Part shown: positions 1 through 64,000 of the stretch, one piece after another
Layout: the number at the start of each line of letters is the position of its first letter
How positions within the stretch are numbered: the first letter of the stretch is position 1
Assembly (NCBI RefSeq): GCF_026210795.1
Contig: NC_089441.1
Location: forward strand, 372,001-436,000
Origin: Rhizophagus irregularis
Lineage: Eukaryota > Glomeromycota > Glomeromycetes > Glomerales > Glomeraceae
Reading direction: 5' to 3'
DNA length: 64,000 bases
Program-made: the position numbers and the translations under genes
The notes under the pieces: model-generated
The model's input: the letters and a program-made list of their open reading frames with translations, nothing else
What the model was told of the DNA's origin: nothing
Database searches by the model: none

Positions 1-2292
1 ATCGTATGAGATTATCACAAGAAAAATTAGATCAATTTGACTCTTTTTTTTCTGATAAAAATAATGTAAACATGTCATCCTATAAGACGGATAATGAAAG
101 TGGATTACCTATCTTGTACCTGCAGAATAATAAAAAATCTTTATGGGAAAAGTTTACAGAACTTTATCCTAATGGTATGGGACGTACATCCTTTATGACA
201 CGATTGGAAAGTGGTAGATTTGTCTATAAGGAAAATTTAGGGGGACTGTGTTCAATATGCAATGAAAATTTTTATGAGGTATTTTTAGATCTTGAAAAAT
301 TGATAGAAAATAATATTGTAAATACGCAATTGAAGGTAAATATTTCATGTACCTTTGTAATTATCACGTTATAATAATAATAATAGCGTCTATTATTTGA
401 GAAAAGAACGATTTATGTAAACAATTACAGATTCTTCGACGATATCTCAGAAAGGATTTTGAAAAAGAGTTGAAAGTTGATATTACCGGAAAACCAAAAC
501 ACAATCCTTGTATCTGTCATTGCTTAATTCACGCTTTTGGAATATGTTCAGAATCACATACTGATGCATGTTCACAATGCAATAAATTATTTTTCATCTT
601 TGAGCTGTTAAAAAAACAATTATCAGCCGAGCATCACGAATTTTTGAATATTAAACTAAAGCAACTAATATTCTGGTTATCTCACCTTATGAGAAAATTT
701 TACCTAAATTCACAATTTAATATTAGACTTCAAGAGTTGGATGATGAAGGTGCAGTCCTTATTGTTGATTATAAGATGAGAATTCTTCCACAAACTTCTC
801 GTGAGACAAAATCTGAATTTTTTGGAAAACGCGGATGGACTTTGCATTCAGTTCTTGTGTATCAAAAAATCAAAGGTACACAAACTATGAATATTGAAGC
901 ATTCGATCACTGATCTGATAACACCAAGCAAGATGCTTGGTTCACTGCCTCTTCTCTCCATGCTGTAATAGAAAATCTTGAACAAAAACCTAAATGGATA
1001 ACGATTATTTCTGATAATGGTCCACATTATCACAATACACAACTGATGATCATCCTTTCTTATTGGTATGATTGGTACAATGTAGAAGTGAGACGGTGGA
1101 TATTCTTAGAGGCTGGAGAAGCCAAAACATCAATAGATTCCCATCATGCTCAAGTAATATAAAACTTGAAGAAAAATATTTTTTTTATTACTTACATTAT
1201 TTTATTTTTGTAGATTTCACAAGCAATAAAACGTTATGTACGACTTGGATTGAATATTACTGATGGAGAAGATATTCAAAAAGCAATACAGAATATTTCA
1301 GGAGCTCGCGTTTCACAACTGACACCTGATCGTGAATTTGGTAAGAATTAAAAAAAAATATATTGATTTTTTTGATATTAGATTGAATTTTTGATACAAT
1401 TTTTTTGAATAGACAAAAAAACAAAGATCGGAACTATAGCTGGTATAAATAATTGGAATGAATGGTCTTGGCCAGTTGATGGTCCTAATGCAGGTCATAT
1501 ACTGGCACGTGCCTTACCTCATATAAATGAATGGACAACGATTACGCCAGCGAAAATAAAAAAGTTGGAAAAAACTCCAACTACAAAACCAAATCCTAGT
1601 TTTACTACTCCTTCTAAAGCAACTAATCAATGGGTAACTCCAATATTAAGACCAATTTGTAAGTTATTGATCGTATTTTTGTTAATTTTGAACTCTAATC
1701 TTAAATTTCCAATACTTTTTTATTAGCATCAGAAATAAATAATATCCAAAACAATAATCAGAAAATTAATACGGTAAATACTTACAATCCCTTTATTTAC
1801 TGTACAAATATTAACCCAATTCCCAATTAGATCATAATTTCTTCTGTTGATTTGGATTTGGTTGACCTCACAAATAAAGAAAATACACAACAAAACACAA
1901 TGTTAGTTTTATAATACATTGTGATATTTTCTTGCCATTGGTCAATTTGTTAATATTTATTCTTTTATAGACGTGGTATCTTCTTTGCGGGGTGGGCACT
2001 AAAAGAAAAACAAATAATAAATCAGCGAGGAACGGTAAAAAGAATAAAACCAGAAATTAAAGCGCTAATGGAAACAATGTTTTTGAATGGAAATATTGAC
2101 AAAAGAAAGAAAATGTCCGCACAAGAAATGTATGATAATCTTACAGAACGTGCGTCACAAGAAGAAATAGAAGAAAATGATATTCCAAAAGTTCAAACCA
2201 TTCAAAACTGGATTGCAAATTATACTAGAACTTTTAAAGCTTCTGCTTCACTTCGTGCTTTGGAAGAAGCAGAATCTTCAAAAAATACATGA
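1..2292 (+). pseudogene. DDE-transposase-like multi-exon gene, nonsense-broken, 5' end cut by window
   Basis: Reading frame continues through seven exons: about 6-335, 431-1153, 1214-1340, 1413-1658, 1727-1773, 1831-1901 and 1971-2292, with GT-AG introns of 57-95 bp. Exon 2 has Cys/His pairs (CICHC near 510-530, CSQCNK near 575), then conserved acidic blocks VDYKMRILP, ISDNGPHYHN and FLEAGEAKT..DSHHAQ. Their D...D...E spacing resembles a DDE nuclease core. The C-terminus is a charged segment followed by a helical RxKPEIKALME-like block. The frame is interrupted by TGA at 911-913, at a place where the family (by my recollection of Glomeromycotina proteins) has Trp, so TGG to TGA is likely. I recognise the family as a large repeated one in Rhizophagus but cannot name it. 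The start at 6 is only the first ATG in the window; upstream exons may exist. Confidence 0.6.
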
Positions 2293-2898
2293 ATAATGGG
2301 TTTTTTGTTTGGTTGTAATAAATTTTAGAAATTGCAATTTTAGTAGTAATATACTTCTTTATACCAAAATCCAACGTCGACCGTACTATAAGTGCGTTTT
2401 GTATAATAAAGAGAGTATTTTTTTTTTATATATATTGTTTGAACGGGCTATGAAGAACAGAGTAATGTGATTTTTTTTGTGTCTGTTTACACAACATTTG
2501 GGGTTTTCCTTATCGGTATTGTTGGCAATTATTTGTATATCATAGTTTTTCATAGTAAATTCCCCCGGATCTGCATAATAATTTTATGTCGATCATATAA
2601 GGACCGGCACTTAAACCACTTTATTTGGCTTTGATGCGACTAGGTTTGCAATTAAACGAAAAAAATATGAACGTATATTAGGTAGGTTACTTCGTGTGGC
2701 GTGGTGTTTTGTTATAAGATATATTTTCATACGTCTACGTCGTTGAGGAATATTAGTCTTAGAACATAGTTTTCCGATAATTTGAAAAGAAAAATATAAA
2801 AAATATAATAGAATTTTAAAATTTTTAAAATCTTCTTAAAGAAAATTTGGCACCGAACTTGAGAAAGTTGAAGCCATAAAGAATTGTATGTAGTTACG
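2293..2898. other. intergenic, no gene seen
   Basis: AT-rich sequence downstream of the transposase-like gene. No ORF above about 60 codons and no family resemblance. A GT-rich patch occurs near 2490-2530. Nothing else could be supported. Confidence 0.5.
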
Positions 2899-3792
2899 TA
2901 CAGTCGCGTCGGAAAGTGTTGCCCGATTACTTACAGGTGGAGGTTATAATTATTTACCACTATGGTTATCCCAGCATCCAGTGATCAGAGTTTGACAAAT
3001 TAAGGCTTATTGGATTCACCTCACCAAGACGAGTCCAATGTTAGTTGAATCATGTCTCTAGGTCCAATAGATGCCGAGATATACCTCCAAACATACTTTA
3101 CCTGAAAATTTTTTGAAACTCTGGGTTTCATAAAACCGGGAATAGCTCACTATTCAGTGATCCGATTTTGATAATCAAAGGCTCATTAGATTAGTCTCGT
3201 CGAGACGCATCGAATGGTGGCCAGCTCATGTGTATAACATCGATATATCACGAGATAATGGCCAAAATGTCTATAATATATTTTAATATATATCTTGGCA
3301 TATATCGATCCTAGAGATATGAACCGACCACTATTCAATTTGTCTTGATGAGACGAATCCAATGAGCCCTTATTCGCTAAATTCGGATCACTGGATGCCA
3401 AGATAATCACAAGTGGCAAGATAATTATAAATTTCATATTTAAGCAAAAATCAGCTAAAATTAAATAAAATTGCAACTACTGATTTGCCAACAATTTAAT
3501 TTGGTTTAAACAAAGTAGAGAACAATTAGAAACGAACCAATATATTATCCAGAAGTGTGACCTCCTCCTAAGAGCTGTAGGCGAACTTAAAGCTGGACTG
3601 AAGAAAAAATGAAAATTTAAATAGTTCTGTTTTTGGGAAGGCTGCCACCCTGGGATTGTGAAAATTTAATGTAGTATGAGAAGCAAACTAGATATAAATT
3701 TTTTACTAATGTTTATACTGGTGAAAAAATACAAATATATTTGTATTTGTCTTCATTTTCAAATCGGGCATTACTTTCCGACGCGACTGTAC
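2899..3792. mobile_element. 894-bp non-autonomous TIR element, Tc1/mariner-type ends, with internal repeats
   Basis: The left end reads TACAGTCGCGTCGGAAAGT followed by a GCCCGATT block. The right end (3763-3792) is its reverse complement with about 28 of 30 bases matching. The ends carry TA, compatible with a TA target duplication. No transposase ORF is present. The interior holds a roughly 110-bp unit (containing 'ccagtgatc', 'ggctcattggatt', 'gagacg' and 'tctctaggat'-type words) twice in plus orientation (about 2968-3085 and 3150-3265) and once inverted (about 3290-3405). The 96-codon minus ORF inside it is treated as chance. Mariner assignment is inference from the CAGTCGCG-type terminus and TA ends. 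Confidence 0.75.
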
Positions 3793-6541
3793 ATCCGTAG
3801 ATTTGAACACGTCTTACTATATGCAAATAATGTATCGTAAATGATTATTGTGATATTGAGAAAGGTTGACGGTCAAAAGTTATCAAGGTTTTGAGAAAGC
3901 TTTTCTTTCAAAATATATTATGTCATATATAATTATGCATATTTTGATTAATTATACTGTGATACTATTAGCTATTAGCCAATTTACCAATTTGGCTAAT
4001 TAACTAAAAATTTCTTTTACTTTAATCTTTTACTTACTTGATTCTGAACAAAATCTCTAACGTAGAGAAAGAAAATGAGATAAGTACCAAAAATCAGATT
4101 TATATACAATAAACTTTTCAACTTTTTGACATTTGTTATACAGTATATACTAAAATTCGTAGATGATACAACCTGATACTTTATATGAAACTTTCAAAAG
4201 GTATCGATTGATAGAAGCGTAGGACGAAGTTAACAATCCCAAAAATTATCAAGGTATAATTTATTAAATAAGATATTATAAATATAAGGAAGAATATTAA
4301 TATTATCGCCATTTTCAAAATAGTATACGCAATTTATTTGTGATTGTATATTCGAATACCAATATTCGCCCGGTTTTTGTCCGGTTTTTGTCCATATTTC
4401 GTCCGGTTTTCGTCCGGTTTTCGATTTTCTTTTTTTTTTATTCAATTTAACTGAATACATCATTTTGAAAATGGCGATAATACAAAGCTCAAACATTTAT
4501 TAATGACAAAAAATTATCCAAAAAAAAAATAAAATGACAAATATTTTTTTTTATGATATAAAGACTTAAACGTACAAAATTTTAAACCCGGCTATTTACA
4601 ATCACCTAATAATCTAATTCACGTATTGTGAAAATAACTAAAATAGTAATTTTGACGCAAACGGAATTTAAAATTTCTATTGTTTATTGTTAAAAAGCGA
4701 TATACATACAAATAATAATAAAATAACGACAAGTAACGATAAAAAACTTTGTTATTTCTATTATAAAGAAAAAAAATTTTTCAATAATTTTTTTTTTTTA
4801 ACGACATTCTTTTTTCCATTCCTTATTTACTGTATTTTATTTTACGTATAACGACAGATATCGAAAAAAAACAAACACAAAAATTATTACAAATCACGAT
4901 TATTTTGTATAACTTTGATCTTGTGACTTTTGACCTGATTGTTTCCAAGAATGGTAACAGCTTCTATAAATGAAAACATGGATCATCATCGTTGTTTCAT
5001 ATTCTCCCCTGTTATTTGTACCTTTTACTGTACGGGAGGCCTGTACCCTTTTTTAAAAAATGGAATGGAAATTTCCTTCGGAAATGTTTGCCTATTTTAT
5101 AATTATGGACCTTTTTTTAGAACCAGTAAATTTAGAAATTTGTAAAACCGAACAAAATTTTTAAGATTAGTCATCTAAGAAAATTTAAACCATTTTTAAA
5201 AATAATCGACATATCGACATATCAATAATAAAAAAAAATATCATATGCTTTCTAATGCAACTAATTATGAAATTATATATTCAACTCAATTTTAGGTTAA
5301 AATGATAAAACAAATATAATATTTATTTATATATTTAATATTTTTTATAAGTTTGAAAAACAACTTTTTGGAATAATAATGAGAAAATTATTTTATTATT
5401 TAAAAAACATTACATGCGTCACAAAATTAAATACTGCATTGTCTACATTTTATGGTATACAACATATAGTATTTGCAGATTTTGATAGTTTTTGGTATCT
5501 TTTTTATTTAAACAAAGAAAGATATATAAATAAATATTAAATATTTAATAAACACAAAAAAAAAATTATTTTTATTTTTATTTTTATTTTCTAATTTTTA
5601 TTTTTCTAACCATTTAAACCATAAACTAAAAAACAATTGGTTCTTAATTATATGTATATATATACTTTTTTTTTAAATAATGTCATATGTCTCATATGTA
5701 TGTAAGATATTGATTTCCTTGTTATAAAAAGAATTATATAAATAAAGTTATGCAATTATGTTTTTACTTTTATTGCTCATAATATTATCATTTAAAAAAA
5801 TCTCCTTGTATTTATCCATTCTTATTGAATCCATTTATGTTAAAAGAATTAGAACTTTCGAACGAATATAAATAATCCTGTTAATAAAACATATTAATTA
5901 TTTCTATTTGCAGTATAACAATTAAAAAAACAAAGGAAAAAAAAGTAGACGGTCGCACAAAACAATCGAACATTACCGATAATGCAACGTGACACAAAGT
6001 TTGATCAAATTAACTTCTATAATACATAAAACCTTTGAAAACTGTTACGTCCCTGATTTGTCACACCTTAAACATAATAACATTTTTGCAGCGATCTTGC
6101 TTATAATTATTCAGGATAAACATTTGCACATTTAAATTTTTGTAAACATAAACACACTGTAAAAATAAAGAAATTAGTACGGAGTTAAGTTACAAAAGTT
6201 TCGTAAAATTTTTTTTTTTAGGGTCAATTTGTTTGTAAATAAACTTTATGCTCAAACCCTGTAATAAAATTATTTACAACAAAATGACAAAAAAGAGTTA
6301 ATAATATTTCATATTATTTAAAATTTATATAAATAGGACCTTTATGAATAAAAAATTTTTTTTTCAAAATTACGAAAAAGTCCTCTTGTATTATATTTTT
6401 GGACGTTTGAAACGTCTTTTTTTTTATTTTATTTGCTGGGCAACCAAATATTAAAAATCCATCCAAAAAAAAATATTATCCCAAAAAAAAAAATACAAAC
6501 CTTGCATATATACATTTCTTTCATACATACCTCCTTACATC
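3793..6541. other. intergenic, gene-free AT-rich region
   Basis: Apart from the MITE at 4301-4482, I see only AT-rich sequence with homopolymer runs and simple TTTTA-type stretches (about 5570-5600). The 68-codon ORF at 4939 has no recognisable domain and was not accepted. The last 150 bp before 6542 contain poly-A/T tracts and probably the promoter of the secreted-protein gene, but no motif is clear enough to call. Confidence 0.5.
4301..4482. mobile_element. 182-bp MITE with perfect 20-bp terminal inverted repeats
   Basis: TATTATCGCCATTTTCAAAA at 4301-4320 is exactly the reverse complement of 4463-4482. The interior carries five short direct repeats related to CGTCCGGTTTT between about 4366 and 4425. 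There is no coding capacity. The target duplication is not resolved because the flanks are AT-rich. Confidence 0.7.
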
Positions 6542-7897
6542 ATGAATAAATACATTTTAATTTCATTGTTCCTATTTTTATTTATTGGAGACGTATATTC
6601 CGATTTTAATGTCGTAGGAAAAAGTTATGAATTTAAACCTACAACCGAACTTCGTAGTTTTTATAGTCAACAAAATGGAGATGATCCATCTAAAGGATAT
6701 CATAAAGCGGAGGTTTATTTTAAAACCAAAGTACCATCAGTAAACCCTGACCAAAATGGTGTAACTAGTATTGATTGTAGTGATGGTAATAAAATTACTC
6801 TTGGTTTAAATGATAAGAAAGCGATCGAAAAAGTTAAAGATTGGCCTGATAAAGTTATGTTATTAATCTCTCATAAATGGGAATGTTTTGGTGAAAAATC
6901 GACTCAAACATTTATGATTAAAAGTAAATCTATTGATACCTCCAATAAAAAAGTCACTTTTATTACGGAAAGTTGTAAAGTTTCTGATTGGTCAAAAGAT
7001 TTCATAATTGATCTTTCATGGGTAAATGGTTTAAGTAATAATCGTAATAATCGTCGTAAATTAAATACAAAAGCCTTAATTCCAATTCCAAAAATTGATA
7101 TATCCAACAAATTAAGTTTAAACGTCTTATTTAATGAAACAACAGGAAAATCTTCTTCACCAAATTTTCCTCTTTTACAAGATGAAAATCTCTCATTACT
7201 TTGTGAAAATTGTTTTTTAAAAGGTGATGCTACAATTTCGATGAAACTTGCTGGTAGTTTTGGTTTTTCATTAGATTTAACTGAAGCTTCAATTTCTCTT
7301 AATGGAAGCGCTTTAATGAACATTGACCTCTCTCTTAATGGTACTGCTGGAGCTGGTATTGGCTTTGATAAAATACTCCTTTCTATTCCTTTACCTGGAA
7401 ATTTTAATGTACCCAAGTTATTTTCTCTTGGTCCTTCAGTAGATCTTGTAGCTTCAACCAATATAACTACTAATGTAACTGGTTCATTAGGTTTTGGGGG
7501 TGATATAAGTTTACCGAATTTTAATGCAAATTTTACATTTATTGATGTAAAAAATCCAAAATTTACACAATCCGGTTTCAAACCTAAAACTAAATTACAT
7601 AAACCAAAATTTGGAATTGATTCTGCTTCAGCTGATGTTGCTGGTTCAATCAAACCACAATTAGCTCTTGGTCTTAATATATTAAATGGAGTTTTTGAAC
7701 AAAAACTTGGTTTTCAAGTAGTTGGAACTTTAAATAATAATATTTCTTTTGGTGGTAAAGGTAAAAATTCTTGTCTAAAAAAGACTCAACCACGTCTTAA
7801 AATTGACCTTAATGGTAATTTGGGATTTTTCATTAATGATGATAATTTCCCTGTAGTAGATTTTCCTTCTTTAAATTTATTAAATAAATGTTTATAA
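6542..7897 (+). CDS. secreted protein, DUF7029/DUF7223-like, paralogue 1
   Basis: A single-exon gene for 451 residues. A hydrophobic signal peptide (residues about 1-20, ending VYS before DFNVVG) predicts secretion. The N-terminal half (about 30-165) has a YHKAEVYFKTK segment, a Cys-containing SIDCSDG strand and VMLLISHKWECFG. This is the layout I associate with the fungal DUF7029 family. The C-terminal half (about 185-451) is a glycine/leucine/asparagine-rich, strand-prone region resembling DUF7223. It has paired cysteines (LLCENCF), many N-x-S/T sites and ends LLNKCL. Translation starts at the ATG directly before the signal peptide. A second copy lies 4.7 kb downstream on the same strand. 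No catalytic motif is visible; a cell-wall or extracellular role is inference. Domain names are from memory and are the least certain part. Confidence 0.85.
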   Translation: MNKYILISLFLFLFIGDVYSDFNVVGKSYEFKPTTELRSFYSQQNGDDPSKGYHKAEVYFKTKVPSVNPDQNGVTSIDCSDGNKITLGLNDKKAIEKVKDWPDKVMLLISHKWECFGEKSTQTFMIKSKSIDTSNKKVTFITESCKVSDWSKDFIIDLSWVNGLSNNRNNRRKLNTKALIPIPKIDISNKLSLNVLFNETTGKSSSPNFPLLQDENLSLLCENCFLKGDATISMKLAGSFGFSLDLTEASISLNGSALMNIDLSLNGTAGAGIGFDKILLSIPLPGNFNVPKLFSLGPSVDLVASTNITTNVTGSLGFGGDISLPNFNANFTFIDVKNPKFTQSGFKPKTKLHKPKFGIDSASADVAGSIKPQLALGLNILNGVFEQKLGFQVVGTLNNNISFGGKGKNSCLKKTQPRLKIDLNGNLGFFINDDNFPVVDFPSLNLLNKCL

Positions 7898-8100
7898 AAA
7901 AAAAAGGTATATATAATTAGCGTGATAAAAGGTATTACATAATTAGTAAAAAATATTAAAGATATACATAATTAATGTAGAAAAAAAAATATATATTAAA
8001 GGTATATATAATTAGTGTAGAAAAGGTATATATATATATATTGTTAGTATGAAAAAAAAAATATAAAGGTATAATATATATTATGAAAAATATTATTTAT
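7898..8100. repeat. AT-rich degenerate tandem repeat after paralogue 1
   Basis: Four to five imperfect copies of an AAAGGTATATATAATTAGTG-like unit separated by A-runs follow directly after the stop codon. It is likely part of the 3' UTR or a small minisatellite. No coding content. Confidence 0.55.
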
Positions 8101-11100
8101 TTATTTGAAATATTTAATTTTTTTTTTGTCATAATAAAAATTTTCAAATGTTTTGATAACATTTTTTTTTATTGTCCAATCTTTTGATTTATTATCCAAT
8201 GTTTGAATTTTGGGAAATGAGCGAAAAATCCTTTAACGAGTGTTACCCGAAGGCAAACTCACCATTTAGATTTCAGCCATCAATACCTAAAGTTATATTC
8301 TTTAGACGCATTTAATTCATCGACATTTACTTCGCTGACGATGACGATGACAATTACGTTTCTCCGACGAAACGTTTCACCTAGAGAGTCCAGGTCTCTC
8401 ACCGATATTTACAATATTTTTTTAAATATTTTTTTTTATAATATATTAAATTTTTTAAAAAATAAATACTTAATTATATTTATCGTATTTTGTATATATA
8501 TATCTTCAAATTTTTTTTTTATTACCGTATACAGACCACATTTTTTTTAAAAAAAAACTTTGCAATTCTATTAACTTTGTATCAAAATACGGTACATAAA
8601 ATAAATATAAAAACAGGAGCAAAAAATCCGGAATTTACATATAAAACATATCTGATATCCATAACATAATACGAGATAAAAAAAAAGTCCTGTGCTATAG
8701 TACAATAAATTAATAGACTATTTACGAGTTGTCTTTCTAAACATAAAATCAATGTTAAGTAGATATAATAAACATTATTTATTCAGTACTTATTTCATCT
8801 AAATATGATAGTGTTCTTTTTATATATAATAAAACATTTACGGTCGGGTCGCCTCGTAACGAATTTTTTTGCCCAGGAAAATCGGCCTTTCGTTATAAGA
8901 AAATTCGTCAACATAATGGAATCGACTGGAAAAAATTGGTATATTGTATATTTATACACAACGTATGTCACATAAAATATCTTCGTTATATCTATCATAA
9001 GAAAAAATTCGTTCATTTAATACAGTATATACAGATGTTATACGGCTTATAGATTTTACTTCGTTATACGGTATACAACATTTAGTATGATGGGATTTTT
9101 TATATGTTAAAATCGGTACTACACTAATATACTGTATAACGCGAGTTCGTTAAATTGTATACCCTATCGCTTTAAGTGTAATTTGCATTATAAACTTTTA
9201 ATTTTCGGATTTTAAAAATTATTGTAATATATAAAATTATATTATCTGTTATTACATAATCTATTTTATCGTAAATCTTGAGTCGAGAAGATAGTAATAC
9301 TGTAATAGTGATCACAAGTCACGCGCTTCAGGGTATAACTTAATACGAGCGGAATTTTCCCTTCGCTCGTGAAAAAGAACCCTGATATTCCTAATTCACT
9401 ATGAAATTACTTTCTATTAAAATTGTCGGTAAAACGTTCATCGGCGAAGTAATTGCAGTGAAACGATTGCCAGTAAAGTGATTTCCAGTGAAGTGATTGC
9501 CCAGCAAAAGAACTATGAACTTATGATCGGCATAACAACACTGATACCTTGTCACACATAACTTAGAGACAGACCCCTGAATATCACATCATGGGTATGG
9601 GGTACACCAGATAAATTTTTCAAGCTAATCAAAAGCCCCGTGTTTCATTATAAGATTAAAGGAAAAAAATCAGCAGATTTTCTTATTAATGTGCCAGTGT
9701 TACCGCTAATCCAATATCTCCTACTATCTCCTACGTATTATCGTATTAACGTATTATTCTACTCACCCGCTGATAGATTCGGAATTGTAATGTTCCAAAA
9801 ATCAATTAAATAAATTTTACTTTTTTTCAATATAAATAATTTCATAAAAAATAATTTCCGATCCGTTCATACATAAGAAAATTCCATCAAATTATCAACA
9901 TCACGTTTATTAAACATATGAGGAAATTATATAAGGAAATTCGTGTTAAATTTACTTTTTATAAAAGAATAATATTTAAGGTAATAAAAAAAAAATGTTA
10001 ATTTCGTTTAAAAATTTTATTCGTACGATATTTTTTAAAGAAGGTTTGGCGGTTTTCAACTATTGCCATTAAGGAAAAGTAAAAAATGTATTATAATATA
10101 AAGTTGCATTTTGAAAGAATTAAGATTTAAATAAATTCATGTTAAAATTCGTGACTAAAAAAAAAATATTGACGTAATGTTGACGTAAAAAAAAATATCG
10201 TACGATGAACTGTAAATTATGTGAGGAAATATTATATATTATTTGCTAAATTCGTTATTATTAAAAAATTTATTTTATTTTTGGAATTTCAATTGTTAAA
10301 TTGTTAATAATCTATGAGTAAAACGATTAAAACGATTAAGACAATTAAAAAGAGGTTATCTATAAATAATTTACGCAGTCACTATAAATACTAGTAACGT
10401 TTTTAATACGCCATGTTTTTTTTATCCATAATTTTCATAATTTTCCATGTAGTTAAATTAGTTAAATTATTAGTCCACGCATAATTTACCTTTAAAATCC
10501 AAATTTGGATTGTTTATGATTAACCAGGGAATTGGATGATCGGTTATTTACACAACAATTATTAACATGAAACTCTTAACAAATAAATCGATCAAGAAAA
10601 AGGTAAATTTGTGGATCATATCCATATATATAGAATATATAGAAAATAAAGAAAATAAAGTAGAAGAAAAAAAAATTAATTGCAGAACTTTAAAAATTTA
10701 AAAATTTACAAACATCATTGTAAAATGATGATCGATCGAATTTTTCAATTAAACAAAGTCTATTTCTTTATGATTAATTTATTAACATTTAAAATTCGTG
10801 ACTAATTAAACTAAATTGATCTACTAAAAAATATATATTTTTTTTTTTAAAAAAATAATAATAAATTTTATTAATAATACTTTTAATTTTATAATTTATA
10901 ACTTAATGACTAATATTATTTTTATTCTCGAGTTTGGACATATGAGAAAATTTGTATAATGATTAATTATTTTTTTTTAAAAAAAAGTTTCAATGAAAAA
11001 AGCTTCAATATAAAAAGTTTCAATATAAAAAGTTTCAATATAAAAAATTTTAATATAAAAAGTTCAATATAAAAAGTTTCAATATTTTTAATATAAAAAA

Positions 11101-12552
11101 TTTTAATATAAAAAGTTCAATATAAAAAGTTTAACAGATCTATTTAAACTATTATCCTTTTTTTTTAAAAACAAATTTAACAATTTGCCTTGTGATGATA
11201 TTTTAAAATAACGTGCATTTGCATAACCAATTGTTTAATTCCAATGATACACATTGTTAAATTTTATCATAATGAAAAAAAAAAAATCAAAAATAGAAAT
11301 TGAATTTCAACTTGTAATAATAAAAGGTCTGAATAAAATTAGTCCATTCATCCGGATATCAAATTATGCATAGAAATTTCGTTTCGTCGCTCGTAAAAAT
11401 GTTTATCCGATAAAAGCTAAGAATTCGATAAAGCTAAGAATTCACTAAAAAAAAAAAGAATATTAAGAAATTTCTTATGATTTTAAATTATTCTTAATCT
11501 TGAAATTGTAATCGTACCAGGATATAAACCCGTTAAAACCTGAGGTTATTCGTTCTTAAAATGAAGAAAAATGTTCGTTATTAGGACTTTTCAATTTTCC
11601 AATATTGACTACTTATTTAATTGCTGTCATTTTTTTAAAAAAAATTTTCAATTTAATTGACTGCTTATTAATTTGCTGTCACTTTTCTTTTTTTTTACAA
11701 TTCTTTGTTTTTTTTCGGTCTGTTTCCTTTATTGGGTAATTGAAATTTTCTGATCGCTTAAAATTAGTAAATCATAAATAAAGATTTAGTAAATCAACGT
11801 AAATCACATATTTTAAACCACGCGGTATAACCTCATTCTTATTAAAGAAGTGAATTTCATTATTTTGAATTTTTAAATAATTAAAGTTTGTAATTGTTGT
11901 CACGTTAATGACACTTTACTTTAATCATGATTTCTTGATTGTCAAATTATACCGTGGAACCATGGAACAATCCATGTAAAAAAAGGTCGATCCGTTTTTT
12001 ATATTTCATCTTATTTCCGTAAAAGGCTCATATTTCCGGAATTAATAACTTTATATCATGAATGAAATTTATCGAATAATTTACATTTTCCGTCAATAGA
12101 TCCGTCAAATGCTCATTTTTTACGGAGTTTTTACGGATAAAATTTTTATAATACTTTCTTCCAATATATGAAATATGCAAACCTTAAATTTATTAAACTA
12201 AGTTTCCTGATAATCCAATGAAAAAATGCATTCATGTAACTTTAAAAAATATTCAATTAATTAAAAAAATTTTCTATATAAATCCTCGTCGTTATCGAAC
12301 AAAAAAAATCTCTTCATCTAATAAAAACAAAACATTACTCAAATAATCCTTTTAAACATTCTTTTTTTTTTAAAAAAAAAAACCCTGTTTAAAATATATT
12401 CCAATATTATTATACACGAATCAAATACCCTTTAATTTACATTTTGTAATTTAAAATTACATTTGTAATATAACAAACTTTTCCGTAATTTTTTTTTTAT
12501 CCTCAACCAACTTAATATTGGAATATTTATTTCCCTTTTCGAAATTAAAAAA
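8101..12552. other. 4.4-kb intergenic region between the secreted-protein paralogues
   Basis: No convincing gene. Small features are a set of short imperfect repeats of AGTGAAGTGATTGCC type at about 9445-9510, a TTTCAATATAAAAAG repeat at 10985-11130, and a near-duplicate pair of about 50 bp around 11590 and 11645 (TTGACTGCTTATTAATTTGCTGTCA-like). ORFs at 8341 (+) and 8795 (-) are short, low in complexity and have no recognisable features. Confidence 0.5.
10985..11130. repeat. short tandem repeat, 13-16 bp unit
   Basis: About ten imperfect head-to-tail copies of TTTCAATATAAAAAG and the shortened form TTCAATATAAAAAG. No relation to neighbouring coding sequence is seen. Confidence 0.8.
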
Positions 12553-13923
12553 ATGTTCAGGTTCATTATAAATTCGCTTTTATTCATCTTCTTTTTTAGA
12601 ATTGTTACCGCATCAAAAGATTTTGGTGTTGTTATGGGTAAAAAAGATTTTAAAACAACAAAATCCCTTCTCGCTGTTTATAATCAACAAGATGCTGATC
12701 CTTCAGATGGTTATCATCAGGCTGAATTTAATTTAAAAACGGATTTACCATCATTTAATCCTGATCAAAGTGGTGTAGAAAGTATTAAATGTAAAAAAGG
12801 TTCAAATGGTAAAAGAAAAATTACTTTCAATTTAAAGGATAAAAAAGCGATTAAAGATGTTAAAGAATGGCCTGAAAGAGTTATGTTATTAATTTCACAT
12901 AAATGGAAATGTTTTGGTAAAAGGTCTACCCAATTTTTTACCGCTACTGATAGAGTTATTGATGAATCTAATTTATCTGCAACTTTTGCTATTATGAGAT
13001 GTGATTATCCTTATAATTCTAATGATTATGAACTTAATATTAATTGGGTTGAAGGGGTTAATCAATCAAAGAATAAAACTCGTCGTAATTTAGAAGAAAG
13101 ATTCGGTATTCCATTTCCAACAATTAATTCGAGTAATAAATTAGGTTTAAATATCTTATTTGATTCAAATAATGGTAGAACTTCAAGACCAAATATACCA
13201 ATTATAAATGATGGTAATGTTAGATTACTTTGCTCTAATTGTTTTACAAAAGGTGATGCTACTATTGCTGTAAAAATTAGGGGTAATATTGTTCCTCCTA
13301 AATTAAAAGAAGCTTCAATTTCTCTTGATGGAAATTTTCTTATGAACCTTGATTTTACTCTTGATGCTTCAAAAGAAAAAAATAAAAGACTTAATCGTAA
13401 AAATACTTCTGCAAAAGATTTTCAAATTTTTAGTATTGGTTTAGGTCCTTTTAATATACCTGGTATATTAAATCTTGGTCCTTCAATTGATCTTGTTGCT
13501 GCTGCTGATGCTACTTTAGAAACAGGTGGAACTCTTGAATTTGGTGGTGATCTTAGTTTACCAAATTTTAGTGCTAGAGCTTCATTTAAAGGTGATCCAA
13601 GTTTTGATCAATCAGGTTTTACTCCTAAAGTTAATGTACATAATCCAGATTTTGATGTTGAAGCTTCTGCTACTATTTCTGCTTCATTAAAACCACAATT
13701 TGCTTTTGGTTTAAGTGTACTTAATGGTAGAGTTTTAAGACAAAAAGTTGGTTTTGAATTAGTTGGTACTCTTCAAAATTCTTTTATTTTTGGTAATTGT
13801 GAAAATAAGAAAAAACCACGTCTTGATTCTTCTCTTGGTGGTAATGTAGGTTTTTTTGCAAATGAAAATAATTTTCCTATATTTACATTTCCTACTTTAC
13901 CTTTATTAAATAAATGTTTATAG
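12553..13923 (+). CDS. secreted protein, DUF7029/DUF7223-like, paralogue 2
   Basis: A single-exon gene for 456 residues, collinear with the gene at 6542. It has a signal peptide (about 1-21, ending IVTAS), then YHQAEFNLKT, a SIKCKKG strand and VMLLISHKWKCFG, and the same LLCSNCF cysteine pair and LLNKCL terminus. I estimate more than half of residues identical to paralogue 1 in the N-terminal domain. The middle differs: after the LDFTLDASKEK segment this copy has a basic stretch (about residues 275-295, NKRLNRKN) where paralogue 1 has a glycine/alanine-rich strand. The start ATG follows an A-run and immediately precedes the hydrophobic signal. No intron signals interrupt the ORF. Function is unknown; export is the only firm inference. 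Confidence 0.85.
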   Translation: MFRFIINSLLFIFFFRIVTASKDFGVVMGKKDFKTTKSLLAVYNQQDADPSDGYHQAEFNLKTDLPSFNPDQSGVESIKCKKGSNGKRKITFNLKDKKAIKDVKEWPERVMLLISHKWKCFGKRSTQFFTATDRVIDESNLSATFAIMRCDYPYNSNDYELNINWVEGVNQSKNKTRRNLEERFGIPFPTINSSNKLGLNILFDSNNGRTSRPNIPIINDGNVRLLCSNCFTKGDATIAVKIRGNIVPPKLKEASISLDGNFLMNLDFTLDASKEKNKRLNRKNTSAKDFQIFSIGLGPFNIPGILNLGPSIDLVAAADATLETGGTLEFGGDLSLPNFSARASFKGDPSFDQSGFTPKVNVHNPDFDVEASATISASLKPQFAFGLSVLNGRVLRQKVGFELVGTLQNSFIFGNCENKKKPRLDSSLGGNVGFFANENNFPIFTFPTLPLLNKCL

Positions 13924-14667
13924 GGAGAGTGATAGAGAGAATATAGAATTCGTTATCATGTATAATTATTTATTAGTTTTTAATTTTTTATATAATACAT
14001 ACATAATTTTTTTTTTTACATAATTCTTCTTTACGTTAATAAATTTTGATCGGCGATCAAACGAAAATAATCACGTGTTATAAAATATTCATACTGTCAC
14101 GTGTGAACTGTGAAAGTAAACAACTAACGGCCTTAGATCACGTCGTGTAACCAAAACGTTCATTTCGTTTTCTCTCACCATGATGTCATACATTAGGATG
14201 CGAAAGGAAATTAATCAGATATATAAAAGTTCTCAAATCAAGTACACCTTGACATATCAGATTGGATATTTTGTACAGTTCATTTTCAAAAAAATACATA
14301 CTGATCTATCTCTACACGAAAATTTATAATTTATAATCACAAAGTCGACGAAACAATAATTACACCTCACAAATTACGGCGTCCCGGAATCAATTGGTTG
14401 TCCACGTTAAACTTTGTAAAGCTGAAGAAGACTCCTTTCCTAAATTTCTGAAATTGATGAAGCGATGTTAGGGGGATAGGGACGGTTCCCACTTGAGGTG
14501 TACGCCTCCCACAGTGCCTTCTTGCTATATTACTTTGTATTCTTTTTTTTTTATTCCTGGCACCTCTAGCTCATTAAAATTACTAATTTGCTTTCTTGCC
14601 TAACCGGAGACTCCACACTCTCAGTATTACTAATTTGTAATCTTATCTAGTGTAATGCTGTAATATA
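13924..14667. other. intergenic, no gene seen
   Basis: Region downstream of the second secreted-protein gene. It contains a moderately GC-richer stretch (about 14090-14480) with CACGTG-type words near 14073, 14099 and 14137, but no ORF or RNA gene was recognised. Confidence 0.4.
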
Positions 14668-15350
14668 CTAGGGTGAGACGTCGCCTAATTAATCAAAGCT
14701 ATGTCAGCAACATTGGTTATTCTACTATAATCAGATTTTTCATGTTACACGGATCAATTTTTTTTAAATTTTTGAATTTGTTCGTTAAGCAAATTTTAAA
14801 TGATCACTTTTAACGTAAAATTAAATTATTTTTGACCAAATAAATTATCAATTAATATGTTTGCTTTTTTTTCACGATCATTATCTTCAATATTTTCCTG
14901 AATAGCATCATATTACAATTGACACATTTTAAAATGTTTCACCGCATGATGAAAACATAGGTTTACCTTCAAATTTTTATGACAAGTCTAGAGATGGTTT
15001 AAGAACAAAGTTACGTTCAAATATTTTTCTTTATCATATAAAACTTTAGAGATTTGGTGCTTTATTAGTTCAAATTTTCATTTAAGCAAATATCAAATCA
15101 TTTTTAAAACCTTTGTAAAAAAAAAAACGTAATTACTTTGAGATGGTTCTTAAGAACAGTTTTCAACCAAAAGAAAGTTGAAAAATGTACACAATATTCG
15201 CAAAGAAACTTTTAGAGTCTTGAGTTTTATTTCATAATAAATTATTATAAAAAAGTTTATTTAATAAATTTTATAGTTTTGCATAGTATAAAATCTGATT
15301 ATAGTAATATAATCAATGTTGCTGACAAATTAGGCGACGTCTCACCCTAG
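14668..15350. mobile_element. 683-bp TIR element flanked by a 7-bp direct repeat
   Basis: The left terminus CTAGGGTGAGACGTCGCC is the reverse complement of the right terminus ending CTCACCCTAG. Inverted similarity continues for about 60 bp through 'TGTCAGCAACATTG' and 'ACTATAATCAGATTTT', except for an 11-bp insertion on the left. TAATATA occurs immediately outside both ends (14661-14667 and 15351-15357), consistent with a target-site duplication. The interior is AT-rich and non-coding. Superfamily not assigned. Confidence 0.75.
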
Positions 15351-15419
15351 TAATATACCTAGTAAATTTATTAATTATGAGGCGCAGTATTATATTTAAA
15401 ATTAGTATATAAACTTTTA

Positions 15420-16010
15420 ATAGTTTAAAATTGTATTTTAATTGGTCCGAAATGACGTTCAACTACATAATAAGAAATCAGGTGACGTTAAGAATGTAAC
15501 GTCCGAGATGACGTTAAACTAGTAAATTGTTAAGTCAGGTGATTAAGATATCAGGTGGTTAATTTGCAGTGATTCTTAAATAGTATTTAAAAATCGATAG
15601 GATTCTTATAAATAACAGATCAATTTAGTCTTCCTGAAAAATCAGGTTACGAATTTTGTAAAATTATTTTAATATCTAAGGTGGCAACGTGATTTATCAC
15701 GGGCTTAGGTATTACACAAGCTAGAGTTTTGGAATATTACAAATACTAATTTATTTTCTTACTTAGCACGAGTTCTTTGAAAGCAAATAAGCTTACTGTA
15801 TGCGGAACAAAGTGGAGCGGTAAGCAAATTGTGAATACAATAAGTGGGCAAATGGTATGCAAATCATAAAGCAAATATGAATGCCAATGTTGCAGAGCGA
15901 AGCGGAGCATGTAGTCCTTGTGTCATAGAAGGCGGAATTGCAAGAATGACACAATATCAGTCATGATAATTATAGCGTTAGGCTTGAAAGGCGTAGGATG
16001 TGAAGATTCG
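15420..16010. repeat. possible retroelement/LTR-like relic
   Basis: This stretch repeats GACGTT-containing words ('gaaatgacgttcaac', 'gagatgacgttaaac') and 'caggtgattaag'-like words, followed by GCGAAGCGGAGCATG-type sequence. The composition is less AT-rich than its surroundings and there is no ORF. It reads like a decayed repeat, but no matching second LTR was found in the window. Confidence 0.3.
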
Positions 16011-16011
16011 C

Positions 16012-16196
16012 CCCTATAAAAGCGAAATGAGGTAAATTTGTTTAATATTTGTGCTCATGTGTAATAAATGTCTAAAAAAGCACCATTTTGTTTAATTTTT
16101 GTTTTTTTGTGATAAGACATAAATCGGACAAAATGGTGCTTTTTTGGACGTTTTTTACACATGAACACAAATTTAACACATTTCGTTTTTATAGGG
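16012..16196. mobile_element. 185-bp foldback element with CCCTATAAA termini
   Basis: The two halves are imperfect inverted copies. The left starts CCCTATAAAAGCGAAATGAG and runs to AAGCACCATTTTGT; the right runs ACAAAATGGTGCTTTTTT to CGTTTTTATAGGG. The RNA or single strand could fold into a long hairpin. The same termini occur at 22362-22429 and 58195-58803. Confidence 0.7.
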
Positions 16197-17558
16197 ATCG
16201 CTTTGCGATGTTAGTTGTTTTTGCGAAGAACCTACTTAGAGAGGTTTGAAATGGATTTCTTTTGCAAAAAACAATTTAAACTAGAACGGAATTCGTATAA
16301 ATTCTACCGTTTTTAATGAATTTTTAATGAATTTTTAAAAACGAGTTTGATCGTTTGATTCATTCGTCAAATAATTTCACCTTTTAATTTATCGCGTAGG
16401 GTTACTGTACTGTACCAGTACAATTTAGTACATACAATCGTAATGTTTGTTAGTAAAGTACATTCATTATACATTATACATTTGATATATTAAATTTTAA
16501 TATTTTATAACAAATCTAATATTATCATAAACAATTTAAACGGATAAGATAATAAATTTCAAAGTAAACTATTGGTATTACTATTATTATTATAATTAGT
16601 GAATATAAAGATTTTTTGTGGTATCAAAAAATGGGGTAATAAATTAAAATGTACGAAATTGTACTAGTGTACAAAATATAAAAAATTGGACAAAATCTTA
16701 CGAAATTCATATACGATCTCTTTAAGTATCATTGTATTAAGTACAAGTAGTGAAATGTGCGAATACTGTGCTCGTACGAAAATTTTGCTCGTACATTGAT
16801 TTAGACAACTCTCTGTACCTAGTCAAAAAAAAAAAAAAATTTTTTTTTAGTATACTAATTTTTTTTGACTTTCAGATAGCGTAGCGTTATGAATATTGGA
16901 AGTTTGTCAAACAATTGTATCTGATATGGAATTATGAGTTGTAATAATAATTCATGTATTATACTTTCGTATAAGAATATCTAGTTTTTTTTCCTAGCCT
17001 GTCGTAGAAATCGGGTGCGTTTTCTTGGCCTTCATCACCTTTAGTATGATCTCATAAAATTAAAGTGGTCATCTGAAGCTATAGAATTTGGAAGGTCGCT
17101 TCCCCGAGATTTACTAGAAAATCCAGGGACAAATCAAAGAAGAATGATATGACCAAGAACTCCAAAGAAAACCCCACAAAGAATCCTAACCACAAGGATA
17201 AAGGGATGATTTAATTTCCAAACAGATATTATGGAAAAGTGTTGACAAAAGTAAAGTTATATTTTATGGGAATTAATTTGGTTATTTATATAAACTGTAT
17301 TGGAAACAAATTTCTTGTAAATGTTGGATATAAGTAAAAAATATCGAAATCGCGTGATAAGAAAATTTAAGAATATTTTTAAACACTTATTAACTCTTTA
17401 ATAATAAGAAAATAATACAAAATCCGTAATATATTAGAGCTTAGTATTTAATTCTCATTTAATAATAATAATTTACAGTACAGTATATACAAATATAATT
17501 TAAATAGCCTATCATAAATAATCTGTTATTATTATTATTGTATATTTTGATTCTTTGA
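16197..17558. other. intergenic, no gene seen
   Basis: AT-rich, with GTAC-containing words repeated between 16400 and 16810 (gtactgtaccagtac and similar) and a poly-A/poly-T pair near 16825-16850. A GC-richer patch at 17000-17210 could be a relic of coding sequence, but no frame is open. Confidence 0.4.
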
Positions 17559-20500
17559 CTACTCATCATCTTCGTTACAGAATTCTTTGGTAATCCCTGT
17601 AAGTCTTGGTTGTAATTGAGGCATTTCTAAAAAAACAAAATGATTAATTAAAAAAGATTATAAATATCAAAATTAAATAATATAACAAAATAACGTCTCA
17701 CCGGCCAAAATTTGTTTACAGGATAAAGAAACTTTCGTATAATCCAAGTTCAAAAACGTTAATTTTGAAAGTCCTGTATTAAAATATATATATATATATA
17801 TTAGATCGAATATATCAGGTCAAAATACATATAATACAACGCTAATAAAATTTACCTTTAAGTTCTTTTACACCTTTATCTGTAACACGAGTGTATCCAA
17901 CGTTAAGATATTTTAAGCTCCTAGGGGAAAATGCAGAATTACCAATTATTCGTAAAGATTCATTTTTAATCTTCGTTTTACTTAAACTTAAGTGCGTCAA
18001 TTCTCGTAAATCTAAAAATCATAAAATTTTAGTTTTTTTTTTAAAAAAAAAATAATTTAAATAATTTAAGTCGTAAATTTCGATGAACTAACTTCGTAAA
18101 TTAGCCACACCGATATCTGTGATGCATGTTCTATCAAGATACAATTCAACCAAGTTTTCTAAACCTGATAATCAGAAAAAAAAAACTAATTAATAACTCA
18201 GTAAATAAATAATATATAAGGTTAATAGTGCATACTTTTTAAGGCTGTCATTCCAGTATCAGTTAATTTAGTTCCAGATAAGGATAAATACGTTAAGCTA
18301 TAATAAAAAAAATTTTTTTTTTTTTAATAAATAAATCTGAGAAAAAAATTCGTTTAATAATAAATTAATTAGTACCTTTTCACAGCTTCAATGCACAAAA
18401 TACCGACATCGGTAACATTTATGAAATTTGTTAAGTCGAGCTTGTTCAAAGGCAATTCTGAAAATAATAAAAAAATCAATTACAATTAATGAGCCGATAA
18501 AAGAGCCGATAAAAAAAAGCACATTCTTCTTACCAGAAAAGTCTTGCAATACATCATCTAATTCTTCTTCTCGATTCGGAAAGTTGATAAAGTTAAGAGA
18601 CTTGTACTCTAAACAATAAAATTATGATATCAAAAATAACGAACATTAATCAATAATCAAGATAACAGTAAATATACCTTTTGCCATCCATTTCAACCCG
18701 AATTGACCAATTCCAGTAGTTTCGGTCAGGTTCAAATCAACAAGATTTTTAAATCCACATAATATTTTCATTACATCTTGATCACAAAGTTTCGTTCTGG
18801 AAATATCCAAAAACTCTAAACTTTGGAAACTTGAAGGATTAACTGGAACTTGAGGTGGTGTCAGTAGAGTACTGTCAAGATTGAGTGAACGTATGTTCAC
18901 CAATGCTGTATTATAAAATCATTAATTATTAATTAATCTACGGTCTTGGAAAAAACACATTACGAATTTAAAATAATATTTACGCTGCAAATCTAAAAAC
19001 ACTGTCCTTCCATTAACACCATTACAGTACGATAAATCCAACACTTCCAACGTTTTTGCGAAAGCGCAATTTGCAAATAATTCTCTCAAACCACTTATAG
19101 TTACTTTTGTCTTCGATAAATTCAAATCGGTTAAATTCTCGAATCCTATAATTTTTATTTTGAACAAAAAAATTATTTATATAAAACAAAATTTATGATT
19201 AAAAAAACCCTATTATTAGCTAATAAATTTAAATACCTTGTAAAGCTGGAAGAGCACGATCTTTAACCCTACATGACGAAACATCTAGCGACTCTAAAAA
19301 TAACAACCCTAAATAATCCAAATTTTTAGTTTAGTTATCAAGTAATTAAAAACAATACATAAAAATCGTTATAATTTTATTAAATTGAACCTTGTAATCC
19401 ATTCAATCCTGTATCAGTTAATACTTCGCATCCTCTTAAGCTAACTCTTGTAACTGAAGCACGTTGAGTGTTACCGATAACTTCCAATAAGGAGTCAGTT
19501 GCTCGCGGATAATTATCCAATATAATATTCTGTAAATTACTGTGATAATAAACAATTGAATTATTAAATTTCAATAACTTTGATAGTAATGAGAAATCAA
19601 AATTAAACATTATTCACCAATTCGCAAATCGTCTAAAAGTAAGAGAATCTAATTTGTTTAATTTTATCAACTCTGCCACTAATAATTCACCAATGTTGGA
19701 TGAAACATTAGCAAGAGAACGAATTATTCTGACACTTGTAGCGGAAGTCAAGAGTACTAGTAATAATTATTTACTGTTAGTCACGAATATCTTAGAAAAT
19801 AAATAAAATAAAATTAAACTTACCAGCAACACAGTATGCACATTTTGACTTTAAGCTTTCAACCTGTAATTCACGTTTGATACCCTGTCTTACAGCGTTA
19901 TCATGTATATTTTCTTCGGTATTTACTCTCGTTTGTATAGCATCAGCCAAACGCTGTCTTTTCTCTTCCTCGGTTTCGACTAATACAATAATCGTCAATT
20001 AACAAATATAGTATAGAATCTTTCTAATACCTTTTTCAATTATTTAATGTTACAAACCATGCTCTTCATTTGGATCAACTGAATCTTGAGGAATAATTGG
20101 ACCATCAGTTAAACGATGACCTCCACCAGAAAACGGTGGAGGTTGCATACCTCTCGGAATATTTGGTGGAAAACGACCTCGAAGTGCCCGAATTCGTGGA
20201 GGTTGTCCAAAATTTGGAGGAAAATTTGGCGGAACGTTATTCGGAATCACGGGAATTTGTGGTGGCACTTGCGGAGGAATTTGTGGCAGGAAATGCGGAG
20301 GAACATTAGGTGGAATATTGTTTGGGATCACGGGCTGTGCAGAAATCTGTGGCGGAGCTTGTGAAGGAACATTTAATGGAATATTGTTCGGGATCACGGG
20401 CTGTACGGGAATCTGTGGCGGAACTTGCGGATTCCCTATCACATGTCTTTGGCTACTACCACCATCATCATCGTCGTCGTCATTGTCATCATCGTCATCA

Positions 20501-21552
20501 TCGTCGTCATCATCATCATCATCTTCTTCTTCTTCATCATTATCATCAGATTCAATATCCAATCTCCTATTTGAAATCTTTGAAGTATTTGAAGTCCGTG
20601 ATTTCACTGCTGGCTGTTGTGGTTGTTGAGGCGAAATATCAAGTTTTACAACATTCAAAGAAGCATTTGGTACCAAACCAACATCTGCGAGGGTCATATC
20701 CATTTGATCATCTCCAAATACTTTTCTGGGAAATGGTAACATCAATTGAAATGTTTTACTCGGTTCATTCTCATTAGATACCCATTCAAATAGATTAGAA
20801 ATTTTCGTAGATGAGGAAAATTTTTGACGAATAGCTTGACCAGTTGACAAACGTATCTGAATAAGAGCAGTATTCTGTGAAGGTTTTGAGGAAGTTTCAG
20901 GTTGAGAAGCAGTTGAACTGCTTACACCAATATTACTTTCTTCACTTCCACTTGTTTGATGTACTAATTTTCGTTGTTTATTCCTTATCCGATCTTCTTT
21001 GATTGCCAACAATGCTTTATTACGAGCTTCGCGTTCCATCATCTTCTGCTTCTTAGCTTCTTCCGCTGCTTTTACTGCTTTAGCTCTACTTTCTTTGGTA
21101 TATTCTGATTCATCAGCTGGTTGTGAATGACGAGATACCAAAGCTGGTTGTGGAAATGAACTCGACTGTTAAATTATTTAATCATTAGTAAACCAAAAGT
21201 TGTAATTGAAAAAAAAAACTTAATTGCTAAAATATTACCGTAGCAGTATCAAGCGACATCGGAACAACGTCATTGGATGACGGTCTTAAGGAGAGTGTTG
21301 TAGTAGGACGAGAAACCCCCGAGTTCGGATCCAAAGCATTAAGAACCCTTCAATATTTTCAGTTAAAGTATAATAATTAACAAAATATAAAAAAATCAAT
21401 AATTTTTATTATTATGTATTATATTGTTACCACTCGGTAGCGTCTTCTATGGTTCTATTACATGCAATTGCTTTTCGACAAACCCATTCGTCAAAACCAA
21501 AAGAAAGTAATTGAGCCAACATAACATCTTTATCTTGTTGATTTGGATCCAT
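17559..21552 (-). CDS. UBA-UBX-leucine-rich-repeat protein
   Basis: Multi-exon gene read right to left. Exons: 21552-21431, 21347-21239, 21165-20058, 19979-19824, 19756-19618, one starting at 19539, then small LRR exons to the TAG at 17559-17561. Joins checked by frame through 19539. Residues about 5-41 form a UBA-like ubiquitin-binding domain (MLAQLLSFGFDEWVCRKAI). A basic helical EAKKQKMMEREARNK stretch follows, then a UBX domain (about 180-255; IQIRLSTGQ...TLADVGLVPNASLNVVKL), an acidic Asp/Glu run, a Pro/Asn repeat region and a series of LRRs with cysteine-containing LDLSYCNG- and LNLDYTKV-type repeats (AMN1/F-box-LRR style). UBX proteins are Cdc48/p97 cofactors, so a ubiquitin-selective adaptor whose LRRs choose the substrate is the inferred role. 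The acidic run is encoded by GAT/GAC/GAA repeats and may vary in length. Protein roughly 850-900 residues. Confidence 0.8.
20425..20560 (-). repeat. trinucleotide repeat encoding an acidic tract
   Basis: Runs of CAT/CGT/CTT on the plus strand read as GAT/GAC/GAA on the coding strand of the UBX-LRR gene, giving a run of more than 25 acidic residues. The in-frame microsatellite lies between the UBX domain and the proline-rich linker. Confidence 0.85.
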
Positions 21553-21788
21553 TTTAAATTATTCAACTGAATTTTGGAAAATATTTACAAACAATAAAAT
21601 TGCGCAATTTAACTGTTAAAAAAAACCCCCAAGTTAATAAACCTGCTTTATTATAATAAAAATATGTTTAAAAATAAAATAAAAAGAACCGGCTTAACAC
21701 AAACCTAACCAAATAAACGAATTAACTGAAGGGAAAAACTTTTAAAAAGTTACAAATAACAAATAATGAGTGTTTAAATGTGGCTAAC

Positions 21789-22015
21789 AAATATGTCATG
21801 TACCTTCCTAACTCAGCAATTTGATTTATATACTGATTGACAGCATTGTCCGCAGTAACGGAGTTCGATGATTATCAGCCGAGAAATTACATTAATTTCG
21901 TTCACAGTATATAGACTATATAGTGAATCATTTATTTCATAGCATTAAAATGTATTTCAATATTAACATGATAATTTATTCTTGGTAAAATTTTCAAATG
22001 GTATAAATTAGCGTC
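21789..22015. repeat. block shared with 61002-61243, upstream of two different genes
   Basis: The sequence from AATATGTCA-GTACC through GACAGCATTGTCCGCAGTA, GATTATCAGC-GAGAAATTA and TTTCATAG-ATTAAAATGTATTTC to GGTATAAAT recurs at 61002-61243 in the same strand orientation. Here it lies about 240-460 bp upstream of the UBX-LRR start (gene runs left); at 61 kb it lies just upstream of a gene running right. It may be a duplicated bidirectional promoter. Confidence 0.65.
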
Positions 22016-22361
22016 TTTTCTAGTTACATTATTTACGTATAGTTCCGATCATCAAATGAGTCAAATCTGTTCATATGTACGTAATCTGTTTCAAGTTTCA
22101 TATCGGTTAGAATTTTTTTAAAATCAAGCTTTTTAAAAACTAGTAAATTCACTATATGGTGGACTACCAAATTTTGTGTGTAAATCAGCCGCATTTAATG
22201 TGTATTTTATTGTTTTTTTTTAACGAAAAATGCTCAAAAATTAGATTTAATAAATAAAATCGCAGGTAAATTTTGCCAGTAGTAATTAATTTTTAAATGT
22301 ATATTTATTCTAAATACCATTATGAATTAAATTATAAATGTATTACAAATAAAAAAATATG

Positions 22362-22429
22362 CCCTATAAAAAAAAAATTCTGGAAAAAATTCCGATAAAT
22401 GATCATTTTTCTGAAATTTTTTTATAGGG
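22362..22429. mobile_element. 68-bp CCCTATAAA palindromic element
   Basis: Starts CCCTATAAAAAAAAAATTC and ends with a complementary AAATTTTTTTATAGGG. The interior forms an imperfect stem around TGATCA. It is the shortest of three elements in the window with these termini. Confidence 0.5.
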
Positions 22430-23117
22430 GTGCGAGAGAACATTTTGATTATACTTGCAACCAAAAGTTTTAAATTTAGTATCTTTAATTACTGTTAGAT
22501 AATTTGGATATATATGGATATTTGTCAAAAGGAATTACTGGTAAATTAGCAAAATTTGCAATAAAATCAAAATTTCAAAGTAATTAAAATCACGTGTCAT
22601 TTAAATTCTAAATCATGGTTGGCTCAATGCCTCAATCAATGGCTCATACATATGCATCACGCGATGGCTTACATAATCTGAAAAATTGAAATTTTTTAAC
22701 CGTGACAACGTGACGTATTGATTTTATATAAAATACTCTTCGCTTTATTTGCTGTTAATCTTGTGTTTTAAAGGGTATGAATTTTCGTTATTTTATTTTA
22801 CGTTTAATTAAATAGTCTTTAAATATAATAATACTGAAAGTACCGAAGTATTTTTTTTTTTACTGAAGCTTAGGTGTAGATGTTAAGTGAAAAAGTGGGT
22901 ATATATTTAAGTACTTTTGTATTGCCAGCATTTTTATAGAAGCTTATAATAATTTGTCATGCTTGAGTTGTGTCAGAGAAAACATGTATAGCATTTTTAA
23001 TATTTTTTAAATTTATAAAATAATAAAAAATCTAAAGTGAAAAAAATTATAAGAACTATGATGTTCTAATTAACTCGTTTTTTCCTAAAAATATTGCAAG
23101 AATTATCTTTGCTCAGT

Positions 23118-23276
23118 GTAGGGATGGGGACGACTCGCACGTTCGGTTCGGCTCCGAGCTGATACTATTGAAAAAACTGAGTTGAGAAGAGTTAACCCGA
23201 AAAACCGGTTCAGTTTCATAATCGGCTTTCGGAACGAACTGACTCAAGTCGCAACCCGACCTTTTTCCATCCCTAC
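23118..23276. mobile_element. small TIR element with TAGGGATGG termini
   Basis: TAGGGATGG near 23119 and CCATCCCTA ending near 23276 bracket a GC-richer segment with partially inverted content (GACTCG, CGAGTC-like, ACCCG/CGGGT words). The flanks do not give a clear target duplication. The short termini resemble hAT-type ends, which is inference only. Confidence 0.45.
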
Positions 23277-24895
23277 GCGCCAATTTTGGGGTTTCATAAA
23301 ATTTTAAAAGGAATGATCGCAAGCCCGATCTTGCCCACGTGAATTTCGAGAATTTTTAACTTACAAAAGACCTAAATTTTATTCTCAATAACTGTAAAAC
23401 TTCATGGAACAAAGAGAATCAGTCTCGTAGGTAAATCATATATGTATATTATATATTTGCTGCAAAAGTATCGATCTTGACCAGTCAGGTGGTATTTTCT
23501 TGACTCACCCTTTTTATGTACCTTTCTTGACCAGAAATTTGATACTGTATTACGCGTTTCACTCACAGACCCATGCCATATAATTAAACCCGGGACATGC
23601 CTCCGCCTGATCTATTTTATGGTCAAAAACTATTCGATCAATCCAACTTCGGTTAATGAAATTTTACCTTAATTTTTCAAACTGAAAAAAAATTTTCTCC
23701 CTTTTCTTCTTTCGGTTTGGTTTTTTGTCAAACAGAAAAATTTGATTTTTCTCATTCTTTTTCCATTTATATTATTTGATTTTATAAATAAATATAGAAG
23801 CCATGATAAAATAATTAATATGAACTTAATGTCTGAAATTTTATTTGCAGGATTTTCAATATCAGGTGTCTATTATGCGTACTACTCATATAAAAAGTCT
23901 TTGCGTACAGCTCATAATAAAAAAATTTTTCGCCACCTGTCCCTATATATATATTTCTGGGTCCTGTCTAACCTGACGTTTTTCATCAAAAAACAGTTTT
24001 GTTTAATTATAAAACGTCGAACCTGACGTTTTTTCATTAAAATAAATAAAAAAAAAAGTTCTTTTAATTAAATGAACTATTTTTATTTTTATTTGTTTTA
24101 TTTTATTTTATTTTATTTTATTGAAAAAAAAAACGATTTTATTTATGTGAGTATTGGGAGACAAAAATGATGTGATAAAATAAATTGAGCCAGAAAATTG
24201 GTAAATTTACTAGAAATACTAGAAATGGGAATAAAATTTAAAAATTCACCCAGAAAATCGGTAAATTTTCCATAAATAAAAATTCACTACATTTAGCGAT
24301 GATGATCTGCATGCATCATGCGGATAATGTTTTCGACATCATGTTGAATTATGTACATACATCATTACATCATCCTAACATATATCCGACATGATGTCTA
24401 GACATTATCCAACATAATGTCACCTTTTGTCAAAGGTGGCTTGCGATAAATGTCCTACCTATACTTCATAGAAGGATTGGTTCAATATTTTGTTAATTGG
24501 TACTTCAATGAAAGTTTTTGCTTAGAATTTTGCATAACGTAAAAAGGCTTAAATATTCATTAAATTCGTGGGTGAGGGGACCATTTTTGTTGTTTTCATG
24601 TTTACCTTATAATTTTATTGGTCGATTCTTTTTGTCTTTTTCTTATGATGAAAAAGTGCCACATTGAATATTATAATTTAATGGTATATTGGGTATTTAA
24701 TAGTGGTGACAAACGTCTATTCGACGGGCACAAGTTCTACAACATGAGTGTGACAAATTTGCGTAAAATTAAGTTTGATAGTATTTTGTGATACCGTTAC
24801 TCAAAATAACGTTCGAACTGTAGTTTTTCCGATTGTAATTGTATTATAAATTCCACACAGCAAAAAGTTTTTATTTTCGGAAATTTAAAACTTCC

Positions 24896-27800
24896 ATGTT
24901 TATTAAAACGATGAGTGACGTGGCATGTGAAAATTGTAGCAAAAAGTACATAAAGGTGTTTTATGAATGGTGTAAACAATGTGAAACAAATAAATTAAGA
25001 AAAAATTTTGCAAACTGGACTAGTGGAAATGATAAAATTGATAATTTTATCCAAGAAAAGCAATTAGAGATTAATAACTCACGGGATATTGTATGTGAAT
25101 GGATACCATATAATAAATTTCTTGACATCAAAGAAGTAGATAAAGATGATATTTCTACAATATATTCGGCAAAATGGGAATATGGTCCATTAAAATGGAA
25201 TAATTATAGTAAGACATATATAAGAAACTCAAAAAAAGTTGTATTAAAATTAAAATGTTTACATAATTTACAAAATGTAGTTGAATTTCTAAATGAGGTA
25301 AAATTATTTTATTGAATTTGAAATTCATTTTTAATATAATAATAATTTATTATTTTGTATTTTATAGGTTAAAATATATTCAACTAATTTTAATATATTT
25401 GGAATATCTCAAAATCCAGATACAAAGGGTTATATTATAGCTTTGCAAAATAATTATTCCTACTGTATAAAATGTAACTATGTGTATACCAATGTAAGTT
25501 ATAAATGGTGTAAAGGATGTGAAACAAATAAATTAATTACAAACTGGACTAGTGGAAATAAAAAAATTGATAATTTTATCCAAGAAAAGCAATTAGAAAT
25601 TAATAGCCTACAGGATATTGTATTTGAATGGATACCATATAATAAATTTCTTGATATCGAAGAAGTAGATAAAGATGATTTTTCTACAGTATATTCAGCA
25701 AAATGGGAAGATGGTCCATTAGAGTGGAATAGTAATAGTAGAAAATATATAAGAAATCCAACAGAAATTGAATTAAAATTAAAATATTCACATAATTTAC
25801 AAAATGTTGTTGAATTTTTAAATGAGGTAGGATTTTTTATTGAATTGAAATTTACTTTAATATAATACTAATTTATTATTTTGTATTTTATAGGTGAAAG
25901 TATTTTCAACTAATTTTGAGATATTTGGAATATCTCAAAATCCAGACACAAAGAGTTATATTATGGTTTTACAAGATAAAGATTATTATTGTATACTGTG
26001 TAAAAGTAAAAAAATATATACTGACGAAAATTATAAATGGTGTAAACAATGTGAAATAAATAAATTAAGAAAGAATTTTACAAACTGGATTAGTGAAAAT
26101 GAAACAATTGATAGTTTTATCCAAGAAAAGCAATTAGAAGTTAGTTATTATAATGATATAATATTTGAATGGATACCATACAATCAGTTTAATGACATTA
26201 AAGAAATAGGAATGCATGATCATATTACTGTATATTCAGCAAAATGGAAAGATGGCCCATTAGTATATGATAAAAATATAAGGAAATACAAGAGAAATCC
26301 AGATGAGTTAGTTAGATTAAAATGTCCATTATTTAAGCAGGAATCATTAACGCTTTTTAAAAAGCTACTATTATTATTTAAAGAACAAAATACAACTAAC
26401 GAATTCTTAAATAAGGTATGAAAATTTATAGACTTGTGTTCACCAGAACTAGGTCAGTTTACTCTTTTTCTTTTTTGTAGATAATTTACTTAATTTTTTT
26501 TAATATATAGTAATATTTTTTCTTTGGATTTTAATAGGTTAAAAGATATTTTATGGTGAATAGTAATAAGATGTATGGAATATCTCAAGATCCAAATTCA
26601 AAAGAATATTTAGTTATTCTTAACGGTAGTTGTGTAAAGTGTGGTGAAATATATATCAATATATTATATGGATGGTGCCCATGCCAAATAAATAGTAGTT
26701 TATACTATTGGCCCAAAAGTGGAAATAAACAAATTGATAATTTCATTAAAAAAGTGCAATTAAAAATTTGTAAGTATGATGATATAGTATTTGGATGGAT
26801 ACCTTACAATCAGTTTATTAATGTTAAAGAAATAGGTCAAAGTGATTTTACTACAATATATTTAGCAAAATGGAAAGATGGTCCATTAGAGTATAATATA
26901 AATACAATGCAATATGAAAGGAATCCAAACAGAGCAATTACTTTAAAATGTTTAAATAATACACGAAACATGATTAATGAATTCTTGGACAAAGTATGTA
27001 TACATAAATTTAATTTACTTGATTTACTTTTAATATAATAATAATTATTTATCTGTCTTATATTTTTCGATAGGTTAAAGTGAATTCAATAGTTAAGGGA
27101 AGTAATGTTCTTAATAATATATATGGAATCTCTCAAAATCCTGATACAGGTAATTATATTATGGTTCTCCATGACAAATATTTTGAAAAATATTTTGAAG
27201 GACATTGTATAAAGTGTGATAGGATATATGCAGATATACGTAATAAATGGTGTAAATCATGCCAAATAGATTATTTTAAAAAATTCTTTATTAGTATAAA
27301 CAAAGAAATTGATAATTTTATTCAAGAAATGCAATTGAAAATTAATAATCATGATGATATAGTATTTGAATGGATACCATATAATCAGTTTAATGATATT
27401 AAAAGAATAGGTAAAAATGGTTTTGCTACAGTATATTCAGCAATATGGAAAGATGGTTTATTAAAGTATGATATAAATAAAAACCAATATATAAGAAATT
27501 CGAATACAAAAGTTGCTTTAAAATATTTATACAATTCTCAAAATATTACCAATGAATTTCTCTATGAGGTATGTAATTTTTCTATAAATAAACTACAATA
27601 CTTTATATTGTGTAATAATCAATTTTTTTTTCATTAGGTTAAAGCTTATTCAATAAATAATTCTGGTAAAATACTTAAAGTTTATGGAATATCACAAGAT
27701 CCAAATACAAAGGATTTTATCATGGTTCTTCAATATGCAGAAGGTAGAAACTTTGATTATTGGATATATAACAATTACAAATATTTTAATTGGTCGAGTA

Positions 27801-28507
27801 AATTAAAAATATTAAATCATATTATTAGTGGTCTAAAAGAAATTCATCAAAAACAAATGGTTCATCATGATTTTCATGTTGGAAATATATTATTTAATGA
27901 AATTTTTGGAATTTCTTCAAATATTAAAATATATATTTCAGATATGGGATTGTGCAGAGAAGTTGGTAATATAGATAAAACAACTATTTATGGAGTTATG
28001 CCTTATGTAGCACCCGAAGTATTAAGAGGAAAACCTTATACTCTAGCGGCAGATATATATAGCTTTGGAATGATTATGTATTTTGTAGCAACGGAAAAAC
28101 AACCTTTCGCTAATTGTGCCCATGACGAACTTTTAGCATTAGATATATGCAAAGGAATTAGACCCGAAATAAATGAGCCTGAGGCACCAAAATGTTATAT
28201 TGATTTAATGAAAAAGTGTTGGGATACAGATCCTAACAATAGACCAGATGCTATTAAAGTAGAAGACTCTATTAGATTCTTATATAATTCATATTTTGGT
28301 CATGGTTCAATTAACAAAGATTATGAAATTGAGAAACAATTCAAAGAAGCAGAAACATATAGAAGAAACAATCTTTCATTTTTCAAATATATCCAATTAG
28401 ATACTCATCCACAAGCTATTTATACATCTAGGTTACTTAATCCATTCACTAAAGATCTTGAAAAGTATGATAAATCTGAATGTTTGGAATGTGAAATTAT
28501 AAATTAG
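24896..28507 (+). CDS. kinase-family protein with five tandem zinc-ribbon/N-lobe modules
   Basis: Six exons: 24896-25297, 25368-25826, 25894-26415, 26538-26993, 27074-27568 and 27638-28507, about 1067 residues from the ATG at 24896 (24911 also possible). All five introns are phase 0 and fall at the same codon, after EFLNE or its variants. Exons 1-5 each contain a Cys-x2-Cys...WCKxC zinc ribbon, an IDNFIQEKQLE helix, and the kinase N-lobe (EWIPYNxF...TVYSAKW...ALK) up to helix C. Exons 2-5 begin with the next kinase segment (VK...GISQNPDT..YIMVL) and run straight into another zinc ribbon. Only exon 6 has a full C-lobe: HHDFHVGN (HRD position), SDMG (DFG position), APE, and HPQAIYTSRLL tail. 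Module 5 has the best glycine loop (IGKNGFATVY); modules 1-4 are degenerate there. Catalytic Asp and VALK Lys remain in the last kinase, so activity is possible. Family: TKL-like kinases expanded in Glomeromycotina. Confidence 0.75.
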
Positions 28508-31467
28508 ATGAAAAAATTTAGATATTTCATTTTATTATAGGACATTGATAGTATTTTATTTAACCTTAAAATTTATTTTATTTTATTTTTGATATATTAT
28601 TTATTTATAAAATAAATCAGTTTGTAATATTTATCAGCTATATTTATTAAATTAAATTAATATACTTAGTTCAGCTAAACTGCTATTAACATAAAGTTCA
28701 CAAAGATATAATTTGATCATGATGATTCACATTATAAATCTAACAACTTTAAGGAAAATGATTTGTAATAAAATAATTATCAAAAATAAATTAAGTAAAA
28801 TCTGATCTAGCAAAATTTTTATTTTATAATGGCATTGTCTTCTTGAAAACATACAGACTAGTATATTATATTATATATTTTTGAATGATAATAACTTTGA
28901 AACCAAGAATTCATATATTTATCTTTGTTATTTTAAGATTATTATGGTCTTTCACGTTCAATTAATTATTTAAATAAAGAATATAGGACGAGTATAGACT
29001 CTTTTAAAATTATACATTTCAAATAATACACACGCTTATATTTTATTTACCATGCAGTGCGTGTGAATATGTCTAGTTTTTTACTATTATTATGATGGGA
29101 TTAGTAGGAAATATACAATTTATATTATTATACAAATAACAATGAATTGTGTGCAAGTGTTATACAGTATATAAAATATTATTATTAAATAAAAATTTTA
29201 TTTATCACACGAAACAAATGTTGCAGTACTGTGAAATTTACAAAAACAATTTTGTATAAGTGGTTTATTATTACATGCATTGTTACAAAAAAAATCTTTT
29301 TTTTTTTATCTTAAAAAATTCCATTGTAGCATTAAAAAATTACATCCTATAGAAAAAAAAATATCTCACTAATTAATATGAAAAAAAAATTCCCCAGAAA
29401 AATTAATTATAACGATCTATTGTCACAAAAAATAAATAAATAAAAATCGGGAAAAAAGGCAATTGCCGTGGCGCCGCAGACCACCGATCCAAACCTAAAT
29501 GGTGAAAGATTGTATTTGAGAAAAGAAATTTGGTTTGAAAGAAAGAAAGCCAAACTGAAAAAGGAAAGGGAAAAATTTTTCAGATTGGAAAAAAAGCTAA
29601 CTGGAAAAAATCAAAAAATAATCGAAAAAATAAAATGAAAAAAAAATTTATGGGAGAGATAAAGAGAAAATCAGGTTGAAGAGAAAAAGAAAAAAAAATT
29701 TGGGGGAAAAAAATCGGTTTAAAAAAAAATAAGTACCGAAAAAAATTCTGATAAAAAAGGACAATAATTCGGTCCAAAAAGACCGAAAAAAAAATTCAAA
29801 AAAAAAATTAATAATATGGTCTAAAAAAAAGACCAAAAAAAAAATAATATAAGTCTTAAAAGGTTATTTAATAAAAAAAAATAATACTTTTCGGTTTTGG
29901 AAAAAAACCAAATCTATAAAATGGTGAAAAAACAAAAGAAAAAGAAAAAGGAAATAAAATGAAAAATTTTTAAAAAAAATAAAAAAAAAGGTGTTTCAAA
30001 GGAAATTGAAAAAAAAGAAAGAACCATTTGTAAAAGATCGGGTTCAAGAAAAAAAAATAAAATTAAAAAAAAGGGGAACCGAAAAAATTTAGAAAAAAAT
30101 ATTTGAAAAAAAAAAAATTCTGATTTAAAAACTTCATTAACCGGAATTGGATTATAACTATAAAGAATATTGGATCAGAACACTAATTATATAGAATCAA
30201 TCCCATCCAATTAGATTTGTTGGTCCAGGATAAGCATCTGGACCGTAGCCCAGGATAAGGATGCTCGTTTTAGGTGATGGATAAGATGCGGATATCTATG
30301 CGAAATTCATCCCTGTTCTTTCTTTATAAGATGACTCATTATAGCAGATCTTGATTGGATGATATTAATAATTAACTGTACTATTTCCAAAAAATCATTT
30401 ACTTCTTAAAATTATTTAATTTTTATAGAATTAGGTGATTTAAATAATTAATATATGAATTTTTTTTTCTTTTTAGAGACAATTTATCACAGCTGGTGTG
30501 TTTTATATATAAATAATTATCCATCACAGATAAATCCAGATTCATTTTTTTTTAGCAGTAAATCCAAGAATGGAAAAATAAAATTTATTGATCATTAGGT
30601 TGATAAAAAGAAATACATATGTAGGATAAATTCATATTCATTATGATTTATCTGGATTTTACAGATCACAAATCTGGATTTTGAAAGAGCTTACGGATTA
30701 TCCGTTCATGGATATGGATATCCACAGATCAGCAAATCTATTTTTAGTATTAAATAACATTAACATAATTTTATTATAAATTGTTCCAACAAGAAATATT
30801 TAGGATTAATTTTTATATTTCAGTGTAGATGCTTTAATTGATGTGATGCTGTTGGCTGTTGCGTCAAAATTGTTATTGATTACGTTGTAACTTTTTGCAA
30901 TACTAATAAAAGATTTTTTCAAAATTATAAAAATTTTACGTTTACATGTTTACATATTACTGTATTATAATCGCACAGATAGCCCCTCGTCAATAATAGT
31001 TGCATGATGTTACGGTATAATCACTCATTACACTCATTACCGTGGAATATGGAAAATACAAAATTCTATGAACTCGGAATAAGACCGTTTTTATTAAATT
31101 ATTGTAAATATTTTTGGAATACTTAATTGGAATAACTAGGTAAATTATTTATTTATCTGGACAATCTTAACGTACGCATCATGTGTAAGTACAACCTCAT
31201 TAATAAAATTAAAATTACGGTATAGTACGTGATTTCTTCTCAAAAACTTGTAAATCTGGAAAAAATACTTGCAATTACCTTTATAGCAAATAAATAATCA
31301 ATCTAATGTTTTGATTTTTTTAAAAATATTTTTTCTTTCACTTTTTTTATTTATATTGTCTTGATAATTAGTTTAATAATTATGTTGTTTTTTAGAAAAA
31401 AAAATTGTTCAATATGTATAAAAATAAAAATATAATTGAACTTTTGAAATCTATATCTATATCTATA
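28508..31467. other. intergenic, includes long purine-rich tract, no gene
   Basis: 28508-29400 is AT-rich without ORFs. About 29400-30120 is an A/G-rich tract (runs of GAAAAAA) whose complementary ORFs (29580 and 29648, minus) are artefactual F/I/S-rich readings. 30130-30760 contains repeated GGATAA/TCTGGATT words typical of a decayed repeat. Just before the Helitron there is a TATATC microsatellite (31449-31470). Confidence 0.45.
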
Positions 31468-34400
31468 TCTATATAATAAAAAAATTCATGTCGATCTTCT
31501 AACGTTTAGATTAGCCTGTATAAATAATTTTTGAATTGTGTACCGCATATCAGATGATTCCTTTTAAATAATATTTTTCATATGTGATTGGTAAAATGAT
31601 TGACAAGTTCATGATAAAATATCTGCGCCTGATCTATACTTAAAAGGTTAAGATAACTTGATCAGCAAATACTGATTACTAAAATATAATAATTTTCGAT
31701 CAACTAATATTTATTTGATTTTTCTTATACCTTTTTCATAATAATATAAAAAAAAGATTTGTAATAATGATAGATTAATACAAACACGATGATTAATTTT
31801 TTTAGTAACAATAGATTTCCTACAATGTGTTATTTTGCGATATAGATTTTTTTTCATCAATTTTTTTTTTGTAATTTTAAATTCCTGATAACTAATATTT
31901 TGTTAATAACATATAACTTTTTTAATAATAATTTTTTACTAACAATATTATTTTTCATAATAGATCAGCAATTGATGTTTTATTAATAATAGATAATTAA
32001 TTTTTGTTAATAATAATAGATTCTTATACCAGATTTTTTTGCAACAATAAAAATTGTATAATAGTGTTTTTGTAATAAACCATTCTTTCATAATAATAGA
32101 TCATTCTTAAAATAAAAAGATTATAACAATAAGATATTTAAAATTGTTCTTATAAATATATAAATAAATTATAAATTCCATTTTATTACAAGATCTATTT
32201 CATATAATAATAAAATTTGTGTCAAATCTTTCATCAATATAACATATAATATTATTAATAGATATGACTTCTAATCAGAGAACTTTTCAAAGTGAAACAC
32301 CTAGAGAACGAAAAAGAAGATTGAACAATGAACGCCAAGCTGCCCATTATAGAAGAAGACAAAGAAGACAAAATAACATTAGCATAGAACGTCATGATCT
32401 AGGAAGAATGGATCAGATTTGTACATATTGTGGTGCCAAATTTTGGATGAATGAAAAAGATAAGCATAGTACCCAAAATTCTCCATCTTTTGCTGTATGC
32501 TGTGCTGGTGGTAAAGTCGGGTTACCACCTTTGCTCAGACCACCCCCATATTTGATGAATTTGTATACTTCACTTGAACCTGAAGCTAATGCATTTCGCA
32601 GAAATGTTAGAAGTTACAATAGCCTGTTAGCATGCACATCTTTTGGGGCTGATGTAAATGGGGAATTTCAGAGGAGTGGATTATCTAATTTTACTATTCA
32701 TGGCCAAGTTTATCATTTTATTGGTTCATTATTACCAAATGAAGGAGAAGCACCTAAATTTGCTCAATTGTACATTTATGATACTGAAAATGAAATGAAT
32801 AATCGACTCAATATTATGCAAAATGTAGATGTAACAATTTTACAAAACTTGCAAAATATGCTTGATGTAGCCAATCCTTATATACAAGTCTTTAGACAAG
32901 CACGAGATATTATACAAGCATCTGAAACTTCTGATGTATCAATGGTAATTCATGGTGATTGTACAAAAAATTTACACAGATATGAAGCACCTACATCATC
33001 TGATGTTGCTGTCCTCATGATTGGAGATGGATGTGATATTGAGCCATCAAATCGTAATATTTTACTTAGACAACGTGAAGGAGGTTTACAAAAGATATCT
33101 GAATTGCACCCCTCTTATGATCCTTTGCATTATGTATTATTATTTCCAAGAGGTGATAATGGTTGGCATCCAGATATACCTCTTCTAAGGTCTAGAAAAA
33201 GAAATAGAGTGACACAAATGCAATTTTATTCTTACAGATTACAGATCAAAAATGGTGATTGGATACAAAATACTGGTAGATTATATCAACAATATATTGT
33301 TGATCAGTATGCCAAAATTAAACAAAACCGTTTAAATTATTTGAGAGAAAACCAGTCAACTCTTAGAATTGAATGTTATCAAGGAGCTGTAGATGCAATA
33401 CATGCAGGAGACAGTGCAAATAATATTGGGCAACATATTATTCTTCCATCAACATTTTCTGGAGGACCACAACAAATGTACCAATTATACCAAGATGCAA
33501 TAGCAATTGTACATCATTTTGGCAAGCCTGATCTTTTTATTACATTTACATGTAATCCAAAATGGCCAGAAATTACAAGAGAATTATTACCAAACCAAAC
33601 AGCTGCAGATAGACCAGACTTAACTGCTAGAGTTTTTAATATGAAATTACGAGAAATGATGAAAGATCTTTGTGAAAGACATTGGCTTGGAGAAGTTGCT
33701 GCTTATATTTATGTAATAGAATTCCAAAAAAGGGGATTACCACATGCACATATTTTACTTATATTATCTACTGAAAGTAAAATACGATCAATAGAAGAAT
33801 ATGATTTATTTGTTTCTGCGGAGATTCCTGATTATGAACTTAATCCTTCAGCATATGAAACTGTAACAACTATGATGATGCATGGTCCATGTGGTATACT
33901 AAATACATCATCCCCATGTATGAAAGATGGCAAATGTAAAAAACATTATCCCAAAGATTTTCAAGAAACAACACAAGAAGGTCCTAATGGCTATCCACTT
34001 TATCGTAGAAAAAATAATGGTTGTTATATTGGAATTCAATTAGACAACAGATGGGTTGTGCCTTATAATATCAAATTAGTAGAAAAGTATCATGCACACA
34101 TAAATGTTGAGATTTGCAATTCATTATTGGCTATCAAATATTTATATAAATATATATATAAAGGCCATGATCGTGCAACTGTAACATTTTCTCAAAATGT
34201 TAATAGAACAGATAATAATGAAATAGCAAATTCAAATAAAACATTTAATGAAATTAAAATGTATTTAGATGCACGATATGTTTCATCATCTGAAAGTATA
34301 TGGAGAATTTTTCATTATAAAATGCATGGAGGTAAACCTAAAGTACAGAGATTAGCAGTTCATCTTCCAAATCACCAGATGATCGCATTTTCTGGAAATG

Positions 34401-36838
34401 CCAATTTAAATAATATAATTAATTGAGAAACTATACACAAAACAACTTTAACTGCTTGGTTTGAAGAAAATACAAATAATTCTAATGCACAAAATTTAAA
34501 GTATATTGACTTTCCAACCCATTATACTTGGAATAAAGATGAATGTAAGTGGAGTTGCAGAATAAATAATACAGGAACAATAGGACGCCTATATATGGTT
34601 CAACCAACAGAAGGTGAACGATACTATTTACGAATATTACTTACACATGTATCAGGAGCTACATCTTTTAATAGTTTAAAAACTGTTAATGGACAAATAT
34701 GCAGAACTTTTAAAGAAACTTGCATTCAGCTTGGTCTTCTTCAAGATGATTGTGAATGGAATATATGTTTACATGAAGCAAGTACTATGAAAACAGAAAA
34801 ACAGTTACGACATCTGTTTTCAATGATTCTTCTTATATGCCAACCTACAGCACCTGAATTGTTATGGAATACACATAAATTGGCATTATGTGAAGATCTT
34901 TTATACCATGCACAACAACTTTCTCCATTTTAAACTATTACTTTAAATGATATAATAGAAAATGAAGCACTTATACAAATAGAACATTACCTTCAATCAA
35001 ATGAAACATCTTTGAAAAATTTTCCTGATATGCCAATTCCCTCAACACAAAATACATATCACAATTCTACTGATAATGATTTGGATCGATTGCTAAATGA
35101 AGAGAGATCATACAATACTACTGAACTAGCCAGACAAGTAAACCAAAATATTCCTTTATTAAATAGAGAGCAGTTTCAAATATATGAAGAAGTTATGCAA
35201 GCAGTTAATGATAAATATGGTCACTTCTTCATAGATGGTTTTGCTGGTACTGGAAAAACATTTCTCTATAATACCTTACTGGCTACTATCAGATTACATG
35301 GTGATATTGCAATAGCAGTAGCATCTTCTGGAATTGCTGCTTTATTATTAAGTGGTGGTAGAACAGCACATTCTAGGTTTAAAATTCCTTTAAAAATAGA
35401 TGAATTTTCAACATGTAATATTTCACGTAATAGCCAATTAGCATGTTTAATTAATGCAGCAAAACTTTTCATTTGGGATGAAGCTCCTATGATGCACAAG
35501 TTTGTATTTGAAGCAGTTGACTGAACATTTCGTGATATTACACAGATAGACAGACCATTTGGAGGAAAGGTATTTGTTTTTGGAGGAGATTTTCGGCAGA
35601 TTCTACCTGTTATACCTCATTCCCGCCGTGCAGATATTGTTTTAGCAAGTTTGACTCAGTCATCCTTATGGAGCCATATTAAAGTTATGAAACTATCAAC
35701 CAATATGAGACTTCAGCAAACTTCTGACTCAGTAGAAAATTTAAAACAAAAGGAATTTGCAGAATTCCTTTTAAAGATTGGTGATGGAACATATACAATA
35801 AATCCTGGTACAGAGAATATGATTACTCTTCCTTCCAATATAGTAATAATTAAAGGAACTTTGAGAAACCTGATTGATTTTGTTTACCCAGATTTAGTTA
35901 ATAATTGTGGCAATGCAGACTATATGGTTAGTAAAGCAATTTTAACTCCAAAAAATATTAATGTTGACATCATTTCTGATATAATAATGGATCAACTTCC
36001 TGGAGAATTTGTTTCATATCCCAGTGCTGACTACATAAATTTACCAGAAGATGCAGTAGAACAACCTCAACTTTATTCACCTGAATTTTTAAGATCTTTA
36101 AGAATTCCTGAACTCCCTCCTGGTGAATTGAAATTAAAGATAGGAGTACCAATTATCCTTCTACGAAATTTAAACCCATTTGAAGGTCTCTGCAATGGAA
36201 CTAGACTGATCTGTTGTGGATTTCAGAGTAAAGTTATTGATGCTGAAATTATAACAGGTTCACATATTGGTAAACGTGTATTTATTCCATGTATTACACT
36301 TACATCATCAGAAACCAAACTGCCCTTTGTTTTAAGTCGTTGACAATTTCCTGTACGTGTTGCATTTGCAATGACAATTAATAAATCACAAGGACAAACT
36401 TTAAGCAGAGTTGGTATTTACCTACCTGAACCTGTTTTTGTGCATGGACAATTATATGTTGCATTCTCAAGAGTAACCTCACATCAATACATTAAAGTTC
36501 TTATAGACAATACTCCCAATAGTGATGATTCTATTACAACAAACATTGTATATCATGAAATATTTTACTCTATAAATAGAATTTGTGTTTAATTGTAACA
36601 TTTTATATATAATATAGTAATAACTTTTCATATGTAAAATTTACATTACATGATAACAATAAAGATATGATTACATGAATTATCTGCATTTTTTGTCTAA
36701 TATTAATATAATTGTAATGATATCAGTAGAAAATCTGGAAATGGTTACATGGGTATACTGCAAATATATTGCTATATTACTCTCTTTGTTATTATTGTAT
36801 CCTCCATTCCCCAGCGCAGCGCAACGGGTTACACCTAG
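31468..36838 (+). mobile_element. Helitron, autonomous type but decayed
   Basis: Proposed 5' end TCTATATAATAAAA at 31468 with A before it; 3' end ...GCGCAGCGCAACGGGTT...CTAG at 36838 with T after it. Insertion between A and T, a 5' TC and a 3' CTAG preceded by a GC-rich short hairpin are the standard Helitron terminal features. It encodes the RepHel ORF at 32264-36592. The exact 5' base is uncertain because TATATC is repeated several times at the junction. Confidence 0.8.
32264..36592 (+). pseudogene. Helitron Rep/helicase (RepHel), interrupted by four in-frame stops
   Basis: One continuous frame of 1443 codons with stops at 34424 (TGA), 34931 (TAA), 35522 (TGA) and 36341 (TGA); no frameshift is needed. 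The N-terminus is basic (RERKRRLNNERQAAHYRRRQ) and followed by a CTYCGAKFW zinc-like motif. The Helitron-like N domain includes the HUH motif GLPHAHI (about residue 490) and the tyrosine region YLYKYIYKG (about 625). The Pif1-type helicase has Walker A GFAGTGKT (about 35235), Walker B DEAPM (about 35477), FGGDFRQILPV and [11 protein letters not shown]. In life the protein would nick, unwind and rolling-circle-mobilise the element. The stops make this copy inactive, but the even domain preservation indicates recent inactivation. Confidence 0.9.
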
Positions 36839-37952
36839 TTGTTTAATAAAATAATTCACTTTTTTTTTATATTTATTTATTTTTTTTTTTGAAAGGAACT
36901 TTCATGTAACTTTTGGTCTAAACTAAGTTAACTCTTTTTTCACTAAATAAATTGTTTGGAAAGCATATTCATAGAGTTATTGTACATTGGTAATATTCAT
37001 AAATTTAAGTCAATATATTGTTCTATTTATTTATTATAATTTTAATAAATTACAAGATTTTGTTAATCATGTTAAACAAATACTACTTTTTTTTAAAAAA
37101 CGCAAAGATTTTCCAACACAAAATAATAAAAAAAAAATCAATAATATCTGGATCGAAGGATGCATACGATCATACCGTACACATAATGCACACATAATGC
37201 GTACGTTAAGGATGCTCTATTTATCCATTTGATCATTAATGAAATCGCAATTTGACCATATTATGATAACTTATAGTCGGGATTATTTGCAGAATTACAA
37301 GCGTTCCTAAAAAATGTATAAAATGTACTAATATCTTTGAGACTTCTTCCTACATGAAATGAAAGATTTTTAATATTTTTTTTTTAGTCATATAATCTTG
37401 ATCCACATTGTGAGTATATTTATTTTATTTTGACGATGTTTCGTTTCAAGAATTACCGATGGAAGATACGGAGATTATCGCTGGTTATTGAAATAAAAGG
37501 TACGAAAATAGAAAAACATAACTGTTAAAGAAAAATTATTATGAGAATTTATAAAAAAAAAAACAAATAAATTGACATTGTCACATTTTAAATTCAATAT
37601 TACAAGAGATATTATTTTTCATATATAAGTAACTAAATCTTTAATACTAGGGCTGATTCATTTATACAATTTATTCTAATTATATACCATATAATTTTAT
37701 CAACACTTATTCAAGTTTCTATCATAGTATAAAGGAAATATTCCAATAAATTATGTATAATGTAAGTAATAATAAAGAAAATAAATAGCAAACAATAGAT
37801 AGTACTAATAAAGGAATTTATATTCTGAATATTTGTATATTTTCTTTTCTTTCTTTTAATTGTTTTCATCTATAAAAACGAAATTATTAAAGTAAATTGT
37901 TAATATTATTAATAAAATTAAACATGTAAAAAAAATTAATGCAAATGAGTAC
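36839..37952. other. intergenic, no gene seen
   Basis: AT-rich spacer between the Helitron 3' end and the 3' end of the minus-strand kinase gene. An 81-codon ORF at 36987 lacks recognisable features. Confidence 0.45.
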
Positions 37953-39481
37953 CTAAAGTTTAGTAAAATCTATTGGTTCTACGAAGTCTATATGATAAAG
38001 ATAATTTTATATTAATAAGCATTTAAGAATTATTTTTGCGAAAATAAGCTTAAAAAATATGAATTACCTGAACAATCAAATGATTTATCATCATCCTCAC
38101 TATCAATAGCATTTTTTTGTTCTAGAAGATTTTTAAAGTCTAAAAGTTTACTTGCTTGAGGATTCGTACCAGGATTTAATAATGGAGGAGGTAGATTTTC
38201 ATTATTTCTATCTGCTTCTTCAATTTGCTTGTTGATTTCATATTCACCAACACCATAACTACCATAATAATCTTCCAATAAATCATTTATTTCTTTTGCT
38301 TTAGGCCGTTTTAAAGGATCTGTATCCCAACATTGTTTGATAATATTTAAAATTAGTTGGGGAATTTTATAATTAGATTCTGGCCTATGCCCACCGCAAA
38401 TGCTAATAGCTAAGTTTGTATCACGAGTCATATCATGATAAGGATAATTCCCTGTACAGACTTCATATGCAATAATTCCAAATGAATAAATATCACTTTC
38501 TTGAGTATATTTTTTTCTTTTTATAACCTCAGGTGCTACATAAGGTAATACACCATATATTTCTTGATCTTTAGAAGGACTTACATTTGCTGGTCGACAC
38601 AATCCTAAATCAGTAATAAAAGTAATAAGACTATGACCAATCAATATATTACCACAATGAAAATCACGATGAATTAATCCCTTTTCATGAATATTAAGAA
38701 GTCCACTTGCAATCCTTCCTAAGATATCTAACTTATCTTTCCATTTCATTAATTTAAAATTATTATTTAAATATTGTCTTAAACTGCCATTGTCTGCATA
38801 TCTCATTACCATCATAAAATTACCAGATTTTGGATCTTTAGTAATTCCATAACAGCGATTTACATAAAGTGATCCAGTCATTATATGTGATCCAATCTAA
38901 AAAGAATACATACAAGTTAGTTTAACATTTATAAATTCAATATATTTATATACTAAGCAACTCACTTCATTTAAAAATTCGGCTGTAATATCTTTGGAGT
39001 CATTTAAACATTTTAAAGCAACGTAAATCTTACTTCTGTACCATTTATTATTTTCAGAATCCCAACATCTTATATAACCATCTTTCCAAAATGCTTTATA
39101 AATAGTTGAAAATCCACCTTTGCCCAAATATTTAATATTTTTAAATCTGGCATATTCAATCCACTCTAAAAATTCTATATTATTATTGGCTTCAAGTTGC
39201 GTTTTTTTAATAAACTCATCAACAACTTCATTTCCACTAGCCCAATTTTTGAAATTTTGTTGAAAATGGTTGGCATTACATGGCCGACACCAAGTATCAC
39301 CAGTATTACCAGTATTAGGCTGTTTACATTCTTTGCACAAACCATTCCTTCTATAACGTTCTTTTGATTCTTCATTTAATATTAGCCTATCAATTAATAA
39401 ACTTTGTTCATCTGTTAAATCCCGATAGTTAAAATCTTTTATTTGTTCAAGTACATCGCTACTGAGCATAAATTCTTCCAT
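37953..39481 (-). CDS. zinc-ribbon TKL-like protein kinase
   Basis: Three exons: 39481-38966, 38896-38068 and 37987-37953, giving 459 residues. The last exon supplies ...DFVEPIDFTKL and the stop at 37955-37953; without splicing, the frame would read on to a chance stop at 38030. Residues about 45-75 hold a CKECKQ...WCRPCN zinc ribbon, then a VDEFIKKTQLE helix and the kinase domain: glycine loop LGKGGFSTIY, VALK lysine, EFLNE helix-C Glu, HRDFHCGN catalytic loop, TDLG (DFG position), APE, and DIYSFGIIAYE. The C-terminal tail has the family's NPQASKLLDFKNL segment. All key catalytic residues are present, so an active Ser/Thr or Tyr kinase is likely. The first intron lies at the same EFLNE position as the introns of the 24.9-kb gene, confirming common ancestry. 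Gene lies between two Helitrons. Confidence 0.88.
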
Positions 39482-39823
39482 ATTTGGATAATAAAAATGA
39501 AGAGTAAAAAGGAATTATTATTATTTTTTTTTTAAAAAAAACAGCATTATAAAACGTATTGCAGTCGCACAGCAGCGATCGACAAATCTTTTTTTTAATT
39601 GAGGCGAATGAGGCGTTCAAAAAATCAGCTGATGATCACAAATGAATTTCGGTAAGAAATTTCTTTTTATAGAAAAATAAAAATACTCCGTAAGACAAAA
39701 TTACAAAATTAACTAGCTTATTTTGTTATTATTTGTGATTATCATTATGTATTATTGTAACGAAGTAAAAAACAACCTTAATCTTTATAATTAATTCAAT
39801 AATATGTTTCAAGATTCAATAAA

Positions 39824-41397
39824 TCTATATAACTAAAAAAACTCAATGTCATGTTTAGACTACCCTCTGTATAAATAATTTTGAATTGTGCAATGTGGTA
39901 CGTCTGCGGATGATTTATTCCGTGTTAGTATAGCGTAGCGTCTATATTATTATGGCCAAAGGAATTTTATCGATACATGAACGTCGATCATCTATTGTCA
40001 CCGAAATTTAATCGTTCGTTGATTACTAATATTTATTATCTATCCTGTATAAATAATAATTGTGAATTATGTAATGTGTGGTCTGTCTGATCCTGATCTA
40101 TTCCGTAATAATATAAGCTCTCTATATTATAGTTAATTAGTAAATACTGATCATGTCCAAAGTTGATATTATAAAATGTTATATTCTTTTTAGTTAGATT
40201 GATAGGGAGGTTGACCAGCAGTCGGGTTGACCCGAAATGTTTCGGTTACTAATATTTATTCTTATTTCTAAATAGTTTTTTTTCTATCTTTTAGTATTTT
40301 TCTTATTAGATTTTTTTTCTATTTTAGTTTTAAGTAATGTTTTTTGTCTTTATCGATAATAATTTCTTTTAGTAATTTTCTGAAATTCTTTTCCTTTTTA
40401 GTTTTAGTAATTTTTATCGATATTCTCTTTTTTAGTATAGATTTTTTCCCGATTTTTTTCTTAGTAATGTTTTAAATTTTTTAGTAAGCATTTTTTCAAA
40501 TTTTTTTTATTCCCGATAACAGCTTCGGTAAATTTTTTTTTTGATGATAATTTTTTTTTCGACCATATTGTATGTCCCCGACGATAATTTTTTTTTTTGA
40601 TCATATTGTATCTCCCCGATAACAATAGGCCTTTCTCCCATTTATTTTTATTTTTTTTTTACAATGGATAATTTGTTTTCATTTAGTAATTTTTATTTAT
40701 TTATTTTTTTTTAACAACAGATCAGATTTTTATTAGAAATTTTTTTATTTTTTAAAAAAAATTTTCCAACAATAGATCGGACTTTGCCCTTTCTTTATGT
40801 TCGGTAACTGACGTTTACTAATATTAATTGGTAATAGTTAGTTCCGGTTATAAAAAAAATTTACTTTTTTTTTGCTTCCCGGTAACTGGCGTCATTCTAA
40901 TACTATTAAGTAATAGTTCTATCGATTTTTTAGTAATAACAATAGGCTTTGGTGATAAGAATAATTTTTTTTTTTGTAACAATAGATTTGATAATTGGTT
41001 CTTTTTTTTTTGAATTAGTAGAATTATTAGAATTATTAGAATTGTTAGAATTAAAGTTTTCGTCATCCCAAATTTTCAGCATTTTTTGGATTAAAAAAGA
41101 AAAATTTTAATTAAGAATTTAAAAAGTACAAATCTACATTCTACATAACCACTTCAGTCTTTTCTTAATATGCAAAAAATTTTTTTTAACATGTAAAAAA
41201 TTTTTTCTGAGGGTACTGACTACCTTTCAGAACCCCTTCTTAGGCTTTTTTTCGCCTTTTTAAATTTTCATTTTATTTAATTTTATTATTTATTTTATTT
41301 TGAATTTTCAATTCTTCATATTTCTAATTACAAACAAAATTTAGTATTATATAAGCAACAAAATTTCTACCGGCGCAGCGCGACGAGTTACGGCTAG
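39824..41397 (+). mobile_element. non-autonomous Helitron derivative
   Basis: The 5' end TCTATATAACTAAAA (after A) and the following 90 bp, including CTGTATAAATAATTTTGAATTGTG, match the 5' end of the Helitron at 31468. The 3' end GGCGCAGCGCGACGAGTT...CTAG (followed by T) matches its GC-rich 3' hairpin region. At 1574 bp it has no RepHel ORF. The interior is T-rich with repeated GATAATTTTTTTT and 'aacaatagatc'-like words, and near 40050 contains a partial second copy of the 5'-end sequence. Confidence 0.7.
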
Positions 41398-42094
41398 TAT
41401 AAACTAAAAAAAAAAAATTATTTAATAAATAAAAATTATTGTTGTTATATATAAAAATTTTCGTTTATCCTAACAACAACATCATTTTTTTTTATTAACA
41501 TGAACTTTTTTTTTGATAATTCATTTAGACTCTTAAAGATTTAATCGAAAAAATACAATAACGACATAATATTGTATGAACCGATAAAGTAAAAATAGAT
41601 AATTAAACCAAAAATTTCTTTTTACCCAATCTGTAAGTTAATGAATATTTTTACTATATTTAAACTTTCAGATATTCCAAAATTTTTAAAATTTTTAAAA
41701 ATATAAATATATTTGAAAGTGTATAAAAATCTCATCTTTTTTTTAATTGTAAGACGTTATCAATTTGTTTGTAAAAGATGCAGAACTAATACAAAGAATA
41801 AATTTACATAACACCATTGTGCACATCTAAGAAGTGACTCCTGTTATACCAAACCTTTGTTATTCTTCCTAGTCAGTTTATTGTTAAAGGTAACAGTTAA
41901 CCCCTTTATACTGTTATATCCTAATAATAATATACAACCCCTCCAAAATAAATAATGCTAGTTACATTTGACATCGTGGTACACCACGTACATTTTTTGT
42001 AAAAATAAATTTACTATCTACGATATTTAGCAAAAAACCACATACTCGAAAACTATCCTAAAAATTTACCCTTCAAAAACGATAAATACTATCC
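41398..42094. other. intergenic, no gene seen
   Basis: AT-rich sequence after the Helitron derivative; no ORF or repeat was recognised. Confidence 0.4.
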
Positions 42095-42775
42095 TACTTC
42101 CTCTTGACCTTTTGCGGTCTAGTTACCGTCATCTCTGTTTCTGAATTCACTCTTTTTGTCTTGTCCTCTTTCTCAAGTCGTTCTTTCATCCTCTTATTGT
42201 TAGCATCGAATTCTTCCACTGCTTCTTTCATCGGAATCATGTTGGAATTATAAGGCGTAAAGCTTGGAACTAAACTTCTACCTATTTCGCTCTACTAACC
42301 TTTTGATCTGACAACATGCCTCAACATTTTCGATCAAATTCTTCTGTATATTCTCCTTTTGCAAAGACTGTTTGTCTACATAAATTGATATAATCAACCA
42401 CGTCTTTCTCTGTTAACGATTTCTCGTCTCTTTTATCGAGTATCCTTTAAAACGCTTTTGATACTTCGTCAGGTTCTTCCTTGAGGTCACGTGATTTTTA
42501 TTTGTTCCTTTAGTCCTCTACTACTTTCACCACTTCCTCAGGTTCGATTGCAGGATGTAAAACTTCCTTATGTAGGTTCCTTTCTTTTTCTTCCAGTCCG
42601 TCGACCATCCGAAACGATCGTGAATTTTATCTGAATCAACTGATCCAAACGATATATTTCTTTCTTGACGTTCGAATAGGGCTTCTTTTCATTTTCTTGA
42701 CGAACTCTTCTCATCCACTTTTTTCTTCTCTATTTTGTTCCTTCACCTCTTTGAAAGTTTGAAAACCCCATTTTG
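42095..42775 (-). pseudogene. decayed charged ORF, probably repeat-derived
   Basis: The minus strand reads as a lysine/glutamate-rich protein broken by several stops. Recognisable stretches include VVDYINLCRQTVFAKGEYTEEF, preceded by DKRDEKSLTEK and followed by MLSDQKVSRAK. I associate these words with a repeated Glomeromycotina ORF family but cannot name it. It lies upstream of the retroelement-like ORF on the other strand. Confidence 0.4.
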
Positions 42776-43645
42776 TATTTTTATGACTTAAACACTTTCC
42801 ATGGACGTGTTTTCTGAAGGTAGGTAGTAAAAATCACATTAAAAATAATACGGTTACATATTTATACTAATAAAATGGTTAAAAGTAGCGTACACTACTG
42901 TTTCGAACCCGTCATTAAGTTTTTTATTTTATCATCAAGTTGTCTAACTGATTTCTTGCTTCACTTTCCTTATTCGTAAATAAAGATAACGTTATTTTAT
43001 TGATTATCCGGATCAGCTTACTAGTTGATTTTCTTACAGGATTATGGGGAAACTTGTAGATCAATGATCTTTTACGCTCAAACGACATGTACCGTATATC
43101 GATAATTGTAATTTTTATACTATCTAATGCCTCATTATGTTACATAATTTATTGCTCATACTATTTTACTTATTATGATAGTAATTTATTTTTCAATAAC
43201 AAAAAGCAGTCCCCTTCCGGTGAATGAGCTTTTTAATTATCGGCTCGTTTGTACCATAGATGCTTTACAACGCTTATTTAATTTATTTATAATTCATATA
43301 TATTTTCCTTTCGTCATAAATATTATTTACCAATAAAAAAAATATGGAGCAGCTATTTCCTACTTCTTTTTTTATACACTATGTCCTATTACGTTCAATC
43401 ATTCTTATTATTTAGTAAAATATTCTTACAAAAACCAAATTTATCCATAATTTTTTTATTCAAAATAAACCTTCGATAAAAAAAAATATCAATTTACCGT
43501 TAAATCTTTTTAAATGAAAACGTGCTTTTAAAATAATTTACATCAAGAACTCTTTCTGCTGATTCTGGATAATAGAAATAATAAAGATATATGTACAAAA
43601 TGATAAAATAGCAACAAATATTACGAGCTTGCTTGTTTCTTTACT
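42776..43645. other. intergenic, no gene seen
   Basis: AT-rich, containing no supported feature. Confidence 0.4.
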
Positions 43646-44921
43646 ATGAAACTTGGAGGCGAAACGGTAAAACAAATAGTAGAAAAAATATTCCGAGAGA
43701 ACTCCCTGACAGGCGCAGCAAATAAAACACCAATCAAATTGGTAGGTTGCCTGATGAGAGATGGTAAAGAGATACCACTAGATAAGGAAAGGGAATGTCA
43801 GCTGATGTTAGAAGCCAAAGATGCGGAGATAGAAAATCTCAGGGACGAATTAGAGACATTCAAGAAGTATAACGTAAGTGCAGATGAGCAGATAGATAAT
43901 TTAAAAAAGGAAAAAAAGATTGCAGAAGAACAAATAATATTTTTAGAAAATGATGCAAAAAAATGTTCGGAATTAGAAAAGAAGATAACGAGCGAGGTTG
44001 CCACATCTAGTAAGCAGAAAAGTAAGACAAAAAGCCACGATCGGCGTAGAAAATCCAAAAAAAAGAAATCAACAACACAAGAAATTAAAAAGGGGAAGAT
44101 CACCGAAATTCTGGTAACAACTTCCGATGATAATTATTTGGATAAATATTTTGCCGAACAATCACGTGACATGAAATTTTATGATTTTCCTGCTTATTGG
44201 AAAGACAACGTAATCTATGAAATGTTAAAAAAAGTAGGATATATAGAAAGACTGGAAGTCAAACATAACTATAAGTATCGAACGGTTCGTGCTAGAATCC
44301 GCTTAACAAAAGAAATGGAAGAAAATTCATTAAAGGCGGTTCTAATATAGCACTAACAAGAAATGAACGTACGTATTTTTTTATACAAAAAATTAGATAA
44401 AGACGATTTGGAAAAAAATGATTACGAAATAGTCAAGAATTATAATACAGAATTTGGTGGTCATTTTGCCAAAGTAATCAAAATCAACAAAATAAATACA
44501 TTTTGATTTACTTTAACAACGAAAATGATCTATTGAAAGCAATTTATAACTCAACGATGAAAGAAGAAAATGAGATAGGCGATGGTCTAAAAATTAAACT
44601 TCAGGATGAACTAATCGGAGATGAAGGGACGTACAAAAGAAAAATAGGAATAAACAGATTTAAAGTGCCAACGCAAACAAAATCGAAAGATAAATTCTTT
44701 GACGCCAAGTCTGAAATCTTATTCAGGACACAAGAAGAACATGAAGAATTGGACGCCCTAAACAACAATTTTAGCGAAAGACTGGAGAAATAAAAAAGAA
44801 ATCAAGCTTGCCGAAGAAAGAGGAAAAGGAAAAGGATATCAAAGAAAAAGATGAAGTTAACAAAAATAAGAAACGCATAGTGACAGTGCAAGGACAAAGA
44901 GAAGATTCCGATAGCGAATAA
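43646..44921 (+). pseudogene. retroelement-like ORF with coiled coil and RRM-like segment, broken
   Basis: The first frame (43646-44350) encodes 234 residues: a short N-terminal domain with PIKLVGCLMRDGKEI, a coiled coil (about 50-115, LMLEAKDAEIENLRDELETF), a basic SKQKSKTKSHDRRRKSKKKK stretch, and a C-terminal segment FYDFPAYWKDNVIYEMLKKVGYIERLEV...TVRARIRL. The last is RRM-like and resembles a very common repeated ORF of these fungi. After a stop the sequence continues in shifted frames: 44503-44793 (FNNENDLLKAIYNST) and a lysine/glutamate/serine tail ending DSDSE at 44919-44921. It is interpreted as one ORF broken by frameshifts. No reverse transcriptase is present. Confidence 0.5.
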
Positions 44922-45405
44922 ACAAATTTGTCCAGAAATGATTTTACAAAATCAAGAGAGTTTCCTTTTTAAATCAACATTTGGATTTGACCGAAGATTA
45001 GACGACTAATGACGAATTTAGCTTTTCATTCTTAGGATTTCCATCAATAGTGTAGTTTTAAGTTAGATATTTTCTTGATGTTAAAAATTTTTTCGAAAAT
45101 TTTTTTATTTTTACAATTTTATTTTTGATTTGATGTTTTAGATTATACGTAAAAGTCTCAAATTTAGAAAACATTAAAAATCCAAAAAACACAGTAAAAT
45201 TAGTATAGTAACGTAGTTTTAGAATAACAAAACAATAATTAATACAATGTTTAGTTAGATTTTAAATTACCAATGTATCGATTACTTAGTTATAGGGTCG
45301 AGAAAGTTTATCTTTCTTGGCTCTAGGTGCTTTTATATTTAGTTATCCGATCTTTAAGATCTTATATAATTAATAAAGCGCGTTACTATTTTAAAAAAAA
45401 ATAAA
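44922..45405 (+). mobile_element. probable 3' end of the retroelement with poly-A tail
   Basis: Non-coding sequence with a small hairpin (GAAAG...CTTTC near 45301-45325), then TAATTAATAAAGCGCG and an A-rich run at about 45392-45412. The layout fits the 3' end of a non-LTR-type insertion for the ORFs at 43646-44921. No target duplication was identified. Confidence 0.35.
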
Positions 45406-45549
45406 TAAATAATTTACATCAATCAATCCTTTATTTTCGGAAAAAAAATTGATAACTCCTTTATTAAAAAATTTATACTTGGTATCTTTAATTATATCAA
45501 TTTTCGAGTTTAGTTTATATAACAGAGATTTCAGTGAGCACTCAAATCG

Positions 45550-46050
45550 GATGCAGTAGAACTTTAAGCTTTCAACCCCAGCCTCATGCTTAATACCATA
45601 GTTATTATAAATTTTTTCCTTGGTATTCACCATCATTTGTATAACATCAGTCTAACATCTTTTCTTTTCATCAGTTTCAATTAATATGAAAATTTGTTCA
45701 ATAACAAATATTATATGAAATTTCCAATACCTTTCAAGTGTTTATATTAAAATCCATGTTGTTCATTTGGATCATCTGAATCTTGAGGAAGAATTGGACC
45801 ATCAATTAAACGATGACCTCCACCAGAAAATGATGAGTTGCGTACCTCCAGAATATTTGGTGAAACCAATCTCAAATGTGCATGAATTCGTGAAGGTCAT
45901 CCAAATTGTGAAGGAAATTTTCAGATTTTTTATCATATATATTTGACTACCATCTTCATCATCCATGGTCATCGTCATTGTTAGCATCATCCAATTCAAT
46001 ACACCGAACTGTACAATCTCCTATTTGAAATATTTGAATCTGAAGACTTA
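45550..46050 (-). pseudogene. partial decayed copy of the UBX-LRR gene
   Basis: This segment is collinear with 19845-20605: 'ctttaagctttcaacc', the exon 4 text, the intron between exons 3 and 4, and 'ttcatttggatcaactgaatcttgagg'-type exon 3 sequence through 'cgatgacctccaccagaaaa' to 'ctcctatttgaaat'. The intron is included, so it is a DNA-level duplication and not a retrocopy. Most of the proline-repeat and acidic-tract sequence is missing, and the frames contain stops. Confidence 0.75.
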
Positions 46051-46620
46051 AAGCCATGCCAAAATATTACGGCAAATTACGCAAACTCCGCATTACACCA
46101 GTGTAAATGTATAATACTGGCGTAATACTATTTTAATATGAATCTTTGAGCAAAATTTGGTGTAACCATTAAGCCGCCTTAATGACAAATCATCTGGTAT
46201 AGTTACGCCCCGTTCTACTTTTTTGATTAATTACATAACCTCCTTGAAATTTTATTCGTTATCTCCTTTTGATGGCCTCCATGTGAGCGTCTTATTTATT
46301 GCGCCACCCGCAGCCGTCTTCGAAGGTCGAAATTCCCGTTATATGCGCATCTTCTTACTTTATAACAAAATTTGCACACTCTATTGTTTCAGCTTTCCGA
46401 ATTATAATTTAGTGATACCATAATGTTGATCAAATAATATGAATATTTCGGACGCTCCAACGGTCCTTAAATAGTAAATCAGGAACTGAAACTGAAAATC
46501 GGTATCTGCATCTTGCATAAATAATATTACACAACAACTATTTATACTCGAACAAAGGCGTAATTGTATTTATTTATCCTATTTTTTTTTTAGGAAGAAT
46601 TCCAATAAAACTGTCTAGTA
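46051..46620. other. intergenic, probable 5' region of the microexon-array gene
   Basis: Holds no convincing ORF (a 66-codon ORF at 46223 was rejected). Just before 46621 there is a polypyrimidine run ending TTTTTTTAG (about 46583-46593), which looks like a 3' splice site of a 5' UTR intron. Confidence 0.35.
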
Positions 46621-46746
46621 ATGGCTCAAAATAACGATAAAGGTAAAAGCATATAGCATGTATATAAAAATTTAATACAAATTGAAATTATTCTAAACAA
46701 ATTTATAATATAATAAAACTAGTTCCAAAAATTGACGAAGATAAAA
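46621..46746 (+). CDS. two short candidate 5' exons of the microexon-array/pseudokinase gene
   Basis: Exon 46621-46642 begins with ATG and ends in a GTAAAAG donor. Exon 46723-46746 lies between an ACTAG acceptor and a GTAAGT donor. Joined, they read MAQNNDKVPKIDEDK plus one base. Too short for any family assignment; support comes from the clean splice motifs and the phase shared with all later units. Confidence 0.45.
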
Positions 46747-47456
46747 GTAAGTAAATAATTAACAGTTTGTAAATTATAAACAAATTTAAATTTAATTAAC
46801 CATTACTAAAATTTATTTTTCTATATTAATTTATTTTATTATTAATATTATTACAGTCGGTAAGTTAATAGCTATTTATTTTTTATTGTATTTTATATGA
46901 TATTTCAAATAATTAAATTTTCCATTGATATAATTGTTTAATAATTACTAATATTATAGAAAGTAAGTATTTAATTTTATATTAATTTAACAACATATGT
47001 AATTTAAACTAATAATATTATTTGTTATTTATTTAAATAATTAGAATGTAAGTTACTATTATATTTAATTTTTATATACAATTTTAGTATTTTATTTAAT
47101 TGATTATAATCACTTTAAAATTATTGTTAATTAATACTACAGGGTGTAAGTTATTTAATTAATTCTATTATATTTATAATATTTACATATAATTTAAACT
47201 AACTAAATTCTTTATTTAAAAAATTATTCATTCAATAATATAGGGAGTAAGTTATTTAATTAATTCTGTTATATTTATATAATATTTACATATAATCAAA
47301 TTCTTTATTTAAAAAATTATTCAAATATTTTAGATGGTAAGTAATTTTATTATATTTATATAATATTTACATATAATTTAAACTAACTAAATTCTTTATT
47401 TAAAAAATTATTCATTTAATAATATAGAGGGTAAGTTATTTATTTAATTTATATAT

Positions 47457-48729
47457 CGACTGTACTAAATCACACCACTGGTGCTCAACACCACAATCAC
47501 GTGATTATAAAATTTTTTATTGGCTAGTTTTTCGATTTTATTTGATCAATAAAAAATGTTACACCACAATGCATTACATGATTTATAAAAAAAATTTTAT
47601 GATATAACCGATAGCTGATAAGTCGTAATTGCATAACTTTAACTTTAATGCCATAATGCTGTATGTAAATGCGCTGCAATATATGAAGAAAGGACAAAAA
47701 AATATAGTAAAAAAGGACAATGAAAAAAACCAAGGGAAATAAAGGAAAGGAAAGATAAATGAAAAGGGTTGAGTAAACGAAAAGTGACGTAGGGAAATGA
47801 AAGATGAACAAAAATGATGAAAGATAAACAAAACATGATGAAGATACATGAAAAATGAACAAAGAGACGTTAAAGATCAATGAAAAAAATGAATAAGTGA
47901 AAATGATATAGGGAAACGAAAGATGAATGAAAGAGGATGAAGGAAAACGAAGATAACCGTAAAGGAAATGAAAAAAAAGTGAAGAATAGTAAAAAGGAAC
48001 AAAAGAATCGAAGGGAAAATAAAATTTAACAAGAGAAACAAAGGGGGAATAAAGGGGAGCAAAGAGAGAATAAAAAAAACAATGAAAAAAATGAAGGGGG
48101 AATAGAAAACAATGAAAGAAATAAAGGGAATAAACGAAACATAAATAGAAAGAGATGAAAGGAAACAAAATGAACAGAAATGGATGGATAAAAACAAAAA
48201 ATAATGAAGAAACAAATAAAACGAAAGTAAGAGAAATAAAGGAAAATAAAAGTAAAGCCAGAACACCACCTATAGAAAAAGAAAAAAATAATTAATATCA
48301 TTTTAACAGCGATAAAACAATAAGAGAAAAAGATGAAAGAGACTTACTCAGATTTCACTGAAATGGTACACGTCAAAAAAAGAAACAAAGGTTAATAAAA
48401 GAACAGGGAAAAGAACGAAAAGAAAAACAAAAAAAAAGAGAAAGAAAAGAAAGTAAGATTCACCTTAAATATTTGCCGGAATGGAAACTAAAAACAGCCA
48501 CGCCTAAAAAAAAAAACAAGCAAGTTTAATGAACGAAAGAAAGGAAAATAGAAGCAAAAAAAACTTACCTGTAACCTAATCCCAAAGCTAAAGATGGTCG
48601 TGTCTAAAGAAACCTAAAAAAAAGAAACAGAAAAAATAATAAATCGCGTCAAAAAAAATAAACTGATCAGTAACACATGATCACGTGATGTGTTGTTTAC
48701 AACACCACTGGTGCATTTTATAATTTTCG
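47457..48729. mobile_element. 1.27-kb insertion nested in the intron array
   Basis: Interrupts one repeat unit. TTATATAT occurs directly on both sides (47449-47456 and 48730-48737), an 8-bp putative target duplication. Both ends carry an inverted CACCACTGGTG block followed by CAACAC and ATCACGTGAT. The interior is strongly purine-rich on the plus strand; minus-strand ORFs there are F/L/S-rich and artefactual. On the minus strand, small exon-like segments with GTAAGT donors are visible at about 48550-48640 and 48470-48515. An hAT-like mechanism would fit the 8-bp duplication (inference). Confidence 0.65.
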
Positions 48730-49491
48730 TTATATATTATTTACATATAATTTAAACTAACTAAATTCTTTATTTAAAAAATTATTCAAATATTTTAGAT
48801 GGTAAGTAATTTTATTATATTTATATAATATTTACATTTAATTTAAACTAACTAAATTCTTTATTTAAAAAATTATTCAAATATTTTAGATGGTAAATTT
48901 CTATTATATTTATATAATATTTATATATTATTTACATATAATTTAAACTAACTAAATTCTTTATTTAAAAAATTATTCATTTAATAATATAGAGGGTAAG
49001 TTATTTATTTAATTCAATTATATTTATATATTATTTACATATAGTTTAAACTAACTAAATTTTTATTTAAAAAATTGTTCAAATATTTTAGATTGTAAGT
49101 AATTCTATTATATTTATATAATATTTACATATAATTTAAACTAACTAAATTCTTTATTTAAAAAATTATTCAAATATTTTAGATCGTAAGTAGTTCTATT
49201 ATATTTATATATTATTTACATATAATTTAAACTAACTAAATTCTTTATTTAAAAAATTATTCAAATATTTTAGATTGTAGGCAATTCTATTAATATAATA
49301 TTTACATATAATATAATTTAAACTAACAAAATTCTTTATTTAAAAAATTATTCAAATATTTTCTTTAGTTGGTAAGTTATTATTTATTTAATTCTATTAT
49401 ATTTATATAATATTTACATATAATTTAAACAAACTAAATTTTTATTTAATAAATTATTCAAATATTTTAGATCGTAAGTAATTTTATTATA

Positions 49492-49689
49492 CAGTCAGAC
49501 CTCTATAATTGCACTCTCCATAATTGCACCCACTATGTATACCCTCTCTAAATGCACCCTCTGGTTCGGTCCCAAGCTTATATGATCTCTAATTATTTTA
49601 CCTCTATAAATGCACACCCTCTTTAAATGCACTATTTTGAAAATTATGCATATGGTCCCAAGGGGTGTGCAATTATGGAGGTCTGACTG
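49492..49689. mobile_element. 198-bp pogo/Tigger-like MITE nested in the intron array
   Basis: The left end CAGTCAGACCTCTATAATTG and the right end are inverted copies with one mismatch over about 22 bp. TA precedes the left end; CA (a likely mutated TA) follows the right end. Removing it restores the normal unit sequence. The interior repeats 'aaatgcaccctct' words. CAGT-type ends and a TA target suggest the Tc1/mariner-pogo group. Confidence 0.75.
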
Positions 49690-52600
49690 CATTTATATAA
49701 TATTTACATATAATTTAAACTAACTAAATTCTTTATTTAAAAAATTATTCATTTAATGATATAGGGAGTAAGTTATTTATTTAATTCTATTATATTTATA
49801 TAATATTTACATATAGTTTAAACTAACTAAATTATATTTTTTTTAGCTGGTAAGTTATAAGTTATTTATTTATTTCTATTATATTTATATAATATTTACA
49901 TATAATTTAAACTAACTAAATTCTTAGAGCGTAAGTAATTCTATTATATTTATATATATTTACATATAATTTAAATAAACTAAATTCTTTATTTAATTCA
50001 ATAATATAGCTTGTAAGTTATTTATTTAATTCTATTATATTTATATAATATTTACATATAATTTAAACTAACTAAATTCTTTATTTAAAAAATTATTCTT
50101 TCAATGATATAGGGAGTAAGTTATTTATTTAATTCTATTATATTTATATAATATTTATATATAATTTAAACTAACTAAATTCTTTATTTAAAAAATTATT
50201 CATTCAATGATATAGGGAGTAAGTTATTTATTTAATTCTATTATATTTATGTAATATTTACATATAATTTAAACTAACTAAATTTTTTATTTAAAAAATT
50301 ATTCAAATATTTTTTTTAGTTGGTAAGTTATAAGTTATTTATTTAATTCTATTATATTTATATAATATTTACATATAATTTAAACTAACTAAATTCTTTA
50401 TTTAAAAAATTATTCATTCAATAATATAGTTCGTAAGTTATTTATTTAATTCTATTATATTTATATAATATTTACTTACATATATTTTAAACAAACTAAA
50501 TTCTTTATTTAAAAAATTATTCAAATATTTTTTTTAGTTGGTAAGTTATAAGTTATTTATTTAATTCTATTATATTTATATATTATTTATATATAATTTA
50601 AACTAACTAAATTCTTTATTTAAAAAATTATTCATCCAATAATATAGGGGGTAAGTTATAAGTTATTTATTTAATTCTATTATATTTATATAATATTTAC
50701 ATATAATTTAAACTAACTAAATTCTTTATTAAAAAATTATTCAAATATTTTAGATTGTAAGTAGTTCTATTATATTTATATAATATTTACATATAATTTA
50801 AACTAACTAATTCTTTATTTAAAAAATAAAAATTATTCATCCAATAATATAGGGGGTAAGTTATAAGTTATTTATTTAATTTTATTATATTTATATAATA
50901 TTTACATATAATTTAAACTAACTAAATTCTTTATTAAAAAATTATTCAAATATTTTAGATTGTAAGTAGTTCAATTATATTTATATAATATTTATATATA
51001 ATTTAAACTAACTAAATTCTTTATTTAAAAAATTATTCAAATATTTTAGATGGTAAATTTCTATTATATTTATATAATATTTACATATAGCTTAAACTAA
51101 CTAAATTCTTTATTTAAAAAATTATTCAAATATTTTAGATGGTAAATTTCTATTATATTTATATAATATTTACATATAATTTAAACTAACTAAATTCTTT
51201 ATTTAAAAAATTATTTATTTAATACTATAGTTCGTAAGTTATTCATTTAACCCTATTATATTTATATAATATTTACATATAATTTAAACAAACTAAATTC
51301 TTTATTTAATAAATTACTCATTCAATAATATAGCGAGTAAGTTATTTAATTGATTATATTATATTTATATAATATTTACATATAATTTAAACGAACTAAA
51401 TTCTTTATTTAAAAAATTACTCATTCAATAATAAAGCGAGTAAGTTATTTATTTAATTATATTATATTTATATAGTATTTACATATAATTTAAACTAATT
51501 AAATTCTTTATTTAAAAAATTACTCATTCAATAATATAGGGCGTAAGTTATTTATTTAATTATATTATATTTATATATAATTTACATATAATTTAAACTA
51601 ACTATATTCTTTATTTAAAAAATTATTCAAATATTTTAGATGGTAAAATTCTATTATATTTATATAATATTTACATATAATTTAAACTAACTAAATTCTT
51701 TATTAAAAAATTATTCAAATATTTTAGATTGTAAGTAGTTCAATTATATTTATATAATATTTATATATAATTTAAACTAACTAAATTCTTTATTTAAAAA
51801 ATTATTCAAATATTTTAGATGGTAAATTTCTATTATATTTATATAATATTTACATATAGCTTAAACTAACTAAATTCTTTATTTAAAAAATTATTCAAAT
51901 ATTTTAGATGGTAAATTTCTATTATATTTATATAATATTTACATATAATTTAAACTAACTAAATTCTTTATTTAAAAAATTATTCAAATATTTTAGATGG
52001 TAAATTTCTATTATATTTATATAATATTTACATATAGCTTAAACTAACTAAATTCTTTATTTAAAAAATTATTCAAATATTTTAGATGGTAAATTTCTAT
52101 TATATTTATATAATATTTACATATAATTTAAACTAACTAAATTCTTTATTTAAAAAATTATTCAAATATTTTGAAGGTAAATTTCTATTATATTTATATA
52201 ATATTTACATATAATTTAAACTAACTAAATTCTTTATTTAAAAAATTATTCAAATATTTTAGATGGTAAATTTCTATTATATTTATATAATATTTACATA
52301 TAATTTAAACTAACTAAATTCTTTATTTAAAAAATTATTCAAATATTTTAGATGGTAAAATTCTATTATATTTATATAATATTTACATATAATTTAAACT
52401 AACTAAATTCTTTATTTAAAAAATTATTCAAATATTTTGAAGGTAAATTTCTATTATATTTATATAATATTTACATATAATTTAAACTAACTAAATTCTT
52501 TATTTAAAAAATTATTCAAATATTTTAGATGGTAAATTTCTATTATATTTATATAATATTTACATATAACTTAAGCTAACTAAATTCTTATTTAAAAAAT

Positions 52601-54921
52601 TATTCAAATATTTTAGATGGTAAATTTCTATTATATTTATATAATATTTACATATAATTTAAACTAACTAAATTCTTTATTTAATAAATTATTCATTCAA
52701 TAATATAGGGGGTAAGTTATTTATTTAATTCTATTATATAATATTACATATAATTAAACTAACTAAATTCTTATTTAATAAATTATTCTTTCAATAATAT
52801 AGGGCGTAAGTTATTTATTTAATTCTATTATATAATATTACATATAATTTAGACTAACAAATTCTTTATTTAAAAAATTATTCAAATATTTTAGATTGTA
52901 AGTAATTCTATTATATTTATATAATATTTACATATAGTTTAAACTAACTAAATTTTTTATTTAAAAAATTATTCATTCAATAATATAGGGGGTAAGTTAT
53001 TTATTTAATTCTACTATATTTATAAAATATTTATTTACATATATCTTAAAAAAACTAAATTCTTTATTTAAAAAATTATTCAAATATTTTTTTTAGTTTG
53101 TAAGTTATAAGTTATTTATTTAATTTTATTATATTTATATAATATTTACATATAATTTATACTAACTAAATTCTTTATTTAAAATATTATTCTTTCAATG
53201 ATGTAGGGAGTAAGTTATTTATCTAATTCTATTATATTTATATAATATTTACATATAATTTAAACTAACTAAATTCTTTATTTAAAAAATTATTCAAATA
53301 TTTTAGATGGTAAATTTCTATTATATTTATATAATATTTACATATAATTTAAACTAACTATATTCTTTATTTAAAAAATTATTCATTCAATGATATAGAA
53401 AGTAAGTTATTTATCTAATTCTATTATATTTATATAATATTTACATATAATTTAAACTAACTAAATTCTTTATTTAAAAAATTATTCTTTCAATGATGTA
53501 GGGAGTAAGTTATTTATCTAATTCTATTATATTTATATAATATTTACATATAATTTAAACTAACTAAATTCTTTATTTGAATAATTATTCATTCAATAAT
53601 ATAGTTCGTAAGTTATTTATTTAATTCTATTATATTTATATAATATTTATTTACATATAATTTAAACTAAATTCTTTATTTAAAAAATTATTCATTCAAT
53701 AATATAGAGAGTAAGTTATAAGTTATTTATTTAATTCTATTATATTTATATAATATTTATTTACATACAATTTAAACTAACTAAATTCTTTATCTAAAAA
53801 ATTATTCATTCAATGATATAGGGAGTAAGTTATTATTTAATTCTATTATATTTATATAATATTTACATATAATTTAAACTAACTAAATTCTTTATTTAAA
53901 TAATTATTCATTCAATAATATAGTTCGTAAGTTATTTATTTAATTCTATTATATTTATATAATATTTACATATAATTTAAACTAACTAAATTCTTTATTT
54001 AAAAAATTATTCAAATATTTTAGATGGTAAATTTCTATTATATTTATATAATATTTACATATAATTTAAACTAACTAAATTCTTTATTTAAAAAATTATT
54101 CATTCAATAATATAGAGGGTAAGTTATAAGTTATTTATTTAATTCTATTATATTTATGTAATATTTACATATAATTTAAGCTAACTAAATTCTTTATTTA
54201 AAAAATTATTCATTCAATAATATAGGGTGTAAGTTATTTATTTAATTCTATTATATTTACATATAATTTAAACTAACCAAATTCTTTATTTAAAAAATTA
54301 TTCAAATATTTTAGATTGTAAGTAATTCTATTATATTTATATAATATTTACATATAATTTAAACTAACTAAATTCTTTATTTAAAAAATTATTCAAATAT
54401 TTTAGATTGTAAGTATTCTATTATATTTATATAATATTTACATATAATTTAAACAAATTAAATTCTTATTTAAAAAATTATTCAAATATTTTAGATTGTA
54501 AGTATTCTATTATATTTATATAATATTTACATATAGTTTAAACTAACTAAATTCTTTATCTAAAAAATTGTTCAAATATTTTAGATCGTAAGTAATTCTA
54601 TTACATTTATATAATATTTACATATAATTTAAACTAACTAAATTCTTTATTTAAAAAATTATTCAAATATTTTTAGTTGGTAAGTTATAAGTTATTTATT
54701 TAATTCTATTATATTTGTATAATATTTACTTGATTTAAATTAACTAAATTCTTATTTAAAAAATTATTCAAATATTTTTTTAAAAATTATTTATTTAATT
54801 CTATTATACTTATATAAATTTAAATTAATTAATTAGGGTAAATATGATTAATATTATTATTTAATATTAAATTTATTTTAAATTTTAATATAATTTCATA
54901 TTTTCATTTTTATTTTTAAAG

Positions 54922-57899
54922 ATCTGATAGTAGTGGAAGTAAAATTATGGATCAATTTATTTCTGAAAATAAATTAGAATGGATTCCTTATGATAAATTT
55001 CAAAATATTGAATATCTTGAGAAAGGAGGATTCGGGACTATCTATTACGCTATGTGTAATTCTTATAACGTAATTCTTAAATCTTTCAATTATCTTAATA
55101 ATTCAGATGAAAGATTAAATGAATTTTTAAATGAAGTATGATTAAATATTGTTTTTTTCAATATAATAATTTATTTATATTAATTTACTAAATATTATTT
55201 TATAGTGGAAAATTATTGATTCAGAGAGAATTATTAGAATATATGGATTTACAAAAAATCCAGATGCTTCAAATTATATATTAATAATGCAATATACAAA
55301 TAAAGGTAATATAAGAGGATGTTTATCAGAAATAACAAAAAATTGGAAACTGAGATTACTCAATTTATATAAAATTAATACTGGCCTTAATAAAATTCAT
55401 GAAAAAGGTCTTATTCATTATAACCTTCATGATGGTAATATTTTATGTAATGAATATCAAAATGATGTATATGGAATTTTTATTAGTGATTATTTAGGAT
55501 TATATCAGCTTGCAAAATCTTTTTTAAAAGAAAATAATATTTATGGTATTATACCATTTATGGCACCTGAAATTTTAAAAGGTCAATCTTATACTCAGGC
55601 TAGTGATATATATAGTTTTTCTATGATTATGTGGGAATTTACATCTGGAATTCCACCATTTAGTGATAAAGCACATGATCTTCAACTTGCTTTAGGTATC
55701 TGTAAAGGTGAACGTCCTGAAATTATTGAAAATACTCCACAATGTTATGTAGATTTAATGAAAAAATGTTGGGATGAAGATCCATTAAAAAGGCCATCTT
55801 CTGAAGAAGTTTTAAATATTTTTACCAGTTGGGTTTTCTATTCTGAAGAGGTCAGTGATGAATTAAAAAGTAATATTATGGAATTTATAAATGCACCAAT
55901 TGAGCATAATAACCTTACTGTAGAACCTCATCCAAAAGCATGTTATACAAGTCATTTACTTGATTTTACTAGTAAAGAATTAAATGAAATTCTAGAAGAA
56001 TCTCAAGAATTGAGTTCTTTTGAATTGAAACAAGATGTTGATGCTGAGCAGAAACTTCCTGAATTTATAAATGCACCAATTGGGCATAATAACCTTACTA
56101 TAGAACCACATCCAAAAGCATGTTATACAAGTCATTTACTTGATTTTACTGGTAAAGAATTAAATGAAAATCTAGAAGAATCTCAAGAATTGAGTTCTTT
56201 TGAATTGAAACAAGATGTTGATGCCGAGCAGGAACTTCTTGAATTAGAAAAGATTGCTGAAACTTATTATCAAAATTTTCAAAATGAATTAAAAGAAAAG
56301 CAATTAGCATATCAGAATATTCAAATGGAATTAACTAATTTACAAGAAAAGAATTCTCAATTTGAGCAAAATAATCAAAGTTTAAGACTTAATATGACTG
56401 TTCAAATTAAAGAATTTGCAAAAAAATTAAATACTTTACAAACCCAAATTACTTACCTGCAAAATGAAAAGCAAACTTTAGCTGGCAATTTAACTGAACA
56501 GTTGAAACAAATCAGTCAGTTAAATCAAGAAAACAATAATCTGCAAAATCAATTAACTCAATCAGAAGCTAATATTCAAGAATTAAAATCTCAGCAGGAT
56601 CAAATAGAAGAAGAAAATCTTAAGTTAGAAAATGAGTTAGTTGATTTGCAACAAAGAAATTTTAAATTTGAGCAAGATAATCAAAATCTGAGGCTTAAAT
56701 CAGCTGTACAAATTAAGGAATTTGCGGAAAAAGAAAACATTTTTCAAACCCAAATTATTAACCTGCAAAATGAAAAGCAAAATTTAGCTGGCAATTTAAC
56801 TGAACAATTGGAACAAAATAAACTGACTAACCAGCAAGTTCAAATTCAAATCAGCCAGTTAGAGCAAGAAAAAATTGATTTGCAAGAAAAATTAACTCAA
56901 ACAGAAGTCAAGATTCAGGAATTAAAATCTCATAAAGAAGGTTTAATTAAACAAAAGGAGCAATTAGAAAATAGACTAAATCAGTCTCAAGTTAATTATG
57001 AACAAATAGAACAAGAAAAAACTAAGTTACAAAGTATGGTGAAAGATCTGTCACAGGATCAAAAGCTTAAAGTAAAATTAGAAAAAGAAATTGCTCAATT
57101 GGAACAAAAATTGATTAGTGAAAAACAAATCAAAATGCAATTGACTCAAGCTTTACAGATTAAAGAAGGTAAAATCAATGAATTAGAACAAAGTTTGATT
57201 AATCTTGATCAAAAGCGTATTAAGCAGTTAAAAGACAAAGAAAAAGAATTGAATAAAGTTAAAGGGGAATTAGTTAATAAATTAACTAGTGGAGAAAATA
57301 CTAAAAAAATACATAAAGAAAAAGAAGCTAAACAAAAAGAGTTAGTTGAGCTCCAGCAAGAATTATCAAGAACATCAACTTCTTATGATGCTAATAGAAA
57401 AAAACAGGTTCTCAATCAAGTTAATGATTTTCTGAAAGCCAAGGAAGATTTCTTAACTTTACGAGAAGAAGCTATTAAAAAACTGCAAAGATGTTTTGAT
57501 TGTCTAGATAACTCTATTAATAAGGATAGCAATTCTACTAGTTCTACCAGAGTTATGAAAACCTCTGAATCAATTGACAAGTATACTAAAGAATTTCAAA
57601 ATATTCTTGTAAAATATAATGATGAATCATTATGGCTGAACAAAAATTATTACTCCTTAAAGAAAATTGTTCAGGAAAATAAAGAGTTGGAAGTTAGCAT
57701 CATGATTGAAAATATTCTTAAGTTGAATTCTTTTAATCTTGATAAATATAATATATTTAAATTTGCTACTAATTCTCAGGAAGGAACCACAATTCAATTA
57801 AATTCTAATATGATGGCAGAAGATATCAATTCATTAAGAAAGAATTTGGATGAATTAAAATTGGAATTAAAACAAGAAAAAGAAGGATTAAAAATTTAG
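54922..57899 (+). CDS. pseudokinase with long coiled-coil tail
   Basis: Exons 54922-55135 and 55206-57899, phase 0 intron at the family's EFLNE position. The frame is open upstream of the ATG at 54947: SDSSGSKIMDQFI aligns with the SGNxKIDNFI segment of related kinases, so 54947 is probably not the true start. The N-lobe keeps LEKGGFGTIY and the VILK lysine, but the catalytic loop reads HYNLHDGN (HRD Asp replaced by Asn) and DFG reads DYLG, so it is a predicted pseudokinase. APE, DIYSF and the LMKKCWDEDPLKRP helix are conserved. The tail contains an exact 180-bp duplication (55881 and 56061; EFINAPIxHNNLT...HPKACYTSHLLDF), then about 400 residues of Gln/Glu/Leu-rich heptad coiled coil with an internal repeat of about 102 residues (56341 and 56648). 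The zinc ribbon is absent. Likely a scaffold. Confidence 0.85.
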
Positions 57900-58194
57900 C
57901 AGCAAATTAAATTCAACCATATTGATAGATTGAATGGCTGTTGATTTATTGAAATGAAATTCTTCAGTATTTATTAAAATATATATTCTATTTATTGAAC
58001 ATTATAGTACTCATATTTTTTTATCTTTTATGACAATATTATATATATATATATATTGTTTGATTATCTAAAGGTTTAATAAAAGAACATTAAAAAACCT
58101 TTTAAAATAACGTTTATACAGTATGAATTTTTTTTTAGCTTATGTTTAAATTAAAACATGAAAACAGTATAAAGTATACAAAGTCATTGTTATA
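57900..58194. other. 3' flank of pseudokinase gene
   Basis: AT-rich spacer with a short TA microsatellite at about 58039-58060; no gene. Confidence 0.4.
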
Positions 58195-58803
58195 CCCTAT
58201 AAAAAATAAATGTCCAGAAAATGTCCAGAAAATGTCCGGAAATTGTCCAGAATAAATCTGGCATGTCCAGAAATTGTCCGGAAAATGTCTATTTTTTGCT
58301 ACAAATTTGATACCTAAAATTTTGACATATCCGGACTTTGTCCAGAATATATCCAGAATTTGTCCAGTATAAAATTTTGGACAAATTCCGGACATGAAAA
58401 AATTCTGGACAAATTCTGGACGCTACTTCCAAAAAAGGATAAATTAATTTTGTAAAAAAATGCAAAAAGCACAAGACTGACATTCATAACCTTCTTTGTC
58501 ATACTAATTAAATTTGCTAAGCAGGCAAAAATACTATATATCTATGATATAAAACTTTAAGTTAAAAGCAATTATAATGATGGTCACCTGTTGATCATCT
58601 TTTTGTGCCAAATTTTATGAAAAAATATTTCAGGTCAATTTCCGGACAAATTCTGGACAAAATGAGTGTCCAGAAACGAGTGTGTTTTTGGAACAATTTC
58701 CGGACATGGTACCCGGCATTTTCTGGACATTTTCTGGACAATTATTTAGACAAATTTTCCGGACAATTTCTGGACAATTTCCGGACACTTATTTTTTATA
58801 GGG
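58195..58803. mobile_element. 609-bp CCCTATAAA TIR element filled with GTCCGG/GTCCAG repeats
   Basis: The termini CCCTATAAAAAATAAATGTCC and its complement ending TTTTTTATAGGG are inverted. Both arms are made of many copies of TGTCCAGAAA/TGTCCGGAAA words, opposite in orientation on the two sides, around an AT-rich centre (about 58430-58620). Overlapping small ORFs in these repeats are not accepted as genes. Related to the elements at 16012 and 22362 by termini. Confidence 0.75.
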
Positions 58804-59545
58804 ATATCAAGATCTGTTCACTGACATAAATTAACTAACTTCATTTTACTGACTTATAATTTCACTAACAATAATTCGCCATTGAAATTTACTTAAAAAT
58901 ACAAGGACAACGTGATAAACAATAAATTTTGAATGATCTTCAACGGCGGTCATATGTTTTAACATTGTCTATAATGATAAAACAGATGCTGGTAAAATAT
59001 TGTATTTATATTATATTAAAAAAAATAGTTAGATATATTATTGGTAAATTTAATACAAGTAAATTTTTTTTATTTATCATATCCTATAATTAAAAAATTC
59101 TTAGATTATACAATATAAAAAAATTTTAAATTATATATATTATATATCTGCATTAAATCTATTTATATTATTATTATCTATCATTTTTTTTAAATTTTGC
59201 TGGATTGGTATTTATTTATTAAACCCATCGATCCCCAGTGCGAAGCAATGAGTGACTACTAGCATAATAAAAAAAATAATATGAAAAAAAGAAAAATCTA
59301 AAAAAAAATATTGAAGACATCAAATAACTTAATTTTGTAAATACATTATGCTTCGAAAATATAAAAAGTGCTAATAAAAACTCATATATATATTCAATTA
59401 TAAAAATTCAAAAAAAAATAAAAAAATTATTTTATTTTAATGAAAAAATGGAATAAATGGTATTTATATTTCACTAGAGGTTTCACCTTGATTCATATGA
59501 TATGATTTTCTTGTAATGTGAAATAATTGTGAATGCTCGTGATTG
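58804..59545. other. AT-rich region ending in a Helitron-like 3' terminus
   Basis: No ORF. At 59230-59262, CCCCAGTGCGAAGCAATGAG leads to ACTACTAG, resembling the 3' ends at 36838 and 41397 (GC-rich palindrome then CTAG). The following base is C rather than T, and I could not find the matching 5' end. Confidence 0.4.
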
Positions 59546-60480
59546 ACTTCAGGTTTTTCTAGTTATAAATAACTGAAGAAGTCCAAGAAGTTAACATCCA
59601 AAGTCCAAAGTCAATACCTATAGAAAGAAAAATTACATTAAAAAGAAATAAAAGAACAAATCTAAAAAAAATTTGAAACTCCAACAAAAAGAAATGTTAT
59701 TTTGTTTCTTAAATTAAAGAAACCTCCTCTTTTTCTGTTTCTTACCTTAAAGTCCAATTTCATGTCCAAGCCAGCACCCTAAAAGAAATAATGAAAAGTA
59801 ATGCTAGTTCATTTCTTAAATTAGAAATTAAAAAAAATTCCCCTCTTCCCTATTCTCATTGGAATCCAGTTTCGTGTCCAAGGTAACGTCCTATAAAAAA
59901 CAATGAAAGAAACATTAGTTCATTTCTTAAATTACATTAAAAAAAAATCCCTCTTTCCCATTTCTTATAAAGTCCAGTTTTGTGTCCAATCCAGCAATCT
60001 ACAAAAAAAATAATGAAAAGAAATGTTAGTTCATTTCTTAAAAAAAATAGATCTCCTTTCCTTAAAATCTGGTTCGTTCTAGCTGGCAATTTCTACAAAA
60101 AAAAGAAACGTTAGTAAAATGTTTCCATAAACTAGCATAAATAAAAAAACTTCACCTTCCGAAGCTTAAATGAAGCAAAAAGAACCTACAAAATAAAAAT
60201 GAAACATTAATAATTTTTCATTTATAAAAGAATTTTTTAAAAAAACCATACAAAACTTACCTATTTACAGATCGAAGCTGAAAAGAAACTGGCAATGCAA
60301 AATCAAAGTTGAAGGAACCCAAGATAAAATATCCATCTAAAGAAAGTAATAAAAAAAATTCAAAAATTGTTTTTTTTTTAAAAAAAAAAGATTATCTTCG
60401 GAATACAAACTATAATTGATCGGTCTAATCAGCCAGGTTTCTCGAATGGGATAATCCTGATACATTGACTCATGCCTGTA
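59546..60480 (-). ncRNA. candidate spliced minus-strand transcript made of repeated small exons
   Basis: Read on the minus strand, several segments sit between a polypyrimidine-AG and a GTAAG/GTGAA donor. The clearest is 59778-59746 (33 bases, GGTGCTGGCTTGGACATGAA...), with GTAAGAAAC after it. Related TTGGACAC-AAACTGGA segments at about 59890-59855 and 60000-59965 have lost the donor. Further candidates start at about 60338 and end at a GTAAGTTTTG donor near 60262; another begins near 60475. A terminal segment starts at 59617. The unit of exon plus flanking sequence is about 110-120 bp and repeated four to five times. No long reading frame is evident, so non-coding or TE-derived; splicing is inferred. 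Confidence 0.3.
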
Positions 60481-61001
60481 AAAAATAAGCATGAAATAAA
60501 TTGATTCCAGAGAATATATGACTGTTAATTTTGAGCTTTTTTTATTTTTTTTTATTTTTTATAATGTGAAAAGTATTAATGGCGAAAAGTATTAATGTCC
60601 AACACTACTTGGTAACGTAATATTTACCAGTTTTGTGTAATATATTGATTGAGTGACACATAAAATTTTATGTTTTTCGCGTAATTTATGTAATATGCTT
60701 TTATGAAGAAAAAATATATGTATAAAGGCCATCAATTCATGGCGTTATATTATTCTTATTCATGAATCTTATAATCTTTTTTTTTTCATGGATCTTAAAA
60801 TCTAAAGATCTAGATATAAATTCACAGGCAAAGTTTTCATGTATATCACTACCAAAAAAAGAGTATACTTTGCAAGTGTTTAACCGGTCATTTTATTTTA
60901 AAAAATATCAAAAAAAAAAAAATTATAATACTATATTTTAGTGAGTACGACAGATTACCGAATAGGAAAAGGTTATTGTCTGTTTTTTTACTCTACGATA
61001 A
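60481..61001. other. intergenic, no gene seen
   Basis: AT-rich sequence with T-runs; no ORF and no clear repeat. Confidence 0.4.
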
Positions 61002-61243
61002 TATGTCAAGTACCAGATTATCAGATTGACAGCATTGTCCGCAGTAGCAGAAATTCAATGATTATCAGCTGAGAAATTATATAAATATCGTTTGTGGGTA
61101 CAGTATGAATCATTTTAATTTCATAGTATTAAAATGTATTTCGATATAAAATATGTTATAAGATGAATAATTAAATAATTTACACTTTTTTTATACTTTA
61201 GTAAAATTTTAAATTATTTTAAATTTGGTATAAATAAACGTTA
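61002..61243. repeat. promoter-proximal block shared with 21789-22015
   Basis: Same ordered words as the block at 21.8 kb (GACAGCATTGTCCGCAGTA, GATTATCAGC, TTTCATAG-ATTAAAATGTATTTC, GGTATAAAT) with point differences and small indels. It ends about 50 bp before the ATG at 61293, so it probably contains that gene's promoter. Confidence 0.65.
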
Positions 61244-61292
61244 AATCTTTCCAAACATAATTTTACCTTGTTGATTTACTTATTTTCATATT

Positions 61293-62289
61293 ATGGGAAA
61301 AACTAAATCAATAAAAAAGACCGCAGTTACATTATCTGTTCCAACGTCTTCGTCAAATGGAACCAAGGTTCCAATAAAGAAATACACGGAAAAGGAAATT
61401 ATAAATGTTTTACAATATATTCTTGATCATTATGATGATTGGATTAACAGAAAGATAAATCAAAGAACAATCATCGTTAGAGCTTTAGATCATCATAATA
61501 TGAAAAATCGTACTCCATATGCAATGCACTTTAAAATTAGCAGATTGCAATTCGAATATAAGTGTTGTGGTAGAACTATTGGTTATTCGAACACTATTAA
61601 TGATATGGTGGCGAGAATACTTAAAGAAAATGGAGCAATTGATACAGTTAAATTTAAGGAAGAGACAGTTTCTAATGATGAACAAATTATCGAAGGTATT
61701 GTATAATAAAGTTAAGGAATTCGAGAAAGGGTTGGCAACTAAAAAGATATTCTCTAATAAATCGAATTTCTTACCTTCATTTATAGTCATGGACAAACCT
61801 GCTTTGCAAGAAGGTGAATTAAATAAGATTCTCAAACACAATACTTGTGATCAAAGTAAAGGTCAAAAGCCATCGGGACTGCCTAATGAACAATTTAAAA
61901 CTACTATTGTGCCTTCAAATAATGAATTTGGTGATTTTCTCTCGTTGATTCAAGCTAATCGCGCACAAATATCAAGGTATAATAATTTAATAATAATTAT
62001 ATATTGATAAATGTTAATAATTAATTTGAGGTAATTCTATATTAGCTTAAATAAAGGTCATTCTATCCCACCTAATGTGTACACAATAATGGAGACATTA
62101 ACAACAGGTGAAATATATAAGATGAAATTACAAGAAATTCGAGAAAAATTCCAAGAGGTCAAGAATGAAACCAATAGAGAAGAATTTAAAGCAATTGAGA
62201 AACTTAATCAGTCGTATGCTGAAATTATATATATATTAAGTCAAATAGAAGTTAGAATGGCGGAAATGCATGCAAAGAAAATCATTTAA
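61293..62289 (+). pseudogene. small gene of unknown function with a frameshift, possible HTH/SANT-like N-terminus
   Basis: The first frame from ATG 61293 gives MGKTKSIKKT, a Ser/Thr/Val linker, and a helical region (about 30-90: YTEKEIINVLQYILDHYDDWINR...RTPYAMHFKISRLQFEY) that could be a Myb/SANT-like DNA-binding fold. It stops at 61704-61706, but good coding sequence continues in the +1 frame from about 61705 (NKVKEFEKGLATKKIF...) to a donor at 61977. It resumes after the acceptor at 62045 (LNKGHSIPPNVYTIMETL...) and ends in a charged helix with stop TAA at 62287-62289. A single missing base near 61703 would explain this. It could be a pseudogene, an assembly error or, less likely, an unrecognised short intron. 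No family identified. Confidence 0.5.
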
Positions 62290-63911
62290 TAGTAATTAGA
62301 TTAGGCGGTTGAATTACTATTACGAAGATTCAATCTATGCTTAAAATGAAAAATAATAACTTGTAACAATAAATATGCTATTTTACATTAGAAAACATAT
62401 TTTGATAGTTGGATGAATAATGCGAAAATCCAGTGTTTTATAGGCTTGATGTAGAGTAGTAAATTTTATAGGAGAAAACAAAATGCATCATTTATCCGTA
62501 CAAAAATGTATTGAAGTATTAAAACTTAAAACTTGCATCACGAGCTTTGCAATTATTGCAGAGGATTTTACACTGTGATAAATTAGATAATGATGGAGCA
62601 ATACAAAGAAAATTTCCATTATAATAACTTTTTTCGCCTTCAAACTTTCTTATTGTTGCTGAACACTCAAATCAGATATTCAAGTTTCGGTATACATAAT
62701 ACATTAGATAAATCGTGACATTTCGGATTTTATCATTGTGTTTATTATCCTATACTTCTTTAACATTATTTCTATAAGGGAAGGAAAGGAAAATTTTAAG
62801 AAGCTATAAAATAAACTCTAAATTATAAAAATTAACTAAAAACACTTTACTATGAAGACATTTCATAATAATAGATTAAAGTAGAGTCTACTATATATAA
62901 ATAATATATAACGTCTTCGACCCTTTTAATGTGAGACAAATTATGAATTAAAATCTCAACAATCCCACGTTATAATTACGTTTTTCAAAAAATATCTTTA
63001 CATACATGGCTGATTTGGCTGATTTTACAAATCATGCGACTTTGCATAATAAATCCTATTAAGTAAATCTGGTTCTAAACCTGAAAATTTTTTGCACTTT
63101 GTATTACAGTACATCAAACAAGGGCGTTTACTTTAATATTCAGTATTCGACTAGAGATCCGTCCTATCACATTCAAATTTTTCTTTACATTTTTTTACTA
63201 CTGTAAGAAAAAAAAATATTCATTTCATTTGATTTAAACTGACTTCTTGTAAAAATATACTTTATAGTGTTAATTTCTAGATTATGATTTAAAAATTTTG
63301 TTTCAGAGATTGTTTTTAAGCTTGAATTACTCTAATATTACATTAAAACATGATAGTTTACATGTTAAGAATGTTAAGAGAAAAAAAATTGAGTAAATAC
63401 ATTGAAACAACGAAAGAAATTATTTTGCAAAATTTTTCAAAAATAAACTTTCTTCATTTCCCATCTATTATTTTATTTTACATATGTACACAACACGACT
63501 ACTAGAATAACGACATTGAAATAAAAATTATAATTATTTATCGCTGAAATAAAGTCAAAAAATGTGGACAAAAAATGTGGAAAATAAAAAACAAACTCAT
63601 CAAAAAAGAAACAATACAATGGTCTGAACTTGTATCAATCTGTTGCGTTTAGATGTTTAGTCGATCAAGACATGTCTTTTAATTAACAAGTTAGATATAG
63701 TCTGATTTCATTTTATAATTCATTTGAATTAAAATAAAGATAATAGACTTTGGCATGTTGTTTGATTTGACATATGTGGCATATTTCATTTAATTACATT
63801 TACTTTTTTGGTTCGAAATAGATTAGTTTAGATAATTTTATATTATAATATTGATAAGTAACAAGCTGTTTTTAAGTTTTCTATATTCTAACGTCAATAA
63901 ATTACTTCAAA
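62290..63911. other. intergenic, no gene seen
   Basis: AT-rich, no ORF above 60 codons and no recognisable repeat. Confidence 0.45.
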
Positions 63912-64000
63912 ATGGAAAAAATAGAAACATTTAAGCATTACCAATTACCAGTGCGAAATCGCCAAGCAAAAGTATCAAAGGAGGTATCACTTTTATACAT
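63912..64000 (+). CDS. possible 5' end of a gene cut by the window edge
   Basis: ATG at 63912 opens a frame of 29 codons (MEKIETFKHYQLPVRNRQAK...) to the window end. A GTATCA donor-like site after AAGGAG (about 63982) could end a first exon. Too short to assign. Confidence 0.25.
   Translation, partial: MEKIETFKHYQLPVRNRQAKVSKEVSLLY

What the first reader, a model, noticed from the sequence alone, without database searches (positions are those of the whole stretch)
24896..28507. Kinase gene with five tandem zinc-ribbon/N-lobe modules and one C-lobe, all joined by phase-0 introns at the same codon
Seen: five homologous exons of about 460-520 bp, each ending at EFLNE (helix C) and each beginning with the next kinase segment fused to a new zinc ribbon; only the last reaches a complete catalytic lobe. 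Since every internal exon is symmetric (phase 0-0), any subset can be skipped without a frame change, so one gene could give proteins with one to five recognition modules or mutually exclusive N-lobes. Modules 1-4 have degenerate glycine loops while zinc-ribbon cysteines mostly persist, suggesting use as binding units. The origin is probably unequal crossing-over.
Basis: partly seen in the sequence, partly recalled or inferred. Interest (0 to 1): 0.88.

Follow-up and report, generated by a model that had tools for sequence, protein, structure and literature searches.

The report
Kinases with stacked N-lobe arrays
A gene of an arbuscular mycorrhizal fungus encodes a protein kinase whose ATP-binding half is repeated five times before one catalytic half, and it belongs to a large fungal kinase family with the same build in which up to 25 such halves, most of them without a proper ATP-binding loop, stand in front of a single catalytic half.

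Summary
The gene (24896-28507 +) has six exons joined in phase 0: a start exon, four chimeric internal exons (strands b4-b5, zinc ribbon, b1-b3, helix C) and one C-lobe exon. The genome appears to be Rhizophagus irregularis DAOM197198. Three probes, each capped at 150 hits, give 391 distinct chimeric exons in 134 clusters. Of 121 related proteins, 102 are several N-lobes followed by exactly one C-lobe; the largest database model has 25 N-lobes, and a 22-exon gene on contig C2 is open throughout with 21. The decisive pattern is a step: the central P-loop glycine is kept in 98% of N-lobes next to the C-lobe and in 0-13% at each of the next nine positions, while fold residues, the b3 lysine and open frames persist. 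Internal units look like maintained pseudo-N-lobes, under weak constraint. Module number differs between paralogs (5, 6, 9) and from the closest R. clarus protein (10). Exon skipping is possible but unsupported. Function is inferred: binding or regulatory arrays on one kinase. Ten searches of open-licence papers found no description of this architecture.

The parts
24896..25297 (+). Exon 1: start codon (24896 or 24911), zinc ribbon CENC..WCKQC, pseudo-N-lobe 1 b1-b3-helix C (P-loop VDKDDIS)
25298..25367 (+). Intron 1, GT-AG, phase 0
25368..25826 (+). Exon 2: b4-b5 of N-lobe 1, zinc ribbon 2, pseudo-N-lobe 2 (VDKDDFS)
25827..25893 (+). Intron 2, GT-AG, phase 0
25894..26415 (+). Exon 3: b4-b5 of N-lobe 2, zinc ribbon 3, pseudo-N-lobe 3 (GMHDHI) with an insertion before helix C
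26416..26537 (+). Intron 3, GT-AG, phase 0
26538..26993 (+). Exon 4: b4-b5 of N-lobe 3, zinc ribbon 4 (second knuckle WCPC), pseudo-N-lobe 4 (GQSDF)
26994..27073 (+). Intron 4, GT-AG, phase 0
27074..27568 (+). Exon 5: b4-b5 of N-lobe 4, zinc ribbon 5, last N-lobe (GKNGF here; GKGGF in the C8 and C16 paralogs)
27569..27637 (+). Intron 5, GT-AG, phase 0
27638..28507 (+). Exon 6: b4-b5 of the last N-lobe and the only C-lobe (HHD, SDMG, APE), C-terminal tail, stop
   Evidence: Pkinase E 2.7e-30
38030..39514 (-). In-window comparison: one-N-lobe kinase of the same family, zinc ribbon, intact LGKGGF, GT donor at the same place (frames 38897-39514 and 38030-38896)
54968..57899 (+). In-window comparison: second one-N-lobe kinase, intact LEKGGF, helix C EFLNE followed by a GT within a few bases

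Best explanation
The gene encodes one spliced kinase of the form (zinc ribbon + pseudo-N-lobe)x4, zinc ribbon + catalytic N-lobe, C-lobe. It is a member of a large Rhizophagus family in which an internal exon made of b4-b5, zinc ribbon and b1-b3-helix C was formed and then multiplied, most likely by unequal exchange. Shown: anatomy, family, step-like loss of the P-loop in N-lobes other than the last, kept frames and fold residues, changing module number. Inferred: internal units no longer bind ATP productively and serve as tandem binding or regulatory surfaces that bring partners to the single kinase or hold it off or on, by N-lobe to N-lobe or N-lobe to C-lobe contact as in RAF-type dimers and pseudokinase-kinase pairs (recalled); changing module number would change binding strength or choice of partner.
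For: One C-lobe, last in order, in 102 of 121 proteins and in 24 of 44 further ones. Central P-loop Gly 0.98 in the module next to the C-lobe and 0.00-0.13 in the next nine; b3 Lys 0.78-0.90 and the WIPY Trp 0.80-0.98 in those nine (92 non-redundant of 102 proteins). 84 of 92 last N-lobes have another gene's last N-lobe as nearest relative. Simulated random mutation at 0.05 per site puts about 8 stops into the four internal exons; there are none. Positional internal modules of the three paralogs have dN/dS 0.33-0.82 (8 pairs with a value); 19 internal modules of the 21-module gene give 0.44 as ratio of means. AlphaFold2 gives two internal units of a relative the same order of strands and helix as the last N-lobe (mean pLDDT 76).
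Against: No binding, activity or RNA datum was available here. Internal dN/dS is well above that of the C-lobe exon (0.10, one pair); other internal pairs reach 0.88 and 0.98, and some recent pairs in C2 have dN at or above dS. The zinc ribbon is missing from every module in 20 of 102 proteins, so it cannot be the general function. This gene has an altered P-loop in its last N-lobe (GKNGF), and B3 has VKGGF. Module 4 and its counterparts group with the last N-lobes in the small tree (98/97), so the two classes are not perfectly clean. pTM is 0.57, so the arrangement of modules is unknown. The C8 and C16 paralogs carry frame breaks.
Confidence: 0.55

Rival explanations
1. Neutral ratchet: symmetric phase-0 exons multiply by unequal exchange because an extra in-frame module does no harm; internal N-lobes have no function beyond not disturbing the kinase.
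For: dN/dS of 0.76-0.98 in several internal pairs, dN at or above dS in some recent C2 pairs and identical modules there, frame breaks in the C8 and C16 paralogs, module number differs between paralogs.
Against: P-loop loss is a uniform step rather than a slope; Trp, DGPL and b3 Lys are largely kept in internal modules; 104 full modules against 14 partial hits, some of them at ends of fetched stretches; long open arrays such as 21 of 21 modules; the architecture occurs in three species.
Confidence: 0.27
2. Splicing cassette: exon choice gives proteins with one to five modules or different N-lobes in front of one C-lobe.
For: Internal exons are symmetric; gene models of B3 and OCT59 contain extra introns inside modules that keep the frame.
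Against: No whole internal module exon is skipped in the two OCT59 models mapped; N-lobes other than the last mostly lack the P-loop glycines, so using one of them for catalysis would give a poor kinase; no reads could be examined.
Confidence: 0.1
3. Sequence reservoir: internal modules feed the last N-lobe by gene conversion, as silent cassettes do in antigenic variation.
For: Tandem, similar, recombining copies.
Against: Only 8 of 92 last N-lobes have an internal module as nearest relative, 4 of them in the same gene; the last N-lobe of the window gene and its paralogs groups with the last one of R. clarus (98/92 support).
Confidence: 0.03
4. Separate dead pseudogenes or an assembly error.
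For: Repeats are prone to assembly error; two related paralogs have frame breaks.
Against: Same five modules in isolate B3; modules 44-67% identical; introns of only 67-122 nt; models join modules.
Confidence: 0.02

Closest known systems
Expanded kinases of Rhizophagus irregularis (2,533 kinases in PMC10234402, passages seen)
   Same: Same C-lobe, same kind of zinc ribbon, same helix C intron; the window holds two one-N-lobe members
   Different: Those have one N-lobe with an intact P-loop; here four N-lobes with degenerate loops stand before the last. The passages that I saw in PMC8647823, PMC6123716 and PMC10234402 speak of family size, location and methylation, not of this build
JAK/TYK2 pseudokinase-kinase tandems
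   Same: Foldseek hits (7t6f, 8ewy, 4oli); a degenerate copy precedes a working one in one chain
   Different: JAKs hold one whole extra kinase fold (recalled); here only the N-lobe is repeated, 3 to 25 times in the models counted, without C-lobes of its own
Plant tandem kinase proteins (Yr15/WTK1; PMC6170490, seen in the search listing only)
   Same: Kinase and pseudokinase parts in one chain; resistance role per title and abstract start
   Different: Whole kinase domains, usually two (recalled); no half-domain array
EGFR kinase-domain duplication (9p9u)
   Same: Intragenic in-frame duplication of kinase exons (recalled)
   Different: Somatic, whole domain, one extra copy (recalled)
Tandem cassette exons such as Dscam (recalled)
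   Same: Arrays of symmetric homologous exons
   Different: Mutually exclusive splicing defines Dscam; the models here join many exons in a row

Membership tests
Eukaryotic protein kinase (catalytic part) | C-lobe with HxD, DxG, APE | tested here: met
   Exon 6: Pkinase E 2.7e-30; HHD, SDMG, APE by reading. Family: the HxD pattern was found in 89 of 102 (HRD 59, HHD 18, HCD 9, HSD 2, HHG 1), DxG in 88 of 102, APE in 98 of 102
Eukaryotic protein kinase (catalytic part) | P-loop GxGxxG, b3 Lys and helix C Glu in the N-lobe joined to the C-lobe | tested here: inconclusive
   Lys and Glu present; P-loop GKNGF here, GKGGF in C8 and C16
Eukaryotic protein kinase (internal modules) | P-loop glycines | tested here: not met
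   VDKDDIS, VDKDDFS, GMHDHI, GQSDF; family-wide central Gly 0.00-0.13 at positions 1-9 from the last; no kinase match in Pfam at E up to 1, within HMMER's filters
TKL group | Phylogenetic placement in TKL | tested here: inconclusive
   RIPK2 and BRAF among the top Foldseek hits, but also JAK and MET; no kinase tree was built
Pseudokinase-kinase tandem (JAK type) | Whole second kinase fold with C-lobe | tested here: not met
   The window gene has one C-lobe; one C-lobe, at the end, in 102 of 121 proteins
Mutually exclusive exon array (Dscam type) | One exon of the array per transcript | tested here: inconclusive
   Two OCT59 models use many in a row; no reads available
Zinc ribbon | Two CxxC knuckles | tested here: met
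   5 of 5 modules have two cysteine pairs, module 4 with CxC at the second; Pfam zinc-ribbon matches stay below the curated cut-offs; metal binding not testable here

The most novel reading that the evidence does not exclude
A new class of signalling protein: half-kinase arrays. The N-lobe, freed from ATP binding, has become a repeat module like an ankyrin or WD40 repeat, multiplied to 25 copies and changing fast in number in front of one kinase output, giving a largely clonal fungus a fast-evolving intracellular recognition repertoire, perhaps for partner, nucleus or endosymbiont recognition.
Probability: 0.25. Interest if true: 0.93.

Novelty: new variant of a known kind. Interest (0 to 1): 0.8.

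Why it matters
The kinase fold is treated as a single domain in surveys. Here half of it appears as a stand-alone repeat, found in three species and in hundreds of exons of one genome, and not recognised by Pfam (0 of 5 modules called kinase), so surveys may well count such genes as ordinary single kinases. It offers a natural series with 1 to 25 modules for testing what a kinase N-lobe can do without ATP, and a concrete lead on why this fungus carries 2,533 kinase genes (PMC10234402, passage).

Tried and rejected
Rejected: single odd gene; assembly error and separate pseudogenes; reservoir for the last N-lobe. Looked for spliced transcripts among 120 short database proteins: 5 matched the helix C plus GISQ motif pair across a junction, and these bear NCBI or UniProt names, so I take them for gene models; there is no independent RNA evidence. 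Zinc ribbon as the defining function: rejected; by a strict pattern 29 of 102 proteins have it in every module, 20 in none, 53 are mixed. dN/dS with the fourth exon of the C8 copy gave no value because of its frame break. Kwon et al. 2019 on pseudokinases, cited in PMC10234402, is not held; it may treat R. irregularis. Ten literature searches listed no paper that I recognised as describing repeated N-lobes; the library holds only open-licence papers, and most hits were seen as listings. Breadth outside Rhizophagus and Glomus cerebriforme was not tested. Rows left out: only 6 of the 9 modules of the C16 paralog were used (two are broken, of one the start was not set); 10 of 102 proteins were dropped as redundant; five shorter stretches were replaced by longer ones of the same places.

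Full report
Where it lies. The window is C13:372001-436000 of a genome of 146,748,485 bases in 32 contigs. Named protein neighbours are Rhizophagus irregularis in the first place, and contig C16 has the same length (4,919,323) as the contig of many OCT59 gene models. The DAOM197198 assembly of PMC10234402 has 146,773,001 bp (passages). I infer that the window is that isolate and that OCT59 is its annotation.

The gene. Six exons, joined in phase 0, give 1,067 or 1,062 aa. The intron lies inside the N-lobe, between helix C and strand b4. An internal exon therefore holds b4-b5 of one N-lobe, then a zinc ribbon, then b1-b3 and helix C of the next. Read through the junctions the protein is five zinc-ribbon plus N-lobe units and one C-lobe. 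Skipping an internal exon would join helix C of one unit to b4 of a later one, in frame. Pfam recognises only exon 6 as kinase; modules 1-5 give no kinase match at E up to 1. Their identity as N-lobes rests on homology to the last N-lobe and on AlphaFold2: in a 771-aa relative (P0134, 25-row alignment, mean pLDDT 76, pTM 0.57) two internal units show the same element order as the last N-lobe, for example strands 88-97, 100-107, 127-134, helix 156-174, strands 175-180, 187-191 against 423-432, 435-442, 462-469, helix 476-485, strands 496-502, 509-514. The best solved matches of the whole model are kinases, among them RIPK2, BRAF, JAK and the duplicated EGFR kinase; internal units were not searched apart.

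Comparison inside the window. Two other kinases of the family (38030-39514 - and 54968-57899 +) have one N-lobe with an intact LGKGGF or LEKGGF loop and a GT donor at or next to the end of helix C. One N-lobe with an intact loop is thus the likely starting state.

A family, not one gene. A 65-aa junction probe returned 150 places, the cap. Merged, they give 391 distinct chimeric exons in 134 clusters, 154 of the exons on C16; 53 clusters have a single hit. These are lower bounds. At 15 places examined in detail, GT stands directly after the end of the N-lobe model in 98 of 104 full modules, and an in-frame acceptor with the expected motif follows in 90; there are 14 further partial hits. Four of the six exceptions are in one array, C16:1336691; in the other two the model match ends one or two residues early. 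The longest gene that I read in DNA, C2:1368174-1379018, has 22 exons, phase 0 throughout with GT-AG introns, one open frame of 2,983 aa, 21 N-lobes and one C-lobe.

Proteins. The search with the spliced protein gave 542 matches, 120 listed; the organism names in the list are R. irregularis, R. clarus and Glomus cerebriforme. With the window gene, 121 proteins were scored: 102 have one C-lobe after all N-lobes, 12 have none, 7 have two or three. Of 44 further proteins found with the C2 gene, 24 have 9-25 N-lobes and one C-lobe at the end; the rest include proteins with several complete kinases, two arrays without a recognised C-lobe, one with two, and unrelated kinases. P0241 has 25 N-lobes. 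Nearly all of these are gene models from databases. In the 102 proteins the HxD pattern was found in 89, DxG in 88, APE in 98.

The step. In 102 last and 683 internal N-lobes the central P-loop glycine is 98% against 7%, the next position 96% against 20%, the first glycine 86% against 41%, b3 Lys 98% against 83%; helix C Glu is 94% against 50%, with 29% of internal rows cut off there. In 92 non-redundant proteins the central glycine is 0.98 at the module next to the C-lobe and 0.11, 0.13, 0.05, 0.07, 0.07, 0.02, 0.05, 0.06, 0.00 at the next nine. A slow decay away from the C-lobe would give a slope. 84 of 92 last N-lobes are closest to another gene's last N-lobe, and 579 of 617 other modules are closest to internal ones. 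So there are two long-standing classes of N-lobe, one for catalysis and one for arrays. The window gene is itself among the few exceptions at the last position (GKNGF).

Turnover. The paralogs on C8 and C16 have 6 and 9 modules; the three next to the C-lobe match type by type in the tree, and the number of distal ones differs. In the tree the last N-lobe groups with the last one of R. clarus P0121 (98/92), module 4 with its counterparts is sister to that group (98/97), and the first six modules of R. clarus form their own group (94/91, below the tool's star line). Two inverted copies on C16, 96.4% identical over 6,354 bp, have 10 and 11 modules. In C2, modules 4 and 13 are identical with their introns, and 5 and 14 nearly so: blocks of modules are duplicated. 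This fits unequal exchange. Isolate B3 has the same five modules as the window; its 13 amino-acid differences fall 1, 0, 0, 2, 3, 7 over the six exons, and its model drops 24 residues of exon 1.

Selection. NG86 dN/dS is 0.10 for the C-lobe exon (one pair), 0.28-0.39 for the last module (three pairs), 0.33-0.82 for positional internal modules of the three paralogs (eight pairs; two pairs gave no value); other internal pairs run from 0.47 to 0.98. In C2 the ratio of means is 0.44 over 167 of 171 pairs of 19 internal modules, though several of the most similar pairs have dN at or above dS. Constraint on internal modules is present but weak. The C8 and C16 copies have frame breaks, so some members decay.

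Splicing. Two OCT59 models map exactly onto C16 arrays. P0123 and P0137 use the predicted introns at the module junctions and leave out no whole internal module, but P0123 starts at module 2 of 10, and three modules in each contain an extra intron of about 160-320 nt that keeps the frame; one takes out nearly all of a module in P0137. For P0137 only residues 1-904 of 1,281 lie on the stretch held. PMC10234402 states that models were built with Illumina and refined with Nanopore RNA reads, but I saw no reads for these genes.

Mechanism. What is shown stops at maintained N-lobes without a proper P-loop, in tandem before one kinase. I infer a binding or regulatory array. Kinases of the RAF type activate each other through N-lobe contacts, and pseudokinases often act as scaffolds (recalled). 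In this isolate the gene's own last loop is GKNGF and its HRD is HHD, so its activity may be weak.

Novelty. No description of repeated N-lobes turned up in ten searches (listed under tried and rejected). Passages of PMC8647823, PMC6123716 and PMC10234402 that I saw mention the kinase expansion but not this build. Kwon et al. 2019 and other subscription papers could not be read.

Noticed in passing
window 32243-36343 +: Helitron element: Helitron_like_N and PIF1 helicase matches in successive frames separated by stops.
   Followed up: no
window 20050-21168 -: UBX-domain protein exon with an acidic run and proline-rich tail.
   Followed up: no
window 6455-7897 + and 12469-13923 +: Two long frames with DUF7029 matches, the second (below the cut-off for DUF7029) also with DUF7223.
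   Followed up: no
window 50001-54000: GC falls to about 11.5%, far below the rest of the window.
   Followed up: no
L041, C16:1095760-1101078, and P0122: Gene models contain extra introns inside modules that keep the frame (about 160-320 nt in two OCT59 models; 24 residues of exon 1 missing in B3): exitron-like splicing or annotation artefact.
   Followed up: partly
P0276: A kinase named from the endosymbiont GvMRE of Glomus versiforme matches the family with one N-lobe and an intact P-loop: possible gene transfer from the fungal host.
   Followed up: no
P0265, P0267: R. clarus proteins with five and three complete N-lobe plus C-lobe units in a row: a different repeat pattern or fused gene models.
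   Followed up: no
C16:1336691-1339870 (L028): An array where no GT follows the end of helix C directly in four of five modules, so the intron may be shifted.
   Followed up: no
C16: One contig holds 154 of the 391 chimeric exons found by the three capped probes.
   Followed up: partly

Follow-up and report, generated by a model that had tools for sequence, protein, structure and literature searches.

Organization of the microexon array

The window analyzed in this study, a 64,000-nt stretch of the Rhizophagus irregularis genome, carries on its forward strand a predicted protein kinase gene, in which an array of 65 putative exons of only 3 nt (46857..54679), separated by GT-AG introns mostly of 80-110 nt, occupies most of the segment 46621-54921 ahead of the kinase domain. 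The first of these microexons is TCG (46857-46859) and the last is TTG (54677-54679). A total of 67 junctions were counted, with donors from 46860 to 54680, in agreement with an earlier note on this DNA, in which about 67 intron units had been described; at 65 of the 67 junctions, exactly the number given there, AG is followed by three bases and then the donor (AG-NNN-GT). The donor, branch-like motif and acceptor ascribed to each unit in that note were also recovered: among the 64 units with a donor spacing of 70-120, the donor is GTA in all 64, the acceptor has G in all 64 and A in a fraction of 0.97, and the branch motif is CTAAC in 51 and one of CTAAC, CTAAT or ACTAA in 61. With GT donor, branch motif and AG acceptor, the units agree well with U2-type spliceosomal introns. 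Conservation of the flanks had been taken as a sign of function, and the flanks are indeed conserved, but most interior columns of the unit reach the same level (about 0.9-0.98), so conserved flanks alone are no proof and the functional evidence comes from the paralogs.

A unit without a 3-nt exon, AAG/GTAAAT (the slash marks the junction), is located at 52173..52182 (junction 52177, TTTTGAAG/GTAAAT), and a second such unit at 52439..52448 (junction 52443, TTTTGAAG/GTAAAT), 266 bp past the first, sits in a repeat with a period of 266 bp. The unit at 52173..52182 would be either a zero-nt ratchet or a skipped unit, the frame being unchanged in either case. Recursive splicing uses a touching acceptor and donor for stepwise intron removal and leaves no exon, its sites being sparse in very long introns. 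The kinase arrays share with it the close acceptor and donor and, presumably, the stepwise removal, but keep an exon. A chain of recursive sites, one of the options of the earlier note, would subdivide a single long intron without contributing any exonic base to the mRNA; the two AAG/GTAAAT units have this zero-nt form, but three bases are kept at 65 of the 67 sites and the family-wide order of the bases in the microexons, described below, indicates coding selection. We therefore reject pure recursive splicing as exceedingly improbable.

A doubtful additional 3-nt exon, TTT at 46766..46768, was left out of the model; it would require a preceding intron of 19 nt, the frame survives its bypass, and the paralogs carry CTT or CCT at the matching position. 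Other sequence is inserted in one array intron at about 47455..48730 and, with inverted repeats near its ends, in another at about 49493..49690 (limits approximate). Neither these two interrupting sequences nor an extra AG/G/GTAAAT at 54837 had been mentioned in the earlier note.

Occurrence of the array in paralogous genes

A search of the genome with a 38-base unit core, allowing up to 3 mismatches, gave 1,571 matches, while the reversed control gave none. Exons of 3 nt were found in all 47 other stretches fetched from the genome, 46 of which carry 17 to 84 each, and together with the window the 48 stretches contain 1,678 sites of 3-nt microexons. A kinase exon follows the array in 39 of the 48 stretches, and the stretch L025 ends ahead of an exon other than the kinase exon. 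The array is hence a feature of a gene family, found in many paralogs. Six entries that had been read as a 3-nt exon TAA proved to be misread sites of the 1-nt exon described below (L029, L032, L035, L039, L041 and L043); these were removed from the 48-stretch lag test and from the composition, pair-type and 1-nt exon counts, and were retained in the stop count for 17 new loci, the donor counts and the intron-length counts. Two joined-exon patterns were used to look for spliced retrocopies, and neither gave a match.

Acceptors and donors of the first 25 stretches were scored independently of each other, with matrices derived from the 3-nt junctions. Downstream of an acceptor, the nearest donor was at distance 3 in 688 cases, at distance 1 in 19 and elsewhere within 40 in 12, and no donor followed within 40 at 263 acceptor-like sites. 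Across 42 stretches the donors are GTAAGT (1,258), GTATGT (113) and GTAAAT (93), and the median intron is 96 nt. Intron lengths cover all residues modulo 3 (548, 478 and 419 of 1,445) while the exons stay at 3 nt. Splice sites are broken in some units.

Long AT-rich repeats are prone to error, and the array might be regarded as an artefact of assembly or collapse. The 46 further stretches, however, lie on many contigs and carry similar but non-identical arrays under coding-type constraint, and according to a passage of the source paper the Illumina and Nanopore coverage is highly uniform over the scaffolds. The chance of an artefact is virtually negligible, though the exact copy number of the array may be off.

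Gene model and reading frame

In our 70-exon model of the window, exon 1 (46621..46642; 22 nt, MAQNNDK plus 1 base) starts with ATG and sets phase 1, exon 2 (46723..46746; 24 nt) is entered and left in phase 1, and after the array the 1-nt exon at 54837..54837 turns phase 1 into phase 2. The first large exon (54922..55135), where the protein kinase domain starts, requires two preceding bases, and the last exon (55206..57899, with the stop at 57897-57899) carries the remaining kinase domain and a long C-terminal region, all on the forward strand. The model places 196 bases (65 x 3 + 1) between 46746 and 54922 and gives a single frame of 1,049 amino acids, the predicted tryptic peptides of which include IVLGDWDYDVPTR, HDYDDDDDDDGGHWVWNER and IHEGYYYYLGSDSSGSK, the last spanning microexons, the 1-nt exon and the kinase exon. 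Joining exon 2 directly to the kinase exon, with one splice across the whole array, breaks the frame and leads to a stop at residue 34.

The same accounting of phase was observed in the paralogs. Among 42 stretches examined for exon 1, many being cut upstream, a start (ATGGCT or ATGGGT) was identified in 18, and in all 18 the length of exon 1 is 1 modulo 3; exon 2 is 24 nt long in the 6 of 6 stretches matched. By the program, the kinase exon requires two bases in 37, and a 1-nt exon was detected in 36, of the 39 stretches having a kinase exon; the base of the 1-nt exon is A in 33 of these 36 and G in the window. The automatic choice of the kinase acceptor was wrong for L030, L044 and L046; L030 and L046 are the two stretches missing from the two-base count, and L044 was included in it despite its wrong acceptor. 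Inspection by eye showed that L044 and L046 do have the 1-nt exon as well as the usual acceptor of the kinase exon; in L030 the 1-nt exon was detected by the program and the acceptor was judged from the translation only. The 1-nt exon is truly absent from L012, where its acceptor is lost, and in L018 a stop arises at the 1-nt join. As read from these sequences, the conserved 1-nt exon at the end of the array apparently provides the base required by the kinase frame.

Since the phase is 1, a codon boundary falls within every microexon, after its second base. A phase 0 reading, with one codon per microexon, is attractive at first sight, for the first set contains no TAA, TAG or TGA triplet (0 of 878 against 26.7 expected under independent positions) and so no stop in phase 0; phase 2 would yield 145 stops. 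Phase 0 was rejected because TGA or TAG triplets appear in the new loci L027, L033, L034 and L035, because it disagrees with the phase of exon 1 and of the kinase exon, and because the order test described below favours phase 1. The positional base composition is likewise closest to that of the window's kinase exons in phase 1 (L1 distance 1.078, against 1.762 for phase 0 and 1.664 for phase 2).

Avoidance of stop codons between neighbouring microexons

Adjacent 3-nt exons (within 140 nt) were joined in phase 1, and the number of stop codons was compared with that after shuffling of their order. The 1,536 neighbour joins of all 48 stretches contain a single stop, whereas the shuffled orders average 64.1 (sd 6.0), the lowest count in 1,000 shuffles being 44. 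The detection rule had been loosened stepwise on the first set; where the lists were incomplete, some non-adjacent microexons looked adjacent and read as stops. In this development set of 25 stretches 1 of 812 joins is a stop (37.9 expected). With the rule frozen, 17 new loci gave 0 of 607 (21.9 expected, sd 3.5) and 6 further loci 0 of 122 (4.4 expected). When the distance limit was lifted, 2 stops appeared among 651 joins of the 17 new loci, both in L028 and across gaps of double length; L001 contains one internal stop. In 42 stretches, AA, AG or GA comes next after a microexon ending in T in 1 of 335 instances, compared with 301 of 1,079 for the other microexons (1 of 106 and 98 of 333, respectively, when distinct pair types are counted).

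The deficit is confined to true neighbours: at lags 2 to 5 the stops number 58, 71, 53 and 60, against 56.5, 52.5, 53.4 and 53.6 expected, with lag 3 in excess. As these lags were taken from the identical arrays, the deficit at lag 1 does not come from repeat structure alone. The window by itself (0 of 60 joins, 1.9 expected) shows no significant deficit; in isolation it would not settle translation, and it is the family-wide data that do the work.

These results bear on two alternatives. The array could be an untranslated tandem repeat with its spacing inherited from a founder unit. It would then either be part of a single long intron or precede a kinase gene whose start is the in-frame ATG at 54947 inside the kinase exon; the similarity of the unit interiors and the lack of a significant deficit in the window alone would fit such a repeat. 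Untranslated DNA, however, cannot sense stops that arise only after bases about 95 nt apart are joined, and the replicated deficit at lag 1 only, a constraint that depends on the joined frame and is not that of a non-coding satellite or minisatellite, argues against it, together with the out-of-frame single splice and the conservation of the 1-nt exon among divergent paralogs. We rejected an untranslated satellite or single long intron as very improbable. Alternatively, microexons might be freely included or skipped, giving many linkers per gene. Any 3-nt exon can be skipped without a frame shift and units with broken sites are tolerated, but stops show no deficit at lags 2-5 and skipping of one microexon would make a stop in 58 of the 1,449 cases tested, which indicates that selection acted on the full ordered product. 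Such combinatorial splicing is unlikely as the general mode, while low-level skipping may occur.

Comparison with known systems

The earlier note had called a 3-nt exon chain of this length unlike any gene structure known to its author. Among the papers listed in searches of open-access PMC, none dealt with chains of 3-nt exons or with such a structure in Rhizophagus. The micro-exon genes (MEGs) of Schistosoma, as described in PMC10526429, carry 10-20 exons of 6-81 bp (3-81 bp according to its abstract), mostly 15 bp, with introns of 0.1-5 kb, and encode secreted proteins with isoforms made by alternative splicing. Like MEGs, the kinase arrays belong to a gene family, have many consecutive very short coding exons (here putative ones) with lengths mostly in multiples of three, are poorly amenable to annotation and specify a variable protein. 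They differ from MEGs as there described in having up to 84 exons per stretch, all of 3 nt apart from the single 1-nt exon, in their near-identical short introns (median 96 nt), in the kinase domain carried by the window's product, and in what appears to be full inclusion dependent on order.

Single exons of 1 or 3 nt are known from Arabidopsis APC11, for which intron definition and sequential removal were proposed (PMC4674806), from plant APC11 and VPS55 (PMC8831610), from Drosophila homothorax with a 3-bp exon (PMC7392893) and from the RPS24 microexons, including a 3-bp exon (PMC12686416, PMC11162997). These cases demonstrate that accurate splicing is possible for exons of such a size, but they concern one or few tiny exons per gene, as opposed to dozens in a chain. 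Similar introns have multiplied in fungal genomes as stwintrons and Introner-like elements (PMC8469720, PMC4457414), which are nested introns or dispersed insertions, whereas the kinase arrays run head-to-tail with a presumably translated residue between introns. As to dispersed insertion into unrelated genes, the survey covered the 48 array stretches, of which 39 have the kinase exon after the array and L025 ends ahead of a different exon. Intron gain by tandem genomic duplication in potato RdRp (PMC4974935) resembles the arrays in that duplication is the source of new introns, but it is a single reported case of intron gain without an array.

Proposed mode of expression and growth

The anatomy of the array, its presence in paralogs, the accounting of phase and the neighbour-only stop deficit were demonstrated directly on the DNA. 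With high confidence we propose that ordinary introns of about 95 nt separate 3-nt exons, all or nearly all of which would be spliced in constitutively, in their genomic order, and translated in phase 1 into a segment of about 65 residues ahead of the protein kinase, the final 1-nt exon returning the kinase to frame. Among the options of the earlier note, dozens of 3-nt exons encoding a variable linker are thus strongly supported by the stop deficit at neighbour joins, though not as one codon each, and the array is also consistent with growth through repeated duplication of a unit made of an intron and three exonic bases. Since simultaneous occupation of two sites only 3 nt apart is hardly feasible, the introns would be recognized singly, by intron definition, and removed one after another. 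The array would expand and contract through unequal exchange, the exchanged unit being an intron together with 3 nt, so that a single event gains or loses one residue, and selection would remove the joins that make stops. For a wider scheme of one residue per intron, we see an even chance: runs of 17 to 84 exons of 3 nt, mostly with a 1-nt phase-shifter at the end, in about 40 or more genes, would be spliced in a processive, ratchet-like order and, through intron-mediated exchange of single residues, give each kinase a hypervariable N-terminal segment of its own. As a tentative working guess, the product may be a variable, charged, aromatic N-terminal segment tuning kinase docking or regulation.

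Judged from sequence, the array very probably represents constitutively spliced, translated microexons and not a satellite or one intron. If true, a chain of dozens of microexons in dozens of genes would be the most extreme split-gene structure known to us, raising the question how the spliceosome takes out 65 introns with sites three bases apart without skipping, and about 1,700 sites become available as natural tests of how microexons are recognized. The test of stop avoidance by lag requires no RNA data and can be applied to any genome in search of such exons. Annotated models of the kinase genes may miss their N-termini, because aligners fail on tiny exons unless told of them; STAR, as reported in a passage of PMC8831610, misses a 1-nt exon unless informed of it. 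The finding suggests that intron-driven duplication is able to extend a protein residue by residue, with stops selected against.

Organization of the intron array

Between 46621 and 54921, a total of 67 acceptor/donor junctions were identified in head-to-tail units, with exactly 3 bases from AG to the next GT at 65 of the 67, and thus the array of about 67 intron units with 3-nt spacing described in the earlier note was upheld. The introns are short and AT-rich; their donors read GTAAGT or GTAAAT, and their branch motif is of the CTAAC type. Two insertions were found within array introns, at 47455-48730 and 49493-49690, the shorter with inverted repeats near its ends; the frame of our 70-exon model stays open across both introns. 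A conserved candidate first microexon, AACAG/TTT/GTAAAT at 46747-46768 (TTT at 46766; in paralogs CTT or CCT), follows the donor of exon 2 (46723-46746) by only about 19-30 nt. Its use would call for a remarkably short intron, of about 20 nt, and it was omitted from the model; if it is not used, bypass keeps the frame. The kinase domain downstream of the array is clear (PF07714, 4.4e-34; PF00069, 1.7e-31). In the last coding exon, a 180-bp direct repeat (55881-56245; two copies, 95% matches) represents an in-frame doubling of 60 residues.

Related arrays in the genome

The genome (146.7 Mb in 32 contigs, the window being G000:C13:372001-436000) was searched with the kinase exon downstream of the array, giving 40 scored matches, itself included, among 318 candidates, and with the unit core, giving 1,571 matches at up to 3 mismatches. 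Since only 710 of these 1,571 fell inside the 41 loci then fetched plus the window slice, the genome probably holds more arrays than those read. A total of 47 further stretches were fetched and all were used. Under the final rule, 3-nt exons were detected in every one, 17 to 84 per stretch except for a single one in L046; these counts are lower bounds, as some stretches are cut by their own ends. The observation is thus extended from the window gene to a gene family. The most, 84, were found in L025 (G000:C13:290000-299900, minus strand), for which the 1-nt exon was not detected. By eye, its downstream exon differs from the kinase exon and is open with one base before it, that is, in phase 1; it looks like the C-terminal part of the gene in the window, and the phase needed agrees with the array. 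L046 (G000:C14:3026000-3030000, minus strand), a kinase relative with one detected 3-nt exon (TTG) plus a 1-nt exon, is possibly close to the pre-expansion state.

Avoidance of stop codons at neighbouring joins

In phase 1, each codon combines the last base of one microexon with the first two bases of the next. In DNA and pre-mRNA these bases are separated by about 95 nt, and only splicing brings them together. Using 1,678 microexons from 48 stretches, with neighbours taken within 140 nt and partners shuffled within each stretch as control, only 1 of 1,536 neighbouring joins was found to make a stop, against 64.1 after shuffling (sd 6.0; minimum 44 in 1,000 shuffles). At lags of two, three, four and five microexons there was no deficit (58, 71, 53 and 60 stops against 56.5, 52.5, 53.4 and 53.6 expected). 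Tandem duplication affects all lags and is therefore a poor explanation for a deficit confined to lag 1. The excess at lag 3 in the 48 stretches (71 against 52.5, sd 5.5) is accounted for by none of the explanations offered, and may come from the order in which unit types recur. Counting each pair type once in 42 stretches left the picture unchanged: the second microexon began with AA, AG or GA in 1 of the 106 types whose first microexon ends in T, but in 98 of the 333 remaining types. The window alone (0 of 60 joins, 1.9 expected) is too small to decide.

For the first 25 stretches, the donor and acceptor rule was broadened in steps to close double-length gaps, many of which contained units with GTATGT donors; because gap filling was meanwhile seen to remove apparent stops, this set is not a blind test. 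The rule was then frozen and applied to 17 new loci chosen from unit-array matches, where 0 of 607 neighbouring joins made a stop (21.9 expected); without the distance limit there were 2 in 651, both in stretch L028 and across gaps with a unit not accepted by the rule. Six more loci, from weaker kinase-exon matches, gave 0 of 122 (4.4 expected).

Reading phase and the 1-nt exon

Exon 1 length was 1 modulo 3 in all 18 stretches with an ATGGCT or ATGGGT start (42 examined), exon 2 measured 24 nt in all 6 stretches where it was matched, and phase 1 is preserved through chains of 3-nt exons. The positional base composition of the microexons is closest to that of the window kinase coding sequence in phase 1, and intron lengths in the family are distributed across all residues modulo 3. 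In the peptide predicted from the joined microexons, R, D, F, N, L, E and W are abundant (W 7.1%), whereas S, P and T are scarce. Two bases are required before the kinase exon in 37 of 39 stretches as scored by program, which chose wrong acceptors in L030, L044 and L046. The 1-nt exon, usually AG/A/GTAAGT, supplies the base missing between the phase-1 array and the kinase exon, and was detected in 36 of the 39 by program and in L044 and L046 by eye, being lost only in L012 through an altered acceptor. For the window (base G at 54837), the model that includes this exon reads through 1,049 residues in a single frame; omitting the exon brings a stop at residue 99, and a single splice over the array brings one at residue 34. 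Damaged-looking copies are few: L001, L012, L018 and an exon 1 match within L014 (G000:C5:3870122-3870150), in which AAG in place of ATG suggests damage or another start; the L014 array is open in phase 1 despite this AAG.

Proposed splicing and growth of the array

Splice sites 3 bases apart could hardly be engaged simultaneously by large complexes. For the 1-nt exon of APC11, the authors of PMC4674806 argue that splicing proceeds by intron definition, the introns being taken out in succession; in the present array the same process would be repeated dozens of times. That stops are not avoided at lags of 2 or more argues against routine skipping of microexons. A higher-order repeat of 266-bp period at 51558-53591 (about three units, including both AAG/GTAAAT units) suggests a recent block duplication, and such repeats suggest array growth by exchange of intron-plus-3-nt units.

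The array is grouped with microexon genes, because its parts (U2-type introns, 3-nt exons and 1-nt exons) are each already known; for a chain of 3-nt exons, no report was found in the open-access literature searched. The strongest interpretation in the earlier note, dozens of one-codon microexons, was mostly right. The microexons are not single codons, since codons straddle neighbours in phase 1; the chain itself stands and extends, as microexons predicted from sequence, to a gene family.
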